Source: Clostridia bacterium (GTDB lineage: Bacteria > Bacillota > Clostridia > Oscillospirales > CAG-272). From it: DNA of 48,285 nucleotides. Shown here one piece after another: positions 1 to 48,285 of the stretch. The DNA lies in contig JAFQDK010000037.1 in the NCBI GenBank assembly GCA_017399305.1, positions 67,777 through 116,061 on the forward strand, read 5' to 3'. The notes beneath the pieces were generated by a model. The model did no database searches, was not told the DNA's origin, and saw only the letters and a list, made by a program, of their open reading frames with translations. Numbering within the stretch: position 1 is the stretch's first letter; each line of letters begins with the position of its first letter. The translations under genes and the position numbers were made by a program.

Positions 1-444
1 ATTACAAGCGGTTCGCACGTTACAATTCTCGCCTCTGCAGTGCTTGTAAACATTGCCGTTTGGGGCATTGAAAAGATAGTTGACAGTGACTTTGAGTTCC
101 TTTCGATAACCTATATCATTACCGAACTGTTTTTACTGATGCTGTATATTATGCTGCAAGGAAGTGCGGAGCCCAAAAACGTTCCCGAACCTGTTTTGCA
201 AATTGATAACACAGAGGAAGAGAAAGAGGAACTCAGCCCTATAGAAAAATTTGAAAAGGGCATTGCAACACTCACCGTTACCGAAAGAAGAATTTTTGAC
301 CTGTACCTTGCAGGCAAAAACACAAAAGAGACTGCCGAAGCGATAGGGATTAAGGAAAACACTTTAAAATTCCATAACAAGAACATCTACTCAAAGCTCG
401 GTGTTTCTTCGAGAAAGGAATTGTTATTTTACGCACAACAATAA
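1..444 (+). CDS. Membrane-bound LuxR-type regulator, 3' part (5' end outside window)
   Basis: The reading frame is open from base 1 and ends with TAA at 444, so 147 residues of a longer protein are visible. The first ~55 residues are hydrophobic and match the last two membrane segments of the complete paralogue at 42549-43568 (shared FEFLS(I/V)(T/S)YII core). After an acidic linker, the last ~55 residues are a LuxR/GerE-type helix-turn-helix (LTVTERRIFDLYLAGKNTKE, then an ENTLKFHNKNIYSKLGVSSR recognition helix region). By analogy with the paralogue the missing part should be a 7TM receptor domain of the kind found at the N-terminus of some histidine kinases. A GTG at 40 is an internal codon and not a likely start, because homology to the paralogue continues upstream. 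It converges on the next operon and shares a terminator with it. Target genes are unknown. Confidence 0.85.
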   Translation: MTSGSHVTILASAVLVNIAVWGIEKIVDSDFEFLSITYIITELFLLMLYIMLQGSAEPKNVPEPVLQIDNTEEEKEELSPIEKFEKGIATLTVTERRIFDLYLAGKNTKETAEAIGIKENTLKFHNKNIYSKLGVSSRKELLFYAQQ

Positions 445-449
445 AAAAC

Positions 450-481
450 GCACTGCTTTTATAAAAAGCAGTGCATTTTTT
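450..481. terminator. Bidirectional rho-independent terminator
   Basis: Perfect 11-bp stem (GCACTGCTTTT, loop ATA, AAAAGCAGTGC) followed by a T-run on the plus strand and preceded by an A-run that gives a U-tract on the minus strand. It sits between the convergent LuxR gene and the 483-5958 operon. Confidence 0.9.
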
Positions 482-482
482 G

Positions 483-1223
483 TTACTGAATATACCCTTC
501 CAAAATCGAGCGTATTTTTCCCATACCTTCTCTGCCGTTTTCAGGCATACATGCATTGGAAACACGGATATAGCCCGTGCCGGTTTTAAATTTTACAGCC
601 ACATGCATGCCATCTTCGCTGACAGTGTTTCTCATCGTGTCCCAGCCGTGCATATGATACTCGTCGGCAATAAGGCCACACTCGTATGCGCCGTAGAATT
701 TCGCATCATAGATGTTCTCCGTTTTGGTTCCGTCTGATTTAACTTCTGTCACACGAAGTTCGGTTCTGTCTTCCTGATTGCCTTCACTATCGGTTTCGGT
801 TATATGGTAAAGACCGATGCTATAGGTTTCGGATTGCCCATCAGGAATAGCTGCCGTTGCACGGTAGTACTCATAAAGAAGACTTTCTTCCACGCCTTCC
901 TTCGGCGGAGTATACACCATGTCGTTTCTCATCACACATTCAAGCTTTGCATCATAAGGAGGCATAATAAACTCCAGTTTATACCCGCCAATATCCGAAT
1001 AGGTAGCATCTATGCTCTTGCCATTGAGGTAAAAGCTATAGCTTGTGTCGGTTGCAACAAACGGGAACCGCACGGTGACCTTTTGCCCTGCGCGGTAACT
1101 GCTTCTTGCACCGGAAAATCTCCCGGCCGTATCCAGTCTGTATCTCTCGCCGCCACAGGAATTAAGCGCAAATGCTCCGCAGCCGACAAAAATAACGACG
1201 GCAATAATTATAGCAATCTTCAT
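483..1223 (-). CDS. Predicted lipoprotein of unknown function
   Basis: A 246-residue protein with a lipoprotein signal: a hydrophobic stretch after MKIAIII and a lipobox ending LNSC at about residue 23, so it should be anchored on the outer face of the membrane. I chose the ATG at 1223 over the one at 1244 because AAAGGA lies about 7 bases before it and no Shine-Dalgarno precedes 1244. The mature part looks beta-rich and has a short Pro/Glu linker in the middle; no family was recognised. It is the last gene of the seven-gene zinc-ribbon/TPM operon, 42 bases after the TPM gene, and is followed directly by a strong terminator. Confidence 0.75.
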   Translation of the reverse strand: MKIAIIIAVVIFVGCGAFALNSCGGERYRLDTAGRFSGARSSYRAGQKVTVRFPFVATDTSYSFYLNGKSIDATYSDIGGYKLEFIMPPYDAKLECVMRNDMVYTPPKEGVEESLLYEYYRATAAIPDGQSETYSIGLYHITETDSEGNQEDRTELRVTEVKSDGTKTENIYDAKFYGAYECGLIADEYHMHGWDTMRNTVSEDGMHVAVKFKTGTGYIRVSNACMPENGREGMGKIRSILEGYIQ

Positions 1224-1265
1224 TGTTTTTCCTTTTTTGAACATGTTTGCGGCTTAACCAATCAT

Positions 1266-2048
1266 TCAGAATTTTCCGCCGCCGCCACCGTAGGTTTTGC
1301 CGGAGGAGGATGTATGTGTGCTTGAACCGCCGGAGGATTTGCTCTCCTTTTCCTCACGGTCAATATGTCTGTACAGGAAAAAGTCATTCGACTGTGTTAC
1401 GTTAAGGCTACCCGCCTTCTGATAATTTGCCGCCTCTGTCTGCTTTTTCACGCTGGTCAAACTGCTTTTCCAGATACTTGTAACAATAGCAGCAATAATC
1501 AATCCGATAAAGAATGAAATAAGAAGGTTCAGGCCCACTGAGAAAGGCTCTTTAGGCATATTGCCATAGTCATAAGGCTCGCCTGTTTTCGCCTGCGTAA
1601 TAAACTCATCCGTATATTTTACAAAGGCATTAAACGCTCCGCTATAATTTCCATCGGAAAGTGCAGAAACAAATTTATCGGATATGTAATCTATACCGGC
1701 ATCGGTAATCGCCGTAATACCAAAGCCGCTTGTGAGAATATACCAGTCGCGCTCCTCCATGCTGATATAAAGCATAACGCCGTCGGTACCGTAGCCGAGA
1801 TACTCATACCACTCGGTTGCATCCTGTTCTACTGTAAGTCCTTCTTCTACTGCGTCCACTGTCAGGATAACAATATCCATTCCTTGTCTTTCGCTCACGC
1901 TGTCAAGCGTTGCAAGGAGTTCTTCATTTTCCGTTTCGGTCAGTATCTCTGCAATATCCTGCAAGCGATAATACTCATCTTCTGCTGAAACGCTGAGTGT
2001 AAGTGTGCATAAAAGCACCGCAAAGAGAATTACAACTATCTTTTTCAT
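1266..2048 (-). CDS. TPM-domain (TLP18.3/Psb32/MOLO-1) membrane protein, YdjH-like
   Basis: A 260-residue protein with a signal peptide (1-22, cleavage after SVSA), a TPM domain at about 28-160 (hydrophobic strand DIVILTV, a YGTDGVMLYIS segment, then the terminal helix), one membrane helix at about 172-195, and a low-complexity cytoplasmic tail rich in Ser and Gly that ends GGGGGKF. This layout (exported TPM domain, one membrane span, glycine-rich end) is typical of bacterial YgcG/YdjH proteins. TPM proteins are linked to membrane-protein quality control and, in Bacillus, YdjH works with the zinc-ribbon protein YdjG to hold an SPFH protein at the membrane. Here the preceding gene is a YdjG-like zinc-ribbon protein 13 bases away and an SPFH gene occurs at 23862-25115. 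RBS AAGGAGG is well placed before the ATG. Family assignment is firm; the YdjH parallel is inference. Confidence 0.88.
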   Translation of the reverse strand: MKKIVVILFAVLLCTLTLSVSAEDEYYRLQDIAEILTETENEELLATLDSVSERQGMDIVILTVDAVEEGLTVEQDATEWYEYLGYGTDGVMLYISMEERDWYILTSGFGITAITDAGIDYISDKFVSALSDGNYSGAFNAFVKYTDEFITQAKTGEPYDYGNMPKEPFSVGLNLLISFFIGLIIAAIVTSIWKSSLTSVKKQTEAANYQKAGSLNVTQSNDFFLYRHIDREEKESKSSGGSSTHTSSSGKTYGGGGGKF

Positions 2049-2061
2049 AATCGACGCCTCC

Positions 2062-3147
2062 TTACATTAACCAGAGAAGATAGGAAAGTCCGTAGCACAC
2101 GGCACCTATCACCGCAGTCAGTCCCCACAGCCAACGTTTATATGCGCCCTTATCAAGAGGAAGATTTCCGACGAGCTTTCCCGTCTGACCGTTCATTGCA
2201 AAGGTGTATTTTTCACCTTTCCAAGTGGTATTAAGTATCCATACGGGGAGAAGTGCATACTTAGAAGCTCCGTTTTGCAGATCAATAGTAGAATTAACGG
2301 GCGTAACTGTTGCATAGCCTGTTACCGTTGATGCAAAAGCATTTTCCGTACTCTTTTTGATTCTCTCGTTGGCACGTGTAATGCTTGCCTCAGCATCAAC
2401 ATCATACTTGTCTGCGAGATATCCCGACAGGTATGCCGTCTGAAAATCAACTGCTTCTGACATGTTAAAAGGCTCGATGGATTCCATAAGGTCGTCTGCC
2501 ATCTTAGTAGAGCCGTCAACCGGTACATTTGCAAAGCCCACCGAACCCTGACGTATCGCCGCAAAGAAGCTGGTTTCGGTATATCTGTATCTCGAATCGC
2601 TCCACGTGCGGATGCGTGTAGCTTTGTATCTGACGTTTGCTTCTGCATCGGTGTCGAACAGCCAGAACGGAACGTACACTCCCTTGATCTCATCAATATG
2701 GTTCTGGTCCTTGAAAACCTTGGGTAAAAACTTCTTACCTTTATAATGGTTATTCAAGGCTTTCTTTGCCGCTTCCTTATCCAGTTTAAACGGAATAACG
2801 AAATCGGGTTTCAGTGCCCCCTGAAACTGTCCCATCATAATGACCTTATCGCCGCAGTAGGGACACTCTGTTGCCGCAAGCGTTTCATCGCCCACGATTT
2901 CACCGCCGCAGGACTTGCAGGCATACGTGCGAAGCCCATCGGTCTCGCCCTCCTGCCACTCGGCACCTGCCTCGGTTTCCCAGTTCATATTGCTTTCCTT
3001 GTCGCCTTTAAGCGCTTCGTCATATGAAGCAAGCGTTTCTACTGCATATTCGTTGCCGCAGTAGGGGCATTTCATCTGCTGAGAAGCACTGTCGAATTCG
3101 ATTTCGCCATCGCAGCAGGGACATTTATACTGTTGTAAAGTAGACAA
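2062..3147 (-). CDS. TFIIB-type zinc-ribbon membrane protein, YdjG-like
   Basis: A 361-residue protein starting at TTG (RBS AAAGGAG about 8 bases before it; no better ATG nearby). It has two zinc ribbons: CPCC...CPYC at residues 9-30 and CKSCGG...CPYC near 78-97. A middle domain of about 210 residues follows, rich in aromatic residues, and the C-terminus is a single membrane helix (about 338-361). The layout matches the TFIIB-type zinc-ribbon proteins common in Firmicutes, including Bacillus YdjG. The zinc ribbons should be cytoplasmic and could bind partners rather than DNA. It is followed 13 bases later by the TPM gene, the same order as ydjG-ydjH. Function is inferred from context only. 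Confidence 0.82.
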   Translation of the reverse strand: MSTLQQYKCPCCDGEIEFDSASQQMKCPYCGNEYAVETLASYDEALKGDKESNMNWETEAGAEWQEGETDGLRTYACKSCGGEIVGDETLAATECPYCGDKVIMMGQFQGALKPDFVIPFKLDKEAAKKALNNHYKGKKFLPKVFKDQNHIDEIKGVYVPFWLFDTDAEANVRYKATRIRTWSDSRYRYTETSFFAAIRQGSVGFANVPVDGSTKMADDLMESIEPFNMSEAVDFQTAYLSGYLADKYDVDAEASITRANERIKKSTENAFASTVTGYATVTPVNSTIDLQNGASKYALLPVWILNTTWKGEKYTFAMNGQTGKLVGNLPLDKGAYKRWLWGLTAVIGAVCYGLSYLLWLM

Positions 3148-3163
3148 ATCTTTCTCTCCTTTC

Positions 3164-4540
3164 TTAGCCTACGCCGTTAAACATAAACTGCTCGTATCCG
3201 TTTTCTTTCATAAACTCTGTAAAGGAATCGGAATTGCCGAGTATTGACAGGGTAAGAAGCTCACCGTCAAAGCTTATTCCGTATTCGCCGCCGAAACGCT
3301 CACCGTCTTCAGCAAAATCAAGATAAAGTGTCAAGCCTTCGGCACTCCAAGTGCCAAAAATATCTTTTTCGACAGTTTCATCTCTCGTTGCAGTAAAGCG
3401 TGCCTTGCCATCTACAAAAAGTTCGAGGTAGACTTCCGATTTTTCCGAAATTATCGCCCAAGTTCCGATAAGGTCTTCTGCGACATCCTCTTCGGCATCG
3501 GGCATTTGTATAAATTCAAAAGCAGCACCGTTTTTGCCAAAGAGTATCGGATCACCTTCTTCATGCGTGAGGCAAAGATATGTGCCGTCATCACGGTAGT
3601 CCATATCCCATTTGAATCCGCATTTCAGTTCATAAAACTCTGTATCCGAAAACTCTACACCGTCATATTGCGGTGGCGGTCCTCCCACCATATCGAGAAG
3701 AATCATGTCACGGTCGCTGTCATAATACCAATCGCCGCCAAAGATTTCTTCAACCTCGCTGTTTCCGATGCCGTATAAATACTCTGCGCTGCCGTCAGGA
3801 TAAAGCGAAAGCAGCATAGTTTTGAGATTGCCGTCGCCGTCTGCCGCTTCACAGAACCATTCCCCACAATATATCGGGTCTACACCGTCAGCAAAGCCGT
3901 AATATATTGCCAATTCATCATACGGTGTAATGTCCAAAACGCCTTCTATAGTTACAAGAGAGCCATCTGCGCCGCTGATCTGTGGGCTATATGTAAAAGC
4001 GTTTCCGTTAAAATCATCTGCTGTAATAATTACATTGGAGATAATCTCGCTTTCATTGCATGAAAGCAATACAGGCATTGCATCAGTAGCGATGTAATAC
4101 GCATCTCCTTTTTCAAGAGTGAAGCTTTCCTCGTCAAGCACCGCCTCGCATACAGACAATGTTACTCCATAGGCGGGAACCAACAAGTATAGCTCACCGC
4201 CCGCAAGATCCACAAATGCATCTTCTTTTAACTCCATTGCGAATAAAAACTGCTCATTGACGCCAAGATCTTCAAGATATGAGAGTGCATCCTCAAATGT
4301 ACCGTCAAAATATCCGAGATATGCCACGCCAAGCATTGCGTCTGACGGCTCCATGTTTAAAAGAACAGATTTATGCGCTTCTTTCGCCGATTGTGACCAT
4401 TCGTCGCTTTGCGGCTCGGTAGTTACAGGTGCTTCTGTTGTTGTAGGTGCTTCTGTTGTCACAACAGGTTTATCCGTGCAAGCACAAAGTAAGATAACCG
4501 ACAATAAAAGCAATACGATAATACGTATTCTTTTCATCAT
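3164..4540 (-). CDS. Predicted lipoprotein with Thr/Glu-rich linker, unknown function
   Basis: A 458-residue protein with a lipoprotein signal (hydrophobic core, then LLCAC at about residues 17-21), followed by a linker of repeated T-T-E-A-P units that would hold the rest away from the membrane. The mature part contains at least two beta-rich segments in which a GxW motif (CGEWFCE, GGDWYYD, IGTWAII, FGTWSAE) recurs, resembling lipocalin-like or META-like sandwich units. The ATG at 4540 overlaps the stop of the upstream gene (ATGA), and a second ATG follows at once; there is no strong Shine-Dalgarno, so translational coupling is likely. It lies inside the zinc-ribbon/TPM operon. The exact function is unknown. 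Confidence 0.78.
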   Translation of the reverse strand: MMKRIRIIVLLLLSVILLCACTDKPVVTTEAPTTTEAPVTTEPQSDEWSQSAKEAHKSVLLNMEPSDAMLGVAYLGYFDGTFEDALSYLEDLGVNEQFLFAMELKEDAFVDLAGGELYLLVPAYGVTLSVCEAVLDEESFTLEKGDAYYIATDAMPVLLSCNESEIISNVIITADDFNGNAFTYSPQISGADGSLVTIEGVLDITPYDELAIYYGFADGVDPIYCGEWFCEAADGDGNLKTMLLSLYPDGSAEYLYGIGNSEVEEIFGGDWYYDSDRDMILLDMVGGPPPQYDGVEFSDTEFYELKCGFKWDMDYRDDGTYLCLTHEEGDPILFGKNGAAFEFIQMPDAEEDVAEDLIGTWAIISEKSEVYLELFVDGKARFTATRDETVEKDIFGTWSAEGLTLYLDFAEDGERFGGEYGISFDGELLTLSILGNSDSFTEFMKENGYEQFMFNGVG

Positions 4541-5292
4541 TTTACTGTTGCAAGAGCAGCGTCTGCCTTGGCAATTAACTCTGTCCTGTCGCCTTCAAGA
4601 TAATTTCCGACACTCTCTGCTGCCTGTGCCGCCTTCGCCTCTGCATCCTCTGCTCCGCTTGCAGCAGCCTTTACCGCACCTGCAACGTCTTTAATTGCTG
4701 CCCACTGTTTTTTTGCATTGTTCATCGCATTGCCCAGCGTCTTTTCAATGCCGAACATCTTGTCAAAGTATTCTGCAAGTTTCTTATATTCCAGACTGTT
4801 GCTGACATTAAAGCGGAAGTCGTAAAGCCCTGCGGTATTATGGAAGAACAAATGACAGTAATGCTTGGTTTCTTCCTTACCCTCGGAGTTCTTTACCTTT
4901 TCCTGCTCATACTCATATGCTGCAAGATCTGCAATTCTGTATACACACGCAAATTGACTTTTACCGAAAACGATAAACTTATATCTCGTTTCAACAAGTG
5001 CCATAAGCCCTGTCGAGGGGGATACGTAAATATCCGAGCCGAATCTCTTAAGCTTTTCTTCTTTTACCTTTGTCTTCTGGAGCGGAATGAAAATCTGATT
5101 CCACGCCTTTGTGCCTTTTTCCACCTGCTCAATGTGACTCCTCACTTCATCAAGGGTTGCAGGAACAAAGTCAAAATTTTTAAGACACTTTTTTGCGCAT
5201 ACCTTGCGGCAGATATAATTCTTATCTGCAAGCTGCTGCCCACTAAAAAGGTTAACCTCTGCTCCACAAATCGCACATACGTTTTTAGCCAT
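4537..5292 (-). CDS. DUF4428-type zinc-finger protein
   Basis: A 251-residue protein starting MAKNVC at 5292, chosen because GAGGAGG lies 8 bases upstream; the longer frame from 5319 has no such site. The N-terminus carries a CAIC...C...C zinc-binding segment (residues 5-40) typical of DUF4428 proteins. A PH-like beta-rich domain follows (about 85-195; LMALVETRYKFIVFGK, then FFHNTAGLYDFRF), and then an Ala/Lys/Glu-rich helical end (about 200-251) likely to form a coiled coil. No membrane segment. It ends in an ATGA overlap with the lipoprotein gene and begins 19 bases after a small zinc-ribbon gene, so it is part of the operon. The role is unknown; such proteins are often found near SPFH or YdjI-like genes. 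Confidence 0.78.
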   Translation of the reverse strand: MAKNVCAICGAEVNLFSGQQLADKNYICRKVCAKKCLKNFDFVPATLDEVRSHIEQVEKGTKAWNQIFIPLQKTKVKEEKLKRFGSDIYVSPSTGLMALVETRYKFIVFGKSQFACVYRIADLAAYEYEQEKVKNSEGKEETKHYCHLFFHNTAGLYDFRFNVSNSLEYKKLAEYFDKMFGIEKTLGNAMNNAKKQWAAIKDVAGAVKAAASGAEDAEAKAAQAAESVGNYLEGDRTELIAKADAALATVK

Positions 5293-5311
5293 CGTTAAAT
5301 CCTCCTCAAAA

Positions 5312-5584
5312 TTAATCAAAAATTACTTGCTTGCCGCACTGCGGACAATAACGGTATTCAGATGAAATAATCGCCTTGCACCCGCCGCAAACAAAATGGT
5401 TACGGATATAAAGGTCATAAAGCGTTTCAGCAGGAAGCATCTTGCCGCAGTCCGTGCAGAATGCAACCGTGAAATTACATGACGTTCCGCAAGACTTGCA
5501 TACTTTAATCTGCTTCATGGCTTCCGGTCCGAAACCGAACTCCTCCATATGCATTACCCGCTTTTTTTCAAATACTTCTTTCAT
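5312..5584 (-). CDS. Small double zinc-ribbon protein
   Basis: A 90-residue cytoplasmic protein with two CxxC...CxxC ribbons (CKSCG...CTDCG at about 28-47 and CGGC...CPQC at about 71-87). It starts at an ATG that overlaps the stop of the preceding gene (ATGA), with AGGGGG about 10 bases upstream. No catalytic motif is visible. Its position as the second gene of an operon made almost entirely of zinc-ribbon proteins suggests a protein-protein or membrane-stress role rather than nucleic-acid binding, but this is inference. Confidence 0.75.
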   Translation of the reverse strand: MKEVFEKKRVMHMEEFGFGPEAMKQIKVCKSCGTSCNFTVAFCTDCGKMLPAETLYDLYIRNHFVCGGCKAIISSEYRYCPQCGKQVIFD

Positions 5585-5958
5585 TTTTCAAGCACCCCCT
5601 GGTAGCGCAGATGAGAGCCGCATCTTTTGCACTTGTTTTCCTCACCGCTGACAGCTTCTCCGCAATGCGGGCAGTACTTAGGCTTATCTTCCCACGGTGC
5701 GCAAAAGACACATTCCAGAACGTCTGCGTTATACATAACGTCGCTTACCCACTTGCCGCATTTGTGACAATGATTAAAGCACTCACGTCCCTCGCTCTCC
5801 CAAGCCGACATAAGCTCCTGTTCAGAGTCCTTCCCGTCTTGCGGCTTTGTCGTGCATCCAACAGCACCGGATATATCGCAGAAAAACTGATATCTTCTTC
5901 TGCCATCTTCGTCTGTAATAATCCTGTATGTGGCTGTCTTATTTTTCTGCTGATACAT
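5581..5958 (-). CDS. Small zinc-ribbon protein, first gene of operon
   Basis: A 125-residue protein. After an N-terminal segment with a YRIITDEDGRRRYQFFCDIS core (residues 11-30) come CHKCG...CVFC (about 69-90) and a double ribbon CPHCG...CKRCG (about 97-115). A strong GGAGGAG lies before the ATG. It is the most upstream gene of the operon that runs to 483; all following genes are separated by 42 bases or less or overlap. No function is recognised. Confidence 0.75.
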   Translation of the reverse strand: MYQQKNKTATYRIITDEDGRRRYQFFCDISGAVGCTTKPQDGKDSEQELMSAWESEGRECFNHCHKCGKWVSDVMYNADVLECVFCAPWEDKPKYCPHCGEAVSGEENKCKRCGSHLRYQGVLEK

Positions 5959-6008
5959 ATTTATATCTCCTCCTCTCAGAAAAAATCTGTTTTTACATTT
6001 ACAATTTT

Positions 6009-6014
6009 ATTATA
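6009..6014 (-). promoter_or_regulatory. Possible -10 element for the zinc-ribbon operon
   Basis: On the minus strand a TATAAT lies about 50 bases before the first gene of the operon. At 17-19 bases further upstream there is no TTGACA-like hexamer (the region is GC-rich), so either the promoter needs an activator or an alternative sigma factor is used. Tentative. Confidence 0.35.
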
Positions 6015-6141
6015 CTTTTATGAATATGTCCCCCGCCGCACTGCCCAAAAGGCGAGGAAAAAGCAAAAAAATCTCCCCTAAAAGCCGAAAACCGATGGGG
6101 GGAAAGTATGGGAAAAGTGTGGCTACACCTACAAACAATGA

Positions 6142-6187
6142 AAAACACCGTATGAATCCGAGCTTCAGTCGGACCCTACGGTGTTTT
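6142..6187. terminator. Terminator of the lipoprotein gene at 6213-7355
   Basis: An outer 11-bp stem (AAAACACCGTA / TACGGTGTTTT) encloses an inner 5-bp stem (TCCGA / TCGGA). An A-run on the left gives a U-tract for minus-strand transcripts. The rest of 5959-6212 holds only short G- and A-rich repeats and no gene that I can support. Confidence 0.85.
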
Positions 6188-6212
6188 CGTGTTTACTATT
6201 TGTTTATACTGC

Positions 6213-7355
6213 TTATTTTTTGCTTTCCAATCTTCCGGAGTGTGAAAAGCTTATAGGATAATTGTTTAATTTTGAAGCCAATACGTAAGAACTGTTGCTT
6301 TGCTCAATCCATACGGTTTCGGTGCCATCCTTATCATCGGAATTATATTTGCCTGCGATAAATCCGTCTACATCGGAATAAAAGTACTTGATATAATTAT
6401 ACTTCAGCACCTCAGAGCCTTCGGAGGTATAGACATAGAACACTTCATCTCGCCAATCCTCACTCGGCAAGTAATAACGATATCCGTTTTTTGTTTCTTC
6501 AAACACAATATCCCTCTGCGTGTCAAAGCGGCGGTCGGTTACGGTCGTCTCGCTTGTCAGGTCGTTGCGTTTTTCCTCCCTGACTCTGACACGACCACTG
6601 AGATAAAAGCCGTCTTGTTTGAGCCAGCAGCCATTTTCATAAAAGTTGGTTTCCGTTACCCACTCACGAGTGCTTCTTTGAAAAGTCTGGAATCCGTTTT
6701 TGATAGTAACAGAACCAAAAAACATTCCGCACTCCTCGCCAAGTTTTTCCATCGTTGAAAAATCATACGCAGCGATGTCTGTGTCATCGGGAAGCGTCAT
6801 ATTAGTCTGTACATAAATAAGCGGTCGGGTCTCCGGAGATCTTACAAAAGCTTCCAAATCCTCTACGCCTGCAGGAATTCCAAAATCAAACCCATAATTG
6901 AATTCGTAAGCGTGAAGCTCATGGTCTTCATCACGAAAAGGAGCAAGGACATAACATTCAAAGTAATCTTCGTCACCTTCCGGCGTGATTCCCATGGTTT
7001 TGTAAAGGAAGGCCGCGGCAATTTCATTTAGCTTTTCCTTCGTACTTTTGTCATTCTCAAAATATAACGCACCGGTCACGGTATCAATGGCAAAGACGAT
7101 TTCTTTTTCGTTAAATAATATCCGCCCGGTCGCATAATCTGTCAGGTATAACCGGTTGGTATATCGGGCATTCGGGATAAAAGCCGAGCATTCTATAAGC
7201 TCCGCATCCGGCATATTCTCGTCAAGCCACGCCTGCATCATTTGCGTTCCATTTTCAACGATCCGGTCTGCGTCCTCCTGTTCATAATTCTCACAGCCTG
7301 CAACAAGAACTCCCAATACCAAAACAAGCGTGACGAATAAAAACAGTTTTTTCAT
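6213..7355 (-). CDS. Predicted lipoprotein of unknown function
   Basis: A 380-residue protein starting MKKLFLF, with a hydrophobic signal and lipobox LVAGC near residue 20. I used the ATG at 7355 because AGGGGG lies 8-9 bases before it and the longer frame (from 7439) would put a non-signal segment in front. The mature part is soluble and acidic, with aromatic-rich beta strands in the C-terminal half (YRYYLPSEDW, VFYVYTSEG). No family was recognised. It stands alone between its own promoter (7407-7436) and terminator (6142-6187). Confidence 0.75.
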   Translation of the reverse strand: MKKLFLFVTLVLVLGVLVAGCENYEQEDADRIVENGTQMMQAWLDENMPDAELIECSAFIPNARYTNRLYLTDYATGRILFNEKEIVFAIDTVTGALYFENDKSTKEKLNEIAAAFLYKTMGITPEGDEDYFECYVLAPFRDEDHELHAYEFNYGFDFGIPAGVEDLEAFVRSPETRPLIYVQTNMTLPDDTDIAAYDFSTMEKLGEECGMFFGSVTIKNGFQTFQRSTREWVTETNFYENGCWLKQDGFYLSGRVRVREEKRNDLTSETTVTDRRFDTQRDIVFEETKNGYRYYLPSEDWRDEVFYVYTSEGSEVLKYNYIKYFYSDVDGFIAGKYNSDDKDGTETVWIEQSNSSYVLASKLNNYPISFSHSGRLESKK

Positions 7356-7406
7356 AACATACCCCCTATCTGAAACAGAGTTGCTATATGCTATTATTCT
7401 GCTTTC

Positions 7407-7436
7407 ATTATACCACACCGCTACTGCCGTTGTAAA
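7407..7436 (-). promoter_or_regulatory. Sigma-A promoter of the 6213-7355 lipoprotein gene
   Basis: On the minus strand: TTTACA, an 18-base spacer, TATAAT. The start codon lies about 50 bases downstream of the -10. Confidence 0.7.
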
Positions 7437-7444
7437 CAACGAAA

Positions 7445-7509
7445 AAGAGACCGCTATGCGATCTCTTGGGCCCTCTTGATTTCCCGATTTTTTGCGTGGC
7501 GCTCCACGC
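7445..7509. other. Two hairpins bordering the recombinase remnant
   Basis: A hairpin at 7445-7467 (AAGAGA, CGC, loop TAT, GCG, TCTCTT with one C-A mismatch) has a U-tract only on the minus strand. A perfect 6-bp hairpin, GCGTGG/CCACGC with a CGCT loop, follows at 7494-7509. They lie just upstream of the TnpW-like start and may mark the edge of the mobile-element remnant. Confidence 0.45.
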
Positions 7510-7583
7510 CCGTCTCGAGGACGAAAAGTTGTGGAGATTTTTACCCCCTATCCCCCTACCCCTAAAAGAAAGGAGCTGATGCT

Positions 7584-8339
7584 ATGGAGGGAACAGTTTT
7601 TAACACAAAAGAAAAAATAATAGGCGACACACTGTACATAATAGAATCCGCATACAGCGACGACGCCAAAGAAACCGTGTACAGCAAACTGAAACGTCTG
7701 ATACAAAGTAGTGCCAAACAACCGCTAAAAGACCACTTTGTTTGTTCTACATACCGAAAAATCAAAGGCGGCTGTTCCTCGCATCAGATACGCAATGATG
7801 TTATAGAGCAGCTGCTGCTTGACGGCATTCGCGGTATCACAGAATTTGCAAAGAAGCACGAGAATGAATTTGTTGCAATGGTTATGAAGCAAAGCCGTAG
7901 CGAGTCCGAGAAAGGACTTCGCGAATGCAAGCGAGAACTTGAGCAATCCGAAGCCCGTGTACACAAACTCGACGGCATTATTCAAAAACTGTACGAGGAT
8001 AACCTCGAAGGCAAGATTACGGATGACCGTTTTGCCAAGATGAGTGCGAACTACGAGGCCGAGCAAAAGGCATTGGAAGCAAGAATCGCTGAACTGAAAG
8101 CGACAATCACTGCCGACAATCAGAATGCGCTCAATATCGAATACTTTTTGCGCCTTGTACGTAAGTACACATGTATTGAAGAACTCACTGCCGAGATTAT
8201 CCGCGAGTTTGTTAACAAGATTTATGTACACAAGCCCGAGACTATTGACGGCAGAAAAGTGCAGCGTATCCGCATCTTTTACAACTGCATTGGCGAGTTC
8301 GCCGCACCTTGCAGCCTTGAGCAAAGAAAAACGGCATAG
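7584..8339 (+). pseudogene. TnpW-like / large serine recombinase C-terminal fusion remnant
   Basis: A 251-residue open frame made of two parts. Residues 1-42 match the TnpW family of small transposon-encoded proteins (pattern K-x-IG-x-T-x-Y then AKET and KRLI). From about residue 51 the sequence is the C-terminal part of a large serine recombinase: second half of the zinc beta-ribbon (FVCSTYRK...CSSHQIR), a long coiled coil (about 90-185) and a DUF4368-like end (EIIREFVNKIYVHKPE). The catalytic serine domain and most of the recombinase domain are absent, so it cannot recombine DNA. The simplest reading is an internal deletion joining tnpW in frame to the recombinase 3' part. AAAGGAG lies 8 bases before the ATG, and the frame ends inside a strong hairpin. 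It might still be translated. Confidence 0.8.
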
Positions 8340-8363
8340 TCGTTAATACGACTATGCCGCAAT
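8332..8363 (+). terminator. Terminator of the recombinase remnant
   Basis: Perfect 12-bp stem (CGGCATAGTCGT, loop TAAT, ACGACTATGCCG) followed by a short T-rich stretch. The stop codon of the remnant lies in the left arm. Confidence 0.75.
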
Positions 8364-8394
8364 TTTCTTTGAATATTAAATCCCTAATACCAAC

Positions 8395-8415
8395 GCACCT
8401 TTGCGGGTGCTTTTT
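8395..8415 (+). terminator. Second hairpin with T-run
   Basis: GCACC, 6-base loop, GGTGC and five T residues. It is oriented for plus-strand transcripts and lies just before the end of the GH43-like gene. Confidence 0.6.
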
Positions 8416-8417
8416 GT

Positions 8418-10856
8418 TTATACACATCTAAGAAGGCGAACTACCTCAATAATTGTAATCTCTGTGTTTTTGTGATTGATAAGGTCGCTGAGCAGAAGAA
8501 GTGCATCAACGAGATTGATGTTGCCATCACTGTTCATATCGCCATAGGTGAGGCCGTTATAGCTTACGCCCTGTGCAGTAGAGGTAGCAATAATGCCTCC
8601 TTTTACTGCATCCACCTTATATGTATGCCAGCCGAGTGTTGCCTCGGTATCGACATAATAATTATCGGTAATCGTACCAAGGAGCTTGCCGTCACGACGG
8701 ACAATATAAAGCTGTGCGCCCTCAACAGGGTTAAAGCGTACCGTGGTTGCGCCGTTTTTAGTAATTGTATCTACGGTAAGAGTTGTAAATTCGCTCAGTT
8801 TACCTGCAATAGGCGTGGGGTTTACATTTGAAGTGTACACAGTAGAAAGCGGTGCAGGCTTGCCTGTGCCATTGCCGATAACAAGTCCGCTCTTGCTCGC
8901 GCTGTAAGGTTCTATAAATGCATGTCTCTGTGTATTAACGGTATCATCGGTGATATATCCGTGATACATTGCCCACTTTTTGCCGTCGGTATCAGTAACG
9001 TAACATGCATGAGCGCAACCGTTAATCTCATCGGATTTTGAGAAAATAGGAGTAGATTTCTTCTGCCAATTGGAAGCAACCATGGGGTCACCGCCAAGGA
9101 ACTTAAGCTGTCCGATGCAGTAATACGGTGTCCAGTATGCACTACCCGCATATGAGATATAAATAGAACCGTCATCGCCGTAAACTGCGGTGGAACATTC
9201 TACAGTATATGGATGAACGCCGTCACCGCCGCCATATTTTTCCCAATCATAGGTAGGTGTGCAGAAAGTAACCGGTTCGCCCACGATAGTCCATGGATTC
9301 TCAAATTTTGCAATATTTAGTGTCTGATAGAAGTTGGATGTATCTCTGCCGACCTCACTTACAAATGTAAGATAGGGCTGACCGTTAACAACAAGCACCG
9401 ACATACCGCCGCAAAGCTCGTTTTCGTTATAATCGCTGTCAACAAACTCTACCTTTTGAGGCACATTAACTTCACCAGTAATGGGATTGCCCCATCTGCC
9501 CATGAGATTGTCACCGTCAAGGCACTTTACAACATAGGCGCGCATACCGCTGTAGTTCCAGTCGTTTCCGTCATCACTGCAAAGGAGGAGATACCAGCCT
9601 GCATACTTTTCGCCTACCATATCGGCGCTGAAATAATGTATCTCGGGCGACCACATATTGCAGGACCACTCTTTGCCATCCTCGGGATCGTAAATAACAG
9701 TACCTGCCGCGGTGGAAAGGTCACCGATGTTTGCCGCTTTATAAAGTGTGAGATAATCGCCTGCGGTAGTAGTATAGTAATATGCGCCGTCATGGAAGAA
9801 AATCCATGGGTCTGCACCCCAATAACGGATTGGGTTTGTAAATGAATAGGTACCGGTTTCTTTTTCGTTGATATCAACATTTTTACCATAAGAAAGCGTA
9901 CTTGTCATTGACGTTCCGATAGAAGAAGTGCCTACTATCTCAGCACAATGAGAAAACTCACCGCCGTTGATATTAATATTCCATGAGCCGGAGAGAGTTC
10001 CGTACTTTGTATACTGCGGACGGATTCTGCCACAGATATTACCGCCATTTATAGTAATAGTCATGTTGCCGCTGTAGGACAGTGTGTCAACAAGAGTAGT
10101 TGTGCCGTCCTCATTTTCCTGCTCAACAAGTGACATTGAAGCGCCGACAATACCCATTTTAAGAGTACCACCATTGACAGTGAGCAAAAAGTCGCCACTA
10201 TGCGACTCGCCGCCGCTGAGATATACAAGCTCCATAACCGTGCCGTTATTGAAAGTGAGGCTGACATTTGAGTTGGTTGGCGAACCTGCAGAGTTGCCAA
10301 GACGGATTCTCTGCCATGTGCCGCCATTGACAACCACTTCTCCGGATGCATTTTTAACAGAACGATAACCGCCGCCAATGATACACGGATATACAGTATT
10401 CTCGCCGGAACACCCTGTGGTGACACCGGCGCCTACCGTCATCTTTTTATAGTTACCGAAAAGACCGACATATGACGCAGCGCTATTGACTTTAATATTA
10501 TCAATAAGTGTTTCGCCTCCGCAATAATAGTTTGCCGCAAGCGTGAACGCCGCTTTATTTGTTTTGCGATAATCTACGCCGCCAAAAACAGACGTGATAG
10601 TCACTACGCCTGTATGGCTTTGAGCAACAAATGGTTCTGTCACGGTATATTCACCGCATACAACTATTGTTGCATCGTTGTTTCCTATTGCGGTATACGC
10701 ATCTGAAAGGCTGCCGAGCGGTGCACTTGCCGATGTACCGTCACCTGTTCCGCCGTCTGCAATATAAACCACTGTACTATCGGCAGCCAAAGCGCAAAGG
10801 CAAAGAAGGCATGCAAGCACTGCCACACATAATACTTTTTTGATAACTGACTGCAT
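8418..10856 (-). CDS. Secreted GH43-like glycosidase with beta-helix-like module, Fn3-like domain and dockerin-like end
   Basis: An 812-residue exported enzyme; start MQSVIKK at 10856 with GAGGTG before it. Signal peptide 1-25. Residues about 26-335 form a glycine- and asparagine-rich, repeated beta-strand module, beginning VYIADGGTGDG, that is homologous to the two modules of the GH31 protein at 30450. A five-bladed beta-propeller domain of the GH43/GH32 kind follows (about 340-650): D349 in GADPW is the likely base, E405 lies in WSPEIHY, and E553 in VECSTAV is the likely acid. A fibronectin-III-like segment and one dockerin-type calcium loop (DMNSDGNINLVD) end the protein; the second loop is lost but its helix remains. 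GH43 enzymes usually act on arabinose- or xylose-containing side chains; the exact substrate is not deducible. It has its own promoter and possibly a site for the AraC regulator. Confidence 0.85.
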   Translation of the reverse strand: MQSVIKKVLCVAVLACLLCLCALAADSTVVYIADGGTGDGTSASAPLGSLSDAYTAIGNNDATIVVCGEYTVTEPFVAQSHTGVVTITSVFGGVDYRKTNKAAFTLAANYYCGGETLIDNIKVNSAASYVGLFGNYKKMTVGAGVTTGCSGENTVYPCIIGGGYRSVKNASGEVVVNGGTWQRIRLGNSAGSPTNSNVSLTFNNGTVMELVYLSGGESHSGDFLLTVNGGTLKMGIVGASMSLVEQENEDGTTTLVDTLSYSGNMTITINGGNICGRIRPQYTKYGTLSGSWNININGGEFSHCAEIVGTSSIGTSMTSTLSYGKNVDINEKETGTYSFTNPIRYWGADPWIFFHDGAYYYTTTAGDYLTLYKAANIGDLSTAAGTVIYDPEDGKEWSCNMWSPEIHYFSADMVGEKYAGWYLLLCSDDGNDWNYSGMRAYVVKCLDGDNLMGRWGNPITGEVNVPQKVEFVDSDYNENELCGGMSVLVVNGQPYLTFVSEVGRDTSNFYQTLNIAKFENPWTIVGEPVTFCTPTYDWEKYGGGDGVHPYTVECSTAVYGDDGSIYISYAGSAYWTPYYCIGQLKFLGGDPMVASNWQKKSTPIFSKSDEINGCAHACYVTDTDGKKWAMYHGYITDDTVNTQRHAFIEPYSASKSGLVIGNGTGKPAPLSTVYTSNVNPTPIAGKLSEFTTLTVDTITKNGATTVRFNPVEGAQLYIVRRDGKLLGTITDNYYVDTEATLGWHTYKVDAVKGGIIATSTAQGVSYNGLTYGDMNSDGNINLVDALLLLSDLINHKNTEITIIEVVRLLRCV

Positions 10857-10890
10857 TACAAACACCTCATGTAACAATTTATACAGATTA

Positions 10891-10919
10891 ATAATAACAT
10901 CTTTCGCTCTTTTCGTCAA
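10891..10919 (-). promoter_or_regulatory. Sigma-A promoter of the GH43-like gene
   Basis: On the minus strand: TTGACG, 17-base spacer, TATTAT. Confidence 0.7.
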
Positions 10920-10930
10920 CATTTGCTATG
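10920..10930 (-). promoter_or_regulatory. Possible AraC half-site next to the GH43 promoter
   Basis: CATAGCAAATG on the minus strand abuts the -35. It differs by one base of A-run length from CATAGCAAAATG in the boxes upstream of both GH31 genes. Only one half of the box is recognisable. Confidence 0.35.
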
Positions 10931-10980
10931 ACATAGAAATATATATTAAATTATTTTGTTGATAATTGCAACTAAATAAA

Positions 10981-11010
10981 AATAACGTGCACCGTAGTGC
11001 ACGTTATTTT
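10981..11010. terminator. Terminator of the sigma/membrane-protein operon
   Basis: Perfect 12-bp stem AATAACGTGCAC / GTGCACGTTATT with a CGTA loop, flanked by an A-run and a T-run; it can work in both directions. Confidence 0.85.
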
Positions 11011-11771
11011 TATTTGATATCTGACATTATTTTTTCGTCAAGACTTTCGGATACTACAGCATTTGACGCTTTTACCATGTTTTCAGCTTCCTTGACAGAT
11101 GGCAGTGCATGCTCTGTCAGGTTGCCTGCATTTGTCTGTTTTACAAGCAATCCATTTTTCTTTGCAAAAAGCACAAACACCGCTGCTATGGCAAGAAGCA
11201 GTACCGAAAATACAAGGTAATACCAACTGTTGCTCTGTGACTCCATAACAAGATTCTCATCCGTAAAACCAATCTCCAATGTAGTTACAGGCGACTTGCT
11301 ATATTCAATCTCAAAGATATCACCGTATTTGTTCTTTAACTCCTCAATCATTGCGATAGTTTCGGGGTCGTTTTGTCTGTCCTCTAAAATACCAAGGTCT
11401 ATCTCATTCTCCATTTCGTCAAGCGCCGACCACACAAGTCCGATTTGCTTTTCAAAATATGGCAGTAATTCTTCCTGCACCTTGGCAAGTTCGTTTCTGC
11501 TGATTTTCTGATATACAATGGTGACAGTAGCATCATTCTCAATCATATTCAGTATCTCTTGTTTTCCGGCTTCGCCATCTTCGTTATCGAGCACTGCAAA
11601 TGTGAGATTCTCCATGCTTCCGTCGGTTGACCATACGCCGCAGACATATGACGGATATTCACCTTGCCACGACTGATAAAGGTCATTAGCTGTAGAATAT
11701 GTCGGCTCCTCCTGTGCAAAGCATGAAATTGCAAACAGCATTATCATTAAAACGATTATTATTTTTTTCAT
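11010..11771 (-). CDS. Single-pass membrane protein, probable partner of the ECF sigma factor
   Basis: A 253-residue protein: signal peptide (1-20), an exported domain of about 155 residues rich in acidic helices, one membrane helix at about 180-200, and a cytoplasmic tail of about 50 residues. I prefer the ATG at 11771 to that at 11774 because AGGAGG is then 6 bases away. The ATG overlaps the stop of the sigma gene by one base, so the two are coupled. The position suggests an anti-sigma factor or sensor; however, no zinc anti-sigma motif is present and the cytoplasmic part is at the C-terminus, the reverse of the usual anti-sigma layout. The anti-sigma role is inference. Confidence 0.65.
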   Translation of the reverse strand: MKKIIIVLMIMLFAISCFAQEEPTYSTANDLYQSWQGEYPSYVCGVWSTDGSMENLTFAVLDNEDGEAGKQEILNMIENDATVTIVYQKISRNELAKVQEELLPYFEKQIGLVWSALDEMENEIDLGILEDRQNDPETIAMIEELKNKYGDIFEIEYSKSPVTTLEIGFTDENLVMESQSNSWYYLVFSVLLLAIAAVFVLFAKKNGLLVKQTNAGNLTEHALPSVKEAENMVKASNAVVSESLDEKIMSDIK

Positions 11772-12274
11772 CATGTTCCTCCTAAGTATTCCCGCAAAGC
11801 TGTAATTGCTTTACGGTATTTACGATATGTAGCAGGAAGCGAAAGCCCAACGATACGTGCTATTTGGGAAAATCCAAGCGAGCCGTTCAAATGCAATGAC
11901 AGAATCTCACGCTCGTCACACGGAAGTTTGCCTATCGCAGTTTCAACATCCATGCGAGTTATAATGCCGGCGAGCGCATCTTCGGCAGGCTGCTGCACAT
12001 CGTCAAGGTTTACGCTTTGCTTTGCCCGAAGCGCATCAATAGACAGATTACGCGTCATCTGAAATACCCATGCCCTCGGATTTCTGACAGTGGGTTCAGG
12101 CGGAGATGCAAACAGCTTGACAAAAACATCATGCGTGATGTCCTCGGCTACCTCCCTTGATTGCACTATGCGACAAGCAATAGTAAACACCGGAGTTTTC
12201 AGTTCATTGTATATGTATTTGAACGCTTCTTTGTCGCCGCCGCGCACTCTTGAAAAGTATTCTTTGATTTCCAT
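11771..12274 (-). CDS. ECF-type RNA polymerase sigma factor
   Basis: A 167-residue sigma-70 family protein of the ECF type. Region 2 is at about 10-80 (DKEAFKYIYNE, DITHDVFVKLF, PRAWVFQMTRNLSID) and region 4 at about 105-160 (LPCDEREILSLHL, then a helix-turn-helix around FSQIARIVGLSLPATYRKYR). The start MEIKEYF at 12274 is preferred to 12292 because the GGGGGAG encoded in the first codons of the longer frame is then the ribosome binding site. It is transcribed from the promoter region shared with the antiporter gene and is coupled to the membrane protein downstream. The regulon is unknown. Confidence 0.9.
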   Translation of the reverse strand: MEIKEYFSRVRGGDKEAFKYIYNELKTPVFTIACRIVQSREVAEDITHDVFVKLFASPPEPTVRNPRAWVFQMTRNLSIDALRAKQSVNLDDVQQPAEDALAGIITRMDVETAIGKLPCDEREILSLHLNGSLGFSQIARIVGLSLPATYRKYRKAITALREYLGGT

Positions 12275-12347
12275 GCCATCTCCCCCTTTCATTTACTATG
12301 ACGATTTAAAAAGCTGATTTTTTCGCTCGGAATGAAAATTTTTCTTT

Positions 12348-12391
12348 ATTATACCATAGATGTAGACATTTATCTCAGAAAATGGTATAAT
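12348..12391. promoter_or_regulatory. Mirror-image divergent promoter region
   Basis: A perfect 10-bp inverted repeat (ATTATACCAT / ATGGTATAAT, 24-base spacer) whose arms contain the -10 elements of both divergent genes. Plus strand (antiporter): TAGACA at 12363-12368, 17 bases, TATAAT at 12386-12391. Minus strand (sigma gene): TATAAT at 12348-12353, with no clear -35. Confidence 0.7.
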
Positions 12392-12422
12392 CCATATGAT
12401 TTTGATTTAAAGGAATGACATT

Positions 12423-13739
12423 ATGAAAAAAGGAAATCCATTTGCCCTTTTGCCTATAGGCGTTTTTCTTGTACTTTATCTTGGGCTTGGGCTGATATTT
12501 GAATACGCACTTAAAATACCGATGGGCTTTTACAATGTCCCGATAGTAGTAGCCTTTCTATGTGCGCTACTGACCGCGTGTATTCAAAACAAAAAACTCT
12601 CGTTTGACGAAAAACTTGAAATAATGGGACGCGGTATCGGCGACAAGAACATTGTAACAATGATTCTCATATTCTTAGCCGCCGGAATCTTTGTCGGCGT
12701 GGTCGGTCGCAGCAGTGCGGAAAGTGTTGCATACTTTATGCTCTCTATTGTACCTGCACGTTTTGCAGTAGCGGTACTGTTTATCGTAAGCTGTTTTGTT
12801 TCTGTTGCTATGGGGACATCAGTCGGAACTATCACGCTTATCGCGCCGATTGCCGTTGCTGTATCAAATGCAACAGAATTCAACATGCCACTGTGCATAG
12901 CATCTGTAATAGGCGGCTCAATGTTTGGCGACAACCTCTCATTTATCTCTGACACAACTATTGCGGCATGCAACGGTCAGGGATGCCAGATGAAGGACAA
13001 GTTCCGTGAAAACTTTTTAATAGCTCTGCCTGCAGCAATAGCTACTGTTGTGCTTATCCTTGTTTTCTCAGCGCAGACAGATGTATCTGGTACAGTTGCA
13101 AAAGAGTACGACCTTATAAAGACTATTCCGTACATCCTTGTTTTGTTTGGCGGAATAATCGGCATCAACGTTTTTGTAATTCTGCTTATCGGAATCATCT
13201 CCGGTTCAATAATCACACTTATAGTAGGCGGTACAACGTTTCCAGCCCTTACAGCCGGCATGGGTGCCGGTGCGGCAGGTATGTTTGAAACCATACTAGT
13301 TGCTGTTCTTGTTGCGGCAGTATGCGCTCTCATACGTGAGTACGGCGGATTTGACAGTATACTGTACGCCGTCAAAAAAATTTTCAAAGGTAAAAAAAGC
13401 GGTCAGCTTGGAATGGGGCTTCTTGTTGGCGCTATGGACATAGCAACCGCCAACAATACCGTTGCTATAGTAATGGCAAACCCGATTGCCAAAGATATGT
13501 CAAAGGAATACGGCATTTCCCCAAAGAAATCAGCTTCGTTGCTTGACACTTTCTCCTGCATTTTCCAAGGCATTATACCGTACGGCGCACAAATGCTTGT
13601 TGCAATCTCTACGGTTTCTGAACTTGGTACAAGCCTCAGCGCATTTGAGATACTTCCATATCTCTTTTATCCCGCAATGCTGCTTGTCAGCTCACTGATT
13701 TTCATCTATATAATTCCAGACAAAAAGACGGCTGATTAA
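12423..13739 (+). CDS. NhaC-family Na+/H+ antiporter
   Basis: A 438-residue polytopic membrane protein with about 11-12 hydrophobic segments. Conserved features of the NhaC family are present, including GTSVGTITLIAPIA (about 131-144), the GGSMFGDNLSFISDTTIAA stretch with charged D and S/T residues in a membrane segment (about 163-181), and a later NNTVAIVMANPIA segment. It should exchange Na+ for protons, or an organic anion pair such as malate/lactate in related members, across the cytoplasmic membrane. RBS AAAGGA lies about 9 bases before the ATG. The promoter at 12363-12391 is close to consensus, and the gene stands alone. Confidence 0.9.
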   Translation: MKKGNPFALLPIGVFLVLYLGLGLIFEYALKIPMGFYNVPIVVAFLCALLTACIQNKKLSFDEKLEIMGRGIGDKNIVTMILIFLAAGIFVGVVGRSSAESVAYFMLSIVPARFAVAVLFIVSCFVSVAMGTSVGTITLIAPIAVAVSNATEFNMPLCIASVIGGSMFGDNLSFISDTTIAACNGQGCQMKDKFRENFLIALPAAIATVVLILVFSAQTDVSGTVAKEYDLIKTIPYILVLFGGIIGINVFVILLIGIISGSIITLIVGGTTFPALTAGMGAGAAGMFETILVAVLVAAVCALIREYGGFDSILYAVKKIFKGKKSGQLGMGLLVGAMDIATANNTVAIVMANPIAKDMSKEYGISPKKSASLLDTFSCIFQGIIPYGAQMLVAISTVSELGTSLSAFEILPYLFYPAMLLVSSLIFIYIIPDKKTAD

Positions 13740-13751
13740 GCCGTCTTTTTT
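13723..13751. terminator. Bidirectional terminator between antiporter and the SPFH-AAA operon
   Basis: AAAAGACGGC / GCCGTCTTTT stem with a 7-base loop that includes the antiporter stop codon; A- and T-runs on both sides. Confidence 0.9.
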
Positions 13752-13757
13752 ATCTTA

Positions 13758-15473
13758 TTAGATTTGATGAAGCTCGTTTGTAATACGCTCATAATATGAA
13801 TCGTACTCATCCAATTCTTTCTGATACTGTTTAAACTGGGCAAACAGTTTTTGCATAACTGCGCTTGTAGACTTGATGCTTTCGGCGCACTTCTGTTCAA
13901 GCTGCTTCTTCTCTCCACTATTAGATATAAGTTTATATATACCGTATACTGCCCCACCGAAGGTAGCAACAAGCAATCCCATATGCACAAATAATGCCGC
14001 AACGAGCGCCGCAACGCCAATGCCAAAGCCGACAAATGCAGGCCAACTCTTGATAGTTGACATCGCCGCATTCTTCTTATCGGTGAAGTGCTTGTTTATC
14101 TTCTGATATTCCTCATCCTCACGCTTGAAGTTTGCAGTGGTTGAGTATTCACCTATGCTAATAGGATAATTTGCTTTTCTCTTTGCCCTATAGCTCTCAA
14201 CATGACGATCAACCGCTTTTTCCTGAATTGCTTTTGTCAGGGTAAACATACTGAGTTTAATCTGTCCGTTAACATCCTGTGAATCTCTTTCATATATCCA
14301 GTCAATCATCTCAGCAACAAGATTGAGATCATCAGCTTTTTTCTCCTGCTCGGCAGCGAATTGAGCTTTTGCCGCTTCAACATCACCCTCATACTTTATG
14401 ACAAGGTTATTGTAAGCAATCTCATCATATGTTTCTTTTTCAGCCGCATTAGGAGCATCGACAAGTTCATCAATGAAATTCTTAAGGAAAGTATTCTTCT
14501 CTTCTACAGGCACATTAACCGTCTTCAAAACGAACTCAAGAATATTGATATTATTCTTTGCCTGCATCATAAGATTAGTCAACTGTTCAAACTCGGAGCA
14601 ATGCTTTCTGAGAAGTGCATACTCAAGCTGATCCGATGGCTGCATTCTGTTGAAATATGCCCTGATATGATCGACGATATCATCCTCATTATATCCGGAT
14701 GCCGCCATGTTTTGCTGAATAACTTTTTTGATAAACGAGAAAACTTCGTTTCTTGTCTTATCATCAACATTATCGGCTATCGTCTTGCTGACAAGGGAAA
14801 ACAGCATAAGGAATGTGCGCTGGTCACTACCCTTAAGCCCGCACTCCTGATATGTATAAAACCACTTCAGTGCCGCTTCTTCTCTGCCCATTCTGAGATT
14901 AAACAGCATATAGAAAATAGCACTGCTCTTTTTGTCAAGCTTAACCGCGCGAGCCATAGCACGATCAGCAAGCTCTTTATCATCATTGCGCCATGCCATA
15001 ATGCTGATAAGTACACAGGTCAGCCAATAATCAGGTGTCTGAAGATGCTGAACTTCTACAGACTTGGTAATAGTCTTGTTGCTGACCATCTGCACATCAA
15101 GATTATCCATTATACCCTGCACGATTTTTCTCACAGTGCGATAATTGGAAAAATCATAATACTTTTTATTATTGCACGCTCTGATTTTTTTGTTTGCAAG
15201 TTCAACGTTCTTAAACTTGACATACAAACGCTCTATCTCGCCTTGCAGTGCAATTGAATCAATAGTGCGCTGATGCGATGAAACCATTCTGCCATTGGAA
15301 TTGTCAAGCGAGTTGCGGATCTGAGCATTGTAATTTTCAAGAGTTCTGTCCGCTTGACTTACTCCGGCTGCAATAGTATTCAATTCACCACGCAGTTCCG
15401 CATTAATTTGTTGTGCCCGTCTTAACTCTGCTTCAAGCGCGTTAAGCTGGCTTTGCAATGCGTAATTACTCAT
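13758..15473 (-). CDS. Coiled-coil/TPR-like membrane-hairpin protein, paralogue A
   Basis: A 571-residue protein, last gene of the nine-gene operon. An N-terminal coiled coil (about 5-100) precedes a helical core with TPR-like spacing (about 115-400) that is shared with the genes at 17697 and 19319: PDYWL at about residue 147, then NLRMGREEAALKWF at about 192. A WIYERDSQDVNGQIK segment matches the W-x-x-x-D-x-SQ-x-DV motif of the paralogues. Near the C-terminus are two adjacent hydrophobic helices (about 473-515) and a final coiled coil of about 50 residues. With no signal peptide, both ends should be cytoplasmic and the protein tethered by a membrane hairpin. ATGA overlap with the AAA+ gene and AGGAGG 9 bases before the start point to coupled expression with that ATPase. 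No known family was recognised. Confidence 0.85.
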   Translation of the reverse strand: MSNYALQSQLNALEAELRRAQQINAELRGELNTIAAGVSQADRTLENYNAQIRNSLDNSNGRMVSSHQRTIDSIALQGEIERLYVKFKNVELANKKIRACNNKKYYDFSNYRTVRKIVQGIMDNLDVQMVSNKTITKSVEVQHLQTPDYWLTCVLISIMAWRNDDKELADRAMARAVKLDKKSSAIFYMLFNLRMGREEAALKWFYTYQECGLKGSDQRTFLMLFSLVSKTIADNVDDKTRNEVFSFIKKVIQQNMAASGYNEDDIVDHIRAYFNRMQPSDQLEYALLRKHCSEFEQLTNLMMQAKNNINILEFVLKTVNVPVEEKNTFLKNFIDELVDAPNAAEKETYDEIAYNNLVIKYEGDVEAAKAQFAAEQEKKADDLNLVAEMIDWIYERDSQDVNGQIKLSMFTLTKAIQEKAVDRHVESYRAKRKANYPISIGEYSTTANFKREDEEYQKINKHFTDKKNAAMSTIKSWPAFVGFGIGVAALVAALFVHMGLLVATFGGAVYGIYKLISNSGEKKQLEQKCAESIKSTSAVMQKLFAQFKQYQKELDEYDSYYERITNELHQI

Positions 15474-16981
15474 TTTACGATACCTCCTGATTTACTCGAT
15501 GCTGCAACAGCTCTTTCAATGCCCCACTCTCTTATCTTTTCCACGCTGTCCGGATTGGATTTTGAGATGGGAATGAGTTTATTAAACTGCTGTAACAACA
15601 ATTCCTGCGTTACAACAGGCTGCCCTTTTATCAAAGCCAACTGCGCAATATCTTTTATAACATACTCGATATCCGAATATGAAAATCCTTCCGATGCATC
15701 AACAAGTTGACGCATCTCCTCATCGCTGATATCAATATGCAATGCCTTGGAAGAATACTGCTCTATCGTGGCCTTTCGCTCTGCGGCATTAGGTAAATCA
15801 ACAAAAAATATTTCTGAGAAACGTCCTTTTCTGAACAGCTCATACGGCAGAAGTGAAATATCATTCGCCGTTGCTACTAAAAACACACGGCTTTTCGATT
15901 CCTGCAGCCAGAACAAAAACTGTCCAAGAACGCGCTTGCCTGTATCGTTGCCAGAGTCGGATACCGACAATGCTTTCTCAATTTCATCAACCCATACAAC
16001 ACAGGGTGAAACATTATCTATGAATTGGAGCGCTTCTTTCATCTTCTTTTCGCTTTCTCCAACCCACTTATCATAAATAGTGCCAAGATCAAACCTAAAC
16101 AGCGGCAGATCCCATTCTTTTGCAACCATCTTTGCAGATAAAGATTTTCCGCAACCGGGTACACCGGCAAGCAAAATGCCCTTCGGTGTTGTCAAATCAC
16201 GCGCATTTAATGCATCATCAGATGCAAAGAATACCGACTTTTTTTCACTGAGCCACGCCTTGAGATTATCAAGACCTGCCACGGTCAATGCACGGTTCAC
16301 ATTTACCATCTGGATGCTTGCGACGGCAGAATAAAGCTTGCTCTTCTGATCTGTCAGCTCGAAAAGATGTTCTTTACTAAGCTTTCTCTTGCTGACAAGC
16401 GTTGTTGACAGTATATTATCTATCTGTATTTCAGAAAAGCCCCTCAGCAATGTTGCTGCCATTCTGATATCATCTTTATCCCACTCAATCGTATACTTAC
16501 CGCCAAACATATTTATAAATGCGTTTATCTGAGATATTCGCTCATCCATATCCGGGTACTCAAGTGTAGTAAGCATGCCGAACTGTGAAAGACGTGACCA
16601 AACGGTATCTGCGGTAATTAAAATGAGTGTGCAATTCGTTTCTTTAGCGAGATACAGTATGTTAAGCACTTCGCGGCTGTAAACATTATCCTCGCCTATA
16701 CGCTTGATATCTCCGACCGCGAAAGTAGAATTGCGATTCTTTTTAAACTGAGCTGCAATAAAGCCGAGCGGATCGTTATCTACATCCTGCTTTATGTCAC
16801 CGTTAAAGGTGCACACCTGCTTTGAATCTGTGTAATAGTTTATGCCGATATTAAGTTCGCTTGAGATTTCCTTCAGCATTCGCTCTACACGCTCGCGCTC
16901 TGATGAATCAACAATAATAAGCGGAGTTCTTGCGCATATGTAGTTTTTTATCTCTGCCTTTGTAGAAACATAATTGCCCAT
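15470..16981 (-). CDS. Ycf46-type AAA+ ATPase
   Basis: A 503-residue cytoplasmic ATPase. Residues 1-235 match the N-terminal half of Ycf46-like proteins (ARTPLIIVDSSERERVERML near 17-36, a degenerate nucleotide-binding-like domain). The C-terminal AAA+ module has Walker A GVPGCGKS (273-280), Walker B VVWVDE (328-333), a WVGESE pore-loop-like segment (306-311), sensor 1 ATAND (370-374), and arginine finger region FRKGRF (383-388). The second-region alpha-helical lid lies at about 400-470. Such ATPases remodel or disassemble protein complexes. The adjacent membrane coiled-coil genes (ATGA overlap with paralogue A, 14 bases from the helical protein) are the obvious substrate candidates. The family call is strong; the substrate is inference. 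Confidence 0.92.
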   Translation of the reverse strand: MGNYVSTKAEIKNYICARTPLIIVDSSERERVERMLKEISSELNIGINYYTDSKQVCTFNGDIKQDVDNDPLGFIAAQFKKNRNSTFAVGDIKRIGEDNVYSREVLNILYLAKETNCTLILITADTVWSRLSQFGMLTTLEYPDMDERISQINAFINMFGGKYTIEWDKDDIRMAATLLRGFSEIQIDNILSTTLVSKRKLSKEHLFELTDQKSKLYSAVASIQMVNVNRALTVAGLDNLKAWLSEKKSVFFASDDALNARDLTTPKGILLAGVPGCGKSLSAKMVAKEWDLPLFRFDLGTIYDKWVGESEKKMKEALQFIDNVSPCVVWVDEIEKALSVSDSGNDTGKRVLGQFLFWLQESKSRVFLVATANDISLLPYELFRKGRFSEIFFVDLPNAAERKATIEQYSSKALHIDISDEEMRQLVDASEGFSYSDIEYVIKDIAQLALIKGQPVVTQELLLQQFNKLIPISKSNPDSVEKIREWGIERAVAASSKSGGIVK

Positions 16982-16995
16982 TTTCTCACCTGTAC

Positions 16996-17493
16996 TTAAA
17001 AAAGATGGATGCGTTTTATCAAAAACAAAACATCTTCAAGATCGGAATTTAAAAACTCCAACGATTGGTCATGCAAAAAGCCGACCGTATCATTCCAAAA
17101 TCTTGTCATTTGCGTTTTTACCGACTCGGAAAGCTCTGTCCGAAAGTTTTGGGGAAGAAAGAACAGATTCTCAAAAAACAACGTATTGTTTACATCGTTT
17201 TTAAACCGCCTGAACAAAACATTTATCTGCAAAAGTTCATTGAATGATATGCACTCGTTAACATCGCGGATAAACCGTTTTGCACTTCTGTCAAGAACTG
17301 CATTTACAGTTTCAACTAACTGCTTTTGCAAAGCAACAGCAGTTGCTTCACTTCCGCAGAATGTTCCGGTACTTGCCGCGGCAAATGCTTTGTCACGCGA
17401 GGTGCGATTGCCTTTCATCATTAAAAAGCAATCAAGCCACTCCTGATATGTAGTCGGAGATTTTACATCTGTCCGTTCTGCTAAAATACTCAT
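16996..17493 (-). CDS. Helical protein of unknown function
   Basis: A 165-residue soluble protein predicted to be almost all alpha-helical, with no cysteine pairs, membrane segment or recognised motif. The start ATG overlaps the stop of the 59-residue gene (ATGA) and has no clear Shine-Dalgarno of its own, so it is translated by coupling. It ends 14 bases before the AAA+ gene. Being fixed between a small protein and the ATPase suggests an adaptor or subunit for it, which is inference only. Confidence 0.7.
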   Translation of the reverse strand: MSILAERTDVKSPTTYQEWLDCFLMMKGNRTSRDKAFAAASTGTFCGSEATAVALQKQLVETVNAVLDRSAKRFIRDVNECISFNELLQINVLFRRFKNDVNNTLFFENLFFLPQNFRTELSESVKTQMTRFWNDTVGFLHDQSLEFLNSDLEDVLFLIKRIHLF

Positions 17494-17669
17494 TTAAGGA
17501 AGCTATACGGAGGTTCAAGGCTCCAGTCGGGAAGCTTTTTGCTCATTTCCTTAAGACGCTCATCGGAAATTTCGACACCGCCGCCTGCCGGAGTTGCAAA
17601 ATTCTCACGAATACGCTGTTCCATCATCTGTTCAAAGTCCATATCCTGATTCTTATTCTCGTTACTCAT
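17490..17669 (-). CDS. Small protein of 59 residues
   Basis: A short gene reading MSNENKNQDMDFEQMMEQ... and ending ...PPYSFLK, 59 residues, with AAAGGAG 8 bases before the ATG and an ATGA overlap with the following gene. The protein is highly charged, with an amphipathic first half, a GGG turn and a C-terminal helix ending in a Trp/Pro/Tyr patch (DWSLEPPYSF). No family was recognised. It lies 27 bases after paralogue B. Good ribosome binding and tight spacing make it a real gene despite its size. Confidence 0.75.
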   Translation of the reverse strand: MSNENKNQDMDFEQMMEQRIRENFATPAGGGVEISDERLKEMSKKLPDWSLEPPYSFLK

Positions 17670-17696
17670 GGTTATTCTCCTTTAGATAGATAAGTA

Positions 17697-19298
17697 TTAA
17701 AGAAACTCTACGTTGCTGAGAAGTTCATCCTTCTTTGCACGGTTCTCATCAAAATAACGCTTAAACTCGGCAATTTCGCCCATACATGCATTAAGATTGT
17801 CAATTGCGGCTTTAATGCGCTTGGGATACGCTTTGAGCGCCTTAAGCACTCTGAATACAAGAAATCCTGCAGACAAAGCGGTGACGATAAGCGAATACAA
17901 TGTTACAAACGCAAGTCCTGCCGATGCGATAAACAGAATAACTGCAAGCATATTTGGTGTATTTACAAACATATTCTGGAATTTATTGTTTTCAAAGTGA
18001 TTCTTTATGCTCTGAACCTGCTCAGCCTGATCTGCACCATTGCTGGTACCACTCCATGTGTCAATATGCAGTTTGTATTCGTGCGGAAATTCATCCTGAA
18101 GCTTTCCGTCAAAGTTATTGACAGCTCCCTTGAACCATGTTTTGGTATTCTGGAATCCGAATTTTCTTACCTGTACATCGGTCTGGTCGCTATCATCATA
18201 GATAGCCCATTTTATCATCTGTTTACCGATGTTGAAGCGCTCGTTCTGGAGTTCTTCCATTGCTTGATACTGAGCTTCTGCTTGCTCAATAACACCATCG
18301 TTTTCAACGATGCAACGATAATACTCCTGCTCCATCTTGAGTTCAAGCTCTTCTGCGTCATAATTGGAGATAAGATTCATCAGAATAGCATCTACTCTGC
18401 TCTTGTAATTCTCATCATCCTGCGGTTCTGCCTCAACGTCAAGTGACTTTATAAAGTCAAGCAAAAGGTCAAACTTTGATACATCTTTATATGCCTTTTC
18501 AAGCTGACTTGCATTGGAGCAATACTTCAGGATCGACTGATAGCTAAACTTAACGGGCGCATTGAGATTTGCTATATATGTTTCATATCCGTCGAGAAGT
18601 TCATTTGAAATCTCTTCGTTTTCATTGATAATAGAAATCCATTCGTCAATGAGTTCAATAACTTCATGCTCAAGCTCTTTGTCCTTGCCAAAGATACCGT
18701 TCAAGAAGGACTGAAGAAGAATTGCCGTTTCCTGCTGAAGCATTGTAGGATCAAGTGTCTTGAAATACTCATAGAACCACTTTTTTGCCGCATCCATTCT
18801 GCCGAAGCGAAGATTCATAAGACAGAAGAAAAGTGTTGTCTTGATAGCATCTTTTCTGCCGCTCTCTGCAAGCGCATTCTTTGCAACTTCGGGATAATTG
18901 TTTACCCAAGCTGTAATTGCAATAAGTGCATATGAAAGCCAATATCTTGAGCTTGTTATCCACAGTTCCTCAGAAAGTTCCTGAATGGTGCTGTTTCTGA
19001 CAAGATTGATATCAAAATCACGCACAACGCCCATAACCGTACGGCGAATTGCAACGTGATTGCTGAACTGCTCTTTGATGAGCTGGTCTATTCTCAGGAT
19101 GTTCTCATGCGCAATCTGCTTCTGCTCACCGTGAAGCATATTGGTCTTGAACGCCTCGATATTTCTATATATCTCATTGGTTGTAGCTTGTATACTTGCC
19201 GTAGACGCGTTTACATCGTTGACCTTTACGTCTACTCTTGATTTAAAAGAATTAATAGTTTGGTTAAGACTATTAATTGCTTGTGAAGCACTAGACAT
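17697..19298 (-). CDS. Coiled-coil/TPR-like membrane-hairpin protein, paralogue B
   Basis: A 533-residue protein of the same build as paralogues A and C: an N-terminal coiled coil (about 1-75), a helical core with RYWLSYALIAITAW and NLRFGRMDAAKKWF (about 115-175), the segment WAIYDDSDQTDVQVRKFGF (about 350-370), two adjacent membrane helices (about 445-485), and a C-terminal coiled coil. There is no signal peptide, so both ends should be cytoplasmic. GGAGG lies 10 bases before the ATG. It begins 20 bases after paralogue C and is followed by the 59-residue gene. Function unknown. Confidence 0.85.
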   Translation of the reverse strand: MSSASQAINSLNQTINSFKSRVDVKVNDVNASTASIQATTNEIYRNIEAFKTNMLHGEQKQIAHENILRIDQLIKEQFSNHVAIRRTVMGVVRDFDINLVRNSTIQELSEELWITSSRYWLSYALIAITAWVNNYPEVAKNALAESGRKDAIKTTLFFCLMNLRFGRMDAAKKWFYEYFKTLDPTMLQQETAILLQSFLNGIFGKDKELEHEVIELIDEWISIINENEEISNELLDGYETYIANLNAPVKFSYQSILKYCSNASQLEKAYKDVSKFDLLLDFIKSLDVEAEPQDDENYKSRVDAILMNLISNYDAEELELKMEQEYYRCIVENDGVIEQAEAQYQAMEELQNERFNIGKQMIKWAIYDDSDQTDVQVRKFGFQNTKTWFKGAVNNFDGKLQDEFPHEYKLHIDTWSGTSNGADQAEQVQSIKNHFENNKFQNMFVNTPNMLAVILFIASAGLAFVTLYSLIVTALSAGFLVFRVLKALKAYPKRIKAAIDNLNACMGEIAEFKRYFDENRAKKDELLSNVEFL

Positions 19299-19318
19299 AC
19301 CTTACTTTCCTCCGTTTA

Positions 19319-21067
19319 TTAAAATCTTTCAATCGCATTTAACAGATCTGCGTGTTTAGCATCTGCTTCTTTATATGCAGTTCTCCACTGCGAAAGCTCA
19401 TCAAGAGCCTGTTTAAGAAGCAATTTACTCTTTCGTTTCTTTTCCTTGAGTATCTTGCCAAGGTCAACAATTCTGCGCCAGAGCAAAAAACTGCCGGTAA
19501 GACCGACCAGTATGCCAATTGTAAGAATTATGGGCGAGAAATATGCAAAAAGCACTAATATGAGAAGTAATGACAATCCGCAAAGTCCTGTATAAAGAAG
19601 AACCTGCTTATCATTGAAAATATTCTTGAGTTTGTTCTTGTCGTAATACTTTTCAACCTGTTTTTCGGCCTCAGAATAGCCATTCTCGTCACATGTCAGA
19701 TTGCAACCATCAATATCGAATGAACACTTTTCGCATTCCTTCTCTCTGTACCGTGTGGCGAACTGTTCAAAGCCCTTGATAATTGATTCTTTCATAAGTG
19801 AAAGCGAAAATCTCTTGACTGAAACATCGGTCTGCGACATGTCATCGGCAAACGCCCATGACAAAAGCAGGTCGCCAAGGTTCTTCTTTTTCTTGCTGTC
19901 GGCAAACATCGCATCATAATTAGCTTTTGCCAAAGCAACATCGCCCCTTGCACGGACAATCGCTTCATTGTACTTGATGTTCTGTACTACTTTCAGCTCG
20001 TCACTGTCATAGTCATTAACAAGTGCGTAAAGCACATTTTCGATTCTCTGCGGCAATTCAACTTCCGCTTCGCTCTCTGCCTCGGCAATATCGTCATAGT
20101 ACTTAGCTATCTCCGCATTCTTCTCAGCGGTAGACAAAAGCGTCATAAGCTCGGGGTATTCTTTACAAGTGCGTCCCAGGATTGTATACTCATATCTCGT
20201 CTTATGAACATAAAGTTCTGCAAACTCAATAGCCTTTTGAGTAAACTTCTTGGCAAAATCAACAGTAGACACTTCAACCTGTGCCATCATACTCTGGAAG
20301 CACTTTGCAACAGTTTCCTGAAACTCTTCGTCTGCACCGAAAGCACCAAACAAATATGCCTGAAGCAAATACTGCCACTCGTCACCAAGATTGTTCATAT
20401 CGGCTCTGTCAAGATAATTGACATACCATTTCTTTGCCGCATCTACTCTATTGAAACGAAGATTGATAAGCAAATAGAATAAACAAGAATTAAAGTAGTC
20501 GATAGACAAGCTCTTGCTCATCGCTCTCTGCGCGGCTTCTTTTTCATTGCTGGACCAAAGCATTACAGCAGAGATACAATATGCAAGCCAGTATTCAGTA
20601 TTCTGAAGGTACGCCTTTTCTACCTTCTTTCTCATGGTTTCGCTGCTGATAATGTTGGCATCAAGTCCTACAACAAAGCCAAGTGAGATTCTTCTAAGGT
20701 CATTGTAATACGAGAATTTTGTAAAATACTCATCGTTATACTGCGTAACATTCTTTGAAGCTGTAGACAAGCTCTTGAATGAAAAGTATTGAACTGTAAG
20801 CTCTTTCAATGCCTGGTAAACTTCTTTGGTGCTTATATCAGCTTGTCCGACGAATCCGGATAGATAACCCATTTCTTCATAAACAGCTTTATCCATTTCG
20901 CCGCAATTGCTGATAAGAATGCGTACATTTTGAAGCGCTATCTCAAGTTCGGCTTCAAGCTGTGCATTCTCTTGATTGGTGTAATTTATTCTGTTAATTA
21001 CATCATTGATTTGTCTTCTTAATCGTTCCGCTTCGGCTTGTTCCGCACGGTATTCCTCTTCAGTCAC
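19319..21067 (-). CDS. Coiled-coil/TPR-like membrane-hairpin protein, paralogue C
   Basis: A 582-residue protein that starts at GTG (AGGAGG 9 bases upstream; no ATG is suitably placed). It has an N-terminal coiled coil (about 1-65), a core with EYWLAYCISAVMLW and NLRFNRVDAAKKWY, and a WAFADDMSQTDVSVKRFSL segment, all shared with paralogues A and B. Unlike those it has a short cysteine cluster before the membrane hairpin (CEKC, then C, then C within about 16 residues) that could bind a metal. Two hydrophobic helices (about 488-530) and a basic coiled coil end the protein. Function unknown. Confidence 0.85.
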   Translation of the reverse strand: MTEEEYRAEQAEAERLRRQINDVINRINYTNQENAQLEAELEIALQNVRILISNCGEMDKAVYEEMGYLSGFVGQADISTKEVYQALKELTVQYFSFKSLSTASKNVTQYNDEYFTKFSYYNDLRRISLGFVVGLDANIISSETMRKKVEKAYLQNTEYWLAYCISAVMLWSSNEKEAAQRAMSKSLSIDYFNSCLFYLLINLRFNRVDAAKKWYVNYLDRADMNNLGDEWQYLLQAYLFGAFGADEEFQETVAKCFQSMMAQVEVSTVDFAKKFTQKAIEFAELYVHKTRYEYTILGRTCKEYPELMTLLSTAEKNAEIAKYYDDIAEAESEAEVELPQRIENVLYALVNDYDSDELKVVQNIKYNEAIVRARGDVALAKANYDAMFADSKKKKNLGDLLLSWAFADDMSQTDVSVKRFSLSLMKESIIKGFEQFATRYREKECEKCSFDIDGCNLTCDENGYSEAEKQVEKYYDKNKLKNIFNDKQVLLYTGLCGLSLLLILVLFAYFSPIILTIGILVGLTGSFLLWRRIVDLGKILKEKKRKSKLLLKQALDELSQWRTAYKEADAKHADLLNAIERF

Positions 21068-21136
21068 GACAGAAAACCTCCTTTATTCAGTATTGCAAGT
21101 CTAAGTTTAGCTTGCCATGCTATAAATGTTAATGCT

Positions 21137-23131
21137 TTAAAACAGCATTGAATATACTTTATACTTTTCGCAAATAGCATTTGTGGTGCTGCCAAGGCTA
21201 CCCTTGTTGGCAACAACATATTTCTTCAGCTTCATCACCGAACCCGAAACATTCATTTCTTCATTAATCTTTATTTTCTGTCTGCTGACAAGCTCATCTG
21301 CAATTTCAAACGCAGTTGCAAGCTCATCATCGGTGATAAGCAAGTATGCCTGCAACAAATTGCAGGTTATATCGTTGCCAAGATGAGAAACCTGACAAGT
21401 AATGTTTGCAGCCACACAGGACGAAAGCTCCAGAAGTGTTTTAAAATTCTGCGCCTTTATCGCCGCGCGATCCTTAAAGTCAAGCAAATAGTTTTCAATC
21501 GCTATCGCACTGAACGAACTTGCAGGAGTAAAAACAAGTGCAAACAGTTCGGAGCTGAATTCCTCAGCCTCGGTCTTCTCGAGATAAAGATTTGCGGCAT
21601 CGCTTCTCATCTGCGCACCATTGCTCAACATTTTGTTGATAAACTTAATCTTATACTGAACCTCATCGTCAGATTCACAGATATAATCCACAAAAGATTG
21701 CGGATCAATTCTAAGTCCGATCTTAGAAAGCACATCTATAACTTCTGCCCTGACCTCCGATGTATCTATATCGGAATTCATGTACTTTGACAAAAGGTCG
21801 TTGAAGAAGCTTGTATTAAGCCCTTTATCAAACATCTGACTGATAATATTCGGCTTTTCGCTACCGTCTGCATCACACTTCAAAACATATGTTTCGACAG
21901 TTGCAGTAGGGAAAGTAACGGCTTTATCAAAGAGACATGCAAGTATATCTTTTCTTACTGTAGGATCATCTGTGTTATGGCACAGATATGTCGCAACCAC
22001 TGATTCAAACGCCTTGTTCTCAAGTTTAAATTCAAAAGCGGTCTTGAGTAATGTAATCTTTTCCTGAGTGGAATAGCGACTTTCAGAAAGCAACGCTGTG
22101 AGATACTTTGCAGGAACTATAACGTACTGGTTAGTATCCTTAAGACAGGTGAGTGCCGCCATAGCAACATCAATTTTGCCGCAATCAAATGCAAATGACA
22201 GAATCCGAAGAGTTTCTTCATCATTTAGATTTGATTTACAAACGCAGGACAACACGCTCTTTGTCTGCTCGGCATCTGCTTTACACAGCACAGTATTTAT
22301 AATCATTTCAACGCCGATTCTTATACCCGAATCGAGTGTGGATATCAGAATCAGCGCTTTGGTAGTAGCGGAATCGTCGGAAGAATTAAGATAATTCTCA
22401 ATGACGGGCTTGCCGTCATCCTTAAGATGCCCTGTTGCAAGCAGTTTTGCGGCATTACCGCCTTTCTGCTCATTATCAGGATACTTGTTAAGTATCTCTC
22501 CAATGGCAATATGTACATCCAGATTGTCGGTATTTGCGATAACCGCATCTGCAAGTTCTGTGTTGCCGTTCTTTAACGAATAGCTTAACAGATTGGAGTT
22601 TGCATACTTTGAATAGATCTCTTTTGCATCTACAAGCTGCAATACATAATCGCGCCTTGCCGTATCATTCAGCGAATCGTATACCAACAACAGGGTTGCA
22701 AAGATATCCGATTCCTCAAGGAACTCATACAAAGCTTCCTCTTCTTCGGTAACGGTTGTGCTTATCTCTCTTAACTGCTCATAATTCTTTTTGAGCTGAG
22801 AAAAAATGTTTCTTACATCTCTATCATCACACGCACCCGGCGTTATGACGCTGATCATCTCAAAAGCAATCTTTGCGATTAAAGTACCTATGTATCTCGA
22901 ATCGATCTTTTCGCACTCAACGAGATTCTTTTGTGCGCTGTCAAGTCTGCGATATGCAGTGTCCAAAAGAGATTGGCGAACAACATTTTTAATGGTAAAT
23001 AGGCCGTCATACTGCTCTTCGCGCTCTATCTCTGCGCCACAATACAGGCATTGCCATATTTTTTTCTCTTTAATGTACTGCAGCCTTCCGGCGCATTGAG
23101 TACATTTTCTTGCTACAAAACTCACTGCCAC
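21137..23131 (-). CDS. Zinc-ribbon protein with long helical-repeat region
   Basis: A 664-residue cytoplasmic protein. The N-terminus is a zinc ribbon (C10, C13, C28, C31; CTQC...CLYC). The rest is predicted helical with a repeat pattern typical of alpha-solenoids (TPR/HEAT-like), suitable as a scaffold. The start is GTG at 23131 with AAGGAG about 10 bases upstream; GTG is also the third codon, so the start is uncertain by two residues. It lies between the small membrane protein and paralogue C in the operon, with gaps of 21 and 69 bases. No catalytic motif was seen. Confidence 0.78.
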   Translation of the reverse strand: MAVSFVARKCTQCAGRLQYIKEKKIWQCLYCGAEIEREEQYDGLFTIKNVVRQSLLDTAYRRLDSAQKNLVECEKIDSRYIGTLIAKIAFEMISVITPGACDDRDVRNIFSQLKKNYEQLREISTTVTEEEEALYEFLEESDIFATLLLVYDSLNDTARRDYVLQLVDAKEIYSKYANSNLLSYSLKNGNTELADAVIANTDNLDVHIAIGEILNKYPDNEQKGGNAAKLLATGHLKDDGKPVIENYLNSSDDSATTKALILISTLDSGIRIGVEMIINTVLCKADAEQTKSVLSCVCKSNLNDEETLRILSFAFDCGKIDVAMAALTCLKDTNQYVIVPAKYLTALLSESRYSTQEKITLLKTAFEFKLENKAFESVVATYLCHNTDDPTVRKDILACLFDKAVTFPTATVETYVLKCDADGSEKPNIISQMFDKGLNTSFFNDLLSKYMNSDIDTSEVRAEVIDVLSKIGLRIDPQSFVDYICESDDEVQYKIKFINKMLSNGAQMRSDAANLYLEKTEAEEFSSELFALVFTPASSFSAIAIENYLLDFKDRAAIKAQNFKTLLELSSCVAANITCQVSHLGNDITCNLLQAYLLITDDELATAFEIADELVSRQKIKINEEMNVSGSVMKLKKYVVANKGSLGSTTNAICEKYKVYSMLF

Positions 23132-23152
23132 TGTGACGGGTCTCCTTTTGTT

Positions 23153-23848
23153 TTACTTGGAAATAGCAAGCTTTTTATTTCTCTCTACATAAAGTCTTTC
23201 GAGATCTGCACATGCCTGCTTTGCATCGTCTATCTGGTTATCATCAAGACAGATCTGAAGTTCAGAAACCTTTCTTGTGATTCTCTGCTCTACACTTGCG
23301 ATAGCTTCGTTTGACATGGGGTCAGAATACTTTACAGTTTCGGAAAGTTTTCTGAGAGCTACCTTGAGTTCGGGATCTGTGCATGAATCTCTCATCATTT
23401 CGATATCAACAAGCACAGACTTTAAATTAAATACATTTTCTTTTACTTTGTCGCTGATAGCCTGAACGGTATTAGCAGAAAGAACGGATATGATCGCAAT
23501 AATCAAAAATGCCGCAAGCAGAAGAATCTGAATGATAAGTGCAAGGGTGAAGCTTACCTGTTGGAAAATCATGAATACTGCACCGATAACAAGCTCGGCA
23601 CAGAGATAAAATACTGAAAAAGATGCAAGAGGTATCCCGAAAAATGCTGTTTCAACATCTGTCGGTACAAATGCAACAAACATGCTGACAATCTGCACAA
23701 CAAATGCAAATGTCATAAAGCCGTAGCTAAGCCAGAAAACGTCTGTACGTGTTTTAAAAATAGTAAATGTAAGAAGATTGAAAACGCCAAGAAGGATTGC
23801 ATAGATAAGACCTATGCCAACTGTATTTTTTACTTTAGTATTCTTCAT
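23153..23848 (-). CDS. Four-helix membrane protein with coiled-coil tail
   Basis: A 231-residue protein: four hydrophobic segments (about 10-32, 41-62, 72-94, 100-125), then a cytoplasmic helical tail of about 105 residues with coiled-coil character, ending in a charged KKLAISK stretch. AAGGAG lies 9 bases before the ATG. It is the second gene of the operon, 13 bases after the SPFH gene. Small membrane partners often accompany SPFH proteins (NfeD in other families), but this sequence does not look like NfeD. Function unknown. Confidence 0.75.
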   Translation of the reverse strand: MKNTKVKNTVGIGLIYAILLGVFNLLTFTIFKTRTDVFWLSYGFMTFAFVVQIVSMFVAFVPTDVETAFFGIPLASFSVFYLCAELVIGAVFMIFQQVSFTLALIIQILLLAAFLIIAIISVLSANTVQAISDKVKENVFNLKSVLVDIEMMRDSCTDPELKVALRKLSETVKYSDPMSNEAIASVEQRITRKVSELQICLDDNQIDDAKQACADLERLYVERNKKLAISK

Positions 23849-23861
23849 TTTTTATTACTCC

Positions 23862-25115
23862 TTAGATTTTTTGTCCGCATTCAAGGCAGAATTTTGCACC
23901 GGCAGGCAATGTTGAACCGCACGAGGGGCAAACATTGTTTATCTCAAATTTATGTCCACACTCAAGGCAGAACTTACCTTTTTGAACTGTTTTGCCACAT
24001 GCAGGGCAAACCACTGTGTCATCACTTGGAACTTCAACTTTTTCTCCGCAACTGAGGCAGAATTTAGCATTTTCAGGAAGATCACTGCCGCATTTCGCGC
24101 ACTTGCCGCTGCCTGCAATTGTGGGAGCTGTGCCTGCGCCACCCTGCGCAGGATTGAAGAAGCTGTTCACATCAATTCCGGTAGCACTTGATCCAACATG
24201 TGAACCTGTGCCATTTGCATCCTTGGGTGGGGTTGTTGTAGGAATGTTCTGGGGATCGAGCGCGCCTCTTGCGATTTCTGCAATAGTGCCGCCCATTGCG
24301 CCACCCATCATGAAGCCGCCCATCATGCCGCCCATTTCACCCATGGCGCCAGTGTTGCCGGCAAACTTTTCAGAAATCATCATCTGGCGTTCTTCCTGCC
24401 ATGTATAACCTTCGATCATTCGGCTGGTTCTACGCTCTTTTGCCTCGCTGACCTTTTGATAGTCTGCTTCGGGAACCTCAATAGTTTCAATATTGAAATA
24501 CTCGATTCTGATGCCATATTCTTCAAATACAACGTCAAGTTTTTCCTTGATAACGCCGCTGAGTTCAAACAGATGAGCATTCATCATGAAGTAACTGAGT
24601 TTACCGTTAATCATGATTTTAGAGATATAATCTTTTACATGAGAAGAAATAATGCCTCTGAACTTGCTGACAAGCGTGGTGGAATCAAATCTATCACGGA
24701 AACCCACAAGCTTGAGCATAAATTTGCGGGAATTGTCAACGGAAACAGACATACTGCCGTTTGCCATAACATGCATGAAAATATCATAAAGAGGATCCTC
24801 AAGTGCAATCGGTCCCTGGGTGCCCCAGAGAAGATCCATCTGATGTACTTTGTTTATGAAAAATACTTTGCAAGGGAACGGAGATTTTCCGTCTGTGGGA
24901 ATCTCAATAAGTTCTCTTGCCAAAGGAATATTGGGAACAGAGAGAGTTCTTCTGCCCGCGGTAAACAGGTCTGCGGCATTGCCGTTTACAACCAGCAGCG
25001 CTTCGTGTGTTTCATCAACGATGAGCTGTGATGTAGCATTAAAGTCTTCAACCGGGAACTTCCAGACTAAATCGTCTTGTTTTCCTTCAAATTTAATTAC
25101 TTCTGCAATTGCCAT
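23862..25115 (-). CDS. SPFH-domain protein with three C-terminal zinc ribbons, YdjI-like
   Basis: A 417-residue protein, first gene of the operon. Residues about 25-215 are an SPFH/virion-core-like domain of the YdjI family (N-terminal LVWKFP, VDETHEALLVVNG, and LDVVFEEYGIRIEYFNIETI before the end). A charged helix (about 216-245) and a Gly/Met-rich segment (about 250-275) follow, then a linker and three zinc ribbons (CAKCG...CLSCG, CPACG...CLECG, CPSCG...CLECG; about 339-417). No membrane helix is present, so it must be recruited to the membrane by partners. In Bacillus YdjI is held there by YdjG and YdjH and connects PspA to the membrane; YdjG/H-like genes exist at 1266-3147. AAAGGAG lies 9 bases before the ATG. 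Family call firm, role inferred. Confidence 0.9.
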   Translation of the reverse strand: MAIAEVIKFEGKQDDLVWKFPVEDFNATSQLIVDETHEALLVVNGNAADLFTAGRRTLSVPNIPLARELIEIPTDGKSPFPCKVFFINKVHQMDLLWGTQGPIALEDPLYDIFMHVMANGSMSVSVDNSRKFMLKLVGFRDRFDSTTLVSKFRGIISSHVKDYISKIMINGKLSYFMMNAHLFELSGVIKEKLDVVFEEYGIRIEYFNIETIEVPEADYQKVSEAKERRTSRMIEGYTWQEERQMMISEKFAGNTGAMGEMGGMMGGFMMGGAMGGTIAEIARGALDPQNIPTTTPPKDANGTGSHVGSSATGIDVNSFFNPAQGGAGTAPTIAGSGKCAKCGSDLPENAKFCLSCGEKVEVPSDDTVVCPACGKTVQKGKFCLECGHKFEINNVCPSCGSTLPAGAKFCLECGQKI

Positions 25116-25322
25116 GTTTAAGTTCTCCTTTTATATATTCTTTATTTTTAGATTAAAATAAAAATCCCAAGCACGCACCAACAATGTTTTTTCATCGTTC
25201 TCTATCTGTCCACTCCCAAAAATGCGACAGTCATTAATCAAGCGCGGCTTGGTTCTTTAACTGAATAAAACCATTTTTGCAAATATCGACCCGTATGGAT
25301 ATTATTCACCAATTTTTTACTA
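25116..25322 (-). other. Long 5' leader of the SPFH-AAA operon
   Basis: About 200 bases separate the predicted transcription start from the first ATG. On the minus strand the leader holds two short inverted repeats, AATATC/GATATT near 25286-25307 and CAAGC/GCTTG near 25240-25252, and an A/T-rich stretch before the ribosome binding site. No known riboswitch or terminator fold was recognised. Confidence 0.4.
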
Positions 25323-25351
25323 ATTATAGCATGATTTTGTAGCAATGTCAA
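25323..25351 (-). promoter_or_regulatory. Sigma-A promoter of the SPFH-AAA operon
   Basis: On the minus strand TTGACA (25346-25351), a 17-base spacer and TATAAT (25323-25328): both hexamers are consensus. Between 25352 and 25506 I see no gene, only AT-rich sequence with two micro-frames of fewer than ten codons. Confidence 0.9.
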
Positions 25352-25506
25352 CGGCGTTTGGGAACAAAATTCGCCGCTTTTGACGCATATTAACGCTAAC
25401 CGAATGACAAATACATTAAGTTTTACCTCCGTGCCATTTTTTCATTTTGATTTATAATTAATCAACGTCGAATAAAATTATTTTTCGCATATAAATGTAA
25501 ATAAAG

Positions 25507-25548
25507 AGACCTTTAGTGTCGCCATAAAGCAGACGACACTAAAGGTCT
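25507..25548. terminator. Terminator of the PatB/MalY-like gene
   Basis: Perfect 15-bp stem (AGACCTTTAGTGTCG / CGACACTAAAGGTCT), 12-base loop, with A- and T-rich flanks. Confidence 0.9.
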
Positions 25549-25553
25549 GATTT

Positions 25554-26762
25554 TTACTTATTAAAAACGTATTTGTTCAGCCGGTCAAAAGCTTCTTTCA
25601 CTCTTGAAAGCGGTAGCGCCAGATTCATGCGAATATGAGTGTCACCGTGAAAAGGTCTGCCATCCTGCCATATCACGCCTTTATCCCAGCCGCTTTGCAA
25701 TATATCGTCAAGCGTTACACCGTGCTTCTCCATATAGCCTTTGCAATCAATAAAAAGCATATATGTTCCCTCAGGGTGGCTGACATCCACACCGTCAAAA
25801 TGAGAGTCTATATAATCACAAGCGAACTTTACATTGCCGCTTAACGTTTCACAAAGTTCGTCCACCCACTTATGTCCCTCGCTTTTATAAGCACCGATAA
25901 GTGCGTGCATTGATAGCACATTCATGCTGTTATAATGCGAAAGCGATGACTCGCGTTCTACCCTATCCATTAGCCAAGGATTATATATAATATGGTAAGC
26001 ACCTATAAGTCCTGCGAGATTGAAAGTCTTTGACGGGGCATAAAGCGCCACTGTACGCATTTTTGCATCTTCACTGACAGACTGAGTTGGAATATGTCTA
26101 TGTCCGTCAAGAAGAATATCTGACCATATTTCATCCGAAACAACGTATACATTATATTTCTCAAAAATCTGCATGGCGCGCTCAATTTCCCATTTCTCCC
26201 ACACGCGACCGGTTGGATTGTGAGGTGAACAAAAAACAGCAATGTGAATATGATGCTCTGCTATCTTGGCTTCCATATCATCAAAGTTCATGCGCCAGAT
26301 TCCACCATCGTCTTTCTCAAGAAGGCTGTGAACAATACTGTATCCGCAATTTGTAAGGCTATTTGTAAAGCCGATGTATGTAGGTGAATGTAAAAGTATT
26401 TTATCGCCACGACTGCTGATAGAATTGATTGCTGAGAGCAGACCGCCTAAAACGCCGTTCTGATACGCAATATTCTTCTTTTCAAGATCACATACGCCAT
26501 TTCTCTCTTTGTGCCAACGTATTATTGAATCATAATACTCATCACGAACATTATAATATCCGTATGTCGGATGTGATGCTCGCGATATAAGTGCCTCGGT
26601 AACAGTGGGGACGGTGGCAAAATTCATATCGGCAACCCACATGGGTATTGCATCAAATCCGTCCTTGGGTGCAGGCGGTGCCCATCCATCGCCAAGTCCG
26701 TCAACAGCAAGTGCATCCATGCCGTGTCGGTCAATTATAGATGTAAAATCGTAAGTCATCAT
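25554..26762 (-). CDS. PatB/MalY-type PLP-dependent C-S lyase or aminotransferase
   Basis: A 402-residue fold-type I PLP enzyme of the class I/II aminotransferase family. Signature residues: PMWVADMNF (40-48), HNPTGR (181-186) with Asn182, D210 in VVSDEIW for the pyridine nitrogen, and the Schiff-base lysine K245 in APSKTFNLAGL. The PMWVADM and SDEIW...KTFN set is typical of the MalY/PatB cystathionine beta-lyase group, which cleaves the C-S bond of cystathionine or cysteine conjugates to give homocysteine or a thiol, pyruvate and ammonia. The first ATG (26762) has AAGGAG at good spacing. It is divergent from the GH31 gene and has its own promoter. Escherichia coli MalY also represses the maltose regulator, so the neighbourhood is suggestive but proves nothing. 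Confidence 0.88.
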   Translation of the reverse strand: MMTYDFTSIIDRHGMDALAVDGLGDGWAPPAPKDGFDAIPMWVADMNFATVPTVTEALISRASHPTYGYYNVRDEYYDSIIRWHKERNGVCDLEKKNIAYQNGVLGGLLSAINSISSRGDKILLHSPTYIGFTNSLTNCGYSIVHSLLEKDDGGIWRMNFDDMEAKIAEHHIHIAVFCSPHNPTGRVWEKWEIERAMQIFEKYNVYVVSDEIWSDILLDGHRHIPTQSVSEDAKMRTVALYAPSKTFNLAGLIGAYHIIYNPWLMDRVERESSLSHYNSMNVLSMHALIGAYKSEGHKWVDELCETLSGNVKFACDYIDSHFDGVDVSHPEGTYMLFIDCKGYMEKHGVTLDDILQSGWDKGVIWQDGRPFHGDTHIRMNLALPLSRVKEAFDRLNKYVFNK

Positions 26763-26785
26763 GTATCACTCCTTTATACACAACA

Positions 26786-26815
26786 ATTATATCACATCTC
26801 CAAGGGATATGTAAA
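26786..26815 (-). promoter_or_regulatory. Sigma-A promoter of the PatB/MalY-like gene
   Basis: On the minus strand TTTACA, 18 bases, TATAAT, about 24 bases before the start codon. Confidence 0.7.
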
Positions 26816-26863
26816 CATTCGTATGCATATATGCAAATACATTAAAATAGCATTTTACTAAAA

Positions 26864-26910
26864 AAACATAGCAAAATGAAATAGAAACATATATAATGTT
26901 CTGTTATACT
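26864..26910 (+). promoter_or_regulatory. AraC-type operator box and promoter of the cytoplasmic GH31 gene
   Basis: A 24-bp box (26864-26887; starts AAACATAGCAAAATG, ends AATAGAAA) whose last six bases take the place of the -35. The -10 TATACT follows after 17 bases (26905-26910). The weak -35 and the overlapping box suggest activation by the AraC-family protein encoded at 29527. ATAG(C/A)AAA occurs twice in the box, 13 bases apart, as expected for tandem half-sites. Confidence 0.75.
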
Positions 26911-26940
26911 AAAGAAAAAACCTAAAAAGGAGAGCTGTGC

Positions 26941-29493
26941 ATGAGCATTTATACATACACAAACGAGCAACTACGCATACAGATACTCTCAGACGGCATT
27001 GTAAGAATTGAAGAAGCCGAAAATGGAAATTTCACTGACAAGCCCACACTACTTGTTCCAAACCGTGAGAATTTCTGTGGCACAGAAGTTACACTGACAC
27101 AAAAAGAGAAAGCAACTTTGCTTACCACAGATTCTTTTACCGTAAAAATCAACGGCAACACGGCAAGCTACGTTGAAATCATCGCAGATAATCGTTGCAT
27201 TTTTGATTCAACGACGCCCATTAATGAACTCTACGCTTCTCTACCGGCGCCAAGCGAAACTCCCGATGTCTTTGCAATAGCTGACGGTGGCATTATTCCT
27301 GCTGACGGAGGTCTCACATATATCGGAAGTGAAAACGACAACAGTGATTGGGAGAGAAACGAGCACACCGACATTTATGTGTTGATACCTTTCGGCGATT
27401 CATTTAAACTGCGCGCTGACTTTGTTTCGCTCACAGGAAGCACTGCTCTTTCAAACATCAAAACGCTTGGATCATGGTGGTCAAAATGGTCACGCTATTC
27501 CGATGAAGATCGCTACAAAATAATAGCACGTTATCGCGAATCAGGTATTCCGTTTGACATAATGGTTGTTGACACCGAATGGAAGAACACATCTCAGAAC
27601 GGCAACGACGGTGACGGCACAGGCTATATTGTAAATACCGACCTTTTCCCTGATATGGAAGGATTTTTAACAAAAGCAGAAGAGCTTGGATTGCTCATAC
27701 TGTTTAACGACCATACACATAAAACAGATTTACTCATCACAAACCCGGAAGAACTCAAATGGCAGAGCCGTGGTATACGCTCACTGATGAATATCGGACT
27801 TGACGGCTGGTGGTATGACCGCAACTGGTCTTTCTCGGTAAAGTCCCCCTACAAGGATGTACGCTTCTCCACACTCGGACAGGTACTGTATTACGATACC
27901 ATGCGTGCATTCCACAAGGATAATGCAAACGGCGCGCCCAAGCGCGTACTTATGCTCTCAAACGTTGACTGGCAAAAGCACGGTCATATCACAAACGATC
28001 CTTCACTTATCGGTCACCGCTACGGCGTGCAATGGACAGGCGACATCTACGGGCACCCACTGCAGCTAAAGCGCGAAATTGAAAACATGGTGCTTGGCGG
28101 CGTAAACGGTTCGTCACCATATATGTCAAGCGACCTCGGAGGTTTTTGGCACAACGACACCGTGACAGAAAACCACTATTTGCGCTGGGTACAGTACGGC
28201 ACTTTCTCGCCTACTTTCCGTATTCATTCTACCCTCAGTTCGGTAAACGACCACTTCCCCTGGAGCTATGGCGACAAAGCAGAAAAGATTGCAAAGGATT
28301 TCCTTTCCATGCGTTATCACCTGATGCCATACTACTATGCAGCGGCACGCGAAAACTATGAAAACGGAATGCCGCTTATGCGCCGCCTTGACTTCTACTA
28401 TCCGCAATATAAGGAATCAAAAGACAATTCTCAGTATATCATCGGGCGCGATATTCTTGTTGCACCTTTCTGGAGCACATCCGGCGACGGTTATGCCGCA
28501 GTTCCCACAGAGTGGCTGACCACAGAAGACGGCAAACAAGGCATCCGCGCACAGTACCGCAACTTCACCGAGGGCACACCGCGTGAAAAAGTATTTGGCG
28601 GTACCCCCGCACGTGATGTAATCGAACCCAATATAGAAAACTACTGGCTTACAACCCCTCCTTATGCGGTTGTAACTAAGGATTTCTTCTCTGCACGCTA
28701 CACCGGTAAAATCACACCTACACGCGACTGCTACCTCGGTATTATCGCAGATGACGGCGCACGCATATATATAAACGGCGAAAAATGGGCAGAAGATTTT
28801 GAACCGTCTGAAGCCCGTTGCGCAATGAACCGCAAAACGCCTCTGCGCACAGGAGAAACCTATGATCTTGTAATGGAATACTATCAGCTTAAAGGCAAAA
28901 TGATAGCCTATCTTGTATGGGAACCTGTACTGCCCGAAGACGTTTCCGTTCGCGAGGTATTTATCCCCGATGGAGCGTGGTACAACGTCTTCACCGGAGA
29001 AAAGGCTGTAGGCCCTGCCACTGTAACCGTCACAGGGAAAACCGATGTTATGCCGATATTTGTCCGCGAAGGTGCGGCTATTCCCGCATCCCCTATAATT
29101 TCACCTCTTAATGGCGGTCATTGGAATGAGTTATCAATAAACATGTACGGTCTTTCCGAAACCGAATTCACACTGTATGAAGATGACGGCGAAACCGAAA
29201 GCTACCTTGACGGCGGCTTCCGCAAGACCGAAGTTGCTGTACGCAATGACGGCGAAAACTGGTACGTAGACATTGGCGCCGCCGAGGGCAACTTTGCTAC
29301 CGACTACGACACACGTATAGTAAAACTGCGTATACATTCAGATACTCCGATTGCGGGTGCCAAGCGCATTGCAAAGGATGAAAATGCACTGCCATTTGCT
29401 AACGAAGGCGCTTCACGCATTTCAGACGTTTATGAAATCACCGCCGCAGTTGAACTTGCAACCGGTGCTACTATCCAGATTAAAACAAAATAA
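26941..29493 (+). CDS. Cytoplasmic GH31 family alpha-glycosidase with PA14-like insert
   Basis: An 850-residue enzyme with no signal peptide. After an N-terminal beta-sandwich (1-165) comes the (beta/alpha)8 GH31 barrel with LGSWWSKW and DTEWK (about 178-218), nucleophile D293 in DGWWYDRN, and acid D368 in QWTGDI. A PA14-like beta-barrel is inserted at about 534-662 (ARYTGKI, then IIADDGARIYINGE), ahead of the C-terminal beta domains that contain YEDDGETESYLDG. GH31 enzymes hydrolyse alpha-glucosides, alpha-xylosides, alpha-galactosides and others; the substrate cannot be read from sequence. It is clearly homologous, over its whole length, to the catalytic part of the secreted protein at 30450, and both have the same operator. 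AGGAG lies 9 bases before the ATG. Confidence 0.9.
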   Translation: MSIYTYTNEQLRIQILSDGIVRIEEAENGNFTDKPTLLVPNRENFCGTEVTLTQKEKATLLTTDSFTVKINGNTASYVEIIADNRCIFDSTTPINELYASLPAPSETPDVFAIADGGIIPADGGLTYIGSENDNSDWERNEHTDIYVLIPFGDSFKLRADFVSLTGSTALSNIKTLGSWWSKWSRYSDEDRYKIIARYRESGIPFDIMVVDTEWKNTSQNGNDGDGTGYIVNTDLFPDMEGFLTKAEELGLLILFNDHTHKTDLLITNPEELKWQSRGIRSLMNIGLDGWWYDRNWSFSVKSPYKDVRFSTLGQVLYYDTMRAFHKDNANGAPKRVLMLSNVDWQKHGHITNDPSLIGHRYGVQWTGDIYGHPLQLKREIENMVLGGVNGSSPYMSSDLGGFWHNDTVTENHYLRWVQYGTFSPTFRIHSTLSSVNDHFPWSYGDKAEKIAKDFLSMRYHLMPYYYAAARENYENGMPLMRRLDFYYPQYKESKDNSQYIIGRDILVAPFWSTSGDGYAAVPTEWLTTEDGKQGIRAQYRNFTEGTPREKVFGGTPARDVIEPNIENYWLTTPPYAVVTKDFFSARYTGKITPTRDCYLGIIADDGARIYINGEKWAEDFEPSEARCAMNRKTPLRTGETYDLVMEYYQLKGKMIAYLVWEPVLPEDVSVREVFIPDGAWYNVFTGEKAVGPATVTVTGKTDVMPIFVREGAAIPASPIISPLNGGHWNELSINMYGLSETEFTLYEDDGETESYLDGGFRKTEVAVRNDGENWYVDIGAAEGNFATDYDTRIVKLRIHSDTPIAGAKRIAKDENALPFANEGASRISDVYEITAAVELATGATIQIKTK

Positions 29494-29496
29494 ACA

Positions 29497-29528
29497 AAAA
29501 GCAGCAAGGAGTACTCCTTGCTGCTTTT
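29497..29528. terminator. Bidirectional terminator between GH31 and araC-type genes
   Basis: A perfect palindrome: AAAAGCAGCAAGGA, GTAC centre, TCCTTGCTGCTTTT. It serves both convergent genes. Confidence 0.9.
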
Positions 29529-30342
29529 ACTTCAATACTATTGTACGGCTATCTTTTTTAGCGCGGGAACGCATGCTTTCGCGCGGAGAAATTCCAAAAT
29601 GCCGCTTATACATTTTAGAAAAGCACATAACATCACTATACCCTACTGCAGCAGCCGCCTGTGTTGCCGTATAGCCAAGTTCGCTCATCATCATTGTAGC
29701 AACCGACAAGCGCCGTTCGTCAATATATGCTTTCGGCGACTTGCCTGTTTTCTTTTTAAACTGCGCACCGAAATAAGAACGGTTGAGATACAAACAGTCG
29801 GCAAGCTCCTGCACAGTAACGGTGGCATACTCGCGCTGAATAATACTTATCGCACGGTCAATCGGGTCTTCGGCATTTTTGGATTGCTTTGCTTCCTTTG
29901 AATATAACCGAACAAACATGTTATAGAGCGCGGCGGCATAGTCTGTGGCGTCTCGTTTTTCGTAATTGCCATCTGCAAATAAAGAAAATGTATCTGTCAC
30001 TGCTTCATCAGAAAAAACATAATTCTCAGAAAGAAGTTTTGGCAATGTAAGATCACAGGTAAAACCTACCCACACATATTCCCACGGATCCTCTTCGTCT
30101 GCGCGCAGAAGATGCACCTCATAAGGACGGATAATGAATGCTTCACCCGCATGAGCCTTGTGACAAACACCGTTTGCAGTATACTCGCCTTTTCCGCGAA
30201 AAATATATTCGATTATATAATACTCACGCATCACAGGACCAAAGGTATACCCCGGACGACACTGTTGCATTCCGCCCATTAATGGGCTAAGATGCGGCAA
30301 ACTAAGATTTTGACAAAAGAAATGTGTAAAATAAGGTTTCAT
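29527..30342 (-). CDS. AraC-family transcriptional regulator
   Basis: A 271-residue regulator. The N-terminal half (about 25-110) is a cupin-type sugar-binding domain (RPGYTFGPVMREYYIIEYIF, then AHAGEAFIIRPYEVH). The C-terminal 100 residues carry two helix-turn-helix motifs (VTVQELADCLYLNRSYFGAQFK and ATQAAAAVGYSDVMCFSKMYKR, then FGISPRE). Start at ATG 30342, with GAGGTG five bases before it; a GTG at 30345 is less likely. It is divergent from the secreted GH31 gene and convergent with the cytoplasmic one. It most likely senses a sugar released by these enzymes and activates both through the shared 24-bp box; the box also overlaps its own promoter, so autoregulation is expected. Confidence 0.9.
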   Translation of the reverse strand: MKPYFTHFFCQNLSLPHLSPLMGGMQQCRPGYTFGPVMREYYIIEYIFRGKGEYTANGVCHKAHAGEAFIIRPYEVHLLRADEEDPWEYVWVGFTCDLTLPKLLSENYVFSDEAVTDTFSLFADGNYEKRDATDYAAALYNMFVRLYSKEAKQSKNAEDPIDRAISIIQREYATVTVQELADCLYLNRSYFGAQFKKKTGKSPKAYIDERRLSVATMMMSELGYTATQAAAAVGYSDVMCFSKMYKRHFGISPRESMRSRAKKDSRTIVLK

Positions 30343-30359
30343 CACATCACCTCTGCATC

Positions 30360-30389
30360 ATTATAACAAATAAACATAGCAAAATGCAA
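30360..30389 (-). promoter_or_regulatory. Promoter of the AraC-type gene, overlapped by the operator
   Basis: On the minus strand TTGCAT, 18 bases, TATAAT. Its -35 and spacer lie inside the operator box at 30372-30395, which suggests negative autoregulation. Confidence 0.65.
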
Positions 30390-30418
30390 TAGAAATGGAA
30401 TAATTTCTTTGCTATACT
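30372..30418 (+). promoter_or_regulatory. AraC-type operator box and promoter of the secreted GH31 gene
   Basis: A 24-bp box (30372-30395) that differs at one position (C for A) from the box at 26864-26887. The -10 TATACT follows at exactly the same distance of 17 bases (30413-30418). Same layout as the other GH31 gene. Confidence 0.78.
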
Positions 30419-30449
30419 TAATACAGTAAATCATTTTCGGAGGAAAGCT

Positions 30450-33400
30450 ATGAAAAAATACCTTCTGATTATTTGTATGATCATTCTATTGTCAATAGGT
30501 GCTTCGGCGGCCACCGTCTATGTATCGGACGGCGGCACAGGCGACGGTGCGTCCTCTTCTGCCCCGCTCGGCTCACTCACCGATGCATACACGGCACTTG
30601 GAAGTGACGGTGGCGAAATCGTTATTGTTGGCACTGTTACAATTCCTGTAAACAAGGGAGACACCACACGTACTGCCTTTGTCGAGCCTTCTCATAGCGG
30701 TAAAATAACAGTACGCGGCTATAACAGTTCCGCAAAAATGCTTTTTGCTTCTCCGTATGAATACCATATGAGCGGCGAAACAGAAATCAAGAATATTATT
30801 ATCTCCTCAGGTTCTTACACAAGCGGTATCAGCATCTGTGCTCGCGGTCACCACCTCACAATGGGTGACGGAATTACAATGCACTCTACAGGTACTGTAG
30901 GCAGCACAACTCAGATAGGTACCAAGGTGTACCTCCACGGCGGATGCATACCAAATGCAACTGTTGAAGGTTATCTTGAATGTAACAATCATCTTACCGT
31001 AAAAAGCGGTACATACTGGGGAATTATCGGATTTAACCGTGGCTTGAATGTAACCACCACAGGAAGCTCGAAAATTGAAGTTGGCGGTGATGTAAGCACA
31101 CATTATCTTATTGCAGGTTCTTCGGGCTCTTGTAATTTTGCGTCCCCTGCTTCATCTGAAATTTACATAATCGGCGACCTTACTGTTACACAGCAGATCT
31201 CTCTCGGAAACCAGAACAGTGATGTCTCTTCGTTTGACTCAAACCTTATCGTGCTTGACGGTGTAGTAGATTTTACCGAAAATTTCATTGACTACACCGC
31301 GCGCAAGCGTATGACTACTCTCGACATCTACTATGATGATGCATCAACTACTGCCAAGACCTCTTTTGAAACTTACTTCAAGGGTTACGGTGACCGCGAG
31401 GGTACGCTTGCCGCTTATTGTGTAAACGAGCTTGGCGGACATACCTTTAAAAACAATAATTGTACCCGTTGTGGCGCAATTAAAGCGATTGAAAACGCAG
31501 ATATTGTATATGTAACAGACGGCGGCGCGGGCACCGGTGCAAGCGCTGCTTCCCCGCTTGGTTCACTCACCGATGCATATGCAGCACTCGGAAGTGACGG
31601 CGGCGAAATCGTAATTGTTGACACTGTTACAGTTCCCGTAAACAAGGGAGACACCACACGTACTGCATTTGTTGAGCCTGCCCACAGCGGCAAAGTAACT
31701 GTACGCGGCAATGACGATAGTGCAGTAATGCTTTTCGCTTCTCCATATGAATATCACATGAGCGGCGAGACTGAAATCAAGGATATCACAATATCCTCCG
31801 GCGCTTATGTAAAAGGTATCAGCATCTGCGCACGCGGTCACCACCTGACAATGGGTGACGGAATTACAATGCACTCTACAGGCACTGTAAGCGGTACAAC
31901 TCAGATTGGCACCAAGGTTTACCTCCATGGCGGATGCATTCCAAATGCTACCGTAGATGGCTACCTTGATTGCAACAACCACCTTACCGTAAAAAGCGGT
32001 ATATACTGGGGAATCATAGGATTTAACCGTGGTTTGAATGTTTCAACTACGGGCAAGGCTACGATTGAGGTTGGCGGTGATGTAAGCACACACTATCTTG
32101 TTGCAGGTTCTTCAGGTACTTCAGGATTTGAAGGTGAAGCCGGTGCAACTATCCGCATCATAGGCGATCTTAATGTAACTCAGCAGATCTCACTCGGCAA
32201 CCAGAATACCCGTCCCAAAGCATTTTCTGCAGTCGTTATCGTAGAAAACGGAAATGTCAATATGACAGGTACACTCGTAGACTTTTCTGCACGTACACGT
32301 CTTACCGATCTTGCAATATATGTAAATCCCGAGTCTGAAAGTGCTGTTCTTTCCTACAACCGCCTTTTTGCAGGATACGGCGACCGTGAAGGCACTATCT
32401 CGGATTACTGCACAAATGAGCTTTCGGGACACAGCTTCGCAAACGGTGTATGCACAGTTTGCGGCACCGACGGTGAAATTTGCGATACACACAGTTTTAC
32501 TGAAAGTGTTAGCGGAACTATAACAACAAAGATATGTTCTGTATGTGGCTTTACTGTAAAAACCACCACAAAAACTAATTCTGTAAACGGTGTGTATACA
32601 CATACTGTAGGCAATGTCCGTGTACAAATACTCTCTGACGGCATCGTGCGCACTGAAGAAAAATTTGAAAACACATTTACCGATGTGCCTACACTTATCG
32701 TGCCTGACCGTACCGTATTTACCGGAACTGCAGTAACGGTTGACGAGGACATGGACACCGTTATCCTTGCTACAGAGAAATTTACTGTAAATATTCCGAA
32801 AAACGGAACTGCAACCGATGTTCTCATTTTTGATGCCGACGGAAAGCTTCTCTACGATTACTACTCCGCAGATAAAGTGGCGATGTATTCTTCTCTCCCT
32901 GCACCAAGTGACACTCCTGATGCATATGCCGTTATCGACAATGGAATTCTCCCTGCAGATGGCGGTCTTACCTACACCGGTAGCGAAGATGACACAAGCG
33001 ATTGGGAAAGAACAGACAATACCGACATCTATATCCTGCTCCCGCTTGGTGATGCCGTTGCTCTTCGTAAACAGTTTATCACCTTAACAGGACCTACTAT
33101 GATGTCAAGCATAAAAACACTTGGCTCATGGTACTCAAAATGGACAAGGTACTCCGGTGAGGAACGCCTTGCACTCATTAAAGAATTCCGCACCCGCGGC
33201 ATTCCGCTTGACGTACTGATAATTGACACCGAGTGGAAGGCATCCAGCACCAACGGAAACGACGGTGACGGTACAGGATATGACACGAATGATGAGCTTT
33301 ACCCGGATATGCCCGGATTCCTTACCAAAGCGGAAGCGGCTGGTGTATATGTACTCTTTAATGACCATACTCACAGTACCACAGATCTCATAACCACTCC

Positions 33401-35339
33401 CGCAGAGCTCAAATGGCAAAGCGCGGGAATAAACTCGCTGATGGAAATGGGTCTTGACGGTTGGTGGTACGATCGTAACTGGTCTTACACCATAAAAACG
33501 CCTTACAGCGATGTTCTCTACACCACTCTCGGTCAGGTGCTCTACTACGACACAATGCAGAAATACCACTCTGAGAATTTAAACAGACGCGTACTTATGC
33601 TCACTAATGTTGACTGGATCCGCCACGGACATATCACTGGCTCCCCCGCAATTATCAGCCACCGTTACGGCACACAGTGGACAGGTGATATATACTGGGA
33701 TCCCGCACAGCTTAAACGCGAAGTATCAAACATGGTACTTGGCGGTGTAAACGGCGCTTCCCCCTATATATCAAGTGACCTTGGCGGTTTCTGGGATAAC
33801 GACTGGGTATCCGAAAACCACTTCTTACGCTGGATGCAGTACGGCGCTTTCTCGCCAGTATACCGTCCGCACTCCTCGCTTTCGTCTACCAACGAGCATC
33901 TGCCTTGGAGCTATGGTGAGGATTCTGCAGCGATAGTTAAGGACTTCCTGCTTATGCGTTATCACCTGATGCCCACATACTACTCTCTTGCACGCGAAAA
34001 CTTCGAAACAGGTATGCCTCTTGCACGCCGTCTTGACTTCTACTATCCACAGTATGAAGAAGCAAAGGACAACTCGCAGTATCTGCTCGGCAAAGACATT
34101 CTCGTTGCTCCCTTCTGGGGCACATCGGGTGACGGCCACGATGTAGTTCCTACCGAATGGCTGACAACTGCTGACGGTGAACAGGGACTTGAGGCAAAAT
34201 ACTTCTCAATTGAATCAATCAGCGACCGCGAAAAGTATTATGACGGCACTCCGGTTGCAACCGAAATCGTTCCCACTGTAGATTTCTACTGGTACGCTGC
34301 CGCCGACGGAATGACAGGCGGCCCCGTAACAAGTCTGGGAGAAGACAATTTTGCCGCAAGCTTTACAGGAAAGATCACTCCTGCATACAATTGTTACATC
34401 GGTATGCTCGCAGATGAATGCGCACGTATATATATCGACGGTCAGTTGTGGGTAAACTGGAAGAGCGGTCAGATGGCACAGAACTTCAACACTACTACAC
34501 CTCTTAAGGCAGGCGTTACTTACGACATTGTCGTAGAGTGTTATGAAAAGACCGGTAAGGCTGTTGCATACCTTATGTGCGAACCCGTACTCCCCAAAAA
34601 CACATCCGAGCGCAGTGTATTTATCCCCGACGGTACATGGATAAATGCATTTACAGGCGAAAAAACTGTAGGTCCTAAGACAATAATAGTTACGGGTGGT
34701 ACAGACGAAATGCCCGTATTTATTCGCGAAGGTGCAGCAATTCTCACAAGCGATGTTATCTCTCCGATGACTGGTGCTGATTGGCAAAAGCTTTCAGTAA
34801 ACATCTACGGACTTGCAGAGGGTGAATTCAGCCTCTATGAAGACGACGGTACAACAGAGAGTTATCTTGACGGTAGCTATCGTTTCACCGATGGCAGCAT
34901 TACCAAATCAGGCGATGAATGGAAGATTAATATCGGCAAAGCAGATGGTAGTTTTGCAACAGACTATACATCTCGTACTGTTAAACTTCGCATACATTCC
35001 AACGCTCCTATAATAGCAAGTATCGACGGAAAGGCGATAAGTGTAAATACTATCGCGAAGGATGCAGATGCGATTCCATTTGCCAATAGCGATGCATCCA
35101 ACATTTCAGACGTATATGAAATCTCTGTTGAAGTTCCGCTGGCAGAAGGCGCAACAGTGACTGTAGCCGAACTTGAACAAGGTGACGTAAACCAAGATGG
35201 CAAAATCTCACTTGCAGATACGCTTATCGCATTAAACGCTATTCTAAACAAGAAAGCTTGCCCAGGTGCTGACATAAACGGCGACGGCAAAGTATCTCTG
35301 TTGGATGTTATTTCTATTTTGAAAAGGTCTGTAGCATAA
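30450..35339 (+). CDS. Giant secreted GH31 glycosidase with duplicated beta-helix-like modules and dockerin
   Basis: A 1629-residue exported enzyme; GGAGG 7 bases before the ATG. Order: signal peptide (1-20); two beta-helix-like modules (about 22-340 and 352-670), about 80% alike and each ending in a small H-x-F...CxxCG knuckle; an extra short CxxCG segment; the GH31 N-terminal sandwich and barrel (from about 715) with nucleophile D1008 in DGWWYDRN and acid D1080 in QWTGDI; a PA14-like insert (about 1250-1385); C-terminal beta domains; and a dockerin pair of calcium loops (DVNQDGKISLAD and DINGDGKVSLLD; about 1578-1629). The catalytic part closely resembles the cytoplasmic GH31 at 26941. The beta-helix-like part may bind polysaccharide; the dockerin suggests attachment to a cohesin-bearing partner not present here. 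Substrate not deducible. Confidence 0.9.
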   Translation: MKKYLLIICMIILLSIGASAATVYVSDGGTGDGASSSAPLGSLTDAYTALGSDGGEIVIVGTVTIPVNKGDTTRTAFVEPSHSGKITVRGYNSSAKMLFASPYEYHMSGETEIKNIIISSGSYTSGISICARGHHLTMGDGITMHSTGTVGSTTQIGTKVYLHGGCIPNATVEGYLECNNHLTVKSGTYWGIIGFNRGLNVTTTGSSKIEVGGDVSTHYLIAGSSGSCNFASPASSEIYIIGDLTVTQQISLGNQNSDVSSFDSNLIVLDGVVDFTENFIDYTARKRMTTLDIYYDDASTTAKTSFETYFKGYGDREGTLAAYCVNELGGHTFKNNNCTRCGAIKAIENADIVYVTDGGAGTGASAASPLGSLTDAYAALGSDGGEIVIVDTVTVPVNKGDTTRTAFVEPAHSGKVTVRGNDDSAVMLFASPYEYHMSGETEIKDITISSGAYVKGISICARGHHLTMGDGITMHSTGTVSGTTQIGTKVYLHGGCIPNATVDGYLDCNNHLTVKSGIYWGIIGFNRGLNVSTTGKATIEVGGDVSTHYLVAGSSGTSGFEGEAGATIRIIGDLNVTQQISLGNQNTRPKAFSAVVIVENGNVNMTGTLVDFSARTRLTDLAIYVNPESESAVLSYNRLFAGYGDREGTISDYCTNELSGHSFANGVCTVCGTDGEICDTHSFTESVSGTITTKICSVCGFTVKTTTKTNSVNGVYTHTVGNVRVQILSDGIVRTEEKFENTFTDVPTLIVPDRTVFTGTAVTVDEDMDTVILATEKFTVNIPKNGTATDVLIFDADGKLLYDYYSADKVAMYSSLPAPSDTPDAYAVIDNGILPADGGLTYTGSEDDTSDWERTDNTDIYILLPLGDAVALRKQFITLTGPTMMSSIKTLGSWYSKWTRYSGEERLALIKEFRTRGIPLDVLIIDTEWKASSTNGNDGDGTGYDTNDELYPDMPGFLTKAEAAGVYVLFNDHTHSTTDLITTPAELKWQSAGINSLMEMGLDGWWYDRNWSYTIKTPYSDVLYTTLGQVLYYDTMQKYHSENLNRRVLMLTNVDWIRHGHITGSPAIISHRYGTQWTGDIYWDPAQLKREVSNMVLGGVNGASPYISSDLGGFWDNDWVSENHFLRWMQYGAFSPVYRPHSSLSSTNEHLPWSYGEDSAAIVKDFLLMRYHLMPTYYSLARENFETGMPLARRLDFYYPQYEEAKDNSQYLLGKDILVAPFWGTSGDGHDVVPTEWLTTADGEQGLEAKYFSIESISDREKYYDGTPVATEIVPTVDFYWYAAADGMTGGPVTSLGEDNFAASFTGKITPAYNCYIGMLADECARIYIDGQLWVNWKSGQMAQNFNTTTPLKAGVTYDIVVECYEKTGKAVAYLMCEPVLPKNTSERSVFIPDGTWINAFTGEKTVGPKTIIVTGGTDEMPVFIREGAAILTSDVISPMTGADWQKLSVNIYGLAEGEFSLYEDDGTTESYLDGSYRFTDGSITKSGDEWKINIGKADGSFATDYTSRTVKLRIHSNAPIIASIDGKAISVNTIAKDADAIPFANSDASNISDVYEISVEVPLAEGATVTVAELEQGDVNQDGKISLADTLIALNAILNKKACPGADINGDGKVSLLDVISILKRSVA
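30513..31485 (+). repeat. First copy of beta-helix-like module (intragenic duplication)
   Basis: Encodes residues about 22-345 of the secreted GH31 protein. It begins TVYVSDGGTGDG and contains CARGHHLTMGDGITMHSTGT. It is strongly similar in DNA and protein to the second copy. Confidence 0.85.
31503..32468 (+). repeat. Second copy of beta-helix-like module
   Basis: Encodes residues about 352-673, with the same order of segments as the first copy. The long near-identical stretch around 31830-31960 versus 30850-30975 points to a fairly recent duplication or gene conversion. A third, more diverged copy forms the N-terminal part of the GH43-like protein at 8418-10856. Confidence 0.85.
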
Positions 35340-35340
35340 A

Positions 35341-35370
35341 AAAATCTCGGCTCAAATGAGCCGAGATTTT
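35341..35370. terminator. Bidirectional terminator between secreted GH31 and SLH operon
   Basis: AAAATCTCGGCTC / GAGCCGAGATTTT stem with an AAAT loop, and T-run and A-run flanks. Confidence 0.92.
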
Positions 35371-35381
35371 TTTGCCGTACA

Positions 35382-38243
35382 TTATGGCATAATAACAATA
35401 TAATCGCCCTTAGAGGAGTAATCGGGTTCAAGGCTTACATTTGCATTATCGCTGAGGGTAACGCTTCCCTCAAGACTCTTAACCTCGTTGCCGTTTGCAT
35501 CGGTTATCACGCAATAGCACTTAAAGCTGCCGTCAAAATACTTTCTGTCAACGCCTACTGTAAGTGTGTTTGTAGTTTCACCCTCTGCCCACTCGTGGTC
35601 CTTGGATACGGGGTAGAAGAACTCCATGCCATTAACAAAATAATACCATTTGTAAGTAAACGGCTTGTATCTGCCGTCTGCCTCTACGCTGAACTCGATA
35701 TAAGTATCAGGCTTTGCCGCTACAACACCGGGCTGCTTTATGATGAAAGGCTTTTCGGGGAAAATAGTTGCCGCAGCCGTAATTGCCCCGTTTCCCTCTC
35801 CGTCAGTAACAACGCAATGATAATATACATGGCTTGTAAGCTCGGTCTTTTCCACCTGAATTGTAAGCGTATCGGTGTTATAACCGCTTGCCCATGTGTC
35901 AGTAGGCAAAATGTCCTTAAAGGTCTTGGCACCGTCATAGATATAACGCCACTTATAAGTCACATCACTGCCATTTTCGCCGAGTGCCTTTACTTTAAAC
36001 TGAACGCTGTCGCCGTAGTTTGCATAAACGCTCTGGGGATGGTTTGCAATAACAAGATCATGCGGAGTGGGAATATATGCATCAGAATATGCAATATTGC
36101 CTGCAGCATCGGTTATCATGCAGCGGAAGGACATGCCGAATGCATACTGCTGCTCGGTGAGCAGTATATTAAGCGTATCTTTATCAAATCCGTTTGCCCA
36201 TTCCTCCGATTTTGCGATGCTGGTAAGATTATAAGCGGACTTGCCGTCTTTAAGTGCCTGCCATACATATGTATAAGGCTCCATACCGCCTGTAGCATAT
36301 ACACTCATCTTTGTCCACTCGCCGATATTTCCTCTTGGAGTATAACTCACGCTTACGCTGAGAGCTTCTTTGATAGCAATATTCTTCTTGTCGCCGATAA
36401 GATTCTGAGTATCGTAATCAAGGACTGCGGCACGGGTATTGATAGTGCCGATTTCCTTAAACAAAAGTCCCACTCTGTCGCCTGCAGTGGCCATGTCGAG
36501 CTGTTTACCAAACATTTCTATAGCTTCAACCTTACCGCTGCCGTATGTGTATTTATCGTCAAAGGTAAATACAAGATGCTCGCCGGGAACTATCTTGCCT
36601 GTCTTAACTCTGCCGACAACTATAGTGCCAAGAGAATTCTTTACAATGTCCTCAAGCTCCATTGCAAAGGGTGCTTCAGGCATTTTAATAACATTTGAAC
36701 TTACACTTTCGCCGTTTTCATCGGTAACTCTGCAGAAAAACCGCTTTTCAAGATAGGGGCTTTCCAAATCAAACTTAAGCGTGATAACGTCGCCGCTCAG
36801 CATCGCATATCCGTCATTTTTGAAGGTATCGGTCAGGTTCTTGTAGCCTGTATAATAGAGCCACTCAAATTTGTAGGGCTGCTTGCCGCCTTTGACAAAT
36901 ACCGAATAGGTTAAATAATCGCCATCTTTAGCCGATGCAATATACTCAGGCTGCTCGGTAATTGTAAGCTTTTCATAGGTCTCTGCAGGCTCCTCCTCGG
37001 CAGGTCCTTCGACATCAAAATATGCAGGAATATCAGTATATCCCGTGTCAATCTTTTCACCGTTTGCATCGGTAACCTCAAGTTTTACCTCTTTTCCAAG
37101 ATAAGGATTATTCTCAGTGAAAATGAATGCTGCGGTTGCACCGCCTACTCCGTCATCTGTAAGGGTTACAAAGCTGTCACTTATAAGCTTTGTTCCCTTT
37201 TCGCCATCGCTGTAGTACCATGTATATGTATATGGAGCTTCTCCACCACTGACAGACGCAACGAATTTATAAGTTCCGAATTCCAGGTAGGAAGTAGCGC
37301 CCTTAAACCGAAGCGGCTCGGTTTCAGCAGGCTTTTCGCCGAGTGTAAACTCGATTCTTGCAGCCTTGTACATCATTCTTGTGAGAACTGCCGCAACCTC
37401 GCTTCGCTTGATGTTTGCAGTAGGGTTGCAGTTGCGTGCCGCATCGACACCGCCAACGATACCCGCACGGTAAAGCTTGTAGATAGCGGGGTCTTTCTTA
37501 ACATCGGGGATTGCGTCTTCTGCAACGTAGTTAATCTCCTCAAGCGCCTCCGGGGGAAGCGAATATGCGAAAATGCGCATATATCCCTGTCTTGTTGCAG
37601 GCGCATTAAGATCGTAGCCGTGATCCTCTTTGAGAATACCGTTTTCAATACAGTAATCGAGATAAGGCTTATACCATGGATTGCCGACGGTAAGTGTTAC
37701 CTTACCCTCGGTATATTTCTGATGCATACAAGCCGCAAGTTTGATAGCTTCAACATATGTGATATTGAGGTCAGGCGCAAAGGTTGTGTTTGTTTTACCG
37801 TTGATAAGTCCGTCATAATACGCACGGATCACGTCATTATAGAACCATGCGTTCTCGCTTACGTCGATAAACGGATTTGCAAATTTGTCATAGCCGCAAA
37901 CCGTGCATTTGTCGTCTTTAAAGGTGTGATCCTTTACGTTAAAGCGCTCGAAGCAGACCTGACATTCTTCAAAGTGATAATCCATGTCTGCGCCATTCAT
38001 CAGGATGTGCTCATGTCCGCCCTCTCCGCGAACCTCTGTGTCCTCATACCCGCAAACTGTACATACACCGTCTTTGAATACGTGGTTGCCTGCGTTTCTG
38101 ATTTCGTAACACTTCTGGCATTCTTCATAGTGGCTTGTCATATTTCTCATTGACATAAAATCATGCTGACAGGTTGTATCGTCTGCAAATGCAACAACGG
38201 TAAGCATAATTGCCGCAAGCAATAGTGTAATTAATCTTTTCAT
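35382..38243 (-). CDS. SLH surface protein with Ig-like repeats and an EF-Tu domain-2-like insert
   Basis: A 953-residue exported protein; AAGGAG before the ATG, 9 bases after the upstream gene. Order: signal peptide (1-20); two small zinc-knuckle-like units (about 25-66 and 77-118; H...CxxC...H-x-F...CxxCGY); three SLH-type repeats (about 121-300; FIDVSENAWFYNDV at the first), which anchor proteins to cell-wall polymers; two Ig-like beta domains (W-Y-Y...PYTYTWYYS); a segment at about 526-606 that matches translation-factor domain 2 (GTIVVGRVKTGKIVPGEH, VEAIEMFGKQ, AGDRVGLLF); three more Ig-like domains (each with a YKWxY and a FxCxxTD motif). No enzymatic motif. It probably is a cell-surface binding or structural protein. 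Confidence 0.82.
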   Translation of the reverse strand: MKRLITLLLAAIMLTVVAFADDTTCQHDFMSMRNMTSHYEECQKCYEIRNAGNHVFKDGVCTVCGYEDTEVRGEGGHEHILMNGADMDYHFEECQVCFERFNVKDHTFKDDKCTVCGYDKFANPFIDVSENAWFYNDVIRAYYDGLINGKTNTTFAPDLNITYVEAIKLAACMHQKYTEGKVTLTVGNPWYKPYLDYCIENGILKEDHGYDLNAPATRQGYMRIFAYSLPPEALEEINYVAEDAIPDVKKDPAIYKLYRAGIVGGVDAARNCNPTANIKRSEVAAVLTRMMYKAARIEFTLGEKPAETEPLRFKGATSYLEFGTYKFVASVSGGEAPYTYTWYYSDGEKGTKLISDSFVTLTDDGVGGATAAFIFTENNPYLGKEVKLEVTDANGEKIDTGYTDIPAYFDVEGPAEEEPAETYEKLTITEQPEYIASAKDGDYLTYSVFVKGGKQPYKFEWLYYTGYKNLTDTFKNDGYAMLSGDVITLKFDLESPYLEKRFFCRVTDENGESVSSNVIKMPEAPFAMELEDIVKNSLGTIVVGRVKTGKIVPGEHLVFTFDDKYTYGSGKVEAIEMFGKQLDMATAGDRVGLLFKEIGTINTRAAVLDYDTQNLIGDKKNIAIKEALSVSVSYTPRGNIGEWTKMSVYATGGMEPYTYVWQALKDGKSAYNLTSIAKSEEWANGFDKDTLNILLTEQQYAFGMSFRCMITDAAGNIAYSDAYIPTPHDLVIANHPQSVYANYGDSVQFKVKALGENGSDVTYKWRYIYDGAKTFKDILPTDTWASGYNTDTLTIQVEKTELTSHVYYHCVVTDGEGNGAITAAATIFPEKPFIIKQPGVVAAKPDTYIEFSVEADGRYKPFTYKWYYFVNGMEFFYPVSKDHEWAEGETTNTLTVGVDRKYFDGSFKCYCVITDANGNEVKSLEGSVTLSDNANVSLEPDYSSKGDYIVIMP

Positions 38244-38252
38244 ATCTGCTCC

Positions 38253-41200
38253 TTATTTCTCGTAAAACATATACAGGAAGTATGCAATTCCTGCTCTCGG
38301 ACAAGGCTCATCGGGAGAAACCACAAATTTGGTTCCGTCAAGCAGTCCCTCTTTCTTTGCCCAATCTCTCGCTTCCTCATACCAACCGTTTGTACCAATC
38401 TTCATTGCTCTGTAAAGCATTGTCATAATGTGCGCACTTGAGCAGGTCTGATGGGGAGTAAAGGTGGTTTTGGAAGTACCCACTATAATGCCCTCTTCAA
38501 CACCCCAGAGCACCGATTTGTAGTAATAATCACTTTCCTTAACATCGGTGAAAGGATTATTGGAGCTCTTTGGCTCGGGACAGCCTGCCGCGCGCCAGAG
38601 GAACGTAACGCCTTGTGCTCTTGTACAGGTATCGTTAGGCGAAAATGTAGTCGCCGTTGTACCTACGGTAAGCCCTGTACCCTTTGCCCACATTACCGCA
38701 TCAAAGAAGTAATCGCTTGCCTTAACGTCGGTAAAGGGATTTTCGCCATTTTTGTTATAGCCGCAGGTCTTGCAACGTCCGTTTGCATCAAAAACGTGGC
38801 TGCCTGCGTCCTTTACAGCACCGCAAACAAGGCACTCATAATGGTGGCTGTTTTCGTTGCGCATTGAAATGTAGTCGTGAGCGTGGTCAAGCTTCGGGAA
38901 GGTAAACTCAATCTTTGCAAAGTCCGGTCCAAGGTACTCAGCGGTAGCTGCATAACCGTTGACTGAAGCAGTAAGATTTTCAGCAAAGGAATAGTTTTCT
39001 TTGCTTCTGAAGCAAACAGTCAACTTATAAACGCCGCCCTCTTCAAATGTGCTGATTCTATTGCCTGTTTCAACGTTTACCCAGCTTATGCCGTCCGTAT
39101 ACCTTCCTGAGCGGTCACCAAGATTATCGCTGTAGAAACGCTTGGTGTCAAATTTGGTATAATCCGCCTTTGCACCGATTTCGGGAGCAGTAATGCTGAG
39201 TGCGATGTTTGAAATATACTCGCCGTCCTCGCCTAAAGAGTAAGAGCATATATCGCAAACAAGGTCGCGGTTAGCGTCTGCATGCGGTTCAACCGCAAAC
39301 TCATTGCATCCGCTTACCATACAGTAGCTTCTGTGGTTTACGCCGTCCTGAGCCTTCCAGTCGGAGAATGCATGCTCGCCACCCTTTTGCGTGTAGCCGT
39401 ATTTTACGTAAATTCCGCAAGTCGCACACTTTATATCGCCTGTATAGCCGTCATGCTGGCAGTTTGCCTCTTTGTAGTTAAGAGTCTGAAGTTTTGTATG
39501 TGTGGGTGCAATCAGCTTGCCCTCTTTTACAAGGTCACCGCATGAGCAATAGGTGTCACCTGTGTAACCGAAGTCAAAGCAGGTAGCCTTTTTTGCATTC
39601 TTAACGGTTATCGTTCCCGTATGCTTTTTCGGTGTGGTGTTACCCATAATCACCATGCCGCAATGCGAGCATTTGTATGAGCCTTCGTAGCCGCGCTGCT
39701 CACAGGTTGCTTTTACTACAGTGCTCTTGATAAGTGTGAGCGTACCTGTATGCTCGGTGCCACCCTCGATAGCTTCACCGTATTTTACAACGTAGCCGCA
39801 GTCGCAGCAGCGAAGGTCGCCGGTGTAGCCGTCCTTTACGCAGATTGGCTTATATGCACCGAAAATTCTTGTGCCGCTCTCATGCTTGCACTCGGCTTTA
39901 TCAATTGCGGGAATAAATGTAAAGATGCCGCCGCCTGTGTATTCCTTAAAGCTCTTGATTGTGAAAGTCCACTTAGGCTCGCCATCAAGCTTTACCGAGG
40001 TTGCATAACCCGTTACATCAAGGTCATTAACACCGTTTCCGCTATAGTATACACGGAAAGCAAGGCATCTCGGATTGTTCATTTTGATGTAATCGCTCTT
40101 GTCATTGACAGTAGGTGCAAAGGTAATCTCAATGCTGTCGCCGATAACGTAAATATCACTCGATGCGTGGCCGTACTGTACATAAACAAGGTCATTTGAC
40201 TTTGTCCAGTCGGTTGCAACATTTTTCTCGTTTACACTGTCAAATCGCATCGGCTTTTCGGTAGTAGTGTAAGAGCAAAGACTGCATTCTTTGTACGGTG
40301 CACCGATGCCGTTTGGAGCAGTGTGAGGTGTTCCTTGATTGCCCCATGCAAGCCATGTATGACTCTCCAAAGTAGTCTTTGTACATCCGTCATAGAGGCA
40401 CTTCAGTCTGTGCTGTGTGCCGTTTTTATAGGTGTAGTCAACCACGCACTCGCCGGTTTCCTTATCCAGGAAATAGTGGTCATGGTTCTTGATATGCGTA
40501 GTAAATCCGCAGTCGCGGCAGGTGTATTTTGTCCATACACTGCCGTCTACGCTATCGGTAACTTCGCCCTCTGCCTTACCGAAGTTGTGCGGCTCTTCCT
40601 TTACCGCTTCGCAACCGTCGCCAATACACATTATTTCATGTACCTTGCTTTCGTACACGCCGATGTTGTTATTCTTGTTAGGCTGACGGATAATACCGAT
40701 AAGCGCACCCTTATAGTAGGTGCTCTCTTTGTAAATATGCTTGGAAAGGATAGAAGCCTCGGCAGAATAAACGGTGTTTCCTTCCTCATCGGTAATCTCG
40801 CAGCGGTAAGAGTTCTCATCGTAGCAAGCCGTCGTCGGAACGGAGATCGTCAGCTTTTCGCTCTTTGCGCCGTGAACAACGTTGAACTTTTTGCCATTAT
40901 TCCACGAACTTGTATAGTCCTCAAGAGCCGTCCACTTTCCGTTTCCGCATCTTTCGTACCACTGATAGCTGAGCTTGCTTGTTCCCTTAGCAAAAACAGA
41001 GAATGAGACCTTATTGTCCTCGATGTTGTAAGGTTCGCCCGCATCTGCTTCGTTGTCACTTACGTTTACAACTCTGCTCTGCGGTTGGGAGAGAATAAGT
41101 ATCTTTGTGTGTGTATTGAAACCGCAAACGGTACAAATATCGTACTTGTTAAGCGTGTGCTTTGCCTTTGCGGTATAGTGTGCCGTACTTTCGCAATAAC

Positions 41201-42239
41201 GGCACTTCACATAGTGATATGTTTCGTCAAATGACCATGAGTTCTGCGGCTTTGCACTGTGTTCGCCGCCATCTGTGTGCTCTGTAGCAATATGCTTGTC
41301 AAAATCGGGGTCGCTCACACACATGTCGCCGCAATCACAGCCCTCGTCCTCTGCATACATATGACAGCAATCCTCGCAACGAAGTTCGCCACTGCTGTAG
41401 CAGATTTCGCAAACATCCACGTCATGGAAGCACGCTCCACAGTCATTGCAGAAATGCTCGTCGTATTCATCGTCCATTACGCAAAGCCGCTCACTGCAAT
41501 CGGAGTTACCCTCGCAGCAGTCAAGGCAGACCTCGCAAATGTCGCATTGCTCCACCGCACAAAACGGAGTTCCGCAGTCAAGGCAGATATGGTCATACCA
41601 ATCGGAGCCTTCCACGCAGTATTCGCCGCACTCACAGCCCTCACTCTGTGCTTCTGCCTCACAGCATTCCTCGCAGGCATTACATTCATCACAGAGTTCA
41701 AGACCGTCATCAAAAACGCATCGCTCGCATTTTTCGCAAGGCAGGCAGCATTCCTTGCAGTGCTCGGCGCCATCTTCCTCGCATGCACCGTATGCGTTAT
41801 AGCAGTAGCCGCACTCGGGGCAATGCACACCGCCTTCCAACTCCTGACAGCTCTCGCAACGGCCGCAATCATCACATAATGCGCCGGCGCAGCTCTCGCA
41901 GAACCAGCATATGCTGCATAGCGCATCCCGGTCGCCGGCATAGCACTCCTCACAGCCCATGCAATGGTATGCCTCGCCGACGTAGCAATCATCGCAAAGA
42001 TGGCACTCCGTGCAGAATTTGGAACGTGTGTTAAAGCAGTCGCCACACTCCCAACAGTGCGTAGCCGCCCAGCAATCCGCAGGCTCTGCCTCAATACTGC
42101 AAAGTCCGCATTCGCAAAGCCAATCGCCAAAGCGATATGCGCCACAGTACATGCAGTTATCGCCGTCCTCGGCAAGCACCGTAAGTGCAAGCAGAGAAAC
42201 AAGCAAGCACAAAATGAGAAGTCTGCCAAGTTTTTTCAT
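38253..42239 (-). CDS. SLH surface protein with very cysteine-rich N-terminal region
   Basis: A 1328-residue exported protein, first gene of a two-gene operon; GGAGG 8 bases before the ATG. After the signal peptide (1-23), residues about 29-315 contain about 60 cysteines in CxxC, CxxCxxC and CC clusters, mixed with many Asp and Glu residues. Next come an H-x-L...CTVCGF knuckle, Ig-like segments (YQWYER; YRCEITDEEGN), a series of CxxCG units separated by about 45 residues (GYTGDLRCCDCGY, GYEGSYKCSHCG, GYTGDTYCSCG, GYTGDIKCATCG; about 790-990), a knuckle CLVCG...CKTCGYN, and three SLH repeats (about 1165-1328). It should be attached to the cell wall. High metal or thiol chemistry is implied by composition, but function is unknown. 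Confidence 0.82.
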   Translation of the reverse strand: MKKLGRLLILCLLVSLLALTVLAEDGDNCMYCGAYRFGDWLCECGLCSIEAEPADCWAATHCWECGDCFNTRSKFCTECHLCDDCYVGEAYHCMGCEECYAGDRDALCSICWFCESCAGALCDDCGRCESCQELEGGVHCPECGYCYNAYGACEEDGAEHCKECCLPCEKCERCVFDDGLELCDECNACEECCEAEAQSEGCECGEYCVEGSDWYDHICLDCGTPFCAVEQCDICEVCLDCCEGNSDCSERLCVMDDEYDEHFCNDCGACFHDVDVCEICYSSGELRCEDCCHMYAEDEGCDCGDMCVSDPDFDKHIATEHTDGGEHSAKPQNSWSFDETYHYVKCRYCESTAHYTAKAKHTLNKYDICTVCGFNTHTKILILSQPQSRVVNVSDNEADAGEPYNIEDNKVSFSVFAKGTSKLSYQWYERCGNGKWTALEDYTSSWNNGKKFNVVHGAKSEKLTISVPTTACYDENSYRCEITDEEGNTVYSAEASILSKHIYKESTYYKGALIGIIRQPNKNNNIGVYESKVHEIMCIGDGCEAVKEEPHNFGKAEGEVTDSVDGSVWTKYTCRDCGFTTHIKNHDHYFLDKETGECVVDYTYKNGTQHRLKCLYDGCTKTTLESHTWLAWGNQGTPHTAPNGIGAPYKECSLCSYTTTEKPMRFDSVNEKNVATDWTKSNDLVYVQYGHASSDIYVIGDSIEITFAPTVNDKSDYIKMNNPRCLAFRVYYSGNGVNDLDVTGYATSVKLDGEPKWTFTIKSFKEYTGGGIFTFIPAIDKAECKHESGTRIFGAYKPICVKDGYTGDLRCCDCGYVVKYGEAIEGGTEHTGTLTLIKSTVVKATCEQRGYEGSYKCSHCGMVIMGNTTPKKHTGTITVKNAKKATCFDFGYTGDTYCSCGDLVKEGKLIAPTHTKLQTLNYKEANCQHDGYTGDIKCATCGIYVKYGYTQKGGEHAFSDWKAQDGVNHRSYCMVSGCNEFAVEPHADANRDLVCDICSYSLGEDGEYISNIALSITAPEIGAKADYTKFDTKRFYSDNLGDRSGRYTDGISWVNVETGNRISTFEEGGVYKLTVCFRSKENYSFAENLTASVNGYAATAEYLGPDFAKIEFTFPKLDHAHDYISMRNENSHHYECLVCGAVKDAGSHVFDANGRCKTCGYNKNGENPFTDVKASDYFFDAVMWAKGTGLTVGTTATTFSPNDTCTRAQGVTFLWRAAGCPEPKSSNNPFTDVKESDYYYKSVLWGVEEGIIVGTSKTTFTPHQTCSSAHIMTMLYRAMKIGTNGWYEEARDWAKKEGLLDGTKFVVSPDEPCPRAGIAYFLYMFYEK

Positions 42240-42548
42240 TTCGATTTCCTCCGTTGACTAAAACATATATTTATGTTAATATATAAATATAAACATTAGG
42301 GGGCGGTCTCTGTTTCGTTGGCGCGCAACAGAAACATTTACATGAGTTTGTAAATGGGGTACCCCTTTTGAGCAAGGTTATATACCCCCCTTCTTATACC
42401 ATGTAATTTAATTTTAAATTACAGAAACACATAAAGTCGCCACACAATGTCAAAATAAAAGTGTGGGTTTGCATTTTTATCAATAAAAAGTGTGGGAAAA
42501 AGTGTGGGGCTGCATTTCGCAGGGAAACATATTTCAAGGAGAGCTATT
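42240..42548. promoter_or_regulatory. Intergenic region with stacked inverted and direct repeats
   Basis: Between the divergent SLH operon and the LuxR-type gene. It holds an AT-rich inverted repeat near 42265-42290, TGTTTCGTTG/CAACAGAAACA (42311-42336), CATTTAC/GTAAATG (42335-42356), the palindrome GGGGTACCCC (42356-42365), GTAATTTAA/TTAAATTAC (42403-42422), and three copies of GTGTGGG (42461, 42490, 42502). Two of these copies extend into similar (TTTGCATTT / GCTGCATTT) tails. No clear sigma-A promoter was found for either gene, so control by dedicated regulators is likely. Confidence 0.5.
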
Positions 42549-43568
42549 ATGAGGAAGATTTTCAGCATTGTCGCATTTTTTACCACTTGTCTGCTCACGG
42601 GCTGTTCTGCCATCGGCGACAAGCCCATGGATATGTCGGCAATTTATTTGGCCACAACACTTCTTTCTATACTGATGCTTATAGGTTATCTTACTTTGAT
42701 TCACAAAAAAGAGCTTTGGTTGATGGTGTTGTTCGCCTCCACAGTGGTGGTAAATATAGGATACCTTTGGCTTGCAAATTCAAATTCGCTTGACAGCGCT
42801 CTGATGGCAAACAGGCTTGCCTACTTAGGTTCTGTGTTTCTGCCACTTGCAATGCTGCTAACCATAATCAAAGTTTGTCGACTCAAGCACTTCAAATGGA
42901 TGCCATATCAGCTTGTGGCTGTAAGTTTGTTTGTTTTTTTCATCGCAGCAAGTCCCGGATACTCGGACATTTACTATAAGGAAGTTTCTTTACGGACTGT
43001 GAACGGTGTTACCGTACTTGAAAAAGTATACGGTCCGTGGCATGTTCTCTTCCTTGTATTTTTGCTTGCATATTTTGCCGCAATGGTTGCCGCAATTATC
43101 CACGCTACTGTCAAAAAGTCTATGCCATCCCCTATACAAGCAGTGTTTCTTGCCTCCGCCGTATTTGCCAATCTCGGTGTCTGGCTTTTGGAACAGCTTG
43201 TTAAGATAGAGTTTGAATTCTTATCTGTATCATACATAATAAGCGAGATTTTTCTGCTTGAATTGTATCTCATGATGCAGGATGGAGAAAAGCTGTTTGT
43301 CGCGCCCTCACCGGAGCAACCGACAACGGAAAGCAAGCAACCAAAAGAACTGAGCGAACAGCAAGAATTGTTTGTTAAAGGCCTTAAAAAGCTTACTCCA
43401 ACCGAAAAATCTATATATAACTTTTATTTAGAAGGTAAATCCACTAAAGAAATAATGGCTGAACTTAACATAAAAGAAAATACGCTTAAATTCCATAATA
43501 AGAACCTATATAGCAAGCTAGGCGTCTCTTCACGCAAGCAGTTAATAGAAATTGCGAAATATCTATAA
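42549..43568 (+). CDS. 7TM-receptor/LuxR-type membrane transcription regulator
   Basis: A 339-residue protein starting MRKIFSIV, with AAGGAG 7 bases before the ATG; a longer frame from GTG 42492 lacks such a site. The N-terminus is hydrophobic and holds a possible lipobox (LLTGC). Seven to eight membrane segments follow up to about residue 245, in the pattern of the 7TM domain found in front of some histidine kinases (NxxYLWLANSNS, RLAYLGSVFLP). The C-terminus (about 282-339) is a LuxR/GerE helix-turn-helix (LTPTEKSIYNFYLEG, KENTLKFHNKNLYSKLGVSS). It has no kinase or receiver domain, so signal sensing and DNA binding are in one membrane-bound chain. A homologous gene lies at the left edge (1-444). 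It is divergent from the SLH operon, the first candidate for its target. Confidence 0.88.
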   Translation: MRKIFSIVAFFTTCLLTGCSAIGDKPMDMSAIYLATTLLSILMLIGYLTLIHKKELWLMVLFASTVVVNIGYLWLANSNSLDSALMANRLAYLGSVFLPLAMLLTIIKVCRLKHFKWMPYQLVAVSLFVFFIAASPGYSDIYYKEVSLRTVNGVTVLEKVYGPWHVLFLVFLLAYFAAMVAAIIHATVKKSMPSPIQAVFLASAVFANLGVWLLEQLVKIEFEFLSVSYIISEIFLLELYLMMQDGEKLFVAPSPEQPTTESKQPKELSEQQELFVKGLKKLTPTEKSIYNFYLEGKSTKEIMAELNIKENTLKFHNKNLYSKLGVSSRKQLIEIAKYL

Positions 43569-43601
43569 ATGAGCCGAACACAGATAAACGAACACTGAAA
43601 T

Positions 43602-43646
43602 AAAAATCCCCCTGTTGTAGAATAAAACTACAACAAGGGGATTTTG
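43602..43646. terminator. Bidirectional terminator between LuxR-type and M14 genes
   Basis: AAAATCCCC-C-TGTTGTAG / CTACAACA-A-GGGGATTTT with one mismatch and a 7-base loop. Confidence 0.88.
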
Positions 43647-43672
43647 TCATTGCAATTGTCTTTATTGCGCAA

Positions 43673-46156
43673 TTATTTATAAAGTTTATTAAAGAATGTC
43701 TTATATACACCTGTGGTTTGTGCGCGCCAGACAGGCTCATAGCCGTAGAGAACTACCTCGCCCTCTCCCTTTTTGCAACTTACAAGTGCGCCCTTGCCCG
43801 TGATATACTCTTCGCCCGCGAGGAAGCCGCTCTTTAAAAGGGCACTATCCTTATAGCGGATGGAAACGCTGTACTTTTCCGCATCAAAGGTGTCGGTGAC
43901 CGCAAATGACGGCGAATTATAGTTCAGCAACAGCGTTTCTTTTGGCATACCGTAACATGCAGGATCGTTTGTATCAACCTTTACACGTAGGGTAGATCCG
44001 TGTGCATTGTGAAGTGCAGGTGAAACGCCCTTGACCACATCACGTACAGAAACTCCGATATAATCAATAGCAAAGTTTGCGCTCTGGTTGAATGCGAGCA
44101 GTCTGCCTCCACGCTCGACGAACTTTTTGATTTCGGCAACGCCTGCCATACCGATACCGCTACGGTATTCAGGAGGCTGAGGACCTCCGAATTCGGTTAT
44201 CCAGCGTACCCATCCGTTGATGGCGCTTGCGGGCGCTTCTTCAAGGCCCAGGATAAAGGCAAGTGATTCATGAGGAATGACCAGTACATCAATGTCCTTA
44301 AGTCCTCCGCGGATATCGGTATCATACGCGGACTTATAGTCAAAGCCGTAACGCTCCAGCTCCAGACGAATCCAACTTTCGTGGTCGTTACCGAAATAAT
44401 AGCGGTGGAACACACCGACCTTCAGCGCTTCGACTTTCTGCAACAGTACGGGGGCTTCCGAAACCGCGGTATGCGTCGTAGGCGCTTCGCGAAGAATGCG
44501 CTCTACCGTATCCGCATCGCCCTCGGCATAGAAATCATGGTTCTCGCTGTCCGTGCGATAGACCTTAACGCCTGCCGCAAGCAGCATATTGACCGTCTTG
44601 TACGCGGAGTTTTCTCTCGCATCCAGAACGATCTTGCCGCTCTTTTGCACAGTGATATCCGTTTCTACGGCGCAAACAATTTCAAACGAGCCATCAAATT
44701 CCGCATTTGCGGGAATGACATCCACGCCGAGGAAATCGTTGACGGTATCGGTAAAGGAATCGTAGCCGCCGACGACGCCTGCTGCGTTCTTGGTCCACTG
44801 GTTGACGGGATACCGCGTCACGCCGAGCAGGTTTTTCACCACGCCGAACTTCGGCTGCGCGAGATAAACGGCATAAGTACCCGCGGAGTACACGGTGTCA
44901 CCGACGGTGAACGCCACGGTCGCTCTGTGTACCTCAATGTTCTGGCGAAGCAAGAGACGGATGAGGTGCTTGACCTCTCCTGTATCATGCTGTTTTTCGG
45001 GGATCAGGTACGCAACCTCGGGACGTGCTCTGCCGCACTCGGTCTGGTACTTTGCCTTGATCGCCATATCCGCGAGCACCGTTTTGCGGTTGCGCGCCAT
45101 AGTGTTCAATAGTTCGTACGCCGCTACATACTGGCGGTCGGTGATGTCGTGCAGGTGCCACCAGCCGCCCTGCCAGGGATTGGGGTACTGCGAATGCGGC
45201 TCCTTAGAAACGCCGTTGCTCTTAAGCTGTGTGGGATCAATATATTTCGGCGTCGCCATCTTTGCCGTTGCCGACTCGGTGAGCATACCGACGATATTGT
45301 GCTGGTTGGCAATGTTGGAAAATCCAAAATGCATCCAGCCGGGGTACGCCGAGCCGCTGGAAACGCCGGTAAGCCCCTTAGACTCCATGGCGCGCGCCAT
45401 AGCCGCGCCGTACCAGGCAAGCTCGCGCCAGATGTGCGGCGCGGTGTCCTGGCGAATAGGATTCTTGTACGGAACCAACTCGATACGTGCGCCGTAACTG
45501 CCCGTATGATGGTGGTCCTGGAAAGTCTGCGGCATCCACTCATGGAACAGGATGTCTGCCATGTAGCGGGATTCGGGAATGTTCTGGTAGACCGCGTCGC
45601 GGTTGTTGTCGTGCCCTGCGTATCTGTGGAAGATCTCGGGTGCGTCACTGCCCTCATAAGGCGTGCCTTTTTGCGAATAGTACCACTCGGTTGCCTGCAC
45701 TTCGCCGTCGGGATTGAGGCAAGGCACCATCACAAATACAACTTCATTGAGAATGCGGAGTGTATCCTCATCGTTTTTGGTTGCAAGATCATAGGCAAGG
45801 TTTATCGCCATCTGCGTACCGCCGACCTCGTTGCCGTGCATGGACATTGCCTGCACACAGACCGCTTTGCCGTTTTCGACAAGCGTCCCGATCTCGGCGT
45901 CGGAAAGTCCGCGCGGATCGGCAAGCGTCATGCTGATGCGACGCAGCTCATTAAGATTTGCAAGGTTCTTCGGCGCAGAAAAAGTTACCTTTAAAAACGG
46001 ATATCCTTCTGTTGTCGGACCCATATTTTCTGTAAGTACTCGGTCAGACCTTTCGCTTAAATGGTTAAAATACTCAACGATCTTTGTCCAATGGGCAAGC
46101 TCATAGTCATCGCCCGGTGTAAAGCCGAAGAATTCCTTTGGGGTAAGTACTTTCAT
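43673..46156 (-). CDS. M14 family zinc metallocarboxypeptidase
   Basis: An 827-residue protein without signal peptide; AAAGGAG before the ATG. The M14 domain lies at about 10-330: zinc ligands H107 and E110 in SMHGNEVGG, NPDG (148-151), the N185-R186 pair for the substrate carboxylate, a histidine cluster DHHHTG (214-219) with the third zinc ligand, and a later LTESAT that may hold the catalytic Glu. The C-terminal 450 residues contain additional mixed alpha/beta domains including a glutamine-amidotransferase-like segment (LVIPHESLAFILG..., FVERGGRLLAFNQSA). M14 enzymes remove C-terminal residues from peptides, or act on cell-wall peptides. The middle of the gene is markedly more GC-rich than its neighbours. 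It forms an operon with the epimerase gene (11-base gap). Confidence 0.88.
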   Translation of the reverse strand: MKVLTPKEFFGFTPGDDYELAHWTKIVEYFNHLSERSDRVLTENMGPTTEGYPFLKVTFSAPKNLANLNELRRISMTLADPRGLSDAEIGTLVENGKAVCVQAMSMHGNEVGGTQMAINLAYDLATKNDEDTLRILNEVVFVMVPCLNPDGEVQATEWYYSQKGTPYEGSDAPEIFHRYAGHDNNRDAVYQNIPESRYMADILFHEWMPQTFQDHHHTGSYGARIELVPYKNPIRQDTAPHIWRELAWYGAAMARAMESKGLTGVSSGSAYPGWMHFGFSNIANQHNIVGMLTESATAKMATPKYIDPTQLKSNGVSKEPHSQYPNPWQGGWWHLHDITDRQYVAAYELLNTMARNRKTVLADMAIKAKYQTECGRARPEVAYLIPEKQHDTGEVKHLIRLLLRQNIEVHRATVAFTVGDTVYSAGTYAVYLAQPKFGVVKNLLGVTRYPVNQWTKNAAGVVGGYDSFTDTVNDFLGVDVIPANAEFDGSFEIVCAVETDITVQKSGKIVLDARENSAYKTVNMLLAAGVKVYRTDSENHDFYAEGDADTVERILREAPTTHTAVSEAPVLLQKVEALKVGVFHRYYFGNDHESWIRLELERYGFDYKSAYDTDIRGGLKDIDVLVIPHESLAFILGLEEAPASAINGWVRWITEFGGPQPPEYRSGIGMAGVAEIKKFVERGGRLLAFNQSANFAIDYIGVSVRDVVKGVSPALHNAHGSTLRVKVDTNDPACYGMPKETLLLNYNSPSFAVTDTFDAEKYSVSIRYKDSALLKSGFLAGEEYITGKGALVSCKKGEGEVVLYGYEPVWRAQTTGVYKTFFNKLYK

Positions 46157-46167
46157 GATTTTCTCCT

Positions 46168-47157
46168 TTATTTTGCAAGGATACGGTCACACGCCGCACT
46201 CCACTCGGTGTCGATATCATATGCGCCGCGTTTTTCAAATGCTTCGAGCGTGGAACGCACGCCGTCCTCCAGCGAATAATCGCAGGTGAAATCGGGTACG
46301 GCACAAAGCAGTTTCGAATTGTCAAACACCCATGAGGTCGCCTTATCTGCCTTTAACATGCTGTACACATCGCCGTAGGTGGGGTACATCTCTCTTGCAA
46401 TATCCACGATGGGGCAATAGGCAAACTCCGCTTTCTTGCCCACATAGTCGCCAATGATCTCGCCCACGCGCGCCCACGGATAGGTCTTGCCCGAGGTGAT
46501 ATGAAACGCTTCACCGTATGCCTTTTTGTTGCCGCAAAGTCCGAGGAACGCTTTTGCAAAATCTGCGGAGTGTGTGAGTGTGCAAATATTATGCGTATCG
46601 GGAAGGAGGAGCGGCTTTCCGTTCTTTACTCTGTCAACAAGCGTCCAGTGCTTTGACGGAACAAGCGGAAAAGGAATGCGCGTACCGCCGTATGTTACAT
46701 ACGGGCGTACTATTGTATAGCAAAATGACGGATCAAGTGCTTTGCGCATCTCAAGATACTTTTCGCACCCAATCTTACCTCTGCAATAATCCCAATCTAC
46801 ATTATTTGCAGGAGTAACATCTTCTCTTATAGGCGTTGTCTGATCGGCACGTGAATACACGGTTGCAGAGGAAATGAATATAAACTGGTCGCAGTGCGGA
46901 TAAAATGCCTTGATATGCGCCGCAAGTTGCCCCGTTGAAAAAGCGACAAAATCCGCTATAACATCAAAGTGAAGTCCTGCAAGTTTTTCACCGATTTCGG
47001 GATCGTTTGCATCTCCTGTAATGACCTTTGCACCCTCGGGTAAAAATGCTGCGTGACGACCGCGGTTGAGGACAGTAATGTCCTCACCGCGTTTGATCGC
47101 AAGCTCTGTAATGCAGGTGCTGATAATTCCGCTGCCGCCTATCAAAAGAATTTTCAT
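46168..47157 (-). CDS. NAD(P)-dependent epimerase/dehydratase (extended SDR)
   Basis: A 329-residue Rossmann-fold protein of the extended SDR family. The nucleotide-binding loop is GGSGIIS (7-13; GxxGxxS instead of the usual GxxGxxG), D49 is in the TGDAND segment, a serine pair lies in FISSATVY (94-101), and the catalytic YxxxK is Y124-K128 in DYCRGKIG. It probably oxidises, reduces or epimerises a sugar nucleotide or related compound; the substrate is unknown. AAAGGAG lies before the ATG and the promoter is at 47187-47215. It is the first gene of an operon with the M14 peptidase, an unusual pairing. Confidence 0.85.
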   Translation of the reverse strand: MKILLIGGSGIISTCITELAIKRGEDITVLNRGRHAAFLPEGAKVITGDANDPEIGEKLAGLHFDVIADFVAFSTGQLAAHIKAFYPHCDQFIFISSATVYSRADQTTPIREDVTPANNVDWDYCRGKIGCEKYLEMRKALDPSFCYTIVRPYVTYGGTRIPFPLVPSKHWTLVDRVKNGKPLLLPDTHNICTLTHSADFAKAFLGLCGNKKAYGEAFHITSGKTYPWARVGEIIGDYVGKKAEFAYCPIVDIAREMYPTYGDVYSMLKADKATSWVFDNSKLLCAVPDFTCDYSLEDGVRSTLEAFEKRGAYDIDTEWSAACDRILAK

Positions 47158-47186
47158 GGTTCTCTCCTTTAGGGTATCTTTACATA

Positions 47187-47215
47187 ATTATATCTTAAAA
47201 GGTATTTTGCGTAAA
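47187..47215 (-). promoter_or_regulatory. Sigma-A promoter of the epimerase-M14 operon
   Basis: On the minus strand TTTACG, 17 bases, TATAAT; about 30 bases before the ribosome binding site. Confidence 0.7.
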
Positions 47216-47261
47216 TGCAATTATCGTTTATATTTGCGAAAATCAAGCTATAAGTTGTTTG

Positions 47262-48285
47262 TTACTGAGTAATAAGCTTCAGAATACGGATAACGTCTAT
47301 AAGATTTACCTTACCGTCACCGGTAACATCGCCTAAAGCATTATCATTTCCGTTGACTATATCGGTGAGCAGTTCAAGTGCATCAAAAACATCCGTAACA
47401 AAATCATTGTTTACATCGCCTAAAACCTTACCGATATTGTAGTTTTCACTTGTTCCGTCGGTAAAGTTAAGCGTTACAACATATCCTTCACTGTCAGAAG
47501 CAACTACAAATGCTTTGCCTCCTTCGGTGTTAACACTGTCATAAACAGTACCGTCAACGGTTGCACTTTCAACTGTCTTTCCTTCGGGAATTGCAACAGA
47601 GACATATGTTCCGTCAAGTCCAAGCTTTGCCGCGATAAAGCTTTCTGTCGAGCGATAAATGTCACTTGCATTAAGATATCCTGCCTTTACAAATGTAGCA
47701 GCGCCCTCTGCGGTATCATGGTTTTCAGGTTCAAACAAATTAGCAATAACATTTGCCTTATAACCGTCTACAGGAACAATATATGCAGGAGCATCGAGCG
47801 TAATCTGCTTTGCCTCTCCTACCGATGCCTGAGTTGCATCACCGCTATACTGTCCGAGTGTAAGTGTAGTACCTGCACAGAGCAGAAAATAGTTTACCCC
47901 ATGACGGTCAAGAGTCTGTAAAACGCTTGCAACATTTTCACAGTCTGCACCAAAAACATATGCGGTAGGGCGTGTACGATACTTGATCGCAATGTTATAG
48001 TTGTCCTGACCAACCATATTTTCCGCATAACGAACCGTGCCGTCAGCTCCTACAAGCGGATCGTTCCAATACAGTATTTTGTCATACTTCTGTACAAATG
48101 CTTTTGCATGGTGTACAACTACAGGCTGCCTGTCATCATATATTTGTGCGCTCTCGGTAACGGTCTTTTGCGCCGAGCGAACCGCCTCATAGATTGCACC
48201 GTCCTGCTCAATTGCAAGGGCGATAACCGACTTCAGTCCTGCGATCTGTACAAACGAGCGTCTGCCGATATCGGCAGGGCCGCCA
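47262..48285 (-). CDS. Secreted dockerin-bearing protein, C-terminal part (5' end outside window); possible M14 peptidase
   Basis: The frame stays open to the window edge, so about 340 residues of a larger protein are visible; the ATG at 48017 is internal. The first visible residues (GRRSFVQIAGLKSVIALAIE, then QIYDDRQPVVVHH) resemble the part of secreted M14 peptidases after the active site, but no zinc ligands are in view. A beta-rich segment follows (about 220-280), then a dockerin-like pair: a first loop DVNNDFVTDVFD lacking the usual glycine and a canonical second loop DVTGDGKVNLID. The last helix (VIRILKL) resembles those of the two glycosidases in this window. Membership of the dockerin group is firm; the peptidase role is a guess. 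Confidence 0.75.
   Translation of the reverse strand, partial: GGPADIGRRSFVQIAGLKSVIALAIEQDGAIYEAVRSAQKTVTESAQIYDDRQPVVVHHAKAFVQKYDKILYWNDPLVGADGTVRYAENMVGQDNYNIAIKYRTRPTAYVFGADCENVASVLQTLDRHGVNYFLLCAGTTLTLGQYSGDATQASVGEAKQITLDAPAYIVPVDGYKANVIANLFEPENHDTAEGAATFVKAGYLNASDIYRSTESFIAAKLGLDGTYVSVAIPEGKTVESATVDGTVYDSVNTEGGKAFVVASDSEGYVVTLNFTDGTSENYNIGKVLGDVNNDFVTDVFDALELLTDIVNGNDNALGDVTGDGKVNLIDVIRILKLITQ

Follow-up and report, generated by a model that had tools for sequence, protein, structure and literature searches.

The nine genes on the minus strand from 13758 to 25115 of the window, by which is meant the whole 48,285-nucleotide stretch of Clostridia bacterium contig JAFQDK010000037.1 that was analysed, are one case of a gene-cluster family with a patchy distribution, in which a protein-unfolding ATPase is paired with membrane-anchored helical proteins. 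Our preferred reading, to which we give a probability of roughly 0.42, is that these genes specify a AAA+ remodelling machine, tethered to the membrane, of a kind not yet described; established for it are the gene content, its conservation, the hydrophobic hairpins, the intact ATPase motifs and what looks like a fusion of the small protein's tail motif to one of the membrane proteins. The first-pass annotation of this DNA knew of no described system with this gene set, and no description of it was found in the literature searched (preprints and most subscription papers lay outside the scope of that search).

The operon was confirmed as nine open reading frames, with intergenic gaps, in the order from the SPFH gene to P3, of 13, 21, 69, 20, 27, -4, 14 and -4 bases. 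Nine minus-strand genes no more than 69 bases apart had been proposed and are borne out by these coordinates; where three ATGA-type or short overlaps had been counted there are two, both 4-base ATGA overlaps. A GGAG-type stretch precedes seven of the nine starts, as judged by eye, and is absent before the g165 and AAA genes. Upstream of the SPFH gene, across a leader of about 200 bases, lies a promoter-like site (TTGACA-17-TATAAT with an extended -10 TG, 25323-25351, minus strand). It accounts for the one consensus sigma-A promoter annotated earlier, being a sigma-70-type site that, read from 25351 to 25323, is the sole 12/12 match among the 44 promoter matches in a 14-kb stretch for which shuffling gives an expectation of 32. 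Of the single terminator that had been claimed, the hairpin itself stands at the operon end (12 pairs, 13722-13750, between the operon and the convergent gene), while the terminator scan flagged it on the plus strand only. Another terminator-like hairpin, of 17 pairs at 25548-25507, closes off the gene upstream of the operon. The G+C content of the operon is 41.2%, against 44.3% and 46.5% in the left and right flanks. Searches of Pfam, NCBIfam, PADLOC and PHROGs with the nine window proteins gave confident matches only for the SPFH/zinc-ribbon protein and the AAA+ ATPase.

Three of the genes encode large proteins, here called P1 (582 aa, GTG start, 19319-21067), P2 (533 aa, 17697-19298) and P3 (571 aa, 13758-15473), all on the minus strand and characterised by BLASTP, hydropathy and a tree. 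The first-pass annotation had them as coiled-coil paralogues with a membrane hairpin; the comparison bears out the paralogy and the hairpin, the coiled-coil character being putative. Their mutual identity is 24-26%, with BLASTP E values of 8e-53, 1e-37 and 8e-39. All three carry a hydrophobic hairpin near the C-terminus, and across the family a hydrophobic segment lies within the last 30% of all 85 P proteins of at least 480 aa; in 82 of them it is large enough for a hairpin, taken as two segments or a minimum of 38 residues. The central part of the protein is conserved and falls into no known family. Searches of Pfam and NCBIfam with 68 members yielded no convincing match, only scattered weak ones, the most frequent being PF20990 in five of the 68 proteins (best E 1.1e-5), and the PDB matches of the P profile are also weak, the best (E 0.0026) being to designed helix bundles; the part of the profile over the hairpin gave a weak match to alpha-pore-forming proteins (E 0.039). 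The sole peptidase-named match is a marginal one of P1 to Reprolysin_5, at E 0.095 and below the cut-off. In the P tree, which like the ATPase tree described below comes from a quick search with several long branches flagged, the sequences of 11 loci resolve into a single clade for each of P1, P2 and P3 (support 99, 100 and 100). The triplication looks old on this tree, and the retention of each copy at its own operon position argues for three distinct subunits.

The small protein that follows P2 (59 aa, 17490-17669, minus strand) ends in LPDWSLEPPYSFLK. A tail of the form PxW[DSN][LIV]xP[PTSAK] lies within the last 40 residues of 56 of 57 homologous small proteins, 50 of them with a strict PP, and occurs, in either form, in one of 6990 other ORFs of these loci. 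The exception among the small proteins, that of L069, shows a similar stretch earlier, at residue 38, with a zinc ribbon after it. The lone other ORF is a P protein, that of L174, which carries the motif at its C-terminus in a locus with no separate small protein detected; it looks like a natural fusion with the small protein's tail motif, and this ties the tail to P. The next gene, g165 (165 aa, 16996-17493, minus strand), encodes a protein called helical from its sequence by eye only; in its alignment with the homologues of other loci, 51 in number, Y16 and W19 never vary, and a Pfam search with 52 members returned no convincing match, only scattered weak ones.

The ATPase (503 aa, 15470-16981, minus strand) is a classical AAA+ protein that matches PF00004 at E 1.2e-28 and has an N-terminal domain of about 230 aa. 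Its motifs, Walker A (residue 273), an aromatic pore loop (DKWVGES, 304), Walker B (328) and an arginine finger (RKGRF, 384), are well kept among the 65 ATPases of the system: Walker A in 64, the pore loop in 61, Walker B in 63 and RxGRF in 62. The sequence thus supports an ATPase carrying the motifs of a substrate-threading AAA+ protein. Its closest solved relatives are VCP/Cdc48-type AAA modules, and its closest PHROGs family is phrog_8638, of unknown function (E 4.5e-90, residues 110-496). With tblastn it is matched over about residues 10-495 in most of the loci L204-L228, whose proteins, from Cyanobacteria, Nitrospira and others, align near full length and mostly at 29-33% identity. The family name Ycf46-type, which presumably applies to it, was returned by no library. 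In the ATPase tree, 64 system ATPases fall on one side of a branch and 16 generic relatives on the other, with support of 100; 13 window-type ATPases group together with support of 87, the Bifidobacterium vansinderenii copy among them, and the ATPase of L194, a locus where it stands alone, sits on a very long branch.

The operon begins with three genes of a different kind, all on the minus strand. The first encodes an SPFH (Band_7_1) protein (417 aa, 23862-25115), whose earlier identification as an SPFH/zinc-ribbon protein is secured by PF13421 (E 2e-33; 116.2 bits, cut-off 24) and by C-terminal zinc ribbons (DZR/Zn_Ribbon_1). The second, memB (231 aa, 23153-23848), has about four membrane helices by hydropathy and a soluble tail of about 100 aa; it matched no Pfam or NCBIfam family above cut-off and is found in 11 other loci, adjoining SPFH or ZnHEAT. 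ZnHEAT (664 aa, 21137-23131) comprises an N-terminal zinc ribbon, with Cys pairs at the N-terminus of its homologues, and a long remainder; no Pfam family scored above cut-off, 'HEAT' being a mere label from a chance-level match (E 0.13). This SPFH module is absent from most member loci and is therefore not essential to the core. SPFH-memB adjoin P in two genomes without a system-type ATPase (L066 and L067), and this, with the analogy to YdjI, suggests that the SPFH protein may organise the membrane site.

The first-pass annotation had named two findings that would refute its proposal, genes scattered in related genomes and paralogues belonging to a known family with a settled unrelated role. 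The genes proved to be kept together, and in the libraries searched the paralogues gave no convincing match to a described family, so the gene-set claim survives. The best 80 loci from a scan of named genomes with an ATPase alignment (L149-L228) yield counts that are not frequencies; the 71 member loci are L149-L203 and L206, two viral contigs, 12 loci found by P, and the window. Each locus was found via one gene, so that fair counts are split by query (58 ATPase, 12 P): 54 of the 58 ATPase-found loci, from the best 80 and the two viral contigs, also hold P and g165, the four others being L185, L200, L206 (ATPase at contig start) and L194, and 9 of the 12 P-found loci also hold g165 and AAA. 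The trio P, g165 and AAA is complete in 64 of the 71 loci, a set drawn partly from the best 80. In 62 of the 71 the order is P-(small)-g165-AAA, counting loci where the small protein may have escaped detection, with a median gap of 11 bases. The nine exceptions are L155, L157, L185, L200, L206 (ATPase at contig start), L194, L064, L066 and L067, the last three being without g165 and AAA. None of 102 other loci (78 viral, 24 with generic ATPase relatives) has P, g165 or MPKP, a protein described below. The complete order SPFH-memB-ZnHEAT-P1-P2-small-g165-AAA-P3 is found in 8 of the 71 loci, including that of B. vansinderenii, which belongs to another phylum; further loci of the window type run into the end of the locus or contig (L150, L152, L155, L157) or have inserted genes (L043, L150, L152), and in genome G429 (L043) SPFH and memB were seen upstream once more sequence was taken. 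The near-complete genomes G797 and G605, those of L066 and L067, have P and the small protein with no g165 or AAA beside them, and genome-wide they gave only general AAA-module matches and no full-length AAA, which indicates that P, the small protein and SPFH-memB can stand without this ATPase.

The P profile matched 6 of 394 genomes of the order, all strongly; 11 of 391 of the class, strongly in the window's genome and six others, with four weak matches (E 1e-5 to 1e-3) that are probably chance; and 3 of 299 of the phylum, namely the window's genome, one strong and one weak. In 97 relatives searched with the ATPase, a near-full-length match was returned only by the window's genome and by G066, where the copy lies among other genes with no P within the 4.5 kb seen. 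Five other same-genus genomes (53-84% complete) had no full-length AAA match, and in same-genus genomes the two genes flanking the operon were never side by side, so no clean empty site was seen; the window's own genome is 63.7% complete, and absences there are soft. Members among the best 80 loci come from records of Bacillota, Actinomycetota, Bacteroidota, Pseudomonadota, Mycoplasmatota and Vulcanimicrobiota; those of Bacteroidota, Mycoplasmatota and Vulcanimicrobiota are metagenome bins, in which a misbinned contig is possible, and the other three phyla include isolates. Named isolates with members are Streptococcus oralis, Enterococcus caccae, Paenibacillus and Comamonas, and Escherichia coli genomes gave no match to the ATPase DNA of L164. 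The ATPase search picked up 80 viral loci, of which two hold P and 78 do not; a search of viral contigs with P alignment A1 found no P. The best reading is that the system is accessory and horizontally spread, which would probably imply a conditional role, in envelope stress or under attack by mobile elements, rather than a housekeeping one.

The commoner form of the cluster, found in 38 of the 71 loci, holds P, the small protein, g165, AAA and a fifth protein, MPKP. In this uncharacterised Cys/His protein one C, two H and one E are invariant across the 29 sequences aligned. Sequence comparison with solved structures gave no relative, a Pfam scan of a single member gave no match, and no copy was found in genomes G429, G373, G797 and G605 or in that of the window, which is incomplete. 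Where MPKP is present, the C-terminal 14 residues contain R[RK]x?[VI] in 37 of 47 ATPases, in 23 of 46 P proteins and in 22 of 45 g165 proteins, against 0 of 15, 0 of 40 and 0 of 13 in loci without it and a background of 18 in 599 other genes; a single locus can contribute as many as three P proteins, whose counts are not independent, the pattern was defined after viewing the tails, and the loci are related, so that Fisher values are descriptive only. The count takes matches at E <1e-30, with a few fragments and one FtsH-like ATPase included, and excludes L155, L194, L200, L201, L206 and L063, which are partial or broken, as well as L185 and L202, whose upstream sequence lies off the contig and whose g165 shows the tail. 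The small proteins depart from the pattern (5 of 36 with MPKP, 2 of 6 without). A processing or receptor role for MPKP is a guess. A broader proposal sees a widespread, undescribed class of membrane machine in records of six phyla, in which non-ESCRT hairpin subunits would be remodelled by the AAA+ protein, MPKP would recognise or process the basic C-terminal tails (R-R/K-x-V/I) common to P, g165 and the ATPase, and the SPFH/4-TM/zinc-ribbon proteins would replace MPKP in the window form; it is tentative and, on balance, we lean towards doubting it.

Several known systems resemble parts of this operon. As in ESCRT-III/Vps4 and archaeal Cdv, membrane-associated subunits in several paralogous copies stand beside a classical AAA+ ATPase, but no ESCRT-III similarity was found for P and no MIT or Vps4_C for the ATPase, neither being among the eight Pfam families listed for it at E up to 0.5; against the CdvC model it scores 93.9 bits, below the cut-off of 650. 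Homology of P to ESCRT-III/PspA was rejected on sequence by Pfam and PDB profile searches: the window P proteins have no Snf7 or PspA_IM30 match in Pfam at E up to 0.5, neither is among the 25 listed of the 31 families matched by 68 P members at E up to 0.01, and the window's own genome (63.7% complete) has no PspA_IM30, in keeping with the earlier statement that no ESCRT-III/PspA sequence is present. Archaeal Meth_adaptin ESCRT loci include an SPFH/zinc-ribbon protein, according to PMC10936438. In Bacillus subtilis, which is among the control genomes with PF13421, YdjI is reported to be required for the membrane localisation of PspA (PMC8581546), and the ydjFGHI operon (PMC8581546, PMC11237479) likewise unites a zinc-ribbon SPFH protein, membrane partners and a helical membrane-acting protein. 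The window operon differs in that no PspA/ESCRT-III protein was found, P carries its own hydrophobic hairpin, and there is in addition an AAA+ ATPase of its own, together with g165 and the small protein with the tail motif. For memB, Pfam gave no match at E up to 0.5 to the TPM domain that marks YdjH. An ESCRT-like action is analogy only, if a reasonable one to which these SPFH-PspA and archaeal SPFH/zinc-ribbon links add weight; the sequence comparisons with ESCRT-III, PspA and Vps4 were negative, and the proposed machine would resemble ESCRT-III/Vps4 or PspA-type systems in outline without belonging to either. With Ycf46-type AAA+ proteins the ATPase shares an N-terminal domain and AAA module matched near full length, but the system ATPases form a separate clade and the 24 generic loci are without P and g165. 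Its module also matches the IetA models of IetAS (best E 2.6e-33, residues 253-482), but its N-terminal half falls outside that match, and Pfam found no subtilase partner among the nine window proteins.

In the machine that we favour, the P proteins might form a helical scaffold on the inner membrane, with P1, P2 and P3 as fixed, non-interchangeable subunits. The small protein might be an accessory subunit with a loose fold that docks on the P complex through its PxW[DS]LxPP tail, and g165 might be an adaptor, all three of these roles being guesses. The AAA+ ring would thread or pull apart the P subunits, or a client held by them, and SPFH, memB and ZnHEAT would place the assembly at the membrane, much as YdjI with YdjG/H does for PspA in B. 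subtilis.

A core that is accessory and lies in variable regions with mobile elements could instead serve anti-phage or anti-plasmid defence, the membrane assembly sensing infection and the ATPase driving the response, and this we consider unlikely, if a serious contender. It draws on the rare and patchy occurrence of P across genomes and on three plasmid records that carry P, two from Komagataeibacter nataicola (26 and 38 kb) and one a Comamonas antarctica megaplasmid; in two of the three, the genes around P match the core in size and order. A Streptococcus satellite-phage record ends with the core, and in S. oralis the core adjoins a satellite-phage integrase; this last case is ambiguous, however, one strain having the core at the same chromosomal place with no integrase match and the other an integrase remnant, and the core may merely neighbour the satellite's site. 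HerA-family ATPases inside or next to the cluster in five loci, with both cluster types represented (895-1014 aa, apart from one truncated where its locus ends; two tested by Pfam), also count towards defence. So do the near flanks, where 128 proteins (of 143 genes, the rest omitted for length, shortness or near-duplication) matched 31 PADLOC models, with 14 different names among the 25 listed, against one model for 52 proteins around generic ATPase relatives; yet redundancy among the models inflates these numbers, and the distal genes of the member loci match more of them (46, 25 of them listed, for 124 proteins), so that there is no excess beside the core. No characteristic protein of a PADLOC defence system was matched among the nine window proteins, whose matches are to the shared AAA module (IetA, TRIP13) and, marginally, to TniQ (E 0.02). 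In L069, Prok-E2_E and ThiF/JAB genes lie downstream of the core; a ubiquitin-like link was set aside, being confined to L069, with no homologues found by phmmer in the other loci then fetched.

A system for membrane-protein quality control or assembly would have the AAA+ protein extract or insert membrane clients, with P and SPFH as adaptors. The AAA module aligns best with VCP/Cdc48-type modules, known as segregases, and SPFH proteins have common ties to membrane protease control; both points speak for such a role. The rarity of the system ill suits a general chaperone, however, and no neighbour family clusters with the core in more than nine loci, the nine-locus one being the SPFH gene, which leaves quality control rather improbable. 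An apparatus for macromolecule transfer or secretion powered by HerA-like and AAA+ ATPases is a further reading: HerA-like proteins occur in both cluster types, which speaks for it, but were found in five loci only, no other large neighbour family recurs widely, and we think it very improbable.

Should the operon indeed encode a membrane-tethered AAA+ remodelling machine, bacteria of several phyla would carry out AAA+-driven membrane remodelling on a scaffold unrelated by sequence to ESCRT-III/PspA, and the occurrence of members in named isolates makes the question testable at once. Mechanism aside, the four to five co-conserved core genes mark a clear annotation gap, three of them, P, g165 and MPKP, being without a described family in the searches made.

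Among the operons built like the nine-gene operon of the window, a gene encoding a HerA-like ATPase is inserted ahead of that for the membrane-hairpin paralogue P1 in the loci L043 (2364-7792), L150 and L152, and in L043 and L152 the ATPase is followed by two more proteins, of 731-932 aa and 170-346 aa. The membrane-hairpin protein of a further locus, L174 (7720-9567), bears at its own C-terminus the PxW..PP tail that is typical of the small protein.

The surroundings of the core cluster, i.e. the paralogue–(small protein)–g165–AAA+ gene set, were also recorded. Downstream of the core in L069 (IMGVR_UViG_3300043178_000177; 11752-17367), genes on one common strand encode proteins of the DnaJ/beta-helix and Prok-E2_E types, a ThiF-JAB fusion and a further product of 840 aa; in no other locus was such a ubiquitin-like conjugation set seen adjoining the core. 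A satellite-phage integrase remnant immediately adjoins the core in Streptococcus oralis (L180, 6907-7411). Close to the operon in the window lie two very large ORFs, of 1629 aa (30450-35339) and 1328 aa (38253-42239), and the same contig (C31 of genome G000) carries, besides the operon's own Band_7_1 (SPFH) gene, another at 57692-58363 (L234, 7162-8517), approximately 10 kb ahead of the window and in different gene surroundings.
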